Shown here piece after piece: positions 1-64,000 of a stretch of 64,000 nt of DNA (position 1 is the stretch's first letter; the number at the start of each line of letters is the position of its first letter). The stretch is from Variovorax beijingensis. GTDB taxonomy: Bacteria > Pseudomonadota > Gammaproteobacteria > Burkholderiales > Burkholderiaceae_C. The notes below the pieces were generated by a model. That model ran no database searches, had not been told where the DNA came from, and saw nothing but the letters and a program-made list of their open reading frames with translations. The position numbers and the translations under genes were made by a program. The stretch covers positions 682,001 through 746,000 of the forward strand of contig NZ_VIVL01000001.1 in NCBI RefSeq assembly GCF_007828835.1. The letters are read 5' to 3'.

Positions 1-51
1 GCCAAGGGCGTGCTCGAGTCGGACGATCCTGCGGCCGCCCTGGCCGGCTGA
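1..51 (+). CDS. C-terminal fragment of a CDS entering from the left edge
   Basis: Frame 1 reads 16 sense codons and then TGA at 49-51. The tail is acidic and Ala-rich (ending DDPAAALAG). Codon use is G/C-ending like the neighbours, so this is plausibly the true end of an upstream gene. Too little is present to name a function. A palindrome begins 9 bases after the stop. Confidence 0.5.
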   Translation, partial: AKGVLESDDPAAALAG

Positions 52-60
52 GCCGCGCGG

Positions 61-78
61 TTCGCTTCCAGAAGCGAA
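61..78. terminator. Perfect 8+2+8 palindrome after the left-edge gene
   Basis: TTCGCTTC-CA-GAAGCGAA is a perfect inverted repeat placed just after the stop at 51. It could be a transcript-end hairpin, although no T-run follows it, or part of the regulatory array that overlaps its right arm. Confidence 0.3.
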
Positions 79-132
79 ACATAACGAAACACGCCGAAAC
101 CGCGGCGAAAGGACTTGCCGCACTGCGGCAAG
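75..132. promoter_or_regulatory. Helically phased CGAAAC repeats and a 19-bp palindrome upstream of 173
   Basis: CGAAAC occurs at 75, 85 and 95, exactly one helical turn apart, and CGAAAG follows at 106. A 9+1+9 palindrome (CTTGCCGCA-C-TGCGGCAAG) lies at 114-132. Direct repeats at 10-bp spacing are the usual layout for OmpR-family response regulators, and a gene of that family lies at 2002. The site precedes the first gene of the block, so autoregulation by that regulator is an inference. Confidence 0.4.
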
Positions 133-172
133 CACCATCAGGTCTCCTCTTCCACCACAGAAAGGCCAGACC

Positions 173-544
173 ATGAAATCTCTCTCCCTGACCCAAGTCG
201 TCGCCGTCGGCTCCTTCGCGCTGCTCGCTGCAGCCGGGGCCAAGGCCGAATCCTACGAAGGCGTCCAGCCTCTCACCTCGGCAAAGAGCCGCGCCGAAGT
301 CAATGCCGAGGCCGTTCGCGAGGCTTCCGCTCCAGACCAGAACGTCGTGCGCGGTTCGCGCGGCGCCGAGACCATGGCCGTGTCGAGAGACCGCGCGGGC
401 GTCGTCTTCGAAGCCATGCGCACCGCCGCCGCACCCGACCAGAACGTGACCTCGGGTTCGCGCGTGAACAGCAAGGTCATCTCGACCCTGCAGAACCCTG
501 TCGATGCACGTGCCGCAGCCGCCGGCAACAGCAACAGGCTCTAA
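173..544 (+). CDS. Small exported protein with an internal duplication (DUF4148-like)
   Basis: A 123-aa protein with a Sec signal peptide (Lys near the start, hydrophobic core about 8-22, AGAKA-type cleavage site near 25). The mature part carries two copies of a segment of about 24 residues, at roughly 40-63 and 72-97, each containing APDQNV followed by GSR. It resembles the short DUF4148-type periplasmic proteins common in Burkholderiales, whose role is not known. It sits first in a same-strand block ending in a two-component system, suggesting an envelope-related role. The start is supported by the signal peptide. The family name is from general resemblance only. Confidence 0.7.
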   Translation: MKSLSLTQVVAVGSFALLAAAGAKAESYEGVQPLTSAKSRAEVNAEAVREASAPDQNVVRGSRGAETMAVSRDRAGVVFEAMRTAAAPDQNVTSGSRVNSKVISTLQNPVDARAAAAGNSNRL

Positions 545-589
545 GACCCATCACGCCCGCAGGGCACTCCGCGGGCCGCAAGGAACATC

Positions 590-1057
590 ATGAAGCACTG
601 GATCAAACGCACTCTCTTCGGTTTCGCCGGCCTTGCGGTCGTGGCGGGCAGCATTGCCGGCTGCGCCGGCCATCGGCACGGCTGGGGCAGCGGCGATTCC
701 GCCGAGTTCCGCACCAGGATGGTCGAACGCGTCGGCAGCAAGCTGGAACTCGACGCAGCGCAGAAGCAGAAGCTCACCGTGCTGGCCGAGAAGCTGCAGG
801 CGCAGCGCGAAGCCATGCGCGGCGCGGGCGGGTCGGGCGATCCGCGTTCGCAGTTCAAGGCACTGTTCGCGGGCAACAAGCTCGACCAGGCAGCCGCCAC
901 GCGGCTCGTCGACGAGAAGACCACGGCCGTGCGCAACGGCAGCCCGGAGATCATCGCAGCCGCCGCCGATTTCTTCGACAGCCTGAACGCCGAGCAGCAG
1001 CAGAAGGTGCGTGACTTCATGGACCGCGGCGGACGCCGCTGGCGCCATCATGGCTAG
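590..1057 (+). CDS. Spy/CpxP-like periplasmic lipoprotein
   Basis: A 155-aa protein with an N-terminal hydrophobic segment ending in a lipobox (IAGC, Cys25), so it is probably a lipoprotein. The rest is helical and charged with a Spy/CpxP-like pattern (LDAAQKQKLTVLAEKLQAQR about 54-73; LNAEQQQKVRDFM near the end). Family members are periplasmic chaperones or metal/stress sensors tied to Cpx-type signalling. AAGGAA precedes the ATG. Its stop overlaps the next ORF, and an OmpR/kinase pair lies downstream in the same direction, as expected for a stress-sensing set. Confidence 0.75.
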   Translation: MKHWIKRTLFGFAGLAVVAGSIAGCAGHRHGWGSGDSAEFRTRMVERVGSKLELDAAQKQKLTVLAEKLQAQREAMRGAGGSGDPRSQFKALFAGNKLDQAAATRLVDEKTTAVRNGSPEIIAAAADFFDSLNAEQQQKVRDFMDRGGRRWRHHG

Positions 1058-1550
1058 GCTTGGCTCACTCCCAGCCTTCGCGCACTTCGTATCGCTTCGC
1101 CAACCCCCTGCCGGCGGGCGATACCTGCGGCCCGGCGCAGCCGGTTCCGCGGTGTCCCGCGACCAGGCGGTGGCCGCGAGGGGCGGCGTGCGCGCGCTGC
1201 TGCGGCTCGAAGGCGCCGCGGTGCTGGGCGTGGCGCTCGCCGCCTACGCCCAGTTCGGCGCGGGTTGGGGGGCGTTCGCGCTCTGGCTGCTCGTGCCCGA
1301 TCTGTCGCTGCTGGGCTACCTCGCGGGCCCGCGCACGGGCGCGGCGCTTTACAACGCGGCGCACTCGTACGTCGGCCCGGTGCTGCTGCTGGCGCTCGGC
1401 GTGCTCGCGGCCATGCCCTGGGCGGTGGCCGGTAGCCTGATCTGGCTGGCCCACATCGGCGTCGACCGTGCGCTGGGCTACGGGCTCAAGTACGCAGCGG
1501 GCTTCGCCACCACGCACCTGGGCCGCATAGGCAGGGCCGATCCATGGTGA
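1050..1550 (+). CDS. DUF4260 membrane protein
   Basis: A 166-aa protein of the DUF4260 family, with three to four hydrophobic segments and the conserved features of that family: LLRLEGAAVL, the WLLVPDLSLLGY segment, YNAAHSYVGP, and GVDRALGYGLKY near the end. The N-terminal 45 residues before the domain are not hydrophobic and may be over-annotated. The ATG at 1050 overlaps the end of the lipoprotein gene. An ATG at 1011 in the same frame lies deeper inside that gene and is less likely. The biochemical role of DUF4260 is unknown. Confidence 0.75.
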   Translation: MARLGSLPAFAHFVSLRQPPAGGRYLRPGAAGSAVSRDQAVAARGGVRALLRLEGAAVLGVALAAYAQFGAGWGAFALWLLVPDLSLLGYLAGPRTGAALYNAAHSYVGPVLLLALGVLAAMPWAVAGSLIWLAHIGVDRALGYGLKYAAGFATTHLGRIGRADPW

Positions 1551-1951
1551 GCGGCGCGTCCATGCCCAGCGGCCGCAGCGCTTCCCCCGTGGTGCACGCG
1601 CCGGCCGCGCGCGCATGGATGCTGGCCGAGACGCTCATGCTCGGGCTCGCGTCGACCGTGCACGCGGGGTTCCTGGTGTCCGGCTACGCGCATGCTGCGG
1701 CCCGCAACGCCGAGGCGGTGATAGCCGCCGTGCTGGTGCTGGCCTCGGCCGAGACCTGGCTGCGTCCCCATCATGCGCGCCGCGCCGCCATCTTCGGCCA
1801 GGGCTTCGCGCTGTTGGGCACGCTGGTCGGGCTCGGCACCATCATCGCGGGCATCGGTCCGCGCACGGTGCCGGACCTCGTCTACCACGCGCTGCTGCTC
1901 TGCGTTCTCGTGGCGGGCCTGGCCTGGGCGCTGCGATGCCGGCCGGTCTGA
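1544..1951 (+). CDS. Hypothetical four-helix membrane protein
   Basis: A 135-aa protein with about four predicted membrane helices (roughly residues 25-47, 55-72, 80-102, 108-128) and little soluble sequence. I do not recognise the family. It overlaps the DUF4260 gene by 7 bases and is followed after 50 bases by the response regulator gene, so it is probably co-transcribed with them. Codon use matches the surroundings. Confidence 0.6.
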   Translation: MVSGASMPSGRSASPVVHAPAARAWMLAETLMLGLASTVHAGFLVSGYAHAAARNAEAVIAAVLVLASAETWLRPHHARRAAIFGQGFALLGTLVGLGTIIAGIGPRTVPDLVYHALLLCVLVAGLAWALRCRPV

Positions 1952-2001
1952 TGGTCGGCGAGGTCATTCGCCACCTTCTTGTCAGGAGGCACAATCCCGC
2001 C

Positions 2002-2694
2002 ATGCCGCGCATCCTGCTGATCGACGACGACGAACATCTCGCCGCGCCGCTGACCACCTACTTCGCCCGCTTCGGCTACACGCTGGAGAGCGCGGTGCGC
2101 CCGAGCGAAGGGCTCGCCAAATTGCGTGCGGAGCCGTACGACGCGGCGATCCTCGATGTGATGCTGCCCGAGATGGATGGCTTTGCGCTGTGCCGCGAGA
2201 TCCGCAAGGAGAGCGACATTCCCATCGTGATGCTCACTGCGCGCGGCGAGGTGATGGACCGCGTGGTCGGCCTCGAGCTGGGCGCCGACGACTACGTGCC
2301 CAAGCCCTTCGAGCCACGCGAACTGGTGGCGCGCGTGCAGACCATCCTGCGCCGCCAGCGCAGCACGCCGGCGGCGGCCAACGGCACCCAGCACCGCGTG
2401 TTCGACGGGCTGTCGATCGACCTCGACCGGCGCCAGGTGCTGCGCCATGGCGAGCGCGTGGAGCTCACGGGCACCGAGTTCGAACTGCTCGCGCTGCTGG
2501 CGGCCGAGCCCGGCAAGGTGTTCAGCCGCGACGACATCCTGAACCGCCTGCGCGGCCACGAGGCCGAGCTCTACACCCGGGCGGTCGACATCGTGGTGAG
2601 CCGCCTGCGCAAGAAGCTCGAGCCGCTGGACTGCATCAAGACGCTGCGCAATGCCGGCTATGCGCTGGCCGTCGCCCGCAGCGAGCCTGCATGA
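2002..2694 (+). CDS. OmpR/CpxR-family response regulator
   Basis: A 230-aa two-component regulator. The receiver domain covers about 1-115, with acidic pocket D8-D9-D10, phospho-acceptor D52 (ILDVMLPEMDG), T79 and K101 (PKPFEP). The winged-helix DNA-binding domain covers about 130-225 (ELTGTEFELLALL, RAVDIVVSRLRKKL, NAGYAL). AGGAGG lies 12 bases before the ATG at 2002. The open frame extends upstream but lacks receiver sequence there. The stop overlaps the kinase start (ATGA). It pairs with that kinase and probably controls the upstream envelope genes, like CpxR. Confidence 0.92.
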   Translation: MPRILLIDDDEHLAAPLTTYFARFGYTLESAVRPSEGLAKLRAEPYDAAILDVMLPEMDGFALCREIRKESDIPIVMLTARGEVMDRVVGLELGADDYVPKPFEPRELVARVQTILRRQRSTPAAANGTQHRVFDGLSIDLDRRQVLRHGERVELTGTEFELLALLAAEPGKVFSRDDILNRLRGHEAELYTRAVDIVVSRLRKKLEPLDCIKTLRNAGYALAVARSEPA

Positions 2695-4091
2695 GGCGCA
2701 GGCGGCGGAGTTTGCGCGAGGCGCTGCACGGGATCGCATCGCGCCGCGCGGAGCTGCACAGGCAATGGCATGCCCAGTGGCACGAGAAGGTGCAGGGCAA
2801 GCGCCGCTGGCGCCGTTCGCTGCGCATCCGGCTGGTCATGATGTTCGTGATGCTGGCGCTGGTGATGGCGGCGGTGTTCATGGGCGGCATGAAGAAGTCC
2901 TTTTCCACCGGCTGGGCCGAGGCCGCCAAGCCGATGCTGATCGACTATGCCGACCGGCTCGTCGCCGAGATCGGCACGCCGCCCGACGTGGCACGCGCGC
3001 AGGCGCTGGTCGCCCGGCTGCCGATCACGATCCGCATCACCGGCCCCAAGGTCAACTGGGACTCCAACCCCGGCGGCAGCAATGGCCGCGGCGGCTGGAT
3101 GCACGGCCGCGACGAGGAGGCCTGGAACGACAAATGGTTCGTTCGCCCGACAGCGGACGGCCACCGCGTCATCTTCGGCTGGTCGCCCAGGCTCTGGCAG
3201 CTCGCGCCGCGCATCGTCGGCTGGGCCACCCTTTGCGCGCTGCTGCTGCTCGTGGTGCTGGGCTATGCCTATGTCAGCCGGCTGCTGCGGCCACTGATCG
3301 ACATCCGCGAAGGCGCGCAGCGCTTCGGCCGCGGCGAGTTCACGCAGCCGATCCCGATCCGCCGCAACGACGACCTCGGCGATCTTGCGGAGCACATCAA
3401 CACCATGGCCGACGACATCCAGGCCATGCTCGATGCCAAGCGCGGGCTGCTGCTCGCGTTGAGCCACGAACTGCGCTCGCCGCTCACGCGCGCCCGGCTC
3501 AATGCCGAACTGCTGCCGGCCACGCCGGAAAGCCAGGCCGAGCGCGAGGCGCTGCTGCGCGACCTCAACGAAATGCGCGACCTGATCAGCGACCTGCTCG
3601 AGAGCGAGCGCCTCGCGAGCCCGCACGTGGCGCTGCAGCGCGAGCCGGTCGACCTGGCGGCGCTGGTGCGCGAGGTCGCGGCCGAGATGCCGGGCGCCCC
3701 GCAGGTGCACCTGGACCTGGCGGAGGGACTGCCGCCGCATGCCGTCGACCGCATGCGCATCCGCCTCCTGGTGCGCAACCTGCTGGACAACGCCCTGCGC
3801 TACAGCACCGACGCGCCCCGTCCGCCCGTCGTGTCGCTGCGCGCCGTGGTCGACGGGCCGGCGCAGCAGGGCGTGGAGATCGAGTTCCGCGACCACGGCC
3901 CCGGTGTCGACGAGGCCCAGCTCGAACGCCTGACCGAGGCCTTCTACCGCACCGACAGCGCGCGCCAGCGTGCCACCGGCGGCGTCGGGCTGGGCATGTA
4001 CCTTTGCCGCCTGATCGCCGAGGCGCACGGCGGCAGCCTCGCGGTGCGCAACGCGAATCCGGGCCTGCGGATCGTCGTGCGACTGGCCTGA
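2691..4091 (+). CDS. Membrane sensor histidine kinase (CpxA-like)
   Basis: A 466-aa kinase. A basic cytoplasmic leader of about 45 residues precedes membrane helix 1 (about 46-67). A periplasmic sensor region of about 105 residues, helix 2 (about 176-198), HAMP and the dimerisation helix with H259 (ALSHELRSPLTRAR) follow. The ATPase domain shows the N box (NLLDNALRY), G1 (DHGPGVDE) and G2 (GGVGLGMYLCRLI). The ATG is coupled to the regulator by a 4-base overlap. The sensor region is rich in Trp, Gly and Asn and gives no clue to the ligand. The long basic leader before helix 1 is unusual. Confidence 0.92.
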   Translation: MRRRRRSLREALHGIASRRAELHRQWHAQWHEKVQGKRRWRRSLRIRLVMMFVMLALVMAAVFMGGMKKSFSTGWAEAAKPMLIDYADRLVAEIGTPPDVARAQALVARLPITIRITGPKVNWDSNPGGSNGRGGWMHGRDEEAWNDKWFVRPTADGHRVIFGWSPRLWQLAPRIVGWATLCALLLLVVLGYAYVSRLLRPLIDIREGAQRFGRGEFTQPIPIRRNDDLGDLAEHINTMADDIQAMLDAKRGLLLALSHELRSPLTRARLNAELLPATPESQAEREALLRDLNEMRDLISDLLESERLASPHVALQREPVDLAALVREVAAEMPGAPQVHLDLAEGLPPHAVDRMRIRLLVRNLLDNALRYSTDAPRPPVVSLRAVVDGPAQQGVEIEFRDHGPGVDEAQLERLTEAFYRTDSARQRATGGVGLGMYLCRLIAEAHGGSLAVRNANPGLRIVVRLA

Positions 4092-4206
4092 GCGGCCGCC
4101 GGGCTGGGCCCGGTGCCGGCGGCAGTGCTGTCGCCTGCGCTACGGCCCGCGGCGCCGAGCGCCGCTAGCATGGCGCCGAAACATCGACCCTTCCCAGGAG
4201 ACCCCC

Positions 4207-5250
<1,044 letters not shown>

Positions 5251-5326
5251 AGCACAGGCGCTGGACGGCCGGCCGCGAGCCGGATTCCGGCGACGATCCG
5301 GGCAGCTCTCTGGAGGGCGCTGCGGC

Positions 5327-5650
5327 TCAGCCTTCGTCGGGCCGCATCGGGATGTCGCCCATCGCGTCGTCCTCGCGCAGGCTGCGTGCGGCCTTCAGCA
5401 GTTCGATCGACAAGCCGCCGCCCTGGCCGGCGAAACCCTTGGCGACGCCTTCCAGCGCCGTCGCGAGGCCGGTCTCGCCGTCGGCGCGCGCGTCCATGCT
5501 GATGTTGAGCACCCGGGCCGCCATCTGGCGGTAGGTGATGGCGCCCGCGCCCTCGAGTGCGGCCACCAGGTCGAGGTACAGCGCCAGGTTCAGGTCGAAC
5601 ACCAGCTTGGGCGTGATCTCGAAATCTTCGTTCTTGTTCTTGTTTTCCAT
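5327..5650 (-). CDS. Hypothetical 107-aa acidic protein
   Basis: A soluble 107-aa protein, Lys/Asn-rich at the start and then helical, with MENKNKNEDFEITPKLVFDL at the N-terminus. No recognisable motif or membrane segment. The start is strongly supported by AAAAAAGGAG 8-9 bases upstream on the minus strand. It stands alone between a convergent reductase gene and the terminator of the upstream exporter operon. I do not recognise a function. Confidence 0.7.
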   Translation of the reverse strand: MENKNKNEDFEITPKLVFDLNLALYLDLVAALEGAGAITYRQMAARVLNISMDARADGETGLATALEGVAKGFAGQGGGLSIELLKAARSLREDDAMGDIPMRPDEG

Positions 5651-5691
5651 GAGTGGGGGCTCCTTTTTTCCTGAGCCTCCACTCTAGCCAT

Positions 5692-5721
5692 AAAAACGCG
5701 CGGCTCCGTCGGACAGGAGCC
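5692..5721 (-). terminator. Rho-independent-type terminator after the EamA gene
   Basis: On the minus strand GGCTCC - 8 nt - GGAGCC is followed by GCGCG and TTTTT, starting 3 bases after the stop of the EamA gene. It separates that operon from the 107-aa gene. Confidence 0.55.
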
Positions 5722-5723
5722 AT

Positions 5724-6566
5724 TCAGCGGGCGCGTGTGCCCATGACTGCCGCCGAAATGATGAGCAGGGCCGCCAGCGCGATGGTCCAGGTCAGCGGCC
5801 GGCCGGTCACGAGCAGCAGCAGCGCGGTCGAGCCCAGAGGCGTGAGATAGCTCAGGATGCCGATGCGCCGCGGGTCGCCGCGCTTGAGCGCCATGTCCCA
5901 CACGAAGAAGGCCGCGCCGAGCGGGCCGAGGCCGCACAGCGCGAGCAGCAGCCAGTCCTTGGAGGACAGCGCCACCGGCGCTTCGAGCACCGCATGGCAG
6001 GCCAGCGAGAGCACCCCCGAGACCAGCCCGAACAGGCCGATGGCCGAGCTTGGAAAGGCCTCGACGCGCTTCGTCCACAGCGAATAGCTGGCCCAGATGA
6101 AGGCCGAGCCCAGCGCCGGCAGGAAGCCCCAGTACCCATGGGGCGCGCTGTTGCCGCCGCCTCGCGTGCCCAGGATCGCGACCGCCGCGCCCGCAAAGCC
6201 CAGCAGCGCCGCCACCAGGTGCAGCGGCCGCAGCGACATGCCCGGCAGCAGCACCGGCGCCAGCACCACCATGAACAGCGGCCACAGGTAGTTGACGAGG
6301 TTGGCCTCGACCGGCGGCGCATGCCGCAGCGCGATGAACAGCAGGAAGTGAAAGCCGAACAGGCCGTAGACACCGAGGGCCAGCGTACGCGGCGGCACGC
6401 GCCAGGCCGCGCGGTCGCGCAGCACCAGCGGCCAGCTCGGCAGGCTGCCAATGATGAGCGCGAGCCCGGTCAAGAGGAACGGTGGCAAGTGCGAGAGGGC
6501 AGTGCCGAGCGAGGCGAGCGTGGCCCAGAGCGCAATCGCGAGCAGGGCGTGGAAGGTGGGCGACAT
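5724..6566 (-). CDS. EamA/DMT-family transporter
   Basis: A 280-aa integral membrane protein with about ten hydrophobic helices in two EamA repeats, the layout of drug/metabolite transporters such as RhaT and YedA. Conserved features include NYLWPLFMVVLAP in the first repeat and GPLGAAFFVWDMALKRGD with SYLTPLGSTALLL in the second. The ATG at 6566 gives a normal family length; an extension to 6746 would add non-membrane sequence over the AraC gene. An AraC-type regulator gene lies 70 bases upstream on the same strand and may control it. Substrate unknown. Confidence 0.88.
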   Translation of the reverse strand: MSPTFHALLAIALWATLASLGTALSHLPPFLLTGLALIIGSLPSWPLVLRDRAAWRVPPRTLALGVYGLFGFHFLLFIALRHAPPVEANLVNYLWPLFMVVLAPVLLPGMSLRPLHLVAALLGFAGAAVAILGTRGGGNSAPHGYWGFLPALGSAFIWASYSLWTKRVEAFPSSAIGLFGLVSGVLSLACHAVLEAPVALSSKDWLLLALCGLGPLGAAFFVWDMALKRGDPRRIGILSYLTPLGSTALLLLVTGRPLTWTIALAALLIISAAVMGTRAR

Positions 6567-6636
6567 GGAGAACGAGGCTAACCCGGCCGGCTGTCGCGCA
6601 GCGCCGGTGCGTCGTCGCGCAACGACGGTGTTGCCT

Positions 6637-7341
6637 TCAGGAATCGAGGCGGCGCAGCGCGGCGGTGAGCGCCGAAGGCGAGCGGTAGCCCGTGCGGCGC
6701 GCGGTTTCGGCGACGCCCATGCCTTCGAGCCGCAGTTCGCGCGCATGCGCGAGCCTGAGGCCGCGCAGCCAGTGCATCGCGCTCATGCCCTGTTCCTCGC
6801 GGCAGCGCTGTGCGAGCTGACTCGGGCTCAGGCAGGCGATGCTGGCCAGGTCGGCGACCGTGAGCGGCTCGTGCCACCGCGCCCGGGCCCAGGCCGCAAG
6901 CGCCGGCCAGTCGATGCGGCGGCGGCGCACGTGCGGCATCGAAGAAGGCGCGGGGCGCCAGGCTTCCAGCAGCAGCGCGGGGCCCTGCTGCAACGCGAGC
7001 GCGAATTGCCGGGGCTGCTTCATGCAGTGCGCGAGATAGCGTGCGAGCGCATGCAGCTGCGGCACGTCGGCCGGCGCGCGTTCGGCGCACCGGGCCCAGG
7101 TCGCATGCGTGGTGTCGAGCACGAGGCACATGCTGCCGCTGCCGCGCGCTTCGAAGTCGTGCCGGTCGCCCGGCGCGACCACCTGCGCCTGGCCGGCACC
7201 GATGCCGGCACCGCGGCCTTCGACCTCGATCTCCAGCACGCCCTCGAGGCCGACCACCACCTGGAAGTGGTCGTGCGCATGGCTGCCGCGCGAGGTGCCG
7301 TAGTTGCGCAGCGAAAGGGTTGGCGGGGCGGGCTGGTGCAT
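6637..7341 (-). CDS. AraC-family transcriptional regulator
   Basis: A 234-aa regulator. The N-terminal cupin-like sensor half (HAHDHFQVVVGLEG, about 21-34, and a GDRHDF segment) is followed by a C-terminal pair of helix-turn-helix motifs (LTVADLASIACLSPSQLAQ and VAETARRTGYRSPSALTAAL). The short cupin resembles regulators that sense small hydrophobic or amine ligands. It precedes the EamA gene on the same strand with 70 bases between, so it probably regulates that exporter. Confidence 0.88.
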   Translation of the reverse strand: MHQPAPPTLSLRNYGTSRGSHAHDHFQVVVGLEGVLEIEVEGRGAGIGAGQAQVVAPGDRHDFEARGSGSMCLVLDTTHATWARCAERAPADVPQLHALARYLAHCMKQPRQFALALQQGPALLLEAWRPAPSSMPHVRRRRIDWPALAAWARARWHEPLTVADLASIACLSPSQLAQRCREEQGMSAMHWLRGLRLAHARELRLEGMGVAETARRTGYRSPSALTAALRRLDS

Positions 7342-7378
7342 GGGAAAGGGGCCATTGTCCTGGGGGGATCCCCGCCTG

Positions 7379-8515
7379 TCACCCCAGCCGCAGCAGCAGC
7401 GCCGAGGCCGCGCACACCAGCAGGAACGGGATGCTGATGCGATGGAACTCGCGCAGCCCGTGCGGCAGCCGGGCCAGGCGCAGCGCGATCAGGTTGGCCA
7501 GCGAGCCCAGCACGCAGCCGAAGCCGCCCACGCTCACGCCGGCCGCGAGCGCGGGCAGGTCGCGCACATGGCCGTCGAGCAGGATCGCAGCCGGCACGTT
7601 GCTGATGAGCTGCGAGGCGACGATGGCGGCGAGGTAGGCGCGCCATCCCTCGGTGATGGGCCAGTGGTTCAGCAGCGATTGAACCGCCGGCAGCTCGGCC
7701 AGCTGCCGCAGGTCCACGAACATCAGCGCAATGATCGCGAGCAGTGCCCAGTCGATGCCCTTCAGCACGCGCGGATAAGTCAGCAGGAACACCGCGAACA
7801 CCACGCCCAGGCCCGCGAGCAGCCAGTGCCGGTCGAGCGCGACCACGAAACCGACGAACAGGACGCCCGCCAGTGCCAAAAGGCGCGGCTGCACCGGCGC
7901 GGCTTCGGTCTCGGGCTTGAGCGCGATGGGCGTGCGCGGCACCAGCAGCCAGGCCGCCGCGAAGAGCCAGAACAGCATCACGGCCACGGTCGGCAGCATC
8001 ATGCCCATGAAGCCGACGAAGCTCTCGCCCGAGCGGTGCCACAGGTAGAGGTTCTGCGGGTTGCCGATGGGCGTGAGGGCCGAACCCGCATTGACGGCCA
8101 GCGCCTCGAGCACCACCAGCCGCGCGAGCGGCAGGTGCGCCTGGCTGGCGAGCACGCGCGTCAGCGGCACCAGCAGGAACAGGCTCACGTCGTTGGTCAC
8201 CAGCGCGGACAGGAACGCCGCACTGGCGGTCAGCAGCAGCGCCAGGCTGCGCTGGCTGTGGGTGCGCGCGAGCAGGCGCTCGGCGGCGGCCTGCAGCATG
8301 CCGCTTTTCTCGACCCCCTGCGTGATCGCGAGCAGCCCGGCCAGCGCGCCCACGGTCTGCCAGTCGACCAAACGGAGCCAGTCCATCGGCGCACGCGGGC
8401 GCAGGAAGGCGAACAGCACCGCAACGGCGGCCAGCAGCCACAGCAGGCCGTTGCCGCCGCCTTGTTCGGAGGACGCGGCTGCCTGCGCCTGTGCTTCAGC
8501 GGCCGACGAGTTCAC
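7379..8515 (-). CDS. SLC13/ArsB-NhaD-type anion or Na+ permease
   Basis: A 378-aa membrane protein with about ten helices. It has duplicated motifs typical of the ion-transporter superfamily: SALVTNDVSLFLLVPLT, then ALTPIGNPQNLYLW in the first half, and QLISNVPAAILLDGH with VGGFGCVLGSLANLIAL in the second. The NP(Q)N and SNVPA segments match the ArsB/NhaD/CitMHS fold. Substrate is not decided. I chose GTG at 8515, overlapping the ligase gene end by 20 bases; the longer frame to 8611 lies inside the ligase gene. Probably translated from the ligase transcript. Confidence 0.82.
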   Translation of the reverse strand: MNSSAAEAQAQAAASSEQGGGNGLLWLLAAVAVLFAFLRPRAPMDWLRLVDWQTVGALAGLLAITQGVEKSGMLQAAAERLLARTHSQRSLALLLTASAAFLSALVTNDVSLFLLVPLTRVLASQAHLPLARLVVLEALAVNAGSALTPIGNPQNLYLWHRSGESFVGFMGMMLPTVAVMLFWLFAAAWLLVPRTPIALKPETEAAPVQPRLLALAGVLFVGFVVALDRHWLLAGLGVVFAVFLLTYPRVLKGIDWALLAIIALMFVDLRQLAELPAVQSLLNHWPITEGWRAYLAAIVASQLISNVPAAILLDGHVRDLPALAAGVSVGGFGCVLGSLANLIALRLARLPHGLREFHRISIPFLLVCAASALLLRLG

Positions 8516-10058
8516 GCAACTCCCGCTTGAGCACCTTGCCGATCGCGCTGCGCGGCAGCTCGTCGATGAACTGCAGCCGCGCCAGGCGCTGCGTCTTTCC
8601 GAGTTGGGCATTGGCCCGTTGCAGCAGTGCGTCCTCGGTGATGTCGTTGCCCTCGCGGCGCACCACGAAGGCCACCGGCGTCTCGCCCCATTGCTCCGAA
8701 GGCACGCCGACCACTGCCACGTCGGCCACGGCCGCGTGGCCGCGCAGCACCGCTTCGAGATCGCTCGGATAGATGTTGAAGCCGCCGCTGATGATCATGT
8801 CCTTCTTGCGGTCGAACAGCGTCAGGAAGCCCTCGGCATCGAAGCGGCCCACGTCGCCGGTGCGGATGAAGCGCTTGCCGGTGGCGTCGAACCACTCGGC
8901 CTCGCGCGTCTTGCCGGGCTGGCGGTGATAGCCGGTCATCATGCCGGCCGAATGGCCCACCACCTCGCCGGCCAGTTCGATGTTGGCGCGCGGGATCTCG
9001 CGGCCTTCCTCGTCGATCAGGCGGATGTCGCTGCCTTCGGCCGGCTGGCCGACCGTGTGCAGCTTGTCCGGATGCAGGTGCGCCTCGAGGATGCAGGTGC
9101 CGCCGCCTTCGGTCATGCCGTAGAACTCGATCAGCCCGCCGGGCCAGCGCTTGAGCACGTCGGCCTTGAGCGCGGCGTTGAAGGGCGCGCTGGTGCTGAA
9201 CTTGAAGCGGAAGGACGAGAGGTCGTGCGCGTCGAAGCGGGGATGCGCCATCAGGCGCTGGTACTGCACCGGCACCAGCATGGTGTGCGTCACACGGCGC
9301 TGCTCGGCCAGCTGCAGGTAGCCGGCCGCATCGAACTTGGGCATCAGCACCACGCAGCCGCCGAAGGCAATGGTCGGAAAGAACACCACCAGCGTGGTGT
9401 TCGAATAGAGCGGCGTCGACAGCAGCGTGACGGTGTCCGGGCCATAGCCGTACTTGGCGCCGCGCTGCACATGGGCCCAGCGCATGCCGTGGCCCTGCAC
9501 GATGCCCTTGGGCTCGCCGGTGGTGCCCGACGAATAGATGATGTTGAAGGGCCTCGAGGGCTGCGTTTCCACGGCACGCGGCTGCGTGCCTGCGGGAGCC
9601 AGCCAGCGCTCGAGGGCCTGCCCGGCGGCGGAGCCGTCGAGCGCCACGCGCGGGATGCCGTCTTCCTTCGCAGGGCCGACGACCTCGGCTGCCGACGCAT
9701 CGGTGAAGAGGATGCGCGCCTCGGCATCCTCGATCATGCGCGCCAGGCTGGCTGGCGTGGAGCCGGGCGCCAGCGGCGCGACCGCGACGCCCGCGCGCAA
9801 GGCGCCGAGGAACACCGCCGCATAGTTCACCGAGGACGCCGCGCAGACCGCGATGGCGTTGCCCGGCCCGAGGCCGTCGCGCTGCAGTGCGGCCGCGACG
9901 CGGTCCATCAGCGCGTTGAGCGCGCCATAGTTCAGTGCCTGTTGCGCGTCCGCGAGCGCGGCATGGTCGGGCGTGTGTTGCGCGTGGAGGCGAACCAGGT
10001 CGGCGATGGCGCCGAAGCTGCGCTCCATGGCGGCTTGAATGGCAGGGTGCGTTTGCAA
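8496..10058 (-). CDS. Acyl-CoA synthetase (AMP-forming, class I adenylate-forming)
   Basis: A 520-aa enzyme that activates a carboxylic acid to acyl-AMP and then acyl-CoA. ATP-binding motif IIYSSGTTGEPKG lies at about 173-185. FYGMTEGGG and the hinge block RTGDVGRF with DRKKDMIISGGFNIYPSDLE follow. The C-terminal catalytic Lys lies in PRSAIGKVLKREL. Length is normal for medium-chain or aryl acid ligases. A LysR regulator gene lies 81 bases upstream on the same strand and the permease overlaps downstream, suggesting uptake and activation of an organic acid. The acid is not identifiable from sequence. Confidence 0.92.
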   Translation of the reverse strand: MQTHPAIQAAMERSFGAIADLVRLHAQHTPDHAALADAQQALNYGALNALMDRVAAALQRDGLGPGNAIAVCAASSVNYAAVFLGALRAGVAVAPLAPGSTPASLARMIEDAEARILFTDASAAEVVGPAKEDGIPRVALDGSAAGQALERWLAPAGTQPRAVETQPSRPFNIIYSSGTTGEPKGIVQGHGMRWAHVQRGAKYGYGPDTVTLLSTPLYSNTTLVVFFPTIAFGGCVVLMPKFDAAGYLQLAEQRRVTHTMLVPVQYQRLMAHPRFDAHDLSSFRFKFSTSAPFNAALKADVLKRWPGGLIEFYGMTEGGGTCILEAHLHPDKLHTVGQPAEGSDIRLIDEEGREIPRANIELAGEVVGHSAGMMTGYHRQPGKTREAEWFDATGKRFIRTGDVGRFDAEGFLTLFDRKKDMIISGGFNIYPSDLEAVLRGHAAVADVAVVGVPSEQWGETPVAFVVRREGNDITEDALLQRANAQLGKTQRLARLQFIDELPRSAIGKVLKRELRELVGR

Positions 10059-10139
10059 AATCTATCCTTCGTCTTGGCCAGAACGGCAGGATAGCGAAGA
10101 CCCCGGCCCGGCGGTGAGCCGCACGCGACGGGCGTGAGC

Positions 10140-11045
10140 CTATGCCGCGCGCAGCGTGCGGCGCGGCTGCCGCACAGGCTTGTCCCGGCGCGCCCACTCG
10201 GCCTGTTCGATCAGGCGGCCGAGCTCGGCCACGGCCGGGCTGCGCTCCCCCGCATCGCCTTCGCCGTAGGCCAGCGTGAAGTCCAGCATCGGCAGCGCGG
10301 GCAGGCCGTCGCGCTCGTCCAGGACCGCCATGCCGGGGCGCAGGTTGTCGCGCGTGAAGGTGGCCACCGCGAGGCCGCTCAGCGCGGCCGTGCGCAGGTC
10401 CTGCAGGCTGTGCGAGCTGAAGGCGCCGTGCCAGGGAATGCCGGCCTGGTTCAGCGCATCGATGCTGACCTGGCGGCATACGCAGGGCGGCGGCGAATAG
10501 GCCAGCGGCAGCGAGGCTCCCTCCGTGCGCTCGAAGCCTTCGGCCGCGGCCCACACCATCGGCAGGCGCCGCAGCAGCGTGCCCTCGACCTCGCCCGAGA
10601 CCGACACCACCACCGCCAGGTCGAGCTCGCGCTCACGCACCATCGTGGCCAGGTCGAGCGTCAGGCCCACGCTCACTTCCAGCCGCACATTGGGACAGCT
10701 GCGCGCGAACTGTTGCAGCAGCTGCGGCAGGCCCTCGCTCATGAAGCTCTCGGGCACGCCGAAGCGCACCGTGCCTTCGATCGGCGAGCAGCGGAAGTGC
10801 CGCGCCAGCGCGTCCTGCGCCTGCAGGATGCGCTCGGCATGGCGCAGGAAGTCCTCGCCATCGGCGGTCAGGCGCAGGCGCCGCGTGGTGCGGTGGAACA
10901 GCGGGCGCCCGACCAGTTCCTCGAGCCGGCGGATCTGGTGGCTGACCGCCGATTGCGTCAGGTGCAGCTGCCCGGCGGCGCGGGTGAAGCCGTTGGCCTG
11001 ATGGACGGCGATGAAGGCCTGCAGCAGGCCGGTGTCGAAGCTCAT
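10140..11045 (-). CDS. LysR-family transcriptional regulator
   Basis: A 301-aa LTTR. The N-terminal winged helix spans about 1-65 (FTRAAGQLHLTQSAVSHQIRRLEELVG) and the rest is an effector-binding domain. It lies divergent to an MFS transporter gene across an AT-rich 110-base gap and also upstream of the acyl-CoA ligase on its own strand, so it could control either side. The helix-turn-helix and length are standard for the family. Confidence 0.9.
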   Translation of the reverse strand: MSFDTGLLQAFIAVHQANGFTRAAGQLHLTQSAVSHQIRRLEELVGRPLFHRTTRRLRLTADGEDFLRHAERILQAQDALARHFRCSPIEGTVRFGVPESFMSEGLPQLLQQFARSCPNVRLEVSVGLTLDLATMVRERELDLAVVVSVSGEVEGTLLRRLPMVWAAAEGFERTEGASLPLAYSPPPCVCRQVSIDALNQAGIPWHGAFSSHSLQDLRTAALSGLAVATFTRDNLRPGMAVLDERDGLPALPMLDFTLAYGEGDAGERSPAVAELGRLIEQAEWARRDKPVRQPRRTLRAA

Positions 11046-11053
11046 GGCTGCCT

Positions 11054-11110
11054 AGATTAATGAAATTACGTCTTGAATGGGTAGAAATTTAATCATTTGC
11101 CTAATGAAAT
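11054..11110. promoter_or_regulatory. AT-rich LysR-type operator/promoter region
   Basis: The gap between the divergent LysR and MFS genes is AT-rich in otherwise GC-rich DNA. TAATGAAAT occurs at 11058-11066 and again at 11102-11110, with ATTTAATCATTT between. This fits a regulator binding region overlapping divergent promoters; exact sites are not provable by eye. Confidence 0.45.
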
Positions 11111-11155
11111 CGGGGTCTTGAGAATGCCTCGGACCACCTTTTTCTCCTCACCCCG

Positions 11156-12727
11156 ATGTCCTCTTCCGCTCCCCGCCATCCCTCCCTCGCGCTGGCCGCC
11201 ATCTGCCTCGCTGCGCTGATGTTCGGCCTGGAGATTTCCAGCGTGCCGATCATCCTGCCGGTGCTCGAAGCGCGGCTGCACGCCGACTTCCAGGACCTGC
11301 AATGGATCATGAACGCCTACACCATCGCCTGCACCACGGTGCTGATGGCCACCGGCACGCTGGCCGACCGCTACGGACGGCGCCGCATGTTCGCGCTCAC
11401 GGTGCTGGCCTTCGGCGTGGCCTCGCTGCTGTGCGGGCTGGCGCCCGGCACGCCGGTGCTGATTGCCACGCGCTTCCTGCAGGGCATGGCGGGCGGTGCG
11501 ATGTTCATCTGCTCGATCGCGATCCTGTCGCACCAGTTTCCGGACGGCCGGGCGCGCGGCCGCGCCTTTGCGATCTGGGGCGTGGTGGCCGGCATCGGCC
11601 TGGGCTTCGGGCCGGTGGTGGGCGGTGCGATCATTGCGCTGGCCAGCTGGCACTGGGTCTTCCTGGTGCATGCGCCGCTGGCGTTGCTCGGGCTGGCGCT
11701 GATCATGGCCGGCGTGGCGGAGTCCCGCGATCCGCTGGCCAGCCAGCAGAAGCTGGACCTGGCGGGCATCGTCACGCTGACCATCGCGGTGCTCGGGCTC
11801 ACCTGGCTGATCACGCAGGGCGACAGCCTGGGCTGGACCAGCCCGGCCGCGCTGGGGCTGATGGCCGTCACCGCGGCGGGCCTCGCAGCCTTCGTCGCGG
11901 TGGAGCGCTTCCATCCGCACCCGATGTTCGACTTCTCGGTGTTCCGCATCCGCGACTTCTCGGGTGCCATCGTCGGCTGCATCGGCATGAACTGCAGCTA
12001 CTGGCCGTTCATGATCTACCTGCCGCTGTATTTTTCCGCCGGCCTGGGCTACGACACGGCCACCGTGGGGCTGGCGCTGCTGGTCTACACGGTGCCTTTC
12101 CTGGTGATGCCGCCGATCGCGCAATGGCTGCTGCTGCGCTACCAGGCGCGCTTCGTGATCCCCGCCGGCCTGTTCCTGATCGGCCTGGGCTTCATGGCGA
12201 TGAAGTGGGGCAGCGGCCTCGCGCACCTGGGCGGCTGGACGGTGCTGCCCGGTGCGCTCATTGCCGGCATCGGCCTGGGCCTGACCACCACGCCCGCGAC
12301 CAACATGACCACCGCCTCGGTGCCCGCGCACCGCGCCGGCATGGCCTCGGGCATGGACGTCAGCGCGCGCCTCATCTCGCTGGCCATCAACATCGCGCTG
12401 ATGGGCCTGGTGCTGGTGGCGGGCATCCTGGCTGCGCTGCGGGGCTCGCTGGGGACGGCGCTCGATGCGGCGCGGCTGCGCGCCCTGGCCGGGCAGCTCG
12501 CGGGCGGGGACATGGCGGGCGCGCAGCAGGCGCTGGCGACGCTGGCGGTGCCGGATGCGTCCGGTGCACTCCTGCAGGCCGCCGTGGCCCATGGCTTCGG
12601 CTGGGTCATGCTGTACGGCGGGCTCGGCGCCTGGCTGGCCGCGGCGCTCAGCTTCGCGGTGTTCGGCGGCCGGCAGGCTCCGGCTGCCGCGCGGGAAGCT
12701 TCACCCCGGGCGGCCGGCGGGCGCTGA
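11156..12727 (+). CDS. DHA2-family MFS exporter (EmrB/QacA type)
   Basis: A 523-aa membrane protein with about 14 helices. Motif A after helix 2 is GTLADRYGRRRMFAL, and the helix 5 motif C region reads GIGLGFGPVVGGAI. Members are proton-driven drug or metabolite exporters of the inner membrane. No EmrA-like adaptor gene is adjacent. Expression is probably controlled by the divergent LysR regulator. The C-terminal 30 residues are Ala/Arg-rich and not conserved. Confidence 0.9.
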   Translation: MSSSAPRHPSLALAAICLAALMFGLEISSVPIILPVLEARLHADFQDLQWIMNAYTIACTTVLMATGTLADRYGRRRMFALTVLAFGVASLLCGLAPGTPVLIATRFLQGMAGGAMFICSIAILSHQFPDGRARGRAFAIWGVVAGIGLGFGPVVGGAIIALASWHWVFLVHAPLALLGLALIMAGVAESRDPLASQQKLDLAGIVTLTIAVLGLTWLITQGDSLGWTSPAALGLMAVTAAGLAAFVAVERFHPHPMFDFSVFRIRDFSGAIVGCIGMNCSYWPFMIYLPLYFSAGLGYDTATVGLALLVYTVPFLVMPPIAQWLLLRYQARFVIPAGLFLIGLGFMAMKWGSGLAHLGGWTVLPGALIAGIGLGLTTTPATNMTTASVPAHRAGMASGMDVSARLISLAINIALMGLVLVAGILAALRGSLGTALDAARLRALAGQLAGGDMAGAQQALATLAVPDASGALLQAAVAHGFGWVMLYGGLGAWLAAALSFAVFGGRQAPAAAREASPRAAGGR

Positions 12728-12744
12728 GGCGCGCCGGCGGTCTC

Positions 12745-13728
12745 TCAGACGCCGGCGGCGTGCGCCTGCTGGTCCGCGTGGTAGCTCGAGCGCACCATCG
12801 CGCCCACGGCCGCATGGCTGAAGCCCATCTTGTAGGCCTCTTCCTCGAACATCTTGAAGGTGTCGGGATGCACGTAGCGGCGCACCGGCAGATGCGAGCC
12901 CGATGGCGACAGGTACTGGCCGATGGTCAGCATGTCGATGTCGTGGGCGCGCATGTCGCGCATCACCTGAAGGATCTCTTCGTCGGTTTCACCGAGGCCC
13001 ACCATGATGCCGCTCTTGGTCGGAACCTGCGGATGCAGCGCCTTGAACTTCTTCAGCAGGTTGAGGCTGAACTGGTAGTCGCTGCCCGGGCGCGCTTCCT
13101 TGTAGAGGCGCGGCGCGGTTTCGAGGTTGTGGTTCATCACATCGGGCGGTGCGGCCTTGAGGATTTCCAATGCGCGGTCGTCGCGGCCGCGGAAGTCGGG
13201 CACGAGGATTTCGATCTGCGTCATCGGCGAGAGCTCGCGGATGTTGGTGATGCAGTCGACGAAATGCTGGCTGCCGCCGTCGCGCAGGTCGTCGCGGTCG
13301 ACGCTGGTGATCACCACGTACTTCAGGCGCAGCTTGGCGATGGTCTTGGCGAGGTTGAGCGGCTCGTCCTTGTCGAGCGGGTCGGGGCGGCCGTGGCCCA
13401 CGTCGCAGAACGGGCAGCGGCGCGTGCACTTGTCGCCCATGATCATGAAGGTGGCGGTGCCGTTGCCGAAGCATTCGCCGATGTTCGGGCAGGAGGCTTC
13501 TTCGCAGACCGTATGCAGGTTGCTCTCGCGCAGGATCTGCTTGATCTCGTAGAAGCGCGTGGTGGGGCTGCCGGCCTTCACGCGGATCCAGTCGGGCTTC
13601 TTGAGCACCTCGCCCTGCTGCACCACCTTGACGGGGATGCGCGAGAGCTTGGCCGCGGCCTTCTGCTTGGCCAGCGGGTTGTAGGTTTCGGCGCTTTGTG
13701 CGTCGCGGACGACTTCTGTGGTGCTCAT
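12745..13728 (-). CDS. lipA: Lipoyl synthase
   Basis: A 327-aa radical-SAM enzyme that inserts two sulfurs into octanoyl groups on E2/GcvH proteins. Auxiliary cluster cysteines are C75, C80 and C86 ([12 protein letters not shown]). The radical-SAM cluster is C101-xxx-C105-xx-C108 (CTRRCPFC). The C-terminal RSSYHA motif supplies the serine ligand of the auxiliary cluster. It lies 7 bases after lipB on the same strand. The gene is convergent with the MFS gene; an 8-bp inverted repeat at 12732-12757 overlaps its stop. Confidence 0.98.
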
Positions 13729-13735
13729 TGGAGTG

Positions 13736-14416
13736 TCAAGGCGCCAGGTAGGTGCTGAGCTTCTGGCTCAGGACCCGGGCAGCTTCTTCCCATGTGGTTT
13801 GGACCCCGATTGTAGAAAGATCGACCGTTTGCAGCCCCGCATAGCCGCAAGGGTTGATGCGCGAGAAGGGTTCGAGGTCCATCGCGACGTTGAGCGCCAC
13901 GCCGTGGTAGGTGGCGTGGCGGCTCACCTTGATGCCGAGCGCGGCGATCTTGCCGAGGCCGCGGAACGGGTCGCCCGCGGGCAGCGGGCCGGTCAGCGCG
14001 GCATGCGAAAAAGGGTCGTCGAGCCGCACGTAGATGCCCGGCGCGCCCGCCACGCGGTGGCCGGTCACGCCGAAGTGCGCCACCGTGCGCAGCACCGATT
14101 CCTCGATGCGAAAGACGTATTCCTTCACGAAGTAGCCTGCGCGCCGAAGATCGATCAGCGGATAGGCCACCACCTGGCCCGGGCCGTGGAAGGTGACCTG
14201 GCCGCCGCGGTCGGTCTGCACGACGGGGATTGCGCCGGGGTTCAGGATGTGGTCCTGCTTGCCCGCAATGCCCTGCGTGAAGACCGGCGCATGCTCGCAG
14301 ATCCACAGCGCATCGGGCGTCTCGGGCAGGCGCTCGAGCGTGAACTGCTTCATCGCGCCGTAGGTCGCGGCGTAGTCGGCGGCGCCCAGCCATGTGGCTT
14401 CGATGCCCGTGCTCAT
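13736..14416 (-). CDS. lipB: Octanoyl-ACP:protein N-octanoyltransferase
   Basis: A 226-aa enzyme that moves octanoate from ACP to lipoyl domains before LipA acts. It has the family signature [12 protein letters not shown] (70-81), lysine K156 ([10 protein letters not shown]) and catalytic C190 (NPCGYAG). A loop of about 20 residues between the GIYVRL strand and GKIAAL is longer than in E. coli LipB. The gene sits between ybeD and lipA on the same strand. Confidence 0.97.
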
Positions 14417-14441
14417 CGCGTGCCCGGCGCCCAGCGCTTCT

Positions 14442-14756
14442 TCAGAGAACGACCTTGACCATCGGATGGGCCGACAGCGCGCGGTACAGATCGTCGAGCT
14501 GCTCGCGGCTGGTGGCGGTGACGGTGATCGTCACGCCGAGGTAGTTGCCCGCCTTGCTGTCGCGCAGCTCGACCGTGGTGGCGTCGAACGCCGGATCGAA
14601 ACGCTCGGCGATCTGGGTGATGGCATGCACGAAGCCATCGGCCTTGACGCCCATGACCTTGATCGGAAACTGCGAGGGGTACTCGATCAGCGATTCCTTG
14701 CGCGGATCGGGAACGTGGACGGTGGCGGTTTCGATCTTGTCGTTGGTGTCGGTCAT
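14442..14756 (-). CDS. ybeD: YbeD/DUF493 family protein
   Basis: A 104-aa protein of the DUF493 family with an ACT-like fold ([14 protein letters not shown], ending in [12 protein letters not shown]). The function is not established, but the gene is almost always next to lipB, as here. Its start overlaps the end of the aminotransferase gene by 4 bases (ATGA), so translation is coupled. Confidence 0.95.
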
Positions 14757-15646
14757 GCGGGAACTCCTTGCGCTTGCGCGTTGCTCAGCTTGGCCTGCTG
14801 GTAGGCCGCGTACAAGGCTTGATAGATGGGGCCGGGCCGGCCATTTCCAATCGCCTGGCCATCGAGCGTCACCACCGGCAGCACTTCCTTGCTGGCCGAC
14901 GAGAGCAGCAGCTCGTCGGCGCCGAAAACCTCATCGCGCGAGATGCGGCGCAGAGTGAACGGGATGCCGCACTCGGCGCACAGGCGTTCGAGCAGGCCGT
15001 AGCGGATGCCGGTCAGCACCAGGTTGTCCTTGGGCGGCCCCACGAGGCCGCCGTCCTTCACGATCCACACGTTGCTCGACGAGGCCTCGCTGAGCCATTC
15101 GTCGCGGAACATGATGGTCTCGGCCGCGCCGGCCTCGACGCTGATCTGCCGCGCCAGCACCGCGCCCAGCAGGCTGGTGCTCTTGATGTGCGCCTTCTGC
15201 CAGCGGAAGTCGGCCGCGCTCACGCAGGCCACGCCCTTGGCGCGCACGGCATCGGCCACCGGCGGCAGCGGATTCACCATCACGAACACCGTCGGGCGCA
15301 CGCCCCGGGTCATGGCATGATCGCGCGGCGCGACACCGCGGGTAACTTGAAAGTACACGGCCTGGGGCGCATCGCCGCCCGGCTCGACGAGCCGCATCAC
15401 GATGCCGCGCCAATGGGCGAGCGTGAGCGGATTGGCGATCTGCAGTTCGGCCAGCGAGCGATCGAGGCGCGCCATGTGCTCCTCGAAGCAGAAGGGCTGG
15501 CCACCGTAGACGGGGACGACTTCATAGACGCCGTCGCCGAAGATGAAGCCGCGGTCGAGCACGCTGATGCGTGCGTCCTTGAGTGCGGTGTACTCGCCGT
15601 CGAGGTAGCAGAGCGTGGAGGGGAGTGCGGCGGTAAGAGGGTGCAT
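14753..15646 (-). CDS. dat: D-amino-acid transaminase-like class IV aminotransferase
   Basis: A 297-aa PLP enzyme of fold type IV (D-alanine transaminase/branched-chain class). ISVLDRGFIFGDGVYEVVPV is at about 27-46. The PLP lysine lies in the WQKAHIKSTSLLG region, and SEASSSNVW and LLSSASKEVLPV match D-amino-acid transaminases. It would interconvert D-amino acids and keto acids for the cell wall. It begins the dat-ybeD-lipB-lipA run typical of beta-proteobacteria, although the usual dacA-type carboxypeptidase gene is not upstream here. It diverges from the ATP synthase operon. Confidence 0.9.
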   Translation of the reverse strand: MHPLTAALPSTLCYLDGEYTALKDARISVLDRGFIFGDGVYEVVPVYGGQPFCFEEHMARLDRSLAELQIANPLTLAHWRGIVMRLVEPGGDAPQAVYFQVTRGVAPRDHAMTRGVRPTVFVMVNPLPPVADAVRAKGVACVSAADFRWQKAHIKSTSLLGAVLARQISVEAGAAETIMFRDEWLSEASSSNVWIVKDGGLVGPPKDNLVLTGIRYGLLERLCAECGIPFTLRRISRDEVFGADELLLSSASKEVLPVVTLDGQAIGNGRPGPIYQALYAAYQQAKLSNAQAQGVPA

Positions 15647-15751
15647 GTCTGGAATTATGGTTGCGCGCGGCAGGTCGGGTTCTCGTCAGCCAACGAGGCC
15701 TCGATTTGCAAACGCGACAGCTCGGGTGGCCGGACGGGCTGGGTTTTTACT

Positions 15752-15757
15752 TATAAT
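15752..15757 (+). promoter_or_regulatory. Probable promoter -10 of the ATP synthase operon
   Basis: A perfect TATAAT lies 48 bases before atpI in a local AT-rich stretch (GTTTTTACTTATAATCAATG). I cannot identify a good -35 at 16-18 bp, so this is a partial promoter call based on the hexamer and position. Confidence 0.5.
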
Positions 15758-15804
15758 CAATGGCTTTGTAGAAATTCTGGGTCGTCATCCGGGCTTCATT
15801 CGAA

Positions 15805-16290
15805 ATGAAAACAATCGCCCGAAAAGATGAGCAAGTCGCGGAAGACCTCGACGCAGAATACAAGCCGTTGACCGCCGATGAGGCGCGTGAACTGCGAGCA
15901 AGGCATCCCTCGATCTCCCCCTGGTGGGTCATCGCGGGGCAGTTGGTTGTCGGTCTGCTGGTGGCTTTGGCCGCCTGGGGACTGACGGGGAGGCAAAATC
16001 TGGGGTGGTCCGCCGGCTACGGCGCGATTGCGGTGGTCATTCCTGCTGCGGTGTTCGCGCGGGGGCTGACCGGCCGGTTTTCTTCCCTGAATCCGGGCAC
16101 TGCGGTGGTTGGGTTCTTCCTGTGGGAAATGGTCAAGATGGCCTTGTCGATTGCGATGTTGTTCGCAGCGCCAAGGCTGATAACGGCGCTGAGCTGGCCA
16201 GCAATGCTGATCGGTTTGGTGGTGACAATGAAGGCGGCCTGGTTGGCGGTGATGTTCTCGCCCCGGCGCCGGCAACATAGAGACGAGTAA
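15805..16290 (+). CDS. atpI: ATP synthase accessory protein I
   Basis: A 161-aa membrane protein at the head of the operon. A charged cytoplasmic leader of about 38 residues is followed by four hydrophobic helices, with FFLWEMVKMALSIAML in the third. AtpI assists assembly of the c-ring and possibly Mg2+ uptake. Leader length and gene order match beta-proteobacterial AtpI. atpB follows after 4 bases. Confidence 0.9.
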   Translation: MKTIARKDEQVAEDLDAEYKPLTADEARELRARHPSISPWWVIAGQLVVGLLVALAAWGLTGRQNLGWSAGYGAIAVVIPAAVFARGLTGRFSSLNPGTAVVGFFLWEMVKMALSIAMLFAAPRLITALSWPAMLIGLVVTMKAAWLAVMFSPRRRQHRDE

Positions 16291-16294
16291 CTGA

Positions 16295-17164
16295 ATGGCT
16301 GCTGAAAACGCTGCGGAACATGGTCAGACCGCGGGTGAATACATCATTCACCACTTGACGCACCTGCAAAGCTCCAAGCCGGGCGGTGTTGCGGACTTTT
16401 CGGTTTTCAATTTCGACTCGCTCTTCTTCTCGATAGCACTGGGCATCCTGGGTTGCTGGCTGCTCTGGCTGGCTGCCCGCAAGGCTACTTCGGGCGTTCC
16501 CGGCCGTTTTCAAGCGGCTGTCGAGCTGCTGGTGGAAATGGTCGACCAGCAGGCCAAGGGCATCGTTCACAACGCCACCAGCCGCAAGTTCGTGGCCCCG
16601 CTGGCGCTCACGATCTTCGTCTGGATCTTCCTGCTCAATGCAATGGACCTGTTCCCGGTCGATTTGTTCCCGGCGATCTGGGCCAAGATCTTCCACATCG
16701 CCGGCGAAGACCCGCACCATGCCTACCTGCGCGTCGTGCCCACGGCCGACCTCTCGGTGACAATGGGCATGTCGGTGGCCGTGCTGCTGGTCTGCCTCTA
16801 CTACAACATCAAGATCAAGGGCCTGGGCGGCTGGGTGCACGAGCTCTTCACCGCGCCGTTCGGCAACCACTGGGCGCTGTATCCGTTCAACTTCGCGATG
16901 CAGATGATCGAGTTCATCGCCAAGACCGTCTCGCACGGCATGCGGCTGTTCGGCAACATGTATGCCGGCGAACTGATCTTCCTGCTGATCGCGCTGATGG
17001 GCGGCGCCTGGTCGCTGTCGGCCACCGGCATCGGCCTGGCCATCGGCCACATCATCGCGGGCACGGCCTGGGCCATCTTCCACATCCTGATCATCACGCT
17101 GCAGGCGTTCGTGTTCATGATGCTGGCGCTGGTCTACATCGGCCAGGCCCACGATCACCACTGA
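16295..17164 (+). CDS. atpB: ATP synthase F0 subunit a
   Basis: A 289-aa inner-membrane subunit that forms the proton half-channels beside the c-ring. The essential arginine lies in [16 protein letters not shown], about residue 215. Five to six membrane helices are visible. The N-terminus ([20 protein letters not shown]) is the form found in beta-proteobacteria. ATP synthesis is coupled through this subunit to subunit c. Confidence 0.97.
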
Positions 17165-17488
<324 letters not shown>

Positions 17489-17565
17489 GTCTTTCTCGTC
17501 GGACCCGTGTCGTCGTTCCCCTCTGTGGAATGGCTTCGCATTCAATCCCAAAGAGAGGGTGAAAA

Positions 17566-18036
17566 GTGAGCATTACCGGTACCCTGATCGTTCAGATGAT
17601 CGTGTTCCTGATCCTGGTCGGGTTCACGATGAAGTTCGTGTGGCCGCCGATCGCGAAGGCGCTGGACGACCGCGCTGCGAAGATCGCCGAAGGCCTCGCT
17701 GCCGCCGACAAGGCCAAGTCCGAACTGTCCGCCGCCAACAAGCGCGTGGAAGCCGAACTGGGCCAGGCACGCAACGAGTCCGCACAACGTCTTGCCGACG
17801 CCGAACGTCGCGCCCAGGCCATCGTTGAAGAGGCCAAGGCCCGCGCGACCGAGGAAGGCAACAAGATCGTTGCAGCCGCACGCGTCGAAGCCGACCAGCA
17901 GGCACTGAAGGCGCGCGAAGCGCTGCGCGAGCAAGTCGCGGCCCTGGCCGTCAAGGGCGCAGAGCAGATCCTGCGCAAGGAAGTGAATGCAGGCGTTCAC
18001 GCCGATTTGCTCGCCCGCCTGCAGACCGAACTCTGA
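17566..18036 (+). CDS. atpF: ATP synthase F0 subunit b
   Basis: A 156-aa stator subunit. One N-terminal membrane helix (about 5-25) is followed by a long charged alpha-helix/coiled coil rich in Ala, Glu, Lys and Arg. The start is GTG at 17566 with AGAGAGGG 6-7 bases upstream, giving the standard 156-aa length. It links F0 subunit a with the delta subunit encoded next. Confidence 0.96.
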
Positions 18037-18044
18037 TAGAAGCC

Positions 18045-18575
18045 ATGGCAGAACTCGCCACCATTGCACGCCCCTACGCCGAGGCGCTCTTCAAGGCCTC
18101 GTCGTCCGACGTCGCCGGCACCAGCGCCTGGCTCGAAAAGATGGCCGTCATCGCGGCCAGTCCGGAGCTCCAGCAGTTCGCCGACAACCCCAAGGCCACG
18201 GCCGAGCAGGTTCTCGGCGTGGTCGCCGGCGCCTTCGGTGCGCCGCTGCCCGCCCATGCCCAGAACTTCCTGGGTGCGCTCCTCGACAACGGGCGCTTCT
18301 CGGTGCTGCCGGAAATTGCGAAGCAGTTCCGGGCACTGGCCAACGCGAAGAGCGGTTCGTCCGACGCCGTGGTCTACAGCGCCTTCCCGATCGACGCCTC
18401 GGCCCTGGCCAATGTGGCGGCCGCGCTCGAAAAGCGCTTCGGCCGCAAGCTGCAGGTCACGGTCCAGCAAGAGCCGGAACTGATCGGCGGCATTCGTGTG
18501 GTGGTCGGCGACGAGGTGCTCGACACCTCCGTCAAAGCGCGCCTTGAACAAATGAAAGTTGCGCTGGCGGCCTGA
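18045..18575 (+). CDS. atpH: ATP synthase F1 subunit delta
   Basis: A 176-aa subunit connecting the b dimer to the top of F1. It begins with the family's [11 protein letters not shown] (7-17) and ends with the conserved [25 protein letters not shown] region. It lies 8 bases after atpF. Confidence 0.96.
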
Positions 18576-18623
18576 CGGTCTTCAGCCCTCTACTTGTAGC
18601 CTCAAAGAAAGAAGGAAAGAGTC

Positions 18624-20177
<1,554 letters not shown>

Positions 20178-20198
20178 TCGGCCGGACAAGGAGCACTC

Positions 20199-21074
20199 AT
20201 GGCAGCTGGTAAGGAAATCCGCGGCAAGATCAAATCGGTGGAAAACACCAAGAAGATCACCAAGGCCATGGAAATGGTCTCGGTTTCCAAGATGCGCAAG
20301 GCGCAAGAGCGCATGCGTGCCGCCCGCCCCTACAGCGAAAAGATCCGCAACATCGCGGCCAACCTGGGCAAGGCGAATCCCGAGTACACGCACGCGTTCA
20401 TGAAGAAGAACGAGGCCAAGGCCATCGGCTTCATCATCGTCACGAGCGACAAGGGCCTGTGCGGCGGCTTGAACACCAACCTGCTGCGCGCCGTGACGGC
20501 CAAGCTGCGGGAAGCGCAGAGCGCGGGCATCGCGATCGAGTCGGTGGCCATCGGCAGCAAGGGCCTGGGCTTCCTGAACCGCATCGGTGCGCGCGTGGTG
20601 GCCCATGTCACCCACCTGGGCGACACGCCGCATCTCGACAAGCTCATCGGCCCGGTCAAGACGCTGCTCGACGCCTATGCGGAAGGCAAGCTGTCGGCCG
20701 TGTACCTGTGCTACACGAAGTTCATCAACACGATCAAGCAGGAGCCGCTCGTCGAGCAGCTGCTGCCGCTGGCCGCGGACTCGCTGCAGGTCGAGGCCGG
20801 CCAGCATTCGTGGGACTACATCTACGAGCCCGATGCGCAGAGCGTGATCGACGAGCTGCTGGTGCGTTATGTGGAGTCGCTGGTCTACCAGGCCGTGGCC
20901 GAGAACATGGCGTCCGAGCACTCCGCCCGGATGGTCGCAATGAAGGCGGCGACGGACAACGCCGGCAATGTGATCAACGAGCTCAAGCTGGTCTACAACA
21001 AGACCCGCCAGGCAGGCATCACCAAGGAGCTTTCGGAAATCGTGTCCGGCGCCGCTGCGGCTGCCGGTGTTTGA
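20199..21074 (+). CDS. atpG: ATP synthase F1 subunit gamma
   Basis: A 291-aa central-shaft subunit. The N-terminal helix ([24 protein letters not shown]) and C-terminal helix ([31 protein letters not shown]) form the rotor coiled coil. [11 protein letters not shown] lies between them. It ends 87 bases before an inserted lipoprotein gene rather than directly before atpD. Confidence 0.97.
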
Positions 21075-21161
21075 TTGCGGCAATGGACCGGGCCACATTG
21101 CCATTCGCGCTTCGCACTGCGAACCGATAACCGAAGGCCTTTTTCTGGGGACTCTGCACAA

Positions 21162-21551
21162 ATGAAGAAACTTCTCGTTCTGGTGGCCATGGCCGCCGCC
21201 CTGACTGCCTGTTCCAAGAAGGAAGAGGCGCCTGCTGCACCGCCGGCACCTGCCGCTGCGCCGGCGCCCGCTCCCGCGGCGCCTGCCGCTCCGGCGGCAC
21301 CGGCCGCGCCCGCAGCCGCCGCTCCCACGGCATCGGCCGCGGACCTGCCGCAGGAGTGCAACGACTACCTGGCCAAGGCCCAGGCGTGCGTGTCGGCGCA
21401 AAGCGGCGCTGCCGCCGATGCGATGAAGGCGAGCGTCGAGCAGACCAAGGCGGCATGGGCTTCGATGGGCACCGACAAGGCCGCGCTGGGCCAGGCCTGC
21501 AAGGCTGCCAGCGATGCCTTCGCCGCGCAGGCCGCGGCCATGAAGTGCTGA
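21162..21551 (+). CDS. Small Pro/Ala-rich lipoprotein inserted between atpG and atpD
   Basis: A 129-aa protein. A lipoprotein signal (MKKLLVLVAMAAALTAC, lipid Cys17) is followed by a low-complexity Ala/Pro linker of about 45 residues. The helical C-terminal domain has three cysteines (LPQECNDYLAKAQACV and the terminal MKC, plus QACKAASDAF). The domain resembles the DUF5339-type cysteine-containing lipoproteins; function unknown. It is on the operon strand between two essential subunits, 87 bases after atpG and 127 before atpD. A small inverted repeat (TGCCGG-CCCGT-CCGGCA) follows. The ATG at 21162 fits the signal peptide; an upstream ATG at 21075 would hide it. Confidence 0.85.
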   Translation: MKKLLVLVAMAAALTACSKKEEAPAAPPAPAAAPAPAPAAPAAPAAPAAPAAAAPTASAADLPQECNDYLAKAQACVSAQSGAAADAMKASVEQTKAAWASMGTDKAALGQACKAASDAFAAQAAAMKC

Positions 21552-21660
21552 TCGGAAGTATCTGAAGAAACCAAGGGTGCCGGCCCGTCCGGCATTCTTG
21601 CAAAAGCGGCCCGCGATGGCACAAGGACGCTTCTGCAAGAACCTGTCGCAACATTATTGA

Positions 21661-23079
<1,419 letters not shown>

Positions 23080-23091
23080 AAAGGAATCACC

Positions 23092-23511
23092 ATGGCAGGC
23101 ACCATTCATGTGGACGTGGTCAGCGCGGAAGAGTCGATCTTCTCGGGCGAAGCCAAGTTCGTCGCGCTGCCCGGTGAAGCCGGTGAGCTCGGCATCTACC
23201 CGCGCCACACCCCGCTGATCACGCGCATCCGTCCGGGTGCGGTGCGCATCGAAACGGCCGACGGCGGCGAGGAATTCGTCTTCGTGGCCGGCGGCATTCT
23301 CGAAGTGCAGCCCAACGCCGTCACCGTGCTGTCCGACACCGCGATCCGCGGCAAGGACCTCGACGACGAGAAGGCCAACCTGGCCAAGGCCGCCGCCGAG
23401 GAAGCGCTCAAGAACGCCAAGAGCGACATCGACATCGCGATGGCGCAGTCGGAACTGGCCGTGATGGCTGCGCAGATCGCTGCGCTGCGCAAGTACCGCC
23501 AGAAGAAGTAA
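23092..23511 (+). CDS. atpC: ATP synthase F1 subunit epsilon
   Basis: A 139-aa subunit with an N-terminal beta sandwich ([33 protein letters not shown]) and a C-terminal two-helix hairpin (about 88-139) that can inhibit hydrolysis. It is the last gene of the operon, 12 bases after atpD, and is followed by a terminator. Confidence 0.97.
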
Positions 23512-23540
23512 GCAGGAGCGCAGAAAAGCTCTTCACGAAA

Positions 23541-23564
23541 AAGCCGCCTCCGGGCGGCTTTTTT
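23541..23564 (+). terminator. Rho-independent terminator of the atp operon
   Basis: AAGCCGCC-TCCG-GGCGGCTT followed by TTTT and preceded by AAA, 29 bases after the atpC stop. It is a classic hairpin with a T-run and looks usable on both strands. Confidence 0.9.
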
Positions 23565-23715
23565 GCGTCCGGCGCTCCTGCAAAAGCCCAACTTTGGTTT
23601 GAACTTGGTCGAAGTTTGGCCTTGTCCGGCTGAAGCCGCGCCCCTAGTATTCGCCTTCGCCCCGGACTGCAGCGGCTGCAGCCGGCGGCCAAAAGAATAT
23701 CTGGAGACAAAGCGC

Positions 23716-24918
23716 GTGGCACCCTGGAGTGGCATCACTGCGGACGAGATGCGGTTGCTGGAGACCACCTTCTGGTCGGCCGGCGGCTCGCGCCATGCCA
23801 TGGCCGAACAGCTCGGCTTCTCCAAGAGCAAGGCCAATGCGCTGATCGCCGGCCTGGTCGAGCAAGGCCTGCTGGCCGAAGCGGGCCTGCAGCGCTCCTC
23901 GGGCGGGCGCCGCGCCGAGAACCTGCAGCTGCATGCCGGCCTCGGCGTGCTCGTGGGCATCGACATCGGCGCCACCAGTCTCGACGTTGCTGTGCTGCGC
24001 CCCGACCTCACGGTGCTCGCGCAGCACGACGAACCGGCCGATGTGCGCGAAGGCCCGGCCGTGGTGCTGGCGCGGGTGCGCGCGCTGATGCGGGAGCTGC
24101 TCGCGCGCTGCGGCCACGGCCCGAAGGAGGTGCTGGGCATCGGCATCGGCGTGCCAGGTCCGGTGAACTTCGAAATCGGCCAGCTCGTGAATCCGCCGCT
24201 GATGCCGGCCTGGGACAGCTTCTCGATCCGCGACTACCTGCGCGAGGACTACGCGGCGCCCGTCTTCGTCGACAACGACGTGAACCTGATGGCGCTCGGC
24301 GAGCTCTGGCGGCTGAAGCGCTCGCTCAACAACTTCCTCGTCATCAAGATCGGCACCGGCATCGGCTGCGGCATCGTCTGCCATGGCGAGGTCTATCGCG
24401 GCGCGGCCGGGTCGGCCGGCGACGTGGGCCACATCTGCGTCGACCAGGACGGCCCGCGCTGCCACTGCGGCAACGTCGGCTGCGTCGAGGCCATGGCCGC
24501 GGGCCCGGCCATCACGCGCATGGCCGTGCAGGCGGCCGAAGCCGGCGAAAGCGCCATGCTGGCCGAATGCCTGCGCCTGCACGGGCGCATCGATGCCGTC
24601 GACGTGGGGCAGGCGAGCCGCGCCGGCGATACGGCCGCGAACGGCATCATCCAGCGCGCGGGCAACCTGATCGGCCAGATGCTGGCGTCGGTGGTGAATT
24701 TCTTCAATCCCTCGCATGTGTTCATCGGCGGCGGCATCACGCGCATCGGGCCGCTGTTCCTGGCGGCCGTGCGGCAGAGCGTGTACCAGCGCTCGCTCGC
24801 GCTTTCGACGCGGCATCTCGAAATCCAGTACACGCCGCTGGGCGTGCAGGGCGGCCTGGTCGGCGCCGGCGTGCTCGCGATGCATGAAACACTCAAGGTC
24901 CGCGGAGTGGCGCCATGA
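23716..24918 (+). CDS. ROK-family transcriptional regulator
   Basis: A 400-aa sugar-responsive repressor. The N-terminal winged helix covers about 10-60 (HAMAEQLGFSKSKANALIAGLVEQGLL). The ROK kinase-like domain shows DIGATSLDVAVL, then GIGIGVPGPV and the zinc signature CHCGNVGCVEA. I chose GTG at 23716 with GGAGA 8 bases upstream; the open frame continues upstream into the atp terminator. It overlaps the ABC ATPase gene by 4 bases and probably represses this importer operon in the absence of its sugar. Confidence 0.88.
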   Translation: MAPWSGITADEMRLLETTFWSAGGSRHAMAEQLGFSKSKANALIAGLVEQGLLAEAGLQRSSGGRRAENLQLHAGLGVLVGIDIGATSLDVAVLRPDLTVLAQHDEPADVREGPAVVLARVRALMRELLARCGHGPKEVLGIGIGVPGPVNFEIGQLVNPPLMPAWDSFSIRDYLREDYAAPVFVDNDVNLMALGELWRLKRSLNNFLVIKIGTGIGCGIVCHGEVYRGAAGSAGDVGHICVDQDGPRCHCGNVGCVEAMAAGPAITRMAVQAAEAGESAMLAECLRLHGRIDAVDVGQASRAGDTAANGIIQRAGNLIGQMLASVVNFFNPSHVFIGGGITRIGPLFLAAVRQSVYQRSLALSTRHLEIQYTPLGVQGGLVGAGVLAMHETLKVRGVAP

Positions 24919-26453
24919 CGGCAGCAGAAAAAACCAAGGGAAGCGTCGCGGTCGAATTCGACGGCGTAGTGAAGGCCTTCGGTCCGGTGCAGGTGCTGCA
25001 CGGCGTGAGCTTCTCGCTCGCGCCCGGACGCGTGTACGGCCTGCTCGGCGAGAACGGCGCGGGCAAGTCCACGCTGATGAAGATCCTGTCGGGCTACGAG
25101 CCGCTCACCGGCGGCACGCTGCGCATCAACGGCCAGCCGCAGCAGTTCGCGAGTTCGCGCGAGGCCGAGGCGCTGGGCATCGTGCTGATCCACCAGGAGT
25201 TCAATCTCGCCGAAGACCTGAGCGTGGCGCAGAACATCTTCCTCGGCCACGAGAAGAAGAAAGGCTGGCTGCTCGACGATGCAGCGATGGAGCGCGACGC
25301 TGCCGCCGCACTCGCCGCCGTCGGCCTGAACATCGATCCGCGCACCAAGGTGCGCAGGCTCATCGTGGCCGAGAAGCAGCTCGTCGAAATTGCGAAGGCC
25401 ATTGCACGCCGAGCACGCCTGCTGGTCATGGATGAGCCGACGGCCACGCTCACGCCCGGCGAAACCGAGCGCCTCTTCAAGCTCATCGCCCAGCTGCGCG
25501 CCGACGGCGTGACCATCGTCTACATCTCGCACAAGCTCGACGAAGTGGAGCAGGTGACCGACGAGGTGATCGTGATGCGCGACGGCCGCTTCGTGGCGCG
25601 TGCGCCCACACCCGAGCTCACGCGCCACCAGATGGCCAACCTCATGGTGGGCCGCGAGCTGGCCGACCTGTACCCGCCGCGCGACGTGGTGGTGGCCGCC
25701 GACGCGCCCGCCATGCGCGTGCGCAACTTCAGCGTGCCCGGCTGGGCGCAGGATGTGAACTTCGAGGTGCGCCCCGGCGAGATCCTCGGCTTCGCGGGGC
25801 TGGTTGGCGCGGGCCGCACCGAGCTGTTCGAAGGCCTGCTGGGCCTCAGGCCCGCGGGCGGCGATGTCGAGATGCTCGGCAGGCCGGTGCCCCACCGCAA
25901 GGGCTGGCGCAATCCGCGCGAGGCCGCCAGGCATGGCCTCACCTACCTGAGCGAGGACCGCAAGGGCAAGGGCCTGCACGTGAACTTCGGCCTGCGCGAG
26001 AACCTCACGCTGATGGCGCTCGAACGTTACGCGAAGCCATGGCTCCAGCCCGAGGCCGAACGCGGCGCGCTGGCCGAGGCCGTGAAGGACTACGGCATCC
26101 GCACCGGTTCGCTCGAGGTGCGCGCATCGTCGCTCTCGGGCGGCAACCAGCAGAAGCTCGCGCTCGCCAAGGTGCTGCAGCCCAGACCGAAGGTGGTGGT
26201 GCTCGACGAGCCCACGCGCGGCGTCGACATCGGTGCCAAGCGCGACATCTATTTCCTGATCCAGCGACTCGCCCGCGAAGGGCTCGCGGTGATCGTCGTC
26301 TCGTCGGAGCTGATGGAACTCATCGGCCTGTGCCACCGCGTCGCGGTGATGCGCGCGGGCCGCCTGGTTGCCACGCTCAACGCCGACCACTTGACTGAAG
26401 AGGAGCTCATCGCTCATGCCACCGGAACCGCAGACCTCCATGCCGCAGCCTGA
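24915..26453 (+). CDS. Sugar ABC importer, double ATPase subunit (RbsA/XylG type)
   Basis: A 512-aa protein with two ATPase domains. The first has Walker [19 protein letters not shown] in the Q-loop and [12 protein letters not shown]. The second has a degenerate P-loop ([14 protein letters not shown]) and an intact signature ([15 protein letters not shown]) with [13 protein letters not shown]. This is the carbohydrate-uptake-2 arrangement. It is coupled by overlap to the regulator before it and the permease after it. The sugar is not readable from sequence. Confidence 0.95.
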
Positions 26454-27441
26454 AGCCGCGCAACACCGCAGCGGCGGCAGGCCGCGCTGGACCGAGCACC
26501 TGCACGGGCTCGGGCCGGTCATCGGCCTGGTGCTGCTGTGCATCGGCGGCACGCTGCTGAACAGCGACTTCGCCACCGTTGACAACGCCATGAACGTGCT
26601 CACGCGCACGGCCTTCATCGGCATCATCGCGGTGGGCATGTGCTTCGTGATCATCTCCGGCGGCATCGACCTGTCGGTGGGCTCCATGGCGGCGCTCATC
26701 GCGGGCAGCGTGATCATGTTCATCAACTGGGCCGGGCCAGCCTCGGGCTCGCCGCTCATGGCGGTGGTGATGGGCGCGGTGCTTGCGGTGGTGCTGGGTG
26801 CGCTGTTCGGCCTGGCGCACGGGCTGCTGATCACCAAGGGGCGCATCGAGCCCTTCATCGTCACGCTGGGCACGCTCGGCATCTTCCGCGCCTACCTCAC
26901 GTACTTTGCCGACGGCGGCGCGCTTACGCTCGACAACGAGCTGTCGGACCTCTATGCGCCGGTGTACTACGCAAGCCTCGCGGGCATCCCGGTGCCGGTG
27001 TGGGTGTTCGTGATCGTCGCGATCATCGGCGGCGTCATATTGAACCGCACGGCCTACGGGCGCTACGTGCAGGCCATAGGTTCCAACGAGCAGGTCGCGC
27101 GCTATGCGGCGGTGGACGTGGACCGCGTGAAGATCCTCACCTACGTGCTGCTCGGCGTGTGCGTGGGCATTGCCACGCTGCTCTACGTGCCGCGCCTCGG
27201 ATCGGCCTCGCCGACCACGGGCCTCCTGTGGGAGCTCGAGGCGATTGCCGCGGTGATCGTCGGCGGCACCGCGCTCAAGGGCGGTGCGGGCAGCATCACC
27301 GGCACGGTGATCGGCGCCATCCTGCTCTCGGTCATCAGCAACATCCTGAACCTCACCAGCATCATCAGCGTGTACCTCAACGCCGCGGTGCAGGGCTTCG
27401 TGATCATCATCGTCGCGTTCCTCCAACGCGGCCGGCGCTAG
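26416..27441 (+). CDS. Sugar ABC importer permease (RbsC type)
   Basis: A 341-aa membrane protein with about ten helices, of the RbsC/XylH family ([48 protein letters not shown]). It overlaps the ATPase gene by 38 bases. ATG at 26416 has GAGGAG 11 bases upstream; ATG at 26440 is the alternative. It works as the membrane pore with the ATPase and binding protein. Confidence 0.94.
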
Positions 27442-27488
27442 TTCTTTCCCGTTCGTTCCGTTCCATCCACCAAGAGGAGACATCCAGC

Positions 27489-28451
27489 ATGACAAGCTTC
27501 ACACGTCGCATCGCACTCACGGCCGTGGCGGCCGCAGCGCTCGCGAGCCTGCCCGCATTCGCTGCCGAGAAGGTGAACCTCGGCGTTTCGATTCCAGCGG
27601 CCACGCACAGCTTCATGGGTGGCATCAACTACTGGGCCAACCAGGCGAAGAAGGATCTGGAGAAGGAACACAAGGACCTGAAGATCACGATCAAGACCGC
27701 GGCCAACGCGCCCGAGCAGGCGAACCAGCTGCAGGACCTGTCGACCGTCACCAAGATCAATGCGCTGGTGGTGTTCCCGTTCGAATCGGCCGCGCTCACC
27801 AAGCCGGTGGCGCAGGTCAAGGCCAAGGGCGCCTACGTGACCGTGGTCGACCGCGGCCTCACCGACACCAGCGCGCAGGATGCCTACGTGGCCGGCGACA
27901 ACACTGCCTTCGGCCGCATCCCGGCCGAGTACATCGCCAAGCAGCTCGGCGGCAAGGGCAACGTGGTTGCGCTGCGCGGCATTGCCACCACGCTGGACAA
28001 CGAGCGTATGGACGCCTTCAACGCGGTGCTCAAGAACCATCCCGACATCAAGCTGCTCGACGCCAAGTACGCCAACTGGAACCGCGACGATGCCTTCAAG
28101 GTCACGCAGGACTATCTCACGCGCTTCAAGAACATCGACGCCATCTGGGCCGCCGACGACGACATGGCCGTGGGCGTGCTCAAGGCCATCGAACAGGCCA
28201 AGCGCGACGACATCAAGATCGTCTTCGGCGGCGCGGGTGCCAAGGGCATGGTCAAGACCATCATGGACGGCAAGGACAAGCGCATCGGCGCCGACGTGAG
28301 CTACTCGCCCAAGTTCATCTACGACGCGATCAAGCTCACGGCCGAGGCGCGGCTGAAGGGCGAGAAGCTGCCCGCGACCACGATCATTCCCTCGGTGCTG
28401 ATCACCAAGGAAAACGCGAAAGATTTCTACCACCCCAATTCGCCGTTCTGA
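27489..28451 (+). CDS. Sugar ABC importer, periplasmic binding protein
   Basis: A 320-aa periplasmic type-1 binding protein. The signal peptide covers about 1-24 ([10 protein letters not shown] cleavage). The mature protein has the ribose-binding-like pattern [52 protein letters not shown] and [25 protein letters not shown] lies before the ATG at 27489. Strong hairpins follow its stop, consistent with higher expression than downstream genes. Confidence 0.94.
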
Positions 28452-28458
28452 ATGCCAT

Positions 28459-28504
28459 CGGCCGTCCGGCCGATCGCTTCACTCCCTCTCCCAGAGGGAG
28501 AGGG
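28459..28504 (+). terminator. Two hairpins between binding protein and dehydrogenase genes
   Basis: CGGCCG-TC-CGGCCG (28459-28472) is followed by a 9-bp stem with a 3-nt loop (CCCTCTCCC-AGA-GGGAGAGGG, 28484-28504). There is no T-run, so this is more likely an mRNA-stabilising or partial-attenuation structure after the binding protein gene than a full stop. The second hairpin resembles one arm of the 100-bp repeats seen elsewhere here. Confidence 0.4.
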
Positions 28505-28528
28505 GACAGTTTCCAGGAACGCTTCGAC

Positions 28529-29692
28529 ATGACCGATACACCTCCCCGCAAGCTGCGCTGCGCCATGGTCGGCGGCGGCCGCGACGCCTTCATCGGCGCC
28601 GTGCACCGCAACGCCATGGCGCTCGACGGGCAGATCGAGCTCGTGGCCGGCGCGCTGTCGTCGAGTCCGGACAAGGCGCGCGCCTCGGGGCGCGACCTGC
28701 ACCTGGCCGACGGCCGCAACCACGGCGACTGGCAGTCGCTGCTGGCCGACGAGCTGAAGCGCCCGCCCGAGGAACGCGTCGACTTCGTCTCCATCGTCAC
28801 GCCCAACCACGTGCACTTTCCGGTCGCGCAGGCCTTCGTCGAAGCCGGCTTCCACGTGGTGTGCGACAAGCCGCTGGTGCACACGCGCGCGCAGGCCGAT
28901 GCGCTGGTTGCGGCCGTGAAGAAGCAGGGCACGCTGTTCGGCGTGACCTACAACTACACCGGCTACCCGATGGTGCGGCAGGCGCGCGAGATGGTCCGCT
29001 CGGGCCGACTCGGCGAACTGCGCAAGGTGGTGGTCGAATACAACCAGGGCTGGCTCGCGAGCCAGCTCGAAGGCGCCGGCAACAAGCAGGCCGGCTGGCG
29101 CACCGATCCCGCGAGGAGCGGCGCGGCCGGCGCCATCGGCGATATCGGCTCGCACGCCGAGAACCTGGTCGCGAGCGTCACCGGCCTGGAGATCGAGAGC
29201 CTGTGCGCCGACCTGAGCGCGCTGGTGCCGGGCCGCATGCTCGACGACGACGGCAGCCTGCTGCTGCGCTTCAAGGGCGGCGCGCGCGGCGTGCTGATTG
29301 CCTCGCAGATCAACACCGGCCTGGAGAACGACCTGCGGCTGCGCGTCTCGGGCACGCTCGGCACGCTCGAGTGGCGGCAGGAGCAGCCGAGCCAGCTGGT
29401 GCACCTGCCGCACGACGGGCCGAAGCAGATCCTCACGCGCGGCTCGCCATGGCTGTGCGAGGCCGCGCAGCGCGCCAGCCGCCTGCCGGCCGGCCATCCC
29501 GAAGGCTTCATCGAGGCCTTTGCCAACATCTATGCCGGCGTCGTGGCGGACATCCGCGCACGGCATGCGGGCCAGCCGGCCGATGCCATCGCGGCCGACT
29601 ATCCACGCGTGGAAGACGGCGCACGCGGCGTGCGCTTCATCGAGCGCACGGTGGCCTCGGCCCAAAGCGAATCAAAATGGACGCCCTGGTAG
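28529..29692 (+). CDS. Gfo/Idh/MocA-family oxidoreductase
   Basis: A 387-aa NAD(P)-dependent dehydrogenase. The Rossmann start is [33 protein letters not shown] is followed by the catalytic lysine motif CDKPLVHT. The C-terminal domain has [13 protein letters not shown]. Such enzymes oxidise sugars or polyols such as inositol. It sits behind the sugar importer and shares its direction, so it probably acts on the imported sugar. No sugar kinase or isomerase gene is adjacent. Confidence 0.92.
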
Positions 29693-29741
29693 GGCCGCGG
29701 GCTCGCTTGCGCGAGTTCCAGGCGCACCGCATCGGGCGTTC

Positions 29742-30449
29742 ATGACACCTTCTTCTTTCGAGAATCCGCCGCCTTCGAACCCGCAGCCCTGGCTTCGCGC
29801 CCTGGGCCGGCGGTGCCGCGCGCTCTGGCCGCTGAAGCTGGTCGGCAACACGGTCGCGACCGCGGGGTTCTTTCCGCTGTATTTCTGGATCATGAAGAAC
29901 GCCGACCAGCCCTGGACGCTGCCGCTCACCGCGTTCGACCGGCTGATCGCCTTCTGGCCGGCGCTGCTGCCGGTCTATCTTTCGCTGTGGCTCTACATCG
30001 CGCTGCCGGTGTTCCTTGCCAAGGACAGGCGGGAGCTCTGGAGCTTTGCGCTGGGCTGCGCCTTCATGACCGGCATCGCGCTCGTGGTGTTCTGGTTCGT
30101 GCCCACGGCCATCCCGAACTTCAGCATCGACAGCAGCCCGGGCACCTCGCTGCATTTGCTGAAAACCGTCGATGCGGCCGGCAATGCGTTTCCGTCGCTG
30201 CATGTGTCGTTCTCCGTGTTTGCGTGCGTAGTGCTCGCGCGGCAGTTGCGCGAGGTGGCGGCGCCCGCGTGGGCTCGCGCGCTCAACATCGCGTGGGCCG
30301 TGGCCATCGTCTATTCGACGATGGCGGTGCGCCAGCACGTGCTGGTCGACGTGCTCGGCGGGCTGGCGCTGGGCATCGGCTTCGGGCTGGCCTCGCGTCC
30401 CCGCAAGGCCGTGGCGGCGGCAGCCGCCGTGCAGGCACGGCCGGCGTAG
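29742..30449 (+). CDS. PAP2-family membrane phosphatase
   Basis: A 235-aa inner-membrane protein with about six helices. The phosphatase motifs are FPSLHVSF and STMAVRQHVLVDVLGG, the Ser-x-x-x-Arg-x(5)-His-x-x-x-Asp pattern of lipid phosphatases. The first motif (KxxxxxxRP) is not clear, so activity should be treated with some caution. It starts 49 bases after the dehydrogenase gene. Lipid phosphate or polyprenyl phosphate are the usual substrates of the family. Confidence 0.82.
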   Translation: MTPSSFENPPPSNPQPWLRALGRRCRALWPLKLVGNTVATAGFFPLYFWIMKNADQPWTLPLTAFDRLIAFWPALLPVYLSLWLYIALPVFLAKDRRELWSFALGCAFMTGIALVVFWFVPTAIPNFSIDSSPGTSLHLLKTVDAAGNAFPSLHVSFSVFACVVLARQLREVAAPAWARALNIAWAVAIVYSTMAVRQHVLVDVLGGLALGIGFGLASRPRKAVAAAAAVQARPA

Positions 30450-30529
30450 GCCGATTGCACTATTCCAGCCGCGCGCCGCGCGCGGTAGAACCCGGGCATC
30501 CTTTTCTTCGAACCGACGCGGAGTCCGCC

Positions 30530-31057
30530 ATGAAGATTCGTCCATCCGCCATTGCCCTTTTCATGCTGGCTTGCAGCACGGCCTTGCCCGCGCTGGCCAT
30601 CGACTATCCCGCGCGCAAGCCCGGCCTCTGGGAGATGAAGATGGGGGACAGCGCCGGTGGCGCCAGCAGCGCGCCGGCGCAAACCGTGCAGCAATGCATC
30701 GACGCCGCCACCGACCAGGCGCTGCGCGACATGGGGCAGGGCATGGGCAAGGACGCCTGCTCGAAGCAGGAGATGCGCAGGGAAGGCAGCACGCTGGTGA
30801 TCGATTCCGTGTGCAAGATGGGCACGACCACCGCCACCAGCCACGCGGTGGTCACGGGCGACTTCGGTTCCAGCTACCGGATGGAAAGCAGCTCGACCTA
30901 CAAGCCGCCGATGATGGGCAAATCCGGCGCGAGCTTCGTCATGGAGGCGAAGTGGGTCGGCCCGTGCAAGGCCGGGCAGAAGCCCGGCGACATGATCATG
31001 GGGAACGGCATGAAGATGAACGTCGTCGACATGATGAAGGGCCAGCCGAAGAAATAG
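30530..31057 (+). CDS. DUF3617 family exported protein
   Basis: A 175-aa protein with a signal peptide (about 1-23, ALPALA). The DUF3617 pattern follows: KPGLWEMKM near the mature start, QQCIDAATDQ, CSKQEMRREGSTLVIDSVCKMG with conserved cysteines, and a GDFGSSYRMESSSTY strand. Function is unknown. The stop at 31057 abuts the convergent stop of the next gene with no spacer (TAGCTA). Confidence 0.85.
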   Translation: MKIRPSAIALFMLACSTALPALAIDYPARKPGLWEMKMGDSAGGASSAPAQTVQQCIDAATDQALRDMGQGMGKDACSKQEMRREGSTLVIDSVCKMGTTTATSHAVVTGDFGSSYRMESSSTYKPPMMGKSGASFVMEAKWVGPCKAGQKPGDMIMGNGMKMNVVDMMKGQPKK

Positions 31058-31447
31058 CTAGCCCATCAGGCTCACGTGCGCCGACACCACGCGCCAGCCC
31101 TCCGGCAGGCGCGCCCAGGTCTGGCTCTGGCGGCCCGTGCGGTCGCTGCCCGCGCGCCTGAACTCGACGTTCGCGACCGCAAAGTCCTGCCCGAAGGTGG
31201 TGATGGCCTTGGCGGTGATCTCGCGCTCGAGGTTGACCGCAGGCCGGCCCTGGCGGAACGCGCGTATCGCGTCATAGCCGTAGAGGTTCTCGCCGGCGCC
31301 GTAGCGCAGCGTGTGCGGCGAATCCCAGAAGAGCCTGTCGAGCACCGGCACGTCGTTGGTGACGAGCGCGCGTTCGTACTCGGCGAACGCGGCCTCGACT
31401 TCGGCGAGCACGGCGGGCAGGTTGATGTCGGTCATGGAAACGGTCAT
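31058..31447 (-). CDS. AtzH/HpxZ-like SnoaL-fold small protein (DUF3225)
   Basis: A 129-aa protein with the DUF3225 pattern: [39 protein letters not shown], and a C-terminal [20 protein letters not shown]. Relatives include AtzH, which works with AtzE in decarboxylating 1-carboxybiuret after cyanuric acid ring opening, and HpxZ of oxalurate catabolism. It is the last gene of the minus-strand operon that begins with a ring-opening amidohydrolase, so the family links agree. I chose the ATG at 31447 with GGAAAG upstream; 31435 is the alternative. Confidence 0.8.
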
Positions 31448-31455
31448 GGCTTGTC

Positions 31456-32232
31456 TTACTTTCCGCCCCAGTGGACGAAGCGCCGCTCCGCCACCAGGAA
31501 TACGAGGTTCATCACGTAGCCGAGCAGGCCCGCCGCGAAGATCGAGGCGTACATGTCGGGCATGTCGAAAATGGTCTGCGCGTTCATGATGCGCTGTCCG
31601 AGGCCATCGGTGGAGCCGATGAACATCTCGGCCACGATCACGATCACCAGTGCGATCGACACGCCCGAGCGCATGCCGACGAACACCTGCGGCATCGATT
31701 CGAGCAGGATCACGTCGGTCAGCACGCGCCAGCGCGGCGCGCCCATCACCTTGGCCGCGAGCTGGCGCTGCTTGCGCGCGCTCATCACGCCGTAGGCGAC
31801 GTTGAACAGGATGGCCAGCGCCGCGCCGAAGGCCGCGACCGCAATCTTGGTGGCCTCGCCGACGCCGAACAGCACCAGGAACAGCGGGAACATGGCCGAG
31901 GCCGGCGTCGAGCGGAAGAAGTCGATCGCGAACTCGATCGATTCGTAGATCTTCTCGTTCGACCCCAGCACGATGCCCAGCGGCACCGCGATCACGAGCG
32001 CAAGGCCGAAGGACGTGACGGTGCGCACGATGGTCTTGAAGAAGTCGCCCCACAGCGTGCCGTGCGCGAGGCCGTTCCAGAAGGCCGCGAGCGCCTCGAG
32101 CGGCGAGGGCAGCAGCACCGGGTCGACCGCGCGTGTCCCATGCACGAAGGCCCAGAGGCCGATCAGCGCGGCGATGCCGAACAGCGGCCGCAGGCGGGCG
32201 CCGAAGGCGTTGGCTCGATGGGCGAGGCTCAT
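31456..32232 (-). CDS. ABC importer permease (SsuC/TauC type)
   Basis: A 258-aa membrane protein with six helices and the BPD permease loop ([27 protein letters not shown]). It belongs to the nitrate/sulfonate/taurine-type permeases, which often carry pyrimidine precursors, urea-like compounds or aromatic acids. It overlaps the ATPase gene by 4 bases and lies 8 bases before the AtzH-like gene. Confidence 0.92.
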
Positions 32233-33071
32233 GGCTTGCGCACCTCCCGCTGGAACACGTCCAGCGCGCGGGTCTTGGTGGCGATGAAGGCCGGCGTGAT
32301 CGTGGTGTCGGCCGTGCGCGGGCGCGCCACGTCGAAGGGCAGGTTCTCGGCCACGCGCGTGGGCCGCTTGGTCAGCAGCAGCACCTCGTCGGCCAAGAGC
32401 ACGGCCTCGTCCAGGTCGTGCGAGACCAGCAAGGTGGTGGTCCGGCGTTCGACCAGCACCTTCTGCAGCCGCTCGCGCAGGAACATCACCATCTCGTAGT
32501 CGAGCGCGGAGAAAGGCTCGTCGAGGAACAGCACCTCGGGGTCGACCACCAGTGCCCGCATGATCGACACCAGCTGCTGCTGGCCGCCCGACATCTGGTA
32601 GGGGTAGCGCTGCAGGTCGAGCTTGACGTCGAAGCTCTCCATCAGCCTGTCCATGCGCGACTGCTGCTCCGCCTTCGACAGGTTCAGGTACTGCAGCGGG
32701 TAGCGGATGTTGTCGATCGCGCGCAGCCACGGGAACACCGCCTCGCGGTAGTTCTGGAACACGTAGCCGATGCGCGTCTCGCGCGCTTCCTTGCCCTCGA
32801 ACAGGATCTGGCCGCTGTCGCACGGCAGGATGCCCGCGATCATGTTGATCAGCGTGCTCTTGCCGCAGCCGTTGGGGCCGAACACCGACACGATCTTTCC
32901 CTTCGGAATGTCGAGGTCGAAGTTGTCGTAGATGGTCGCGTCCTGGAAGCGCTTGGTCAGCCCGCGGATCGTGATGTGCGTGCCCTTCGGGTACCAGCGG
33001 TGCGAGGCGCCGGCATCCGCGGCATCGGGCGCGGCGGTGCCGATCGGCAGATGGGTGCTCATGGTGCGCAT
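32229..33071 (-). CDS. ABC importer ATPase (SsuB/TauB type)
   Basis: A 280-aa ATPase. Walker A is GPNGCGKST, the signature is [12 protein letters not shown], Walker B is [12 protein letters not shown], and the switch His lies in [11 protein letters not shown]. About 35 residues precede the usual domain start. The ATG overlaps the binding protein stop by one base (TGATG). It energises the permease encoded next. Confidence 0.93.
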
Positions 33072-34078
33072 CAGAAGGCCCGCACCAGCGCCTTGCCGTC
33101 GATCCTGTCCTTGACCACGCCCAGCTCGGTGCCGATGTCGAGGAACTTCTGGAAGTCGCCCACATCGGCGGGGGTCATGTCCTTGGCCATCACGATGCGC
33201 GGCAGCGGCACGGTGGCGGCCAGTTCGGGCGGCACCTTCATGCCCTGCACCAGGTAGCCGCGCGCGCTGCTGTCGGCCTGCGCTTCCTTCACGCCGCGCG
33301 CCCAGGCGGCGGCGAAGCGCCTGGCCACGTCGGGCTTGTCGGCCATGAACCTGCCCGACATCACGGCGCCGGCCGCGAAGGCCGAGGCGCTCTTGTTGCC
33401 CAGCAGGTAGGTGGAGATCACGCCGGCCTCGATGCGCTTGCCGATCTTCTGCGCAACCATGATGGTGGCCGACGGCTCGAGCGTGTAGCCGCCGTCGAAG
33501 TTGCCCGACTGCAGCGCGCCCAGGTGCACGCCGATCTGCTGCTCCTGGATCGTGAAGTCGCGGCCTTCGGTCAGGCCCACCTTCCTGAGCACCGCGCGCG
33601 CCGCGCCGATGTTGGCGGGGCCGGGCGCCGAGAACAGCTTGAAGCCGTTCCTGAAATCCTTCAGCGTCCGCGCCGGGCTGTCGGCCTTGACGACGAACTG
33701 CTCGATCACGTGCTGCGCGTTCTGCCCGTTGAGCGAGATGTACTTCAGCGTGTTGGGCCGGCGCGATTCCATGTTGGCGCCTTCGAGCGTCACCAGGTTC
33801 ACCGCCGCGTCGATGCCGTTCGACACCAGCGCCTGCACGGTCAGCGGGTGGCTGGTCATGGGCACCTCCTCGATCTCCAGGTCGGCCTCCTTGAAGTAGC
33901 CGCGGTTCACGGCCACGTAGAACGGCAGTGCCGCGCTCGAGGGAAACACGCCGACCTTGATCCTGTCGGCCGCCTGGGCCGGCAGCACCGCGAACGCTGC
34001 GAGGACGAAGGCCGCGGCGCCGGCGAGACGGGCGGCGGCACGAAGGGGCGCGGCGAAGGAAAGCTCAGGGCGTGGCAT
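33071..34078 (-). CDS. ABC importer binding protein (NMT1/SsuA family)
   Basis: A 335-aa periplasmic protein with a long signal peptide (about 1-37, LPAQAAD). The mature part has the NMT1/THI5-like pattern: RIKVGVFPSSAALPFYVAVNRGYFKE, DAAVNLVTLEG, YTLEPSATIMVA. Members of this family bind thiamine precursors, pyrimidines, sulfonates or aromatic acids. Placed between the oxygenase and the transporter genes, it probably captures the compound degraded by this operon. It overlaps the VOC gene by 14 bases. Confidence 0.92.
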   Translation of the reverse strand: MPRPELSFAAPLRAAARLAGAAAFVLAAFAVLPAQAADRIKVGVFPSSAALPFYVAVNRGYFKEADLEIEEVPMTSHPLTVQALVSNGIDAAVNLVTLEGANMESRRPNTLKYISLNGQNAQHVIEQFVVKADSPARTLKDFRNGFKLFSAPGPANIGAARAVLRKVGLTEGRDFTIQEQQIGVHLGALQSGNFDGGYTLEPSATIMVAQKIGKRIEAGVISTYLLGNKSASAFAAGAVMSGRFMADKPDVARRFAAAWARGVKEAQADSSARGYLVQGMKVPPELAATVPLPRIVMAKDMTPADVGDFQKFLDIGTELGVVKDRIDGKALVRAF

Positions 34079-34610
34079 CGTGGGGTTCTCCGGAACGGGG
34101 TGGCGGGGTCAGGGCGGGATAGGCAAGCGGGTCGAAGAAGGAGCTGCCGGCGCGGTACACGCGCGCGGCCGACATGTCGGGCGGCGCGCCGTCTTCCACC
34201 GCGCCTTCGAAGGTGAGCTCGAGCTGCACGCCGCTCGGGTCGTAGACGAACAGCTGCCACAGCGTGGTGCCGGGCACGAGGAATTCGCGCCAGTCCAGCC
34301 CCGCGGCGCGAAAGCGCGCGACATAGGCGTGGTAGCCCGAGCAGGCCAGCGACACATGGTCGATGGCGCCGCTGCCGTGCGGCACCTGGCCGCCCTGGCC
34401 GAGCGCCGGGCCGCCGGCATAGACGTGGATGATGGCCTGGCCGCCCGGCTGTCCGCAGGCCAGCCATGCGCCGGGGTAGCCGAAGTCGGGCCGCGCGATC
34501 TCGCGCAGGCCGATCACGCCGGTCCAGAAGGCGCGGGTGCGGCCAAGGTCCGCGGTCTTGATCGCGAGATGGAAGAGGCCGTGCGTGATGGCGGCGTTCG
34601 TCGTTGTCAT
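34065..34610 (-). CDS. VOC (glyoxalase/extradiol dioxygenase fold) protein
   Basis: A 181-aa protein with two vicinal-oxygen-chelate repeats: HGLFHLAIKTADLGRTRAFW at the start, then IDHVSLACSGYHAYVARFR and LFVYDPSGVQLELTFEG. Candidate metal ligands are the His at about 14, the His in AIDHVSL and the Glu in LELTF. It could be a ring-cleaving dioxygenase or a lyase/isomerase acting after the monooxygenase. It is coupled to the monooxygenase gene by an ATGA overlap. Confidence 0.85.
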   Translation of the reverse strand: MTTTNAAITHGLFHLAIKTADLGRTRAFWTGVIGLREIARPDFGYPGAWLACGQPGGQAIIHVYAGGPALGQGGQVPHGSGAIDHVSLACSGYHAYVARFRAAGLDWREFLVPGTTLWQLFVYDPSGVQLELTFEGAVEDGAPPDMSAARVYRAGSSFFDPLAYPALTPPPRSGEPHDATP

Positions 34611-35821
34611 GGCGCAGGCACCGGCTCGCGCTGGCCCAGCGACACGTCGCGGAACAGGGTGGAAAGGTCGCCGAGGAACCCGGGCCCGGTCTTCCAGCGC
34701 GTTCCGGCCACCGGATCGGCGCCGGCCAGCATGGTGTCGGTGGCCGTGATCGACAGCGCCATCGCGAAGCGGATGCGCTCGCGCCGCGCGGCGTCCACCA
34801 GCGCCAGCCAGTCGCGCGGCGCCTGGCGGCCGGCGCGGATCTCGCGCTCGAGGATCAGCGCGGCGGCGCAGGCGTCCTCCATGGCCTGGGTCGCGCCCTG
34901 GCCCAGCGTGGGTGCCATGCCGTGGGCGCTGTCGCCCAGGTACATCACATTGAAATCGGCTTCGCCGAACAGCACGTCGGACTCCTGCATGCGGGCCCAG
35001 TGGCTGTGCGGCAGGTTGGCGCACATGGCGTCCATCAGCCATTGCACCTGCGCGCTCGGCGCACCCTGCGCGGGCCGGTAGGTGGCGCGCATCGTGGCTT
35101 CGGTCTTCCATTCGTCGCGCAGCGGCGCGCCGGGTTCGACCGGGTAGGTCGCCGCGATGTAGACATGCCCCGGCGGCACGCGGAAGGCCAGCAGCCGGTG
35201 CGGGCCGTTGAACCACTGGCCGTAGTCGTCGATCAGGCCGGCGCTGGTGTCGGGCACCAGCGTGCGCAGGATCGCCACGCCCACATGGCGCGGCTCGGGC
35301 AGGCCCGAGAACGCCGCACGGGTGGCGGAATAGCGGCCGTCCGCGCCGACCAGCAGGTCGATGTCGTCGATGCGGTGCTCGACGCCGCCCTGGACGTAGC
35401 GCACGGCGGTGCGTCCGCCGCCGCCCGTGGCCGCGGCGATCGACGCGATCTCGCAGCCATACCGGATCGCCGCGCCCGCGCCTTCGCGCAGCACGCGGTA
35501 GAGCTCCGACCAGCGGATGCGGATGCCGGGGTTGTCCGCCACCTGCGACAGCGGCAGGTCGAACAGCACCGTGCCGTCGGTCAGGGCGATCTGCCAGTGC
35601 TTCCACGGCAGGCTCGCAGCCTCGACCTCGGCGGCCAGCGCCGCGTCGCACAGGCGCAGCGCCTTGACCGCATTGGGGCCCACGTTGAGGCCGGTGCCGG
35701 CCTCGGAGTGGTCGTCGGGCCCGACGCGCTCCAGGCAATGCAGTTCGACGCCGGGCAGCGCGGCGAGCCGGCGGGCCAGGATGGCGCCGGCCACGCCGGC
35801 TCCGATGATCACGATCTTCAT
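34607..35821 (-). CDS. FAD-dependent aromatic/heterocycle monooxygenase
   Basis: A 404-aa class A flavoprotein monooxygenase. FAD-binding GAGVAG is at 7-12, the DG motif (GADGRYSATR) is at about 159-168, and the GD motif (YLGDSAHGMAPTLGQGA) is at about 294-310. Relatives include HpxO urate hydroxylase, salicylate hydroxylase and 6-hydroxynicotinate 3-monooxygenase. Substrate unknown. Its position after a ring-opening amidohydrolase gene suggests hydroxylation of a nitrogen heterocycle before opening. The ATG overlaps the 56-aa ORF stop by 4 bases. Confidence 0.92.
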   Translation of the reverse strand: MKIVIIGAGVAGAILARRLAALPGVELHCLERVGPDDHSEAGTGLNVGPNAVKALRLCDAALAAEVEAASLPWKHWQIALTDGTVLFDLPLSQVADNPGIRIRWSELYRVLREGAGAAIRYGCEIASIAAATGGGGRTAVRYVQGGVEHRIDDIDLLVGADGRYSATRAAFSGLPEPRHVGVAILRTLVPDTSAGLIDDYGQWFNGPHRLLAFRVPPGHVYIAATYPVEPGAPLRDEWKTEATMRATYRPAQGAPSAQVQWLMDAMCANLPHSHWARMQESDVLFGEADFNVMYLGDSAHGMAPTLGQGATQAMEDACAAALILEREIRAGRQAPRDWLALVDAARRERIRFAMALSITATDTMLAGADPVAGTRWKTGPGFLGDLSTLFRDVSLGQREPVPAP

Positions 35822-35988
35822 GCGGATGAGGTCTCGCTGAGAGGCGCCGCCGCGGCAGGCGCGCGACGCCGGTGTTGCCGGGGATGGCGTTGTTCGAAGG
35901 CGTGGCCGGTGGCGTGCATGGTGGGTGCGGTCACCTGCAGGATGCGTACCAAGTCCGCGCCGGCATCGGTTTGCAAGCGTGCTGTCAT
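35818..35988 (-). CDS. Translationally coupled 56-aa small ORF
   Basis: This fills the gap between the amidohydrolase and monooxygenase genes. Its ATG overlaps the amidohydrolase stop (ATGA at 35985-35988) and its TGA overlaps the monooxygenase ATG (ATGA at 35818-35821). The product starts MTARLQTDAGADLVRILQV and has a basic, Arg/His-rich middle and an Ala/Ser-rich tail. About 41 of 56 codons end in G or C. No family is recognised; it does not look like AtzG. The double overlap is the main evidence that it is translated. It may serve only to carry ribosomes across the gap. Confidence 0.45.
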   Translation of the reverse strand: MTARLQTDAGADLVRILQVTAPTMHATGHAFEQRHPRQHRRRAPAAAAPLSETSSA

Positions 35989-37151
35989 GCCGCGTGCGCG
36001 ATCACCGCGACCAGTCCGCCGCCGTCCGGCCCCTGGTGCTCGGCGCCGCCCGAAACGAAGATGCGCGCGTCCCCCAGCACGCCGGCCACCATGCCGCCGA
36101 CCGCGCCGCGGATGTGGCGCTGGGCATTGATGTCGGTGTCGTCGAGCATGGTGTGGCGCAGGCCGCGCACGTGGCCGCGGCGGTCGGGCTCGCACTTGAC
36201 GAACACCGCCGCCACCCGTGCTGCATCGGCCGCGCTCAGCTGGGGCGCCGCGTTCATGCCCAGCGGCCGCAGCGCCTCGGCCACCGCGCCGATGTCCAGC
36301 GCGTCGCGCATCGGTGCGCAGGCCATGCGCAGCGTGCCTTCCCATGCCGCGCTGTGGCCGAGCACGATCACTTCGTTGGCCTCGACCTCGATGCCCGACG
36401 AAATGCTCGCACGGCGGGAGAAGCGCTCGAAGTCGGCCCCCATCGCGGCCTCCAGCGCCGGGTCGTCGGGCAGCTCGCCCAGTGCGATCGCCACGCCGAA
36501 AGCGCCGGCGGCACGCGCCGCCGCCATCGAGCGACCCGAGTCGGCGGTCAGCACCGTGTGGCCGGCCGCGGTGGCGGCCTGGGCGCGCGCGGCCGTCACG
36601 CAGGGGCACTTGACCTGCACGAAGGCCACGTCCTCGGCGCGGGCGATGCCGGCGCCGCGCATCGCCTCGCGCACCGCGCCGGCCACCGACGCCACCTGCG
36701 CCCAGCGCCCGACATGCTGCGCGGGCAGCGGCGCGCTGACGGCCGTGCCGATCGCCAGTGCGCCCGGGCCGGGCCCTGCGGCCGCGGCGGGCTGCCCGGT
36801 GCGCGCGAACACCACGTAGTGCGGGCTCAGCACACCCTCGGTGCCGCCCGACAGGATGCAGGGCAGCTCGCGCAGCAGTTCGGCGGCCGGCCGGCCCAGC
36901 CGCGCGGCCAGCAGGCTCATCAGCGTCTGGGTGAAGTAGCCGCGCGTGAAGTCGTTGACACCGCCATTGCCTTCGGTCTTGCCGATCACGGCTACCACCT
37001 GGGCGGGCTCGATCACGCCCTCGTCGAACAGCGCGGCGAGCGCCGAGAGGTCGCCCGGATGGGCCATCGGCAGGCGGTGCACGGCCAGTTGCGGGCGCGT
37101 GGCAGCCTGCGTTGGCGCGGTGCCTGGGGGAAGGAGGGTGTGGGCGTCCAT
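35985..37151 (-). CDS. Ring-opening amidohydrolase (cyanuric acid hydrolase/barbiturase family)
   Basis: A 388-aa enzyme of the rare AtzD/TrzD/barbiturase fold, made of three related domains each giving a Lys-Ser pair. Likely pairs are K58 (IGKTEGNGG) with S101 (SGGTEG), K181 (VQVKCPC) with S251/S252 (SISSGIEVE), and K319 (FVKCEPD) with S367 (FVSGGAEHQGP). The C-terminal HTMLDDTDINAQRHIRGAVGGM block is also typical. Known members hydrolyse cyanuric acid or barbiturate. Which one, or another cyclic imide, cannot be decided here. It is the first structural gene behind a LysR regulator and an upstream palindrome. Confidence 0.9.
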   Translation of the reverse strand: MDAHTLLPPGTAPTQAATRPQLAVHRLPMAHPGDLSALAALFDEGVIEPAQVVAVIGKTEGNGGVNDFTRGYFTQTLMSLLAARLGRPAAELLRELPCILSGGTEGVLSPHYVVFARTGQPAAAAGPGPGALAIGTAVSAPLPAQHVGRWAQVASVAGAVREAMRGAGIARAEDVAFVQVKCPCVTAARAQAATAAGHTVLTADSGRSMAAARAAGAFGVAIALGELPDDPALEAAMGADFERFSRRASISSGIEVEANEVIVLGHSAAWEGTLRMACAPMRDALDIGAVAEALRPLGMNAAPQLSAADAARVAAVFVKCEPDRRGHVRGLRHTMLDDTDINAQRHIRGAVGGMVAGVLGDARIFVSGGAEHQGPDGGGLVAVIAHAA

Positions 37152-37210
37152 GGATGCTGCGGTGCAACAGATGAACGCAGTATGGGCAGCCGGGGTGCAA
37201 ACCTCCAGCG

Positions 37211-37240
37211 CAATGTTTCGCTCGGACCGAGCGCAAATTG
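37211..37240. promoter_or_regulatory. Palindromic operator candidate upstream of the amidohydrolase operon
   Basis: CGCTCGG-A-CCGAGCG (37219-37233) is a perfect 7+1+7 palindrome, and CAAT and ATTG flank it roughly symmetrically at 37211-37214 and 37237-37240. It lies 60-90 bases upstream of the amidohydrolase start, the usual distance for a LysR activator site, and just after the LysR gene. Confidence 0.5.
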
Positions 37241-37288
37241 TGTGCAGTGCGCGATTCGCCGCCTTGACGGCGCGCGCCCCCGGGCCGC

Positions 37289-38194
37289 TCAGCCCGGCAA
37301 CGCTGCCAGCCGGTTGACCAGCGTTTCCATGAACGACAGCGTGGCGATCGGCAGCATGCGGCCGGCGCGCGCCGCCAGCACCAGCTGGCTGTGCGCCAGC
37401 GCCCGGTCCGACAGCGGGATCGATACCAGCTCGCCGCGCCGCACCTCGTTGAGCGTGCCGATCTGGAACTGGAAGCTGATCGCGCCCGTCTGCCGCGTGA
37501 ACTCCTTGAGCGTCTGCACGGTGCTGGCCTCCAGCGCGACCTGCAGCGCGATGCGCGAGCGCGCCATCACGTCGTCGAGCAGCCGCCGGCTGCCGAACGA
37601 CCGGTCGCCCAGCGCCACGGTGTATTTCTGGCAATCGGCCAGCCGCAGCGTGGCGCGCTTCGCCAGCGGGTGGTCGGGCCGCAGCATCGCGCACAGCGGC
37701 TGCGCGATCGCGCTGATCACGCGCAGCGTCTCCGAGGGCTGCGGGTCGTGCACCAGGATCAGTTCCACATCGTCGGCCATCAGCGACGCGACCAGGTTGC
37801 CCGTCACGCCCGAGACGATCTGGAACTGCACGCCCGGGTGCGTCTGCTGGTAGTGCGCGATGGTGCCGGGGATCAGGTCGGTCGCGACCGATTCGGCGCA
37901 GCCGATGCGCACCGTGCCGCGCACCAGCCCGCGCAGTTGCTCGATCTGCGACTCGGCCGAGCGCATGTCGGCCATGCTGCGCCGCACCGCGGTGATCAGC
38001 ACCTCGCCCGCTGCCGTGAGGCGCACGCCGCGCGGCAGGCGCTCGAACAGCGGCGTGCCGATGTCGGACTCGATCTCGAGGATCTTGCGGTTGAGCGCCG
38101 TCGAGGCCACGTGCAGCTTCTCGGCCGCCTTGCGGATCGACCCCGCGCGCGCGACGGCATCGAGGTAGACGAAGTGGCGAGGCGGATGCAGCAT
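37289..38194 (-). CDS. LysR-family regulator of the heterocycle operon
   Basis: A 301-aa LTTR. The N-terminal helix-turn-helix (AGSIRKAAEKLHVASTALNRKILEIE) is followed by an effector domain (about 90-295, GTVRIGCAESVATDLIP). It lies directly upstream of the amidohydrolase gene on the same strand, with 137 bases between holding a palindrome. The ATG at 38194 gives normal family length; an in-frame ATG at 38230 is possible. Confidence 0.88.
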   Translation of the reverse strand: MLHPPRHFVYLDAVARAGSIRKAAEKLHVASTALNRKILEIESDIGTPLFERLPRGVRLTAAGEVLITAVRRSMADMRSAESQIEQLRGLVRGTVRIGCAESVATDLIPGTIAHYQQTHPGVQFQIVSGVTGNLVASLMADDVELILVHDPQPSETLRVISAIAQPLCAMLRPDHPLAKRATLRLADCQKYTVALGDRSFGSRRLLDDVMARSRIALQVALEASTVQTLKEFTRQTGAISFQFQIGTLNEVRRGELVSIPLSDRALAHSQLVLAARAGRMLPIATLSFMETLVNRLAALPG

Positions 38195-38330
38195 GGGGAG
38201 TGAGTGGCGAAGATTGTTCCACAGGGCCATGCACGGCCGGGCCGGCGAAGCGAGCGTAGGCCGCCGCCCACACCGCTTCGCGCCCGGCCTTCGGCACGCG
38301 GACCACCGGGCCGGCCTACGATGTCGGGCC

Positions 38331-39476
38331 ATGACCGCGCCGCTGCCCCACAGTTCCGCCTTGCGCCCTGGCGACCTCGTGGTGGCGCGCCCCGAGGGCC
38401 TCTACTGCCCGCCGGGCGACTTCTACATCGACCCCTGGCGGCCGGTGGCGCGCGCCGTCATCACCCACGCGCATTCCGACCACGCGCGCGCCGGCCACGG
38501 CCACTACCTCGCGCACACCGACAGCGCCGGCACGCTGCGCACCCGCCTCGGCAGCGACATCGCGCTGCAGACGCTCGCGTACGGCGAACACATCGAACAC
38601 CACGGCGTGCGCATCTCGCTGCATCCGGCCGGCCACGTGCTGGGCTCGGCGCAGGTGCGGCTCGAACACGGCGGCCGCGTGTGGGTGGCCTCGGGCGACT
38701 ACAAGACCGAGCCCGACGGCACCTGCGCGCCCTTCGAGCCCGTGCCCTGCGACACCTTCATCACCGAGTCGACCTTCGGCCTGCCGATCTACCGCTGGCC
38801 CACGCAGGCCGCGCTGTTCGCAGAGATCGACGCCTGGTGGCGCGCCAATGCCGAGGCCGGCCGCGCGTCGGTGCTGTTCTGCTACGCCTTCGGCAAGGCG
38901 CAGCGCATCCTGCATGGCGTGGACGCCTCCATCGGGCCGATCGTGGTGCATGGCGCCGTGGAGCCGCTCAACGCGGTGTACCGCGCCGCGGGCGTGGCCC
39001 TGCCGCAGACCCTGCGCGTGACCGATCCGGGCGTCGATGCCGCGCTGCTCAAGCGGGCGCTGGTGCTGGCGCCGCCCTCGGCCCAGGGAACGCCATGGAT
39101 GCGCCGCTTCGGCCACCATGCCGACGCCTTCGCGAGCGGCTGGATGCAGCTGCGCGGCACGCGCCGGCGGCGCGGCGTGGACCGCGGCTTCGTGATGTCG
39201 GACCACGCCGACTGGCCCGGCCTGCAGCAGGCCATTGCGGGCACGGGGGCCGGGCGCGTGTTCGTCACCCACGGCAGCGTGGCGGTGATGGTGCGCTGGC
39301 TCAGCGAGAACGGATTGGACGCGCAGGGCTTCAGGACCGAGTACGGCGACGAGGACGACCAGGAAGCTCCCTCCCCTTCCGGGGGAGGGCAGGGGAGGGG
39401 GCAGGCGGCGCTCGATGGGGACGCCGAGAGCCCCCATCCCGACCTTCCCCCGGAAGGGGAAGGAGCGAAGGCATGA
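38331..39476 (+). CDS. Ligase-associated MBL-fold DNA exonuclease
   Basis: A 381-aa metallo-beta-lactamase/beta-CASP nuclease of the ligase-associated class. The metal site is [36 protein letters not shown] and ITESTFGLP follow, with a late [10 protein letters not shown]. The family's DNA 3'-end processing role is known from related operons. The last 30 or so residues (from about 351) are encoded by a 100-bp palindromic repeat and are Pro/Gly/Glu-rich, so they are probably a dispensable tail. The stop overlaps the ligase ATG. Confidence 0.9.
39367..39466. repeat. Palindromic repeat copy 1, inside the exonuclease 3' end
   Basis: A roughly 100-bp element. A left arm (CTCCCTCCCCTTCCGGGGGA) and a right arm (CCCCCGGAAGGGGAAGGAG) are inverted complements. 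Inside are GGGGAGGGGGC and GCCCCCATCCC, also complementary. It is read in frame as the tail of the exonuclease. Its right end supplies AAGGAG 7 bases before the ligase ATG. Confidence 0.85.
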
Positions 39477-41128
39477 AAGCGTTCGCCGCGCTCTACCGCG
39501 AGCTCGACGCCAGCACTTCGAGCCTCGCCAAGCAGGCTGCGCTGCAGCGCTACCTGCGCGAGGCCGATCCGGCCGATGCCGCGTGGGCCGTGTACTTCCT
39601 GGCTGGCGGCAAGCCGCGCCAGCTCGTGCCCACCAAGCTGCTGCGCCTGCTCGCGCAGGAAGCCGCGGGCCTGCCCGAATGGCTGTTCGACGAGAGCTAC
39701 GAGGCGGTCGGCGACCTGGCCGAAACCATCGCGCTGCTGCTGCCGCCGCCCACCGAGGCGCACGACCTCGGCCTGGCGCGCTGGGTCGAGGAGCACCTGC
39801 TGCCGCTGCGCGAGGCCGGCAAGGCGGCGCCCGACGAACTGCCCGCACGGCTGCGCGCGCAGTGGCGCCAGCTCGCGGCCGAAGAACGGCTGGTGTACTT
39901 CAAGCTCATCACCGGCGCCTTCCGCGTGGGCGTGTCGAAGCTGCAGGTCACGCAGGCGCTCGCGGGCGTGGGCGGCATCGATCCCAAGCGCGTGGCGCAG
40001 CGCCTCATGGGCTACACCCACATCGGCGGCCGGCCGCGCGCGGAAGACTACCGCGCGCTGATCGCGCCGGAGTCCGGTGCGGAGCAGGTGCAGAAGACCA
40101 GTGGGCAGCCGTACCCGTTCTTTCTCGCGCATGCCTTCAACCTGCCGCTCGAACAATTCGATGCCGTGCTCGGCCCGCCGGCCGGCTGGATCGTCGAATG
40201 GAAGTGGGACGGCATCCGCGCGCAGCTGGTCAAGCGCGCAGGCGCCGCATGGCTGTGGTCGCGCGGCGAAGAGCTGGTGACCGAGCGCTTCCCCGAGCTG
40301 GCCGTGCTGGGCGATGCGTTGCCCGACGGCACGGTGCTCGACGGCGAGATTGCCGTCTGGCGCGGCGACCGCGTGCAGCCCTTCGCGGAGCTGCAGAAGC
40401 GCATCGGCCGCAAGACGCTGGGCGCGAAGCTGCTGCGCGAGATTCCGGTGGTGCTGCTGGCCTACGACATCCTCGAATGGGAAGGGCGCGACCTGCGCGC
40501 GCTGCCGCAGTCGCAGCGCCGGCTGCTGCTCGACGAGCTCGTCACGCGCATGCAGCATCCCTCGCTGCTGCCGAGCCCGATGCTCACCGGCATCGAGTGG
40601 AGCGACTTCGCACGCCAGCGCGAGGCGGCGCGCAGCCTGGGCGTGGAGGGCATGATGCTCAAGCGCCGCGACGCGCAGTACGGCGTGGGCCGCACCAAGG
40701 ACGTGGGCGTGTGGTGGAAGTGGAAGATCGATCCGCTCAGCATCGACGCCGTGCTCGTCTACGCGCAGCGCGGCCACGGCCGGCGCGCGAGCCTCTACAG
40801 CGACTACACCTTCGCCGTCTGGGACGGTCCGCCCGAACAGGAAGGCCGCAAGCTCGTGCCATTTGCCAAGGCCTATTCGGGCCTCACCGACGCCGAGATG
40901 GCACGCGTGGACGCGATCATCCGCAAGACCACGGTCGAGAGCTTCGGCCCGGTGAAGAGCGTCAAGCCCACGCTGGTGTTCGAGCTGGGCTTCGAAGGCA
41001 TTGCGCGCAGCACGCGTCACAAGAGCGGTATCGCGGTGCGCTTTCCGCGCATGCTGCGCTGGCGCGAGGACAAGCCGGTGGTGGAAGCGGACACCCTGCA
41101 GACGCTGGCCGCGCTGCTGCCGTCATGA
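39473..41128 (+). CDS. ATP-dependent DNA ligase (bacterial ligase-associated family)
   Basis: A 551-aa ligase that seals nicks using ATP. The adenylated lysine is K244 in [11 protein letters not shown]. Later motifs include [41 protein letters not shown] and WWKWKIDP. The N-terminal 200 residues are the helical DNA-binding domain. It is separate from LigA and acts with the exonuclease, helicase and phosphoesterase encoded around it. AAGGAG at 39460-39465 comes from the repeat. Stop and next start overlap (ATGA). Confidence 0.95.
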
Positions 41129-43890
41129 CCGAGCGACCGGACCCCGAATTTCTCCCTCCCCTTCCGGGGGAGGGCCGGGGTGGGGGCCAGCGGCGTATCA
41201 AGGATCCGCCGCCTCTCGAAGGCCGCGTGCCCCCATCCCAGCCTTCCCCCGGAAGAGGAAGGAGCAGGGCAGCAGCAGTCAAGGCGGCGCTCGACGCCTG
41301 GTTTGCAGCGCGCGGCTGGAAGCCTTTCAAGTTCCAGCGCGACGTGTGGAAGGCCGTGGCTGCAGGGCGTTCGGGGCTGCTGCATGCGACCACCGGCGCA
41401 GGCAAGACCTACGCCGTGTGGCTCGGCGCGCTGCAGGCGTTCTCGTCCGCAGCGCCGCCTTCCTCGCGCAGCGGAAAGACCACGCCGCCGCCGCTCACCG
41501 TGCTGTGGATCACGCCCATGCGCGCGCTCGCGGCCGACACGCTGCGCGCGCTGCAGCAGCCGCTCGAGGCGATGGATGCCCAGGGCATCGACGTGCACCG
41601 CTGGAGCGCCGGCGCGCGCAGCGGCGACACCTCGCCGGCCGAGCGCAGCGCGCAGAACGAGCGCCTGCCGACCGTGCTCGTCACCACGCCAGAGAGCCTG
41701 TCGCTGCTGCTCGCGCGCGCCGATGCCAGCGAGGTGCTGGGCCGCGTGAGGATGGTGGTGGTCGACGAATGGCACGAGCTGCTCGGCAACAAGCGCGGCG
41801 TGCAGGTGCAGCTGGCGCTCGCGCGGCTCAGGCGCTGGAATGCGGGGCTCGCGGTGTGGGGCATGTCGGCCACTCTTGGCAATCTGCAGGAGGCCATGCA
41901 CGCCCTGCTGGGACGTGAACAGGGCGTGCTGGTGCAGGGCGCAGTGACCAAGAAGTTGATTGTCGATTCGCTGCTGCCCGGCCGCGCCGAGCGCTTTCCG
42001 TGGGGCGGCCACCTGGGCCTCACGATGCTGCCGCAGGTGCTCGACGAGATTGCCGCCAGCAGCACCACGCTGGTGTTCACCAACACGCGCTCGCAATCCG
42101 AGATCTGGTACCAGGCGATGCTCGAGGCGCGGCCCGAATGGGCCGGCATCATCGCGCTGCACCACGGCTCGCTCGACCGCGCGGTGCGCGAGTGGGTCGA
42201 GCTGGGCCTCAAGAACGGCGAGCTCAAGGCCGTGGTCTGCACCTCGAGCCTGGACCTGGGCGTGGACTTCCTGCCGGTCGAACGCGTGCTGCAGATCGGT
42301 TCGCCCAAGGGCGTGGCGCGGCTGCTGCAGCGCGCGGGGCGCTCGGGCCATGCGCCGGGCCGGCCCTCGCGCATCACGCTCGTGCCCACCCACAGCATCG
42401 AGATGGTCGAAGGCGCCGCGGCGCGCGCGGCCATCGCGGCCGGCCACATCGAGGCGCGCCACACGCCGGTGCAGCCGCTCGACGTGCTGGTGCAGCATCT
42501 GGTCACGGTGGCGCTCGGCGGCGGCTTCGTGCCCGACGATCTGTATGCCGAAGTGCGCGGCACCGCCGCCTACGCGGACCTGTCGCGCGAGAGCTGGGCG
42601 TGGTGCCTGGCCTTCGTCTCGCAGGGCGGGCCTTCGCTGGCCGCCTACCCCGATTACCGGCGCGCGGTGCCTGATGCAGAGGGCGTCTGGCGCGTGCCGG
42701 ATGCGCGGCTTGCGCGGCGCCACCGCATGAACATCGGCACCATCGTGAGCGATGCCAGCATGGCGGTGCAGTACATGGGCGGCGCCAGGATCGGCAGCGT
42801 CGAGGAGGGCTTTGTCGCGCGCATGAAGCCCGGCGACTGCTTTCTGTTCGGCGGCCGGCTGCTCGAACTCGTGCGCATCCACGACATGACGGCCTGGGTG
42901 CGGCGCGCTTCGGGCAAGCGCGCCGCGGTGCCGCGCTGGAACGGCGGGCGCATGCCGCTGTCGACCACGCTGGCCGATGCGGTGGTGCAGCAGCTCGCGC
43001 TGGCCGGCGAGGGGCGCTACGGATCGCCCGAGCTGCAATGCGTGCGGCCGCTGCTCGAGATCCAGCAGCAATGGTCGGCCCTGCCCACGCCAGAGACCCT
43101 GCTGGCCGAAACGCTCGCCACGCGCGAAGGCTCGCACCTGTTCCTCTATCCCTTCGCGGGGCGGCATGTGCACCTGGGGCTTGCGAGCCTGCTGGCCTGG
43201 CGCGTGGCGCAGCACGAGGCGCGCACTTTCTCCATTGCAGTGAACGACTACGGCTTCGAGCTGCTGAGCGCCACGCCGGTCGACTGGCCCGCGCTGCTGC
43301 CGCAGGTGCTGCGCCTGCCGCAGGGCGAGGATGCGCATGCCACGCTGCTGCACGAGGTGCTGGCCTCGCTCAACGCAGGCGAACTGGCGCAGCGCCGCTT
43401 CCGCGAGATTGCGCGCGTCTCGGGGCTGGTCTTCCAGGGCTATCCGGGAGAGAAGCGCAGCAGCAGGCAGCTGCAGGCCTCCTCGTCGCTGTTCTGGGAG
43501 GTGTTCCGCAAGTACGACCCGGCGAACAAGCTGCTGCTGCAGGCCGAGCAGGAACTGCTTGCGCAGGAACTCGAGATCGGGCGCCTGGGTGCCAGCCTCG
43601 CGCGCATGGCGGCTCAGCAGCTGGTGCTGAAGCCGCTCGAGCGGCCCACGCCGTTCTCGTTCCCGCTCATGGTCGAGCTGTTCCGCGAGAAGCTGTCGAA
43701 CGAGAACGTGGCCGACCGCATTGCGCGCATGGTCGAGCAGCTCGAGAAGGCCGCGGGCGGCGTGGTCACGGCCGGGGGCGTGGAGCGCGTGAAGCGCACG
43801 CTCGCATTCGGCCAGGAAGGGCCGGGCAAGCCGCCGGCCGCGCCGCGCCGCGAGCGCAGTCGGTCGTCACGGCCCTTGCCGCCCCTGTGA
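41125..43890 (+). CDS. Ligase-associated DEXH-box (Lhr-core) DNA helicase
   Basis: A 921-aa superfamily 2 helicase. Q-motif-like PFKFQRDVW and motif I ATTGAGKT come first. [18 protein letters not shown] and motif II DEWH follow, then [16 protein letters not shown] and motif [16 protein letters not shown], then the Lhr-type winged-helix/C-terminal core. Relatives are ATP-driven 3'-5' translocases encoded with the ligase. Residues about 9-48 are translated repeat DNA, so the conserved protein begins near [11 protein letters not shown] downstream GTG start is possible but not supported by an SD. Confidence 0.93.
41152..41264. repeat. Palindromic repeat copy 2, inside the helicase 5' end
   Basis: Same element and orientation as the copy at 39367: CTCCCTCCCCTTCCGGGGGA at the left, CCTTCCCCCGGAAGAGGAAG at the right, inner GGGGTGGGGGC and GCCCCCATCCC. 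It begins 27 bases after the helicase ATG and stays in frame without stops, adding about 40 Pro/Gly/Arg-rich residues. Confidence 0.85.
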
Positions 43891-43896
43891 GCCTGC

Positions 43897-44346
43897 TCAG
43901 CCCGCGCCGTGCGCCTTGACCCAGCGCACGATGTCCGCCGCGCCCATGGCGCCGGCCTGGCGCGCCACTTCGCGGCCGCCGCGGAACAGCGCCAGCGTCG
44001 GGATGCTGCGGATGTTGAAGCGCGCGCCCAGCGCCGGCACGGCTTCCGTGTCCACCTTGGCCAGCCGCACCTGCGGTTCGAGCTGGGCCGCGGCCTGTTC
44101 GTAGCCCGGCGCCATCTGGCGGCAGGGGCCGCACCAGGGCGCCCAGAAGTCCACCAGCACCGGGATTTCATTGCGCGCAATGTGGCGGTCGAAGGTCTTT
44201 TCGTCCGGCAGCGCGGTGGAATGGCCGGTGAACAGCGCGCGGTGGCAGCTGCCGCAGTCGGGCGCACTGCCCAGCTGCGCGGCGCGCACGCGGTTGGTCG
44301 TGTGGCAGTGCGGGCAGACGATGTGCAGCGAAGGCGTTTCGGTCAT
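43897..44346 (-). CDS. trxC: Thioredoxin 2
   Basis: A 149-aa zinc-containing thioredoxin. The N-terminal zinc finger uses C11, C14, C31 and C34 (CPHC and CGSC). The thioredoxin domain has the redox motif WCGPC at 71-75 and cis-proline in IRSIPTLALF. It reduces protein disulfides, often under oxidative stress. It lies on the opposite strand inside the DNA repair cluster, 6 bases from the convergent helicase stop. Confidence 0.96.
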   Translation of the reverse strand: MTETPSLHIVCPHCHTTNRVRAAQLGSAPDCGSCHRALFTGHSTALPDEKTFDRHIARNEIPVLVDFWAPWCGPCRQMAPGYEQAAAQLEPQVRLAKVDTEAVPALGARFNIRSIPTLALFRGGREVARQAGAMGAADIVRWVKAHGAG

Positions 44347-44422
44347 GACGAAGAACTGGGGTCCGCGGGGTGAATTGCAAGATGGCCGCCGGCCCGGCCG
44401 TCTTTTGCGACACTCGTGGCCC

Positions 44423-45106
44423 GTGACCGCTTCGAATCTCCCCGCATCGGCGCTCCCCGTCCAGTGGGCCGGCGAACTGTTGCACCTGTTGCCCGAGCAC
44501 GCCCTCTGGTGGCCCGAGGGCCGCGTGCTGTTCATTGCCGACCTGCACATCGGCAAGGCCGCTACCTACCGCGCGCTCGGCCAGCCGGTGCCGGGCGGCA
44601 CCACGCAACAGAACCTGGCGCGGCTCGACGCGCTCGTCGCGGCCCATGCGCCGCAGCGCATCGTGTTCCTTGGCGATTTCCTGCATGCGGCGCAGGCGCG
44701 CACGCCGCAGGTGCTGGCGGCGCTGGCCGCCTGGCGCGCCGCGCATGCCTCCGTCGGCATGGTGCTGGTGCGGGGCAACCACGACAGCCGCGCGGGCGAT
44801 CCGCCCGCCGCGCTCGGCATCGAGGTGGTCGACGAGCCCTATCTGCTCGGGCCTTTTGCCTGCTGCCACCATCCGCAGGCGCATGCCACGCACTTCGTGC
44901 TCGCGGGGCACCTGCATCCCGTGTGCAGGCTGCACGGCCCGGGACGCGACAGCGTGCGGCTGCCGTGCTTTGCAAGCGATGCGCAGCAGGCCGTGCTGCC
45001 GGCCTTCGGCGAGTTCACGGGCGGGTGGCTGATGGAGCGCGCGCCGGGGCGGCGTTTCTATGCGGTGGGCGGCGCGGCCGTGTGGGCGCTGCCGTCATCG
45101 GAGTAA
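44423..45106 (+). CDS. pdeM: Ligase-associated DNA phosphoesterase
   Basis: A 227-aa calcineurin-type phosphoesterase. The metal motifs are LFIADLHIGKA, FLGDFLHAA, VRGNHDSRAG, and LAGHLHPV. Characterised relatives are Mn-dependent DNA nucleases/phosphodiesterases encoded with the ligase and Lhr-type helicase. No ATG fits; GTG at 44423 gives the family length and frame. It is separated from the helicase gene by trxC on the other strand and has its own 76-base divergent upstream gap. Confidence 0.9.
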   Translation: MTASNLPASALPVQWAGELLHLLPEHALWWPEGRVLFIADLHIGKAATYRALGQPVPGGTTQQNLARLDALVAAHAPQRIVFLGDFLHAAQARTPQVLAALAAWRAAHASVGMVLVRGNHDSRAGDPPAALGIEVVDEPYLLGPFACCHHPQAHATHFVLAGHLHPVCRLHGPGRDSVRLPCFASDAQQAVLPAFGEFTGGWLMERAPGRRFYAVGGAAVWALPSSE

Positions 45107-45114
45107 GGATTTAG

Positions 45115-45217
45115 CTCCTTCCCCCTCCGGGGGAAGGCTGGGATGGGGGCAGGCAGAGCGTGCCCAGTGTCGACGCCGCTTGCCCCCTCCCCGGCCCTCC
45201 CCCGGAAGGGGAGGGAG
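45115..45217. repeat. Palindromic repeat copy 3, inverted, between convergent genes
   Basis: The same roughly 100-bp element in the opposite orientation: CTCCTTCCCCCTCCGGGGGA at the left, CTCCCCCGGAAGGGGAGGGAG at the right (last 19 bases of that arm alike), inner GGGATGGGGGC and GCCCCCTCCCC. It fills the gap between the pdeM stop and the convergent TPM gene stop, where its hairpins could end or protect both transcripts. Confidence 0.85.
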
Positions 45218-45221
45218 AAAT

Positions 45222-45746
45222 TCAAAGAACCACGGGCTCGTCGGGCAGCTCGTTGGTGTCGGGCTCGTTCTCGCCCAACGGAAAATGCGCCACCAGCAAG
45301 GCCGACATCTCTTCCAGCGCCTGCGTGAGCCCGTCCTCGAAGCGGCCTTCGCGGAAGGCCGCGCCCATGCGCTGCGCCATTGCGGCCCATTCGGCATCGT
45401 CGACGCGCGCGTCGATGCCGCGGTCGGCCACGATCTCGATCGCATGCTCGGCCAGCAGCAGGTAGATCAGCACGCCGTTGTTGTGCTCGGTGTCCCACAC
45501 GCGCAGCTTGCCGAACAGCGTGACGGCACGCTCGCGCGCCGAAGCATCGCGCCGCAGGTAGGACCATGGCAGGCCCGCCTCCACGCAGATGCGGATCTCG
45601 CCGCTGTGGCGGCGCTCACTCGCGGCCACGCGCGCCGCGAGGCGTTCCATGGCGGCATCGGGCAGCACGCGCCGCACATCGGCTTCATCCATCCACTGGT
45701 GGCGCCAGATGCGGGCCAGCTTCGAGAAAAGCGTTGCCGTTGCCAT
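45222..45746 (-). CDS. TPM-domain protein (short form)
   Basis: A 174-aa protein with a TPM-type domain: WMDEADVRRVLPDAAMERLAARV at about 18-40, GEIRICVEAGLPWSYL, and VLIYLLLAEHAIEIVADRGI. There is no signal peptide or membrane helix at the start. It is the third gene of a lemA-TPM-TPM run, following the long TPM protein by 2 bases. TPM domains occur in thylakoid and bacterial membrane maintenance proteins; the role here is unknown. Confidence 0.85.
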   Translation of the reverse strand: MATATLFSKLARIWRHQWMDEADVRRVLPDAAMERLAARVAASERRHSGEIRICVEAGLPWSYLRRDASARERAVTLFGKLRVWDTEHNNGVLIYLLLAEHAIEIVADRGIDARVDDAEWAAMAQRMGAAFREGRFEDGLTQALEEMSALLVAHFPLGENEPDTNELPDEPVVL

Positions 45747-45748
45747 GC

Positions 45749-46681
45749 CTACCAGTCCCCCGAGGCGCCGCCGCCCCCGAAATCGCCGCCGCCGCCGGAG
45801 CTGAAGCCACCGCCGCCGCCGCTGCTGCCGCCGCTGCTCCAGCCGCCGCCACCGCCGCCGCCCCAACCACCGAAGCCGCCACCACCACCGCCGCGGCGTC
45901 CCGGGCTCGTCGCAGCCACGGCCGAGAACAGCGACACCATCAGCGCCGCCAGGCCCGCCAGCACCGCGATGACGATGCTGGTCGTGATGAGGAAGGCAAT
46001 CACGCCGATGCCGCCGCCCATGACCACCGAGCCCAGCTTCTTGCCGACGATCGAGCGCACGATCGGCGCCGCGATGAAGACGCCCACGAACAGGAAGATC
46101 GCGAGGTTCTCCCAGTCGATGCCTTCGCTGGAATCCTTGCCGCCGTCGCCACTGGAAGGCGCGGGCAGCGCCTCGCCGTCGACCAGCCCGATGAGCCGGG
46201 CCACGGCCGCGTTCAGCCCGCCCGCGAAGTCGTTGTTGCGAAAGCGTGGCTTCATCTCCTCGTCGATGATGCGGATGGCCGCCAGGTCGGGCACTGCGCC
46301 CTCGAGCGCCTTGGCCACTTCGATGCGCATCTTGCGGTCGTTCTTGGCCACGATCACCAGGATGCCGTCGCCGACCTCCTTGCGCCCGATCTTCCAGGCG
46401 TTGCCCACGCGGTTGGCATAGCTCGCAATGTCTTCGGGCTCGGTGGTGGGCACCATCAGCACCACCATCTGCGAGCCCTTGCGCTGTTCGAATGCGGCCA
46501 GCTTGGCTTCGAGATCGGCGCGCTCGGAGTCGGCCAGCGTCTGCGTCTGGTCGATCACCCGCGCCGTGAGCGCCGGCACCGGCAGCAGGCCCTGTGCCCA
46601 TGCCGCCGCCGCAAGACCGCCCCATGCGGCCGCAGCCAGCAGGACGGTGGCCAGTGCGCGGCGGAAGAGGGCAAGAGCCAT
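45749..46681 (-). CDS. TPM-domain membrane protein with Gly-rich tail (YgcG-like)
   Basis: A 310-aa protein with a signal sequence (about 1-29). The TPM domain covers about 35-160 (ARVIDQTQTLADSERADLEAKL, GILVIVAKNDRKMRIEVAKALEGAVPD). Two to three membrane helices lie near 190-250. A C-terminal tail of about 50 residues is almost entirely Gly, Ser, Trp and Phe. The antisense Pro-rich frames in this stretch are shadows. It works with the LemA protein encoded 12 bases upstream, a common pairing of unknown function. Confidence 0.9.
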   Translation of the reverse strand: MALALFRRALATVLLAAAAWGGLAAAAWAQGLLPVPALTARVIDQTQTLADSERADLEAKLAAFEQRKGSQMVVLMVPTTEPEDIASYANRVGNAWKIGRKEVGDGILVIVAKNDRKMRIEVAKALEGAVPDLAAIRIIDEEMKPRFRNNDFAGGLNAAVARLIGLVDGEALPAPSSGDGGKDSSEGIDWENLAIFLFVGVFIAAPIVRSIVGKKLGSVVMGGGIGVIAFLITTSIVIAVLAGLAALMVSLFSAVAATSPGRRGGGGGGFGGWGGGGGGGWSSGGSSGGGGGFSSGGGGDFGGGGASGDW

Positions 46682-46693
46682 CAGGCGGGCGTC

Positions 46694-47302
46694 TTACTTT
46701 TTAGGTGCACTGAAATCGACCGTGGGCGGCGTCGAGATCTGCGCTTCGTTCTGCACCGAGAAGTTGGGCTTGGGCTGGTAGCTGAAGATCTTGGCCGTGA
46801 TGTTGGTCGGGAAGCTGCGCGCCAGCACGTTGTACTCCTGCACCGTCTGGATGTAGCGGTTGCGCGCCACGGTGATGCGGTTCTCGGTGCCTTCGAGCGT
46901 CACGCGCAGGTCGCGGAAGGCCTGGTTGGCCTTCAGCTCCGGATAGCGTTCCGCCACCACCATGAGCCGCGAGAGCGCCGATGAAAGCTCGCCCTGCGCC
47001 TGCTGGAACTTGTTGAACGCCTCGGGGTTGTTGAGCGTCTCGGGCGAGACCTGGATCGAGGTGGCCTTGGCGCGCGCCTCGATCACCTTGGTGAGCGTGT
47101 CCTGCTCGAAGCTGGCCTCGCCTTTCACGGTGGCCACGATGTTGGGCACCAGGTCGGCGCGCCGCTGGTACTGGTTGAGCACCTCGCTCCAGGCCGACTT
47201 GCTGGCCTCGTCGAGCGACTGGAACTGGTTGTAGCCGCAGCCGCTCAGCGACAGCGCCGCCGCAAGAATCAGGAGCCAGCGTTTCATCATCGTCATTTGC
47301 AT
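46694..47302 (-). CDS. lemA: LemA family lipoprotein
   Basis: A 202-aa protein. The N-terminal membrane/lipobox segment (LSLSGCGYN, lipid Cys about 22) is followed by the helical LemA domain (SAWSEVLNQYQRRADLVPNIVATVKG, FNKFQQAQGELSSALSRLMVVAERYPELKAN, FRDLRVTLEGTENRITVARNRYIQTVQEYN). It is the first gene of the lemA-TPM-TPM set and diverges from the next gene across 41 bases. Confidence 0.93.
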   Translation of the reverse strand: MQMTMMKRWLLILAAALSLSGCGYNQFQSLDEASKSAWSEVLNQYQRRADLVPNIVATVKGEASFEQDTLTKVIEARAKATSIQVSPETLNNPEAFNKFQQAQGELSSALSRLMVVAERYPELKANQAFRDLRVTLEGTENRITVARNRYIQTVQEYNVLARSFPTNITAKIFSYQPKPNFSVQNEAQISTPPTVDFSAPKK

Positions 47303-47343
47303 TACCTCCGCAGAAGGAAGCCGAAGTTAGCATAGAAGGCTCC

Positions 47344-48096
47344 ATGGCCCTCGATCCTCTCCATGCGCTGCAAGGCGCGAACCGCGCAGCATTGCCCGCT
47401 GCGGCGGCAGGCGCCGGCACGCTGCTGATGGCCGGCGCGACCGGCGCCTTGGGCCAGGAGCTGCTGCGCCGCCTGGCGGGCAGCCACCGCTTCGCCCATG
47501 CGCGCGTGCTGGCGCGCGAGCCCATCCGCGACGGGCTGCGCGGCGTTGAAACCTACCTCGCCCCCGGCCTGCCGATCGCGCAATGGCCGCTGGCATCGGC
47601 CGACAGCGCGGTCATCGCCTTCGACCCGCCGCGGCTCTACCACGACCGCGAACGCGCGCTCTGGGTGCCGCAGCCTTCGGACCTGCCCGAGCTCGCGCGC
47701 TGGCTGCGCGCCTGCGGCGTGCAAACGCTGGCCATCGTGCAGCCGCACGACCAGGGCAGGCTGCCCGAGGCACTCAAGCGCGGCCTTGCGAGCCTCGACG
47801 AGCAGGCCGTGGTCGCCAACGGCTTCGACCGCGTGATCCTCGTGCGCTCGGCGCGCAAGCCGCTCAACGCAAAGTTCGCCAACCCCGCCGAAAGGCTCGC
47901 GGCGTGGATGCTCTCCATCGTGCGCTTCATGGTGCCGACGAGCGAGCAGCCGGTGCGCGCGTCGAAGGTGGCCGAGCTGGTCGACCTGGCGCTGCGCATC
48001 GCGCCGCCGGGTGTGCACGTGGCGGCGCCGGAGCTGGTGTGGGAGGCTGCGCAGGGCGACATGCAGGCCGTGGCGCGCCGCTGGCTCCAGCCCTAG
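47344..48096 (+). CDS. Atypical SDR-like Rossmann-fold protein
   Basis: A 250-aa protein with one clear Rossmann start (TLLMAGATGALGQELLRRL, TGxxGxxG pattern at about 26-44). No SDR Tyr-x-x-x-Lys catalytic pair is obvious. It resembles NAD(P)H-binding YwnB/HTATIP2-like oxidoreductases. Its TAG stop shares the CTAG tetranucleotide with the convergent permease stop at 48093-48096. Function not known. Confidence 0.7.
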   Translation: MALDPLHALQGANRAALPAAAAGAGTLLMAGATGALGQELLRRLAGSHRFAHARVLAREPIRDGLRGVETYLAPGLPIAQWPLASADSAVIAFDPPRLYHDRERALWVPQPSDLPELARWLRACGVQTLAIVQPHDQGRLPEALKRGLASLDEQAVVANGFDRVILVRSARKPLNAKFANPAERLAAWMLSIVRFMVPTSEQPVRASKVAELVDLALRIAPPGVHVAAPELVWEAAQGDMQAVARRWLQP

Positions 48097-48911
48097 CCGA
48101 AACGCAGCGAGCGCAGCCCCACGGTGCGGTCGACCCAGACGACGGCCACCAGCGTGACCACGATGCTCACCGTCGACACGGCCGCAGCCGTCGGGTCGAA
48201 GTCCCAGCGCAGGTAGTCGAACAGCTGCAGCGGCAGTGTCGTCATGCCGATGCCCTTGAGCAGCAGGGACATGTTGAACAGGTCGAACGAGATCACGAAC
48301 GCGAACAGCGCGCCCGTGATGATGCCCGGCTTGATCAGCGGCAGCGTCACGCGCACGAAGGCCCGCCACGGCGAAGCGCCGAGGCTGCGCGCGGCCTGCT
48401 CCAGCGAGCCGTCCTGGTTGTAGAGCGACGACGCGACGTTGGTGAACACATAGGGCAGCGTGACCAGTACGTGGCCCACCAGCAGCCCGAACATCGTGCG
48501 CGTGCCGACGCCGCTCGCGTACAGGAAGAACAGCAGCGCGATCGCCGTGAGGATCTCGGGCAGCATGAGCGGCAGCATCAACAGCATGCGCAGGCCCTCG
48601 CGCAGCCGCGTGGCATGGCGCACCACGTAGAGCGCGCCAGCCACGCCGATCACGGTCGAGCACACGGTCGCGATTGCCGCCACCTGCAGCGAGGTGCCGA
48701 TGGCGCGCATGAAGGCCTCGTTGGCGAACAGCGCGCCGAACCAGCGCAGCGAGATGCCCTGCGGCGGAAAGGTCAGGAACTCGCCTGCGTTGAGCGACAT
48801 CAGCACGATCACCGCGATCGGCAGCAGCAGGAACACGTAGACCGCGCCGACGTACGCCAGGCCCATGGCATCGGCCACGCGTGTGGCCAGGGGCTTGCGC
48901 TTCGTTCTCAT
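48093..48911 (-). CDS. ABC importer permease (PotC/YdcV type)
   Basis: A 272-aa membrane protein with six helices and the permease loop EQAARSLGASPWRAFVRVTLPLIKPGI. It is the second permease of a spermidine/putrescine-type importer and overlaps the first permease gene by 4 bases. The substrate could be a polyamine or another small organic cation or acid. Confidence 0.92.
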   Translation of the reverse strand: MRTKRKPLATRVADAMGLAYVGAVYVFLLLPIAVIVLMSLNAGEFLTFPPQGISLRWFGALFANEAFMRAIGTSLQVAAIATVCSTVIGVAGALYVVRHATRLREGLRMLLMLPLMLPEILTAIALLFFLYASGVGTRTMFGLLVGHVLVTLPYVFTNVASSLYNQDGSLEQAARSLGASPWRAFVRVTLPLIKPGIITGALFAFVISFDLFNMSLLLKGIGMTTLPLQLFDYLRWDFDPTAAAVSTVSIVVTLVAVVWVDRTVGLRSLRFG

Positions 48912-49813
48912 TGCAGGCCCTTCATGAAGTGCCCGGTGAGGCGAGCATAGACCCACACCGCCACCATGCCGCAGGCCGAGAGCACCAGCGCCTGCGCTGC
49001 ACCGGTGGGCCATTGGAAGTTGTCGATCAGGTTCTGCACCACGAGCACTGACATCGTCTTGACCTGCGCGCCGCCCAGCATCACCGGCGTCACGTAGGCG
49101 CTCAGCGTGAGCACGAACACCAGGACCGTGCCCGCCTGGATGCCGGGCCACGACATCGGAAGAACGAGCCGCCAGAACACCTTGAACCGGGAGGCGCCGA
49201 GCGAGCGCGCGGCCTGCTCCAGCGTCGGGTCGATGCTCTGGATCACACCCACCAGCGGCAGGATCATGAACGGCAGGAACACATGCACCAGCGCGACTGT
49301 CACGCCCAGGCGGTTGTTCATGAGCTGCAGCCCGGTCTCGACCAGCCCGAGATCGATCAGCACGCGGTTGATCACGCCGTTGCCCGACAGCAGGATCAGC
49401 CAGCCGAAGCTGCGTACCACCACGCCCACCAGGAGCGGCGACAGCACCAGCACATACAGCAGGCTGCCCCAGCGCGAACGCGTGCGCGCCAGGTGGTAGG
49501 CCACGGGGTAGCCCAGCAGCAGGCAGATGGGCACGGTCGTCGCGCCGAGCACAAGCGTGTCGGCCAGCACGCCGAGGATGTAGCCGTCGCCGAGCGCATG
49601 GGCGTAGTTGCCGAGCGTGAAGCCCGCGCCATAGGGTGCCCCCACGGCCGTGGGCCGCAGGCTCATGGCGATGATGTTCAGGTAGGGCAGCACCAGGAAC
49701 ACGCCGATCAGCACCAGCGCCGGTGCGATCAGCCAGAACGCGCCGCGTCCCGGGCGCGCCTTGCGCCGGGCGCTGCTGCGCGGCGGCGCTTCGGCTGTCA
49801 TCACGGCGCTCAT
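48908..49813 (-). CDS. ABC importer permease (PotB/YdcU type)
   Basis: A 301-aa membrane protein with about six helices and the loop EQAARSLGASRFKVFWRLVLPMSWPGI. The start at 49813 (MSAVMTAEAP) gives normal length, with a weak SD. It pairs with the permease encoded next and the ATPase encoded before it. Confidence 0.92.
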   Translation of the reverse strand: MSAVMTAEAPPRSSARRKARPGRGAFWLIAPALVLIGVFLVLPYLNIIAMSLRPTAVGAPYGAGFTLGNYAHALGDGYILGVLADTLVLGATTVPICLLLGYPVAYHLARTRSRWGSLLYVLVLSPLLVGVVVRSFGWLILLSGNGVINRVLIDLGLVETGLQLMNNRLGVTVALVHVFLPFMILPLVGVIQSIDPTLEQAARSLGASRFKVFWRLVLPMSWPGIQAGTVLVFVLTLSAYVTPVMLGGAQVKTMSVLVVQNLIDNFQWPTGAAQALVLSACGMVAVWVYARLTGHFMKGLQ

Positions 49814-49835
49814 TGGCGCACCCTTGGCGCTGCGC

Positions 49836-50947
<1,112 letters not shown>

Positions 50948-50951
<4 letters not shown>

Positions 50952-51994
50952 TTCATCTCCCGGTTCCAGCGGTCGGTGATGGCCGCGACCTGCGGGTTCA
51001 CCTTGGCCCAGTCGAACTGGAAGATCGACTTCATGCGGTCCCCGCTCACCGGCACGTCCTTGGCAAGGTCGGGCGAAAGCTTCGACCGGGTGTTGGTCGG
51101 CGAGGTGAAGAACTCCTTGGCCATCATTTCCTGCACGTCGGGGCGCAGGATGAAGTCGAGGTACTTGTAAGCCTCTTCCTTGGCCGGCGCATTCTTCAGC
51201 ACGTTGAACGACTGTTCGAAGGCCAGCACGCCCTCGGTGGGCACCACCATCTCCACGGGCACGCCCTTTTTCTGCAGGGCCACGATCTCGGGGAAGTCGA
51301 TCACCGCCACCGTCACGTCGCCGCGCGTGAGCATGGTCGACAGGGTGCCGCTCCAGTCGGCCTGCGTGAACGGCAGGAGCTTCTTGATCTCGGTGAAGGC
51401 GCGGTCGATCGCGTCCTGCGAGCCGCCGTAGAGCTTGGCCGTCATCAGCAGGAACAGCATCGCGGCCGTGTTGCCGATCTGGTAGAGGCCGATCTTGCCC
51501 TTGAACTCGGGGTTGCTCCACAGGTCCGACCACGCCTTGGGCGGTGTCTTCACCAGGTCCTTGCGGTAGCCGATGCCGATGGTCGAGACAATGCCGCGCA
51601 CCCCGTTGTCCTCGGCATTGCGCAGGATCGGGTACACGCTTGCGAGGTTGGGCACCTTGGCCGCGGGAATGGGCTCGAAGTAGCCTTCGGCACGCACCAG
51701 GCTTGCGATGTTCTCGTTGACCATCAGGATGCTGTAGGGCGGCTTCGCAACGCCGGCTGCGCGCAGGTTGGCCACGAAGTTCTTGCCCAGGCCAACGTCG
51801 AGCGTGGTTTCCACGCCGGCCGATTTCATGAACGTGGGCATCAGGTCGGAGCGCCAGAATTTTTCCCAGCGTCCGCCGTAGGTGTTGACGACGAGGTTCT
51901 GCGCGGCGAACGACATGCCCGGCATCGCGAGTGCGGACATGCCGGCTGCGGCGGCCATGGCTTGCAGGCAGTCGCGGCGGGAGAAGGCTTTCAT
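50948..51994 (-). CDS. ABC importer binding protein (PotD-like, family 1)
   Basis: A 348-aa exported protein with a signal of twin-arginine appearance (FSRRDCLQAM, about 5-14) and AlaGlyMet-rich hydrophobic core. The mature protein has the periplasmic polyamine-binding-like pattern (LVVNTYGGRWEKFW, DVTVAVIDFPEIVALQKKGVPVEMVVPTEG). It lies 40 bases behind an oxygenase gene on the same strand, so the ligand may be that enzyme's substrate rather than a polyamine. Confidence 0.9.
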
Positions 51995-52034
51995 GGTTGC
52001 GTCCTGGGAAGAGAAGAAAAGAAGAAGAGGCCGT

Positions 52035-53009
52035 TCAGGTGTTCGCCGGCTTGCGGTAGGCGTAGTTCTTGTCGAGCCTCTCGAGCAGGTACTCGCCGTA
52101 GGACACCGGCTCGTAGCGGGGCGGATGCTGCGCGTCGGTGCAGGTCGGCAGGCATTCGATCAGCGCGTCCATGCCGGGGTCGAGAAAGTAGGGCAGCGAA
52201 TAGCGGTCGCCCCCCGAGCGGTTGATGACGCGGTGCGGCGTGGACACGAAGCGGTCGTTGGTCCAGCGCGCGAGCATGTCGCCGACGTTGAGCACATAGG
52301 TGTCCGGAATCGGCGGCGCCTCGATCCAGTCGCCGCCGCGCGGTCGCACCTGCAGGCCCCCGGAGTCGTCCTGCGCGAGCAGCGTGATGATCCCGTAGTC
52401 GGTGTGGGGCGCCGAGCCCATCTGGTCGTCTTCGACCGGCGGCTGCGGGGGATAGTGCAACGCGCGCAGGAAGGTGGTGGGGTGGTCGAAGTGGTGGTCG
52501 AGCGCGGTGGCCTCCAGGCCCAGGCTCATCGCGATCAGGCGCACGATGTAGCGGCCGAGTGCGTCGACCTCGCTCACGTACTGCGTCATGGCGGGTTTGA
52601 AGCCCGGCAGCCATCCGGGCCACTGGTTCGGCCCCTGCATCGGCAGGCCGGCGAGAAGGCCTGCGTCGTCCGGCGGCAGTTCGTGCATGAGCATCAGCGA
52701 TTCGCTCATGTTGGGCCTGGTGACCCTGGCCACCGACGAGGTCACGATGGTCGAGGTGGCCATGCCCATGTAGCCGCGATGGAAGGCATTGATCGCGAGG
52801 GAGCGCTTTTGCTCGAGGGTGGAGGCGTGGAACTCGCGCGAGGCCGCAAAGGCCGCGTCGCGCGTGGCGCGCTGTACGGTGTGTCCCGAGATGTAGGCAA
52901 AGCCGATGGTGCTCAGCGCTTCGTGAAGCTGCAGGGCCGCCTTCCTGGCAGAGGGAACGCCCGGGTCGAGGTTGCCGCCAAGGTCGACGAGGGGAATGGA
53001 GTTCAGCAT
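52035..53009 (-). CDS. Isopenicillin-N-synthase-family Fe(II)/2-oxoglutarate oxygenase (1)
   Basis: A 324-aa double-stranded beta-helix oxygenase. The N-terminal DIOX_N part (IPLVDLGG, GFAYISGHTV) is followed by the catalytic domain. Iron ligands are H202 and D204 (APHTDYG) and H259 (TPHRVIN), and the 2-oxoglutarate-binding RxS is R269-S271. The family includes thymine 7-hydroxylase and plant hydroxylases. It lies 5 bases after the isochorismatase gene and is a distant paralogue of the oxygenase at 59257. Substrate unknown. Confidence 0.9.
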   Translation of the reverse strand: MLNSIPLVDLGGNLDPGVPSARKAALQLHEALSTIGFAYISGHTVQRATRDAAFAASREFHASTLEQKRSLAINAFHRGYMGMATSTIVTSSVARVTRPNMSESLMLMHELPPDDAGLLAGLPMQGPNQWPGWLPGFKPAMTQYVSEVDALGRYIVRLIAMSLGLEATALDHHFDHPTTFLRALHYPPQPPVEDDQMGSAPHTDYGIITLLAQDDSGGLQVRPRGGDWIEAPPIPDTYVLNVGDMLARWTNDRFVSTPHRVINRSGGDRYSLPYFLDPGMDALIECLPTCTDAQHPPRYEPVSYGEYLLERLDKNYAYRKPANT

Positions 53010-53014
53010 CGGTG

Positions 53015-53719
53015 TCAGCGAATCGGGTTGACGGAAGAACGGAGGCCGCCGCGCCATCGGCCCAGCAGCTCGTGCGAGTCCATGACCAGCCCCAGGTGCA
53101 GCGACACCATCGCAAGCGCCGCGCCTTCCAGATGCGCATCGGTGCCGCGCACCAGGTCGCGCAATACGATCACGCGGTAGTTGCGGTTGCTGGCGTCGAA
53201 GGCGGTGTTGAGCACGCAGCAGTCGGTGAAGCCGCCGTTGAGCACCACCGTCTCGATGCGCTGGTTGCGCAGCAGGAAGTCGAGATCGGTCGGGTAGAAG
53301 GCCGAGAGGCGCCGCTTGCTGTCCACGCGCATGTCGCCGGGCGCAACGCGCGTGACCCACTCGGTCCACTTCGAGCCTTCGATGGCGTGCGCGTCGGCAT
53401 TCGGTATTGCGCCCACGTGCAGCGGAAAGGTGCGCCGCCATGCGGACGGAATGCCGTGGACGTCGTCCACGCCGCCGGGCCGCAGCACCGACCTGATGTG
53501 CACGATGCGCACGCCCAGCGCGCGCACCGCGTCATGGAAGGTGTCGATGGGCGCCACCACGTCGCGCGCCCGCGGGGCGGGGCAGGGGCAGTCGGGGCTG
53601 TCGTCCAGGTGGCCCCGGTGCATGTCGATGGACACGACCGCGGTGGTGGCCGGGTCCAGGTAGTCGGCGAACTGCGCCGCGTCGAGCTCGCGCTCCTCGT
53701 TGTAGACCCAGGCCTTCAT
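53015..53719 (-). CDS. Isochorismatase-fold cysteine hydrolase
   Basis: A 234-aa hydrolase with triad candidates D32 (SIDMHRGH), K135 (DSKRRLSAF) and C168 (GGFTDCCVLN). The family includes RutB (ureidoacrylate hydrolase), biuret hydrolase and N-carbamoylsarcosine amidase, so a carbamoyl or amide C-N bond is the likely target. It has an inserted loop at about 80-118 compared with RutB and differs clearly from the rutB at 63711. It overlaps the permease gene by 4 bases. Confidence 0.88.
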   Translation of the reverse strand: MKAWVYNEERELDAAQFADYLDPATTAVVSIDMHRGHLDDSPDCPCPAPRARDVVAPIDTFHDAVRALGVRIVHIRSVLRPGGVDDVHGIPSAWRRTFPLHVGAIPNADAHAIEGSKWTEWVTRVAPGDMRVDSKRRLSAFYPTDLDFLLRNQRIETVVLNGGFTDCCVLNTAFDASNRNYRVIVLRDLVRGTDAHLEGAALAMVSLHLGLVMDSHELLGRWRGGLRSSVNPIR

Positions 53720-54648
53720 CGGCGTTCTTCCCGCACATAGGGTTGGCCCAGCGCACCGGGTTCTTCGTCGGCGCCGCGCCGCGAGAGCGCGACCCACACC
53801 ATCACCCCGAGCGTCACCGCATAGGGCGTCATCATCACGAAGTACTGCGGCAGCTGCACGCCGGCCGCCGCGAGCTGCGGGATCAGCGCCTCGATGCAGC
53901 CGAACAGCAGTGCGCCCGCGAGCGCCTTCCACGGCGACCAGCGCGCGAAGATCACCAGCCCCACCGCGATCCAGCCGCGCCCGCCGGTCATGCCCGCGAT
54001 CCACAGCTTGGTGCTGACCACCGAGATGTATGCGCCCGCCAGTCCCACCAGCGCCGAGCCCGCGAGCACCGCGGCCAGCCGCCACATGGCAACGCGGATG
54101 CCGGCCGCATCGGCCGCCTGCGGGTTCTCGCCCACCGCGCGCAACCGCAGCCCGGCCGAGGTGCGCGAGAAGAACCACGCCACGGCAAGGAAGATCGGCA
54201 GCGTGAGCCAGACCATCGCGTTCTGCTCGAACAGCCGGCCGGCGCCGGGCAGGAGCGACAGCGGCCACAGCGCCATCGCGCCGATGCCCTCGGTGGCATG
54301 GTTGGTCCATTCGGCCAGCGAGCCGACCAGTGCCGTGAGGCCCTGGCAGAAGAACACCAGCGCGAGCCCCGCGATCACCTGGTTCACGCGCAGCCAGATC
54401 ACCATCACCGCGAACAGCAGCGACACCGCACTGGCCGCGAGCATCGCCAGCACCAGCGACACGGCCGGCTGCCCCATGGCAAGCTGCGCGCCGATGCCCG
54501 CGAGCGCTCCGACCAACATCAGCCCTTCGGCGCCGAGCGACAGCACGCCCGCGCGCTCGCTGATGATCAGGCCCAGCGCCGCGAGCGCATAGGGCACCGC
54601 GAAATCGGGCGTGCTCGCGAGCCAGTTCAGCACGATGCCGCCGCTCAT
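53716..54648 (-). CDS. BMP-type ABC importer permease (second)
   Basis: A 310-aa membrane protein with eight to nine helices (YALAALGLIISERAGVLSLGAEGLMLVGA, VNQVIAGLALVFFCQGLTAL, ENPQAADAAGI). This is the YufQ/NupQ-like permease class of BMP-dependent importers, which carry nucleosides or nucleobases in characterised cases. It overlaps both neighbours by 4 bases. Confidence 0.92.
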   Translation of the reverse strand: MSGGIVLNWLASTPDFAVPYALAALGLIISERAGVLSLGAEGLMLVGALAGIGAQLAMGQPAVSLVLAMLAASAVSLLFAVMVIWLRVNQVIAGLALVFFCQGLTALVGSLAEWTNHATEGIGAMALWPLSLLPGAGRLFEQNAMVWLTLPIFLAVAWFFSRTSAGLRLRAVGENPQAADAAGIRVAMWRLAAVLAGSALVGLAGAYISVVSTKLWIAGMTGGRGWIAVGLVIFARWSPWKALAGALLFGCIEALIPQLAAAGVQLPQYFVMMTPYAVTLGVMVWVALSRRGADEEPGALGQPYVREERR

Positions 54649-55796
54649 TGCACAGCCTCCGCACCCACGCGCCGCAGCCGATGGCGAATGAAGAAATCGC
54701 TGGCCGCCACGCACACCACGATGATGGCCTGGATCAGCTGCACCATCGAGAACGGCACCTGGTAGAACACCTGCAGGCTGCGGCCGGTGACGAACAGCGC
54801 CGCCACCAGCAGCGCCACCACGGTGGCCGCGAGCGGGTTGTTGCGCGCAAGAAAGGCAATCAGGATGCCCGAGAAGCCGTAGCCCTGGTAGAAGGCCTGC
54901 GTGAGCCGCCCTTCCTGCCCGGCGGCCACCGCAAGGCCCGCGAGCCCGGCCATCGCGCCCGACAGCAGCACGGCGCCGTAGATGGTGCGGCGCACCGGCA
55001 CCCCATTGGCATGCGCCACGCGCGGATTGGCATCGACGAAGCGCAGGTACAGCCCGGCGCGGCTCAGGCCCACCAGCCACCAGGCGAAGAGCGCCACCAC
55101 GGCCGCGAGCACGATGGCGCTGCTCACGCCGGCGCCCAGTTCGGGCAGCCGCTCGAAGGCGCGGAACTGCGGCGAATAGGGAAAGTTGTCCTTCGGGTCC
55201 TTCCAGCTGCCATAGACCAGGTGCAGCAGGAAGTTGGCCGCCATGTAGTTGAGCATCAGCGTGGAAATGATCTCGTTCACGCCGAGCCTGATCTTCAGCC
55301 ACGCCGGCCCCAGCACCCAGAGCAGCCCGCAGCCGATGGCGGCCGCGAACATCAGCGGCAGGCGCAGCGGCTCGGGGCCGATCTGCCACATCGAGACGGC
55401 CGTCGCGCCGATGGCACCCCAGATCATCTGGCCCTCGAGCCCCAGGTTCCAGAAGCGCGCGCGAAACGCCAGCGAGCCGGCCATGCCCACGAGGACCATG
55501 GGTGCGGCCTGGAACAGCACGGCGCGCAAGTTCTGGCCGTCGAAGAAGGTCTGCATCACGAACTCGTTGGCGAGCTCGTTGGCGGGAACGCCGGCCGCCA
55601 CCAGGATGGCGGCGGAAATCGCAAGGCCGACGAGGAGCGCCGCCGCAAGGATCAGCGCCTGCCGCCGCCATCCCATGTGCTGGCGGATTTCCAGCGCATA
55701 GCGTCGGCGCGCCAGCGGCTGGCGCCGCGCCCGGAGCGCGGCCTCCGGATCGGTCTGCGCCGGCTGCGCGATGGCCGCGAGCGTGGCGTCAACCAT
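54645..55796 (-). CDS. BMP-type ABC importer permease (first)
   Basis: A 383-aa membrane protein with about nine helices after a basic leader of about 45 residues (FRARFWNLGLEGQMIWGA, GVNEIISTLMLNYMA, GLAVAAGQEGRLTQ). It is YufP/NupP-like. ATG at 55796 overlaps the ATPase stop by 8 bases; the longer frame to 55856 lies in the ATPase gene. Confidence 0.92.
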   Translation of the reverse strand: MVDATLAAIAQPAQTDPEAALRARRQPLARRRYALEIRQHMGWRRQALILAAALLVGLAISAAILVAAGVPANELANEFVMQTFFDGQNLRAVLFQAAPMVLVGMAGSLAFRARFWNLGLEGQMIWGAIGATAVSMWQIGPEPLRLPLMFAAAIGCGLLWVLGPAWLKIRLGVNEIISTLMLNYMAANFLLHLVYGSWKDPKDNFPYSPQFRAFERLPELGAGVSSAIVLAAVVALFAWWLVGLSRAGLYLRFVDANPRVAHANGVPVRRTIYGAVLLSGAMAGLAGLAVAAGQEGRLTQAFYQGYGFSGILIAFLARNNPLAATVVALLVAALFVTGRSLQVFYQVPFSMVQLIQAIIVVCVAASDFFIRHRLRRVGAEAVQ

Positions 55797-57321
55797 GGTC
55801 CACCATCGCCTGTCCGATGGCCTGCCGGTCGGCCGGCTGCGCGAATTCGCCGGCAATGCGCCCGCGCGTCATCACGCCCACGCGGTCGGCCAGCTGCAGC
55901 ACCTCGTCGAGGTCTTCGCTGATCAGCAGCACCGCGGCGCCGCTGTCGCGTGCGGCGCGCAGCCGCGCATGCACCTCGGCGCTCGCGCGCACGTCGAGCC
56001 CGCGGCTCGGGCTGTGCGCGAGCACCAGCGAGGGGGCCTTGCCGAACTCGCGCGCGAGCACCAGCTTCTGCGCGTTGCCGCCGGACAGCAGCGCGGCCTT
56101 CTGCGCCACCGAGCGCACCCCCAGCACATCGAAGGCGCGAACCGCTTCCTGCGTATCGTCCTGGATGCGGCGCCGCCGCAGATGCCAGGCGGGGCCGTAG
56201 CGGCCCGTGTGCACGCGGCCGATCGCGTAGTTCTCGGCCACCGAAAGGCTGCCGGCCAGCGCGAGGCCGTAGCGGTCGGCCGGGATCGTGGCAATGCCCA
56301 CGTTGCGGCGCTCGGGTGCGGGCATGGCCTTGAGGTCGCCGTGGCCGCTCAGATGGATCTCGCCTTCGAGCGGCCCGCCGGCATCCGGCAGGCCCATGAT
56401 GGCGCCGGCCAGCTCGCCCTGCCCGTTGCCGCCGACACCGGCCAGGCCGTAGATTTCGCCCGCATGCAGTTCGAGGTCGACGCCGTCGAGCACGCGGCGG
56501 CCCTCGGGCGATGCGGCCGAGCGCAGGCCGCGCACCGTGAGCCGCACCGGGCCGCGCGGCGACTTCGCGGGCTCGAAGCCCTGCGTGGCAACCGATTCGC
56601 CCACCGTGAGCTTCACGAGCTCGGCCACCGAGGTGGCGCCGGGCTCCAGCGTGGCCACCGTGCGGCCGCCGCGCATCACCGTCACGCGGTCGGCATAGGT
56701 CTTCACGTCGGCCATCTTGTGCGTGACCAGCACCACGGCAGAGCCGCCGCGCGCGAGGCCCCGCACCGTCTGCAGGAGGCGTGCGGCTTCCTGGTCGGTC
56801 AGCACCGCGGTCGGCTCGTCGAGGATCAGGATGCGCGCGCCCGCCAGCAGCACCTTGAGGATCTCGACGCGCTGCTGTTCCGCGATCGACAACGCATCGA
56901 TGCGCTTCGACGGATCGATCTCGAAGCCCAGCTCCGAGGCCTTGTTGCGGATGTCGCGCGAAATCTCGCGCAGGCGCTCCCCGTGGCTCTGGAACTCGGC
57001 CGGCGCGGGCGCCGTGAGCAAAATGTTCTGCGCCACCGTGAACGGCCGCACCAGCTTGAAATGTTGGTGGACCATGCCGATGCGGTGCCTGGCCGCATCG
57101 CGCGGTCCGGCAAAGTGCACCAGGTTGTCGTCGACCAGCAGCTGGCCCGCCTCCGGCGCATAGAGCCCGGCCGCGATGTTCATGAGCGAGGACTTGCCCG
57201 CGCCGTTCTCGCCCAGCAGCGCATGCACTTCGCCCCAGCGCGCTTCGAAGTGCGCGTCGGTCAGCGCCGCAAAGCCGTCGAAGGACTTGCGGATGCCGGT
57301 GAGCTGGAGCGCGTTGGGCAT
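55789..57321 (-). CDS. BMP-type ABC importer double ATPase
   Basis: A 510-aa protein with two ATPase domains (YufO/NupO type). The first has [25 protein letters not shown], and LILDEPTAVLTDQEA. The second has GVGGNGQGELAGAI as a divergent P-loop, LSGGNAQKLVLAREF and HSPSRGLDVRA. It is 12 bases after the binding protein gene. The QHFKLV segment is characteristic of importers paired with BMP lipoproteins. Confidence 0.94.
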   Translation of the reverse strand: MPNALQLTGIRKSFDGFAALTDAHFEARWGEVHALLGENGAGKSSLMNIAAGLYAPEAGQLLVDDNLVHFAGPRDAARHRIGMVHQHFKLVRPFTVAQNILLTAPAPAEFQSHGERLREISRDIRNKASELGFEIDPSKRIDALSIAEQQRVEILKVLLAGARILILDEPTAVLTDQEAARLLQTVRGLARGGSAVVLVTHKMADVKTYADRVTVMRGGRTVATLEPGATSVAELVKLTVGESVATQGFEPAKSPRGPVRLTVRGLRSAASPEGRRVLDGVDLELHAGEIYGLAGVGGNGQGELAGAIMGLPDAGGPLEGEIHLSGHGDLKAMPAPERRNVGIATIPADRYGLALAGSLSVAENYAIGRVHTGRYGPAWHLRRRRIQDDTQEAVRAFDVLGVRSVAQKAALLSGGNAQKLVLAREFGKAPSLVLAHSPSRGLDVRASAEVHARLRAARDSGAAVLLISEDLDEVLQLADRVGVMTRGRIAGEFAQPADRQAIGQAMVDHG

Positions 57322-57333
57322 CGGGCGGCCTGC

Positions 57334-58443
57334 TTACTTCTGCGTGACCACGCCCTTGACGAACCAGTCCATCTTCCAGAGGTCGGCATCCGACAGCACC
57401 GCGCCCTTGGCCACGCGCTCCTTGCCGTCGCGGTCGGCGAGCGGGCCGGCGTAGACCTGCTTGCCCTTCATGATTGCGTCGCGCTCGGCCGTGATCTGCG
57501 CGGCCTTGTCCTTGGGCACCGCGGGGCCGAAGCCCGCGATGTCGGTGCCGCCGTCCTTCATCTCGATGAAGGCGCCGTACTGGCCGGGCTTCCAGTTGCC
57601 GGCCATGATCTTCTTGAGCTCGGGCGTCAGGAAGCGGTCCCACACCCATACCGACGAGCACAGCGTGGCCTTGGGCGCGAACTGGCGCAGGTCGCGGTGG
57701 TGCCCGGTGCCGTACACGCCGCGCTCCTGCGCCACGATCTGCGGCGTGGGCGAGTCGACGTGCTGGCCGATCACGTCGGCGCCCTGGTCGATCAGCGCGG
57801 CCGCGGCGGCGCGTTCCTTCACCGGGTCGTTCCAGGCGCCGGTGTAGATCACGTTGACCGTGGCGTTGGGGTTCATCTTCTGCGCACCCAGCGCGAAGGC
57901 ATTGATGGTCCAGTTCACCACGCCGAAGGGGTTGGCCGCCACGAAGCCGAGCTTTCCGCTTTTGGAGGCTGCGCCCGCGGCCATGCCGCAGAGATACTGG
58001 CTCTCGTAGGTGCGGCCGTAGAACGATTCGAGATTGCTGCCGTTGGTGGTGCCCGAGCCGTTGAGAAAAGCCACGTCGGGGTACTTGGCGGCCAGGTCCT
58101 TGAAGCTGTCGGAGTAGCCGAAGGCGGTGCCGATCACGATGTTGGCGCCGCGCTGGATGAACTTCTCGGCCGCGGGCTTGATGGCCGACGCGTCCTCGGG
58201 CACGTTCTCGACGAACTGGATCTTCTGGCCGATCTCCTTCTCGATCTTCACGCGCGCTTCGTCAAAGGCCTGCGTCCAGCCGCCGTCGTTTTTCGGGCCG
58301 AAGTAGAGCATGGCGATCTTCGGCTTGTCCTTGAGCGTGAGGCCGTCGGCCGCCGCGGCGGGCAGCGCGAACAACGCGCCGCCGGCCGCGAGCGCCGATG
58401 CAAGGCCAAGGGCGAAGCCGTGGGTGGGAGTGCGCAGCAGCAT
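57334..58443 (-). CDS. BMP-family substrate-binding protein
   Basis: A 369-aa periplasmic protein with a signal peptide (about 1-32, ALPAAAADG). The basic membrane protein (PnrA/BmpA) pattern follows: KIAMLYFGPKNDGGWTQAFDEAR, NIVIGTAFGYSDSFKDLAAKYPDVAFL, LCGMAAGAASKSGKLGFVA. Family members bind purine or pyrimidine nucleosides, or nucleobases in some soil bacteria. The final residues WKMDWFVKGVVTQK are typical. The neighbouring rut genes make a nucleobase ligand attractive, but this is inference. Confidence 0.92.
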   Translation of the reverse strand: MLLRTPTHGFALGLASALAAGGALFALPAAAADGLTLKDKPKIAMLYFGPKNDGGWTQAFDEARVKIEKEIGQKIQFVENVPEDASAIKPAAEKFIQRGANIVIGTAFGYSDSFKDLAAKYPDVAFLNGSGTTNGSNLESFYGRTYESQYLCGMAAGAASKSGKLGFVAANPFGVVNWTINAFALGAQKMNPNATVNVIYTGAWNDPVKERAAAAALIDQGADVIGQHVDSPTPQIVAQERGVYGTGHHRDLRQFAPKATLCSSVWVWDRFLTPELKKIMAGNWKPGQYGAFIEMKDGGTDIAGFGPAVPKDKAAQITAERDAIMKGKQVYAGPLADRDGKERVAKGAVLSDADLWKMDWFVKGVVTQK

Positions 58444-58506
58444 GGAGCAACCTTTCGTGGGGAGCGTGTCGAGAGGGAAGGAAGAAGGGAAGGCGCGCCG
58501 CGCGCG

Positions 58507-58893
58507 TCACATCATGAAGTTGATGCGGAACACATTGCCCTCGGGGTCGAGCAGCACCGACTGGTACCAGTTGTAGTAGGTGACGTAGGGCGGCTTCACC
58601 AGCGTGGCGCCGGCCTCAAGCGCGACGGGCACCATGCGGTCCACGTCGTCCTTGCTGTCGACGTCGATGTTCAGCAGGAACTTCACGCCACGTGTGTCGG
58701 AAAATTCGGCCAGGTGCAGCAGCTCGTAGGCCTCGAGCGCGTTGAAGCCGAGGCTCGACTTGCCGGTGTCGAGCCCGCGGAAGATCGGCGAGCGGATCGC
58801 CTCGATCTCGGGGAAGCCGAACACGCGCTGGTAGAAGCCGCTGAGCGCGACCACGTCCTTTGCGAAGACGTTGACGTAGGAGAGATGGGGCAT
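58507..58893 (-). CDS. VOC/glyoxalase-fold protein
   Basis: A 128-aa single-unit VOC protein (MPHLSYVNVFAKDVVALSGFYQ, FLLNIDVDSKDDVDRMV, SVLLDPEGNVFRI). It probably dimerises. Candidate metal residues are sparse, so a binding or minor lyase role is possible. It lies 63 bases upstream of the BMP binding protein gene on the same strand and 363 bases downstream of an oxygenase gene. Confidence 0.82.
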   Translation of the reverse strand: MPHLSYVNVFAKDVVALSGFYQRVFGFPEIEAIRSPIFRGLDTGKSSLGFNALEAYELLHLAEFSDTRGVKFLLNIDVDSKDDVDRMVPVALEAGATLVKPPYVTYYNWYQSVLLDPEGNVFRINFMM

Positions 58894-58946
58894 GTCAAGT
58901 GCTCATTGCGCGTTCGTGGTGGTTCTGGCGTTCTTGCTCGGGGCGT

Positions 58947-59176
58947 GTGCACAGATCACCGGGTACTCCCCTCCGCGAATGTCCCCCGGCCTTCGGCCTC
59001 CTCCTTGATTTCGCTGCGGGGAGCACCCGATGCTCTGTGCACCTGGACACGCTGCTGTTGCATCGCCGATCAACGACTGCTCTGACCAACGATCACGTCG
59101 ATGGGGTGCCTTGCGCAGCGAAATCAAGGGGGAGGCCGCAGGCCGGAGGACATTCGCTTCGCCGCGTACCCCGTCG
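58947..59176. repeat. Pair of palindromic elements in inverted orientation
   Basis: Unit 1 (58947-59042) is bounded by GTGCACAGATCACCGGG and CCCGATGCTCTGTGCAC, which are inverted with 2 mismatches. Unit 2 (59099-59176), on the opposite strand, is bounded by CGATGGGGT and ACCCCGTCG. Their 44-base cores (58975-59018 and 59114-59157) are inverted copies with 3 mismatches, including GCGAATGTC at the outer end and TTGATTTCGCTGCG at the inner end. This is the only stretch over 300 bases without a gene (58894-59256), and apart from the repeat I see no gene in it. Confidence 0.8.
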
Positions 59177-59256
59177 GCGAGATCGCGCCCTGAACGGCAG
59201 TGGCCCAAACCACGCACCAAACACACACGCCGACGAACAGAAAAGCAGGACTTCAT

Positions 59257-60261
59257 CTAGACCGCCACCTTGGTCCCACCAAAGGTCGTCTGCTTCACGA
59301 ACTTCGACGTGAGATGGTCGCCCGAAGAAATGGGTGCGTACTTCGGCTGCTCGCCCGGCGCGAGGCAACTCGGCAGGCACTCGACCATCGCGTCGTAGTT
59401 GGGCTGGTGAAAGAACACGAGCGACTGGCGGCGGTTGGTGCTGGCCACCTCGAACGGCGGGTTGACCACGCGGTGCAGCGTCGACACCCACTGGTCGTTG
59501 GTCCACTGCATCATCAGGTCGGCAATGTTGACCACCAGGCCGCCTTCCACCTGCGGCACGTCGACCCACTGGCCTGCCTTGTTGAACACCTGCAGGCCCT
59601 TGTCGTCGGGCAGCACGATGGTGAGGCTGCCGTAGTCGCTGTGCGCGCCCGCGCGCAGCTGGCCCGGCAGCGGCGCTTCGCGCTGCGGCGGATAGCTCAG
59701 CACGCGGAACATGCTGATGTGCCTGTCGATCTTGTCGTCGAAGAAGGTCTCGGGCAGCGCAAGGCCGAGCGCGAAGATGCGCATCAGCGAGCGCGAGAGA
59801 TCGCTCATGGCCTCGAAGTAGCTTTCATAAGCTTCGCGGAAACCGTCGATCGGCGGCCAGCTGTTGGGCTCGAAGTGCGGGCCGGCGGCAGGGCCGCGGT
59901 GGTAGTCGTCGTCCGGCACGTTGGAGGGGCCGATGGAAAACGATTCCTTCAGGTCGCCGGGCGCGGCCTCTTCCAGGCTGTAGGAAAGCCCTTCCTCGCC
60001 GACCGCGCTGTAGCCGCGCACCGCGTCTTCGCGCGGCCGGTCGACCTTGCGCTTCTCGGCCAGCGGCATGTCGAAGAACTGGCGCGAGAGCCGCGACACG
60101 CGCGCGATCAGCTCGGCCGGAATGCCATGGTTGGTGATGACCAGGAAGCCGATGCTGCGGCAGGCCTCGTCGACCTTGGCCGCAACCTGCGCCTTGCCTT
60201 CGGCCGTGCCGGCGAAGTAGGGCGCGAGATCGATGATGGGTACGGACAGCAGGGTGCTCAT
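59257..60261 (-). CDS. Isopenicillin-N-synthase-family Fe(II)/2-oxoglutarate oxygenase (2)
   Basis: A 334-aa oxygenase. DIOX_N (VPIIDLAPYF, GFLVITNHGIP) is followed by the catalytic domain. H207 and D209 (GAHSDYG) and H263 (TLHRVVN) bind iron, and R278-S280 binds 2-oxoglutarate. Start ATG at 60261 has GAGGA 8-9 bases upstream. It diverges from rutR, with a RutR-like operator between, so it is probably under pyrimidine control. Fungal thymine 7-hydroxylase is in the same family; whether this enzyme acts on a pyrimidine is a hypothesis. Confidence 0.9.
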   Translation of the reverse strand: MSTLLSVPIIDLAPYFAGTAEGKAQVAAKVDEACRSIGFLVITNHGIPAELIARVSRLSRQFFDMPLAEKRKVDRPREDAVRGYSAVGEEGLSYSLEEAAPGDLKESFSIGPSNVPDDDYHRGPAAGPHFEPNSWPPIDGFREAYESYFEAMSDLSRSLMRIFALGLALPETFFDDKIDRHISMFRVLSYPPQREAPLPGQLRAGAHSDYGSLTIVLPDDKGLQVFNKAGQWVDVPQVEGGLVVNIADLMMQWTNDQWVSTLHRVVNPPFEVASTNRRQSLVFFHQPNYDAMVECLPSCLAPGEQPKYAPISSGDHLTSKFVKQTTFGGTKVAV

Positions 60262-60313
60262 GTGTCGGTCCTCGTGCTTGGCATGCCTTTCGCCATGCAA
60301 CGTCTGTGCCAGT

Positions 60314-60329
60314 TGGACCAAATGGACAA
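60314..60329. promoter_or_regulatory. RutR operator candidate
   Basis: TGGACCA-AA-TGGACAA matches the E. coli RutR consensus TTGACCA-NN-TGGTCAA at 12 of 14 defined positions. It lies between the divergent rutR (start 60464) and the oxygenase gene (start 60261), 53 bases before the latter. RutR releases DNA on binding uracil or thymine, so both directions could be induced by pyrimidines. Confidence 0.65.
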
Positions 60330-60463
60330 AACGCGTTGGCCGCGTCAGCATGGTGCGTGCCGGCCGTGCCTTGAGGCCGCGCTGGCGCAACGCGATGCAC
60401 CGCGGCCTTACAGTGGTGCGCGTTGGAAGAAGAGTCCGCAAGTAATCGACGAAGCGAGGGAAG

Positions 60464-61186
60464 ATGCCGAAGACCAAGGCGCTGGCCGCAGCCAGCAGCA
60501 CCAAGAAGAAGATCCCGGTGAAGGGCCCGGCGCGCGAGCGCGCGAAGCCCGCCGTGCGCAGCGCGTCCGCGGTGAGCCGCAGGCTGCGCCAGATCGAGGA
60601 CAAGCGCAGCGCCATCCTGGGCGCCGCGCTGGGCCTGTTCTCGCGCTTCGGATTGCATGGCACGTCGATCGACCAGGTGGCGGCGCGCGCCGATGTGTCG
60701 AAGAGCAACCTGCTCTACTACTTTGCCAACAAGGAAGAGCTGTACGTCAACGTGCTGCGCGACCTGCTCGCGCTGTGGCTCGAGCCGCTGCGAGGCTTCA
60801 GCGCCGAGCAGGATCCGGGCGAAGCCATCGGCGGCTACATCCGCCGCAAGCTCGTGGTCTCGCGCGACCGGCCCGATGCATCGCGCCTGTTCTGCCTCGA
60901 AATGATCCAGGGCGCGCCGCTCTTGCGCGACGAGCTCGACCGCGAACTGCGCACGCTGGTGGAGCGCAAGTCGGAGGTCATCCGTTCATGGATCGCCGCC
61001 GGCAAGCTCGCGCCGGTCGATCCGCACCACCTGATCTTCGCGCTCTGGGCCATCACGCAGCACTACGCCGATTTCGGCGTGCAGGTGCAGGCGCTGACGG
61101 GGCATACGCTCGAAGACCCGGCCTTCTTCGAGCAGACGGTGGAGAACGTGCAGCGCATCGTGCTGCAGGGCATCACGCCGCGTTAG
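60464..61186 (+). CDS. rutR: Pyrimidine-responsive TetR-family regulator RutR
   Basis: A 240-aa regulator. A basic N-terminal extension of about 40 residues precedes the TetR helix-turn-helix (GLHGTSIDQVAARADVSKSNLLYYFANKEEL). The C-terminal ligand domain matches RutR (RPDASRLFCLEMIQGAPLL, FALWAITQHYADFGVQVQALTG). It represses rut genes until uracil or thymine binds. It is convergent with rutF, not part of the rut operon, and diverges from the oxygenase gene. Confidence 0.92.
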   Translation: MPKTKALAAASSTKKKIPVKGPARERAKPAVRSASAVSRRLRQIEDKRSAILGAALGLFSRFGLHGTSIDQVAARADVSKSNLLYYFANKEELYVNVLRDLLALWLEPLRGFSAEQDPGEAIGGYIRRKLVVSRDRPDASRLFCLEMIQGAPLLRDELDRELRTLVERKSEVIRSWIAAGKLAPVDPHHLIFALWAITQHYADFGVQVQALTGHTLEDPAFFEQTVENVQRIVLQGITPR

Positions 61187-61193
61187 GGAGTTG

Positions 61194-61293
61194 CTCCCTC
61201 CCCTTCCGGGGGAGGGCAGGGGTGGGGGCAAGCGGCGTACCTGTTGGGCGCTCTGCAAGCCCCCATCCCAACCTTCCCCCAGAGGGGAAGGAG
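61194..61293. repeat. Palindromic repeat copy 4 between convergent rutR and rutF
   Basis: Same orientation and ends as the copies at 39367 and 41152: CTCCCTCCCCTTCCGGGGGA at the left, TTCCCCCAGAGGGGAAGGAG at the right, inner GGGGTGGGGGC and GCCCCCATCCC. It begins 8 bases after the rutR stop and ends 22 bases before the rutF stop, where its hairpins could terminate both transcripts. Confidence 0.85.
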
Positions 61294-61315
61294 CCATGCA
61301 AACGCCCCGGGACGG

Positions 61316-61861
61316 TCAGTGCTGCGGCGGCACCGCGATCTCGTGATAGCGCCGATCGAAATAGATCAGGCTCTGCGCCTTGCCGCCGATGGCAATCGCC
61401 AGCGCCTCGCAGAACAGCACGTCGTGCGTGCCCGCGCTCGTAGCCTGCACCACGCGGCAGTCGAACGAGGCCGCAGCATCTTCGAGCACCGGCGAGCCCG
61501 TGGCCTTGCGGCTCCAGCGGCCCGCGGCAAAGCGCTCGTCCATCGGCGTCTTGCCGCCGAACAGGCCCGAGAGCGCCTGGTGTCCTGCCGCGAGCACGTT
61601 CACGCAGAGCACGCCGTTGGCAGTGAACGCGGGGTACACCGAGGCCGAGCGGTTCAGGCACACCAGCAGCATCGGTGGCTCGTCGGTCACGCTGCACACG
61701 GCCGAGGCCGTGAAGCCGGCGCGGCCCGCGGGGCCGTCGGTGGTGATGATGTTGACCGCCGCGCCCAGCCGCGCCATGGCGTTGCGGTAGTCGGCCTTGG
61801 GCAGCGCGGCAGGCGCGCCGCTCGGCATGACGTGGTGGGGTGCCATTGCGTTCAGCAGCAT
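61316..61861 (-). CDS. rutF: FMN reductase RutF
   Basis: A 181-aa flavin reductase-like protein with a split-barrel fold ([35 protein letters not shown] at about 24-58, [40 protein letters not shown]). It supplies reduced FMN to the RutA uracil monooxygenase. It is the last rut gene here, 24 bases after rutE. Confidence 0.94.
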
Positions 61862-61885
61862 GAGGAGGAATTCCTGTGACGGGAT

Positions 61886-62485
61886 TCAGGCGAGGAGGCA
61901 GGCTTCGTCGAAGCCCAGCCGCGGCAGGCGGCCGAACACCTTGGCCGGATCGCCATGGCCGAGGTTGATCAGGAAGTTGACGCTCCAGTCGGTGCCCTCG
62001 AAAAACGCGGCGTCGACCTTCGCCTTGTCGAAGCCCGACATCGGTCCGGCATCGAGTCCCACCGCGCGCGCGGCCAGCAGCAGGTAGGCCGCCTGTAGGC
62101 TGGCGTTGCGAAAGGCGGTTTCGTGCGCGGCCTCGGGGCTGCCGGTGAACCAGCTGCGCGCGTCGGCATGCGGGAACAGCATGGGCAGCTTGTCGTAGAA
62201 CTTGCGGTCCCATGCCGCAATCACCGTGACGGGCGCGGCCATGGTCTTGTCGAGGTTGCCCTTGGAAAGCGCCGGCGCGAGCCGCTGCTTGCCTTCGGGC
62301 GTGCGAACGAACACGAAGCGCGCGGGCGAGCAGTTGGCCGAGGTCGGGCCCATGCAGGCCAGCGCGTAGATCTGCCGGATCTGCGCGTCGGTCACGGGCT
62401 CGGCGGTCCAGCCGTTGTGGCTGCGCGCCTCGGTAAAAAGAAGCGCCAGTGCGGCGTCGTCGAGAGCAGGTTTCATCATGGTCAT
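61886..62485 (-). CDS. rutE: Malonic semialdehyde reductase RutE
   Basis: A 199-aa nitroreductase-fold enzyme that reduces malonic semialdehyde to 3-hydroxypropionate in the Rut pathway ([61 protein letters not shown]). ATG at 62485 overlaps the rutD stop by 4 bases; two further in-frame ATGs lie at 62479 and 62476. Confidence 0.94.
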
Positions 62486-63282
62486 GCGGGAACACCGGGT
62501 GCGCTGACCCGGGCGAGAAAGTCGATCAGGCTGCGGTTGAAGGCGTCGGCCTCGGTCACGCTGTGCGCGTGGCCGCCGTGCGGCATGAAGTGGAGCGTCA
62601 CGTCCTTGAGGCCATCGGCCAGGCGCTGCGAGCAGGTCCATGGCACCAGGGCGTCGTCCATGGCGGCGGCCACCAGCGAGGGCATGGTGATGTCGCCAAG
62701 GCGCGCGTCGACGTCGAAGGCCCGCAGCGCGCCGATGCGTGCGCGCATGTTGGCTTCGCCCGGGAAATGCGCGAACGCATGGTCGACCTCGTCGGCCACG
62801 CGCTGCGCATGTTCCGCGCACCAGGCCGCGGGGTACAGGAAGATCGGCTGCGCCTCCACGTACGCGCGCGGGCCGCAGGCATCGAGCAGCGCGAGCCGCG
62901 CATCGAAGCAGCGCGCCGAGTGCGGATTGGGCTTCGACCACGCATTGACCAGCACCAGGCTCGCCACGCGCGAGGGCTCGTCGAGCGCCAGCTGCAGGCC
63001 CACGAGCCCGCCCAGTGCATGGCCCACCAGGTGGCAGCGCGGCGTCGAGGTGGCGTCGAGGATCTGCACCACGTCGCGCGCCATGTCGGCAATGGCGTAG
63101 CCCGCGTCCAGCGCCGCGGGGCTGCGGCCCGTGCCGCGCTGGTCGTACGCAATCACGCGATGGCCCGCTTCGAGCAGCGCGCCAAGCTGCGGCTGCCAGA
63201 AGGCGGCCGAACCGCCAAGGCCCGACGACAGCAGCACCGCCTCGCCATCGGCCGGCCCGTGCACTTCATAGTGCAGCGGCAT
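62482..63282 (-). CDS. rutD: Rut pathway alpha/beta hydrolase RutD
   Basis: A 266-aa alpha/beta-hydrolase-fold protein that speeds aminoacrylate hydrolysis in uracil breakdown. The nucleophile elbow reads GHALGG with Ala instead of Ser; RutD of E. coli has the same GHALG, so this is a family feature, not a defect. The C-terminal [13 protein letters not shown] provides the conserved His. It starts 2 bases after rutC ends. Confidence 0.94.
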
Positions 63283-63284
63283 GC

Positions 63285-63677
63285 TCAGGCCTTGTTGCCG
63301 ACGTGGGCGATCGAGGCGATCTCGACCAGTGCATCGGGCTTCACGAGGCCGCACTGGATGCAGTAGCGCGCCGGCTTGGTGCCCGGAAAGAACTCGGCAT
63401 ACACGGCATTGACCTTCGCGTAGTCGGCCCAGTCCTTGATCATGATCATGTTGAAGGTCACGTCGTCCATGGTGCCGCCGGCCGTCGCGATCACGCGCTG
63501 GATCGTCTCGAGCACGTGGCGCGTCTGCGCCGAGGCGTCGCCCACGTGGACCACGTTGTTGTCCTTGTCGAAGGGCAGCGTGCCCGACACGTAGACGACG
63601 CCGTCGGCCATGGTGCCGGGCACGAAGGGAGCGATCGGCGTGGTGGTTCCGGCGGGGATGATGGCTTGCTTGGGCAT
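63285..63677 (-). CDS. rutC: RidA/YjgF-family aminoacrylate deaminase RutC
   Basis: A 130-aa trimeric YjgF-fold protein ([32 protein letters not shown], with [18 protein letters not shown] near the end, conserved Arg in the active cleft). It processes 3-aminoacrylate or its peracid in the Rut pathway. It lies 33 bases after rutB. Confidence 0.95.
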
Positions 63678-63710
63678 GGGATTTCCTTGCTGTGGGTTGA
63701 ACGATGGGAG

Positions 63711-64000
63711 TCAGGCGGCGGCAGGCGCGAAGCTGCGCACGAAGTCGTCGACGGTGGAGACCCAGCCGAAGAAGGTCTCCACGTTGTAGACCGAGGCCTT
63801 CTGGATCGCCGCGCCGCCCAGCTCGTGCGTCGCGTCTTCCAGCATCACGGCGAAGTATTCGAGGTGGAAGGCATCGCGCAGGGTCGACTCCACGCACACG
63901 TTGGTCGCGATGCCGGTGAACACCAGGTGGCGGATGCCGCGCGCGCGCAGCGTGCTGTCGAGCGTGCTGTTGAAGAAGCCGCTGTAGCGCGTCTTGGGCA
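63711..64000 (-). CDS. rutB: Ureidoacrylate amidohydrolase RutB, C-terminal part
   Basis: The frame is open to the right edge and codes for the last 95 or so residues of an isochorismatase-fold enzyme. It includes [16 protein letters not shown], then [20 protein letters not shown] with the catalytic cysteine, and ends in [11 protein letters not shown]. The part with the Asp and most of the protein lie beyond 64000. It cleaves ureidoacrylate peracid made by RutA, whose gene presumably lies further right. Confidence 0.93.

What the first reader, a model, noticed from the sequence alone, without database searches (positions are those of the whole stretch)
31058..38194. Candidate new heterocycle-degradation operon around an AtzD/barbiturase-family enzyme
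One minus-strand unit with almost continuous overlaps joins a LysR regulator, a ring-opening amidohydrolase, a 56-aa ORF, an FAD monooxygenase, a VOC protein, an NMT1/SsuABC importer and an AtzH/HpxZ-like protein. Ring-opening amidohydrolases are rare and known to act only on cyanuric acid and barbiturate. A coupled flavin monooxygenase and VOC protein are not part of the atzDEF route, and no atzE or atzF gene is visible. The set could make a barbiturate-like ring by hydroxylation and then open it, feeding a ureido acid to later enzymes. The seen part is gene content and overlaps; the substrate is inference.
Basis: partly seen in the sequence, partly recalled or inferred. Interest (0 to 1): 0.75.

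Follow-up and report, generated by a model that had tools for sequence, protein, structure and literature searches.

The report
Uncharacterised nitrogen-ring-opening operon
A soil bacterium carries a gene set that probably imports, oxidises and then opens a nitrogen-containing ring; its ring-opening enzyme belongs to a distinct, untested branch of the small family known for cyanuric acid and barbiturate, and matters as a possible natural role for that family.

Summary
The operon is real: LysR, an AtzD/barbiturase-family enzyme (CAH), a 56-aa ORF, FAD monooxygenase (FMO), VOC protein, NMT1-type importer, AtzH/HpxZ-like protein. The CAH lies in a clade (29 of 56 tree rows, 100/100) apart from five reference enzymes and the R. 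leguminosarum CAH. All 71 aligned clade rows (69 distinct) carry Gln where cyanuric acid hydrolases have Thr321 and barbiturase has His; 70 of 71 replace the last Pro of the published CAH motif by Leu. FMO lies within the fetched locus in 63 of 69 relatives (58 of 61 loci of 12 kb or more; VOC 47, amidase 44, Mo-hydroxylase large subunit 18). In 399 family genomes FMO was found in exactly the five with this CAH type. In 21 of 69 relatives an amidase gene sits between CAH and FMO; the 56-aa ORF is its deletion remnant here. The other genes stay under purifying selection. Most likely: an uncharacterised route in which FMO hydroxylates a pyrimidinedione-like ring that the CAH-type enzyme opens, an amidase elsewhere finishing. 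Substrate and order are inference.

The parts
37289..38194 (-). LysR-type regulator
   Evidence: PF00126 and PF03466 over cut-off; a close LysR in 30 of 61 relative loci of 12 kb or more
35985..37151 (-). AtzD/barbiturase-family (Toblerone-fold) ring-opening amidohydrolase of a distinct clade; K58/S101, K181/S251, K319/S367 pairs and R70, R213, R348 kept; Q344 and L380 diagnostic
   Evidence: residue roles from passages of PMC4051656 and PMC3758960; residue mapping by alignment and constant offset
35818..35988 (-). 56-aa ORF: remnant of a deleted amidase gene, ATGA overlaps at both ends
   Evidence: 40-nt in-frame match, 82.5%, E 2.9e-7, to the amidase of L017; starts and ends where the amidase starts and ends in relatives
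34607..35821 (-). FAD-dependent class A monooxygenase (FMO), HpxO/NicC-like fold
   Evidence: PF01494; model pLDDT 94.1; best fold matches HpxO and NicC, nearly tied by E-value
34065..34610 (-). VOC metalloprotein; likely metal ligands H14, H62, H85, E131
33071..34078 (-). NMT1/THI5-like substrate-binding protein
   Evidence: PF13379 and PF09084
32229..33071 (-). ABC transporter ATPase
   Evidence: PF00005
31456..32232 (-). ABC transporter permease
   Evidence: PF00528
31058..31447 (-). AtzH/HpxZ-like NTF2-fold protein; Y24 and R48 match AtzH Tyr22 and Arg46
   Evidence: PF11533, NF033625, alignment to 6bjt (numbering calibrated on the R73K entry 6d63), residue roles in passages of PMC6219798

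Best explanation
An operon for uptake and oxidative catabolism of a nitrogen heterocycle, most likely a pyrimidinedione (barbiturate-like) ring. Proposed order: the NMT1-type ABC importer brings in the ring; in Bradyrhizobium and some Acetobacteraceae a neighbouring Mo hydroxylase adds ring oxygen; the FAD monooxygenase hydroxylates an electron-rich ring carbon (C5 in a barbiturate-type ring); the CAH-type enzyme opens the hydroxylated cyclic imide by its Lys-Ser mechanism; an amidase and, where present, the AtzH-like protein cut the opened ureide. The VOC metalloprotein acts on the hydroxylated or opened product. In this Variovorax lineage the amidase gene is deleted; an amidase encoded elsewhere would have to serve. 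Shown: gene content, conservation, distinct clade, altered specificity residue, amidase remnant, purifying selection. Inferred: substrate, order of steps, role of VOC, rescue of the amidase step.
For: FMO in 58 of 61 long CAH loci; of 16 contexts of other PF09663 copies only one (L152) has it, a stretch that also spans the clade operon of that genome. FMO in exactly the 5 of 399 family genomes with this CAH type. Clade of 29 rows 100/100 on a stem of 0.757; with the clade set by identity to the window (53% or more; all other rows 51% or less), Q344 in 71 of 71 and L380 in 70 of 71. Of 20 genomes with a clade copy, 12 hold a second PF09663 gene, by my reading 8 of them canonical. Three Lys-Ser pairs and Arg kept, as for a three-carbonyl ring (PMC4051656). 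FMO fold like HpxO, incl. the uric acid complex 3rp7 (TM 0.78). Mo hydroxylase large subunit in 18 of 61 long loci. dN/dS 0.01-0.21 for all eight genes against L010 and L011.
Against: No substrate or activity is known for any member. NCBIfam's equivalog model for cyanuric acid amidohydrolase accepts the protein (471 bits, cut-off 360). The fold search does not single out HpxO: NicC follows at 3.8e-25 against 2.7e-25, and other flavin hydroxylases reach the same TM-score; by sequence profile NicC ranks first; the HpxO model is missed (72.5 against 500). VOC is missing in 14 of 61 long loci; L030 and L032 have CAH and amidase without detectable FMO, and L072 has only a short FMO match of 133 bits. 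A close AtzH is in only 21 of 61. Sixteen of the 70 loci are Bradyrhizobium (titles), so the counts are not independent. Five Acetobacteraceae members lack one of the ring-binding Arg (Val).
Confidence: 0.42

Rival explanations
1. An ordinary cyanuric acid hydrolase operon (atzDGEHF-like) with unrelated oxidative genes beside it.
For: NF052395 471 bits over its cut-off of 360; AtzH-like gene in the operon; the two Arg said to mark CAHs against barbiturases are kept (PMC9118981).
Against: Fails the published CAH motif at its last Pro and has Gln at Thr321 (motif in PMC9118981, residue in PMC3758960). Separate 100/100 clade. FMO conserved in 58 of 61 long loci but not seen in canonical contexts. 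A second, canonical copy coexists in 8 of 20 genomes (with the trees).
Confidence: 0.12
2. A barbiturase of the oxidative uracil pathway: a Mo enzyme makes barbiturate, the CAH-type enzyme opens it directly, and FMO and VOC act on another branch.
For: Mo hydroxylase large subunit in 18 of 61 long loci. At I56, G64, P97 and F365 the clade agrees with barbiturase 5hwe and differs from nearly all of 20 canonical CAHs.
Against: None of the five barbiturase specificity residues (N, H, K, V, S) is present. FMO is kept more strictly than the Mo enzyme (58 against 18 of 61). No close Mo large subunit in this genome (best 39%).
Confidence: 0.18
3. A pyridine route: FMO makes a trihydroxypyridine or similar ring, and the CAH-type enzyme opens its imide to an amide that the amidase cuts.
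For: NicC is the best profile match of FMO and nearly tied with HpxO by fold. Genes with an isochorismatase domain (nicotinamidase-like by recall) and an aspartate dehydrogenase lie next to four Bradyrhizobium loci.
Against: NicC His47 is replaced by an Asn invariant in 58 sequences. A ring with only two imide carbonyls would leave one conserved Arg-Ser-Lys set without a partner (inference). AtzH-like genes, where present, point to ureides.
Confidence: 0.17
4. The operon is decaying in this lineage after loss of the amidase and has no present function.
For: The amidase is reduced to a 56-aa remnant in the window and the five other close genomes.
Against: The other eight genes are open and full length, with dN/dS of 0.01-0.21 between strains that share the deletion. 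The remnant keeps an open frame up to the FMO start in the strains translated.
Confidence: 0.07

Closest known systems
atzDGEHF cyanuric acid operon of Pseudomonas sp. ADP (PMC6219798)
   Same: Ring-opening Toblerone-fold enzyme and an AtzH with both catalytic residues; many relatives also have an amidase.
   Different: FMO, VOC and an NMT1 importer are present; no atzF in the operon (atzG was not searched for); the one relative amidase scanned (L015) scores 183.2 against 425.75 for the AtzE model; Gln at Thr321.
Barbiturase of Rhodococcus erythropolis (PDB 5hwe; organism from recall and PMC3758960)
   Same: Same family and Lys-Ser sets; shares I56, G64, P97, F365.
   Different: 39.7% identity; none of the five barbiturase specificity residues.
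HpxO, FAD-dependent urate hydroxylase
   Same: Top fold match of FMO (E 2.7e-25, TM 0.76-0.78), nearly tied with NicC.
   Different: 20% identity; far below the HpxO model cut-off.
NicC, 6-hydroxynicotinate 3-monooxygenase
   Same: Best sequence-profile match of FMO (E 8e-24).
   Different: His47 replaced by an invariant Asn.

Membership tests
AtzD/barbiturase (Toblerone-fold) family, PF09663 | Family profile over cut-off | tested here: met
   433.5 bits against 25
AtzD/barbiturase (Toblerone-fold) family, PF09663 | Three Lys-Ser pairs and three Arg around the ring (PMC4051656) | tested here: met
   K58/S101, K181/S251, K319/S367, R70, R213, R348
Cyanuric acid hydrolase | NCBIfam equivalog NF052395 | tested here: met
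   471 against 360
Cyanuric acid hydrolase | Motif SGGxExQGPxGGGP (PMC9118981) | tested here: not met
   SGGAEHQGPDGGGL; Leu in 70 of 71 clade rows, Pro in 20 of 20 canonical ones
Cyanuric acid hydrolase | Specificity residues R195, T321, R325, G345, G346 (PMC3758960) | tested here: not met
   R, Q, R, G, G: four of five; Gln at 321 in 71 of 71 clade rows
Cyanuric acid hydrolase | Hydrolysis of cyanuric acid | not testable with these tools
   needs purified enzyme
Barbiturase | Specificity residues N, H, K, V, S/A (PMC3758960) | tested here: not met
   R, Q, R, G, G
atzDGEHF-type operon | AtzE and AtzF in the operon | tested here: not met
   Only a 56-aa amidase remnant; no allophanate hydrolase in the operon, one at G000 C3:591112
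atzDGEHF-type operon | AtzG | not tested
   no search made
AtzH (DUF3225) | Family profile and Tyr22, Arg46 | tested here: met
   PF11533 206.6 bits; Y24 and R48 align with them
HpxO urate hydroxylase | NCBIfam equivalog NF033623 | tested here: not met
   72.5 bits against 500
NicC | His47 (mutated in 8uiq/8uiv; catalytic role recalled) | tested here: not met
   Asn46 in FMO, invariant in 58
VOC superfamily | Glyoxalase fold | tested here: met

The most novel reading that the evidence does not exclude
A third substrate class for the Toblerone-fold enzymes and a new catabolic route for pyrimidine-like rings: a flavin hydroxylase first marks the ring (for example barbiturate to its 5-hydroxy form), and only the hydroxylated ring is opened by the Gln321-type enzyme. 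This would give a natural role to a family otherwise explained mainly by man-made s-triazines.
Probability: 0.38. Interest if true: 0.75.

Novelty: new variant of a known kind. Interest (0 to 1): 0.57.

Why it matters
[quoted passage not shown] A widespread clade (69 relative loci in one species-level collection) with a changed specificity residue and strongly conserved oxidative partners makes that question directly testable. It also shows that automatic annotation as cyanuric acid amidohydrolase may mislead.

Tried and rejected
Searched for the missing amidase elsewhere: the closest own-genome amidase (53% to the L015 amidase) lies beside TRAP-transporter-like genes (gene names by reading). 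It is 38.8-59.5% identical to the 46 locus amidases, about as near as ten of these are to the L036 one (47-63%), so a stand-in role is possible but not supported by context. A close Mo hydroxylase in this genome was not found (best 39%).

Literature: no paper describing this operon was seen in searches of an open-access library, whose lists were partly capped. The key survey (Seffernick 2012) is not held. Of PMC4051656, PMC9118981, PMC6219798 and PMC7662398 I saw passages; of PMC3758960 passages and section 12; all others only as search listings. Peat's group V, with an inactive member, was considered: its position 321 is Gly, Arg or Trp, not Gln.

Errors and limits of mine: the AtzD numbering printed by the script is off by one or two after residue 85; one search uses window positions that reproduce the paper's residues for AtzD and barbiturase. 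One search picked its clade by Leu or Val at position 380, which made its Leu count circular; one search sets the clade by identity and gives the same 71 rows (69 distinct over a 240-residue core). One search ended in an error in its last line, after the results used. In one search the group label caught only 11 rows, so its label table is not used; only the tree is (29 clade rows and 27 others, counted by me from the Newick string). In one search the comparison with the own-genome amidase used a wrong frame; one search replaces it. The quick tree held two very long rows (L101, L102), left out. Four of the 69 loci (L017, L072, L077, L078) gave no full CAH row and were not residue-tested. Fold matches of VOC do not tell its reaction.
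Full report
What is there. The finding lies in a 6.94-Mb genome (G000) whose close relatives are Variovorax. The minus-strand unit runs LysR, CAH, 56-aa ORF, FMO, VOC, substrate-binding protein, ATPase, permease, AtzH, with overlaps from CAH to permease; families are confirmed. The CAH is the only PF09663 match in this genome.

The 56-aa ORF is a scar. In 44 of 61 long relative loci an amidase gene (PF01425, 305 bits for L015) lies in or near the unit; in 21 of 69 it lies between CAH and FMO, in most Bradyrhizobium loci that have it after VOC. In the window that place holds 171 bases that begin like the amidase, end just before FMO, and keep an in-frame 40-nt stretch 82.5% identical to the amidase of L017 (E 2.9e-7). 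Of 101 genus genomes, 12 carry FMO; the six with FMO at 96% or more (window included) have the scar, three others have the amidase, and in the three with FMO at 42-45% identity no amidase was seen in the 1.5-kb flanks. A longer version of the remnant in L011 and L172 fits stepwise deletion. The other eight genes show dN/dS of 0.01-0.21 against L010 and L011, which share the scar, and 0.08-0.44 against L036, L167 and L018 (L018 gave no AtzH match). The operon therefore seems to be in use without its own amidase.

Conservation. The scan of one collection gave 70 loci; one (L066) is canonical. Of the other 69, FMO is found within the fetched stretch in 63, VOC 49, amidase 45, substrate-binding protein 42, LysR 30, AtzH 22, Mo hydroxylase large subunit 19. 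Restricted to the 61 loci of 12 kb or more: 58, 47, 44, 40, 30, 21, 18. FMO did not pass the threshold in L030, L032, L072 (long) and L060, L061, L078 (short); L072 has a 133-bit match. Sixteen of the 70 loci are Bradyrhizobium, so the counts are not independent. Of 16 contexts of other PF09663 copies (15 fetched stretches and L066) FMO occurs in one, L152, which also spans the clade operon of the same genome. In 399 family genomes, 17 hold PF09663; five hold the clade type, and exactly these five hold FMO at E 1e-40 or better (only four candidates per genome were scored).

The enzyme. The careful tree of 56 rows puts all 29 clade rows together (100/100, stem 0.757), apart from AtzD, TrzD, Moorella, Azorhizobium and Rhizobium CAHs and barbiturase. 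At the specificity positions of Peat et al. (PMC3758960), AtzD reads R-T-R-G-G, barbiturase N-H-K-V-S and the window R-Q-R-G-G. With the clade set by identity to the window (lowest 53.1%; highest other row 51.0%), Gln is fixed in 71 of 71 rows (69 distinct), while 19 of 20 canonical rows have Thr and one Ser; the last Pro of the CAH motif of PMC9118981 is Leu in 70 of 71 and Val in one, Pro in 20 of 20 canonical rows. Five Acetobacteraceae members have Val in place of the first Arg. Eleven columns nearly separate clade from canonical sequences; at I56, G64, P97 and F365 the clade agrees with barbiturase. None of Peat's six groups is described with Gln at 321. Of 20 genomes with a clade copy, 12 hold a second PF09663 gene: by the trees 8 canonical and 3 of a second type (below), and by its score one distant.

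Partners. FMO folds like HpxO and NicC, nearly tied by E-value (2.7e-25 and 3.8e-25), with higher TM for HpxO (0.76-0.78 against 0.70) but equal TM for other flavin hydroxylases; the model is good (pLDDT 94.1). NicC's His47 is an invariant Asn here. An Arg (R209) is invariant in 58 sequences; I recall that HpxO uses an Arg (R204) to bind urate, but the two were not aligned here. VOC has a glyoxalase fold and conserved H14 (90% or more), H62, H85, E131; that these are metal ligands follows from recalled glyoxalase I. The Mo enzyme resembles aerobic CO-dehydrogenase-type large subunits (945.5 bits, just under a cut-off of 950, for L048). AtzH keeps Tyr22 and Arg46 (PMC6219798). The same genome has a second AtzH (60%), ATPase (69%) and permease (55%) next to an allophanate hydrolase, which could take ureide products further.

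Mechanism and limits. Neighbouring purine genes (urate oxidase in L042 and an OHCU decarboxylase/HIU hydrolase fusion in L027, both with a copy of the other by gene cluster; PuuE-like, below its model's cut-off, in Pseudacidovorax L014) and an isochorismatase-domain gene in four Bradyrhizobium loci point in more than one direction. I rate a pyrimidinedione-type ring most likely.

Verdict. A real, conserved, untested operon type, a new variant around a known enzyme family; the specific chemistry is open.

Noticed in passing
window 60464-63998: Rut uracil-degradation genes: rutR (+), and rutF, rutE-like, rutD, rutC, rutB (cut by the window end) on the minus strand, about 23 kb from the finding.
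   Followed up: partly
L045 15110-16189, L053 15057-16121, L056 15051-16109, L057 near 15018, L055 4800-5900, L152 near 7926: A second CAH type beside the clade operon: in L045, L053, L056, L057 both genes lie in one operon with FMO, in L055 in tandem, in L152 about 11 kb apart. In the tree five of these rows (L057 not included) group with barbiturase (100/96, long branch); four of four aligned have Glu at position 321.
   Followed up: partly
L153 6756-7790, L154 6503-7552: A third, distant PF09663 type (about 34% identity) with two of the three active-site Ser replaced (Ala, Phe). Neighbours by reading only: Rieske oxygenase-, nitrilase-, isochorismatase- and PuuE-like genes; in L153 also a ureidoglycolate-lyase-like gene (weak match, 36 bits against 230) and a second FMO (40%).
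   Followed up: partly
window 48093-58443: Two ABC transporter sets, an isochorismatase-like hydrolase (53015-53719) and an isopenicillin-synthase-like gene, possibly a nucleoside or ureide cluster (names from reading; the two enzymes were scanned, the second without a match).
   Followed up: no
L151 2885-7783: Paralogous AtzH, ABC transporter and allophanate hydrolase cluster in the same genome.
   Followed up: partly
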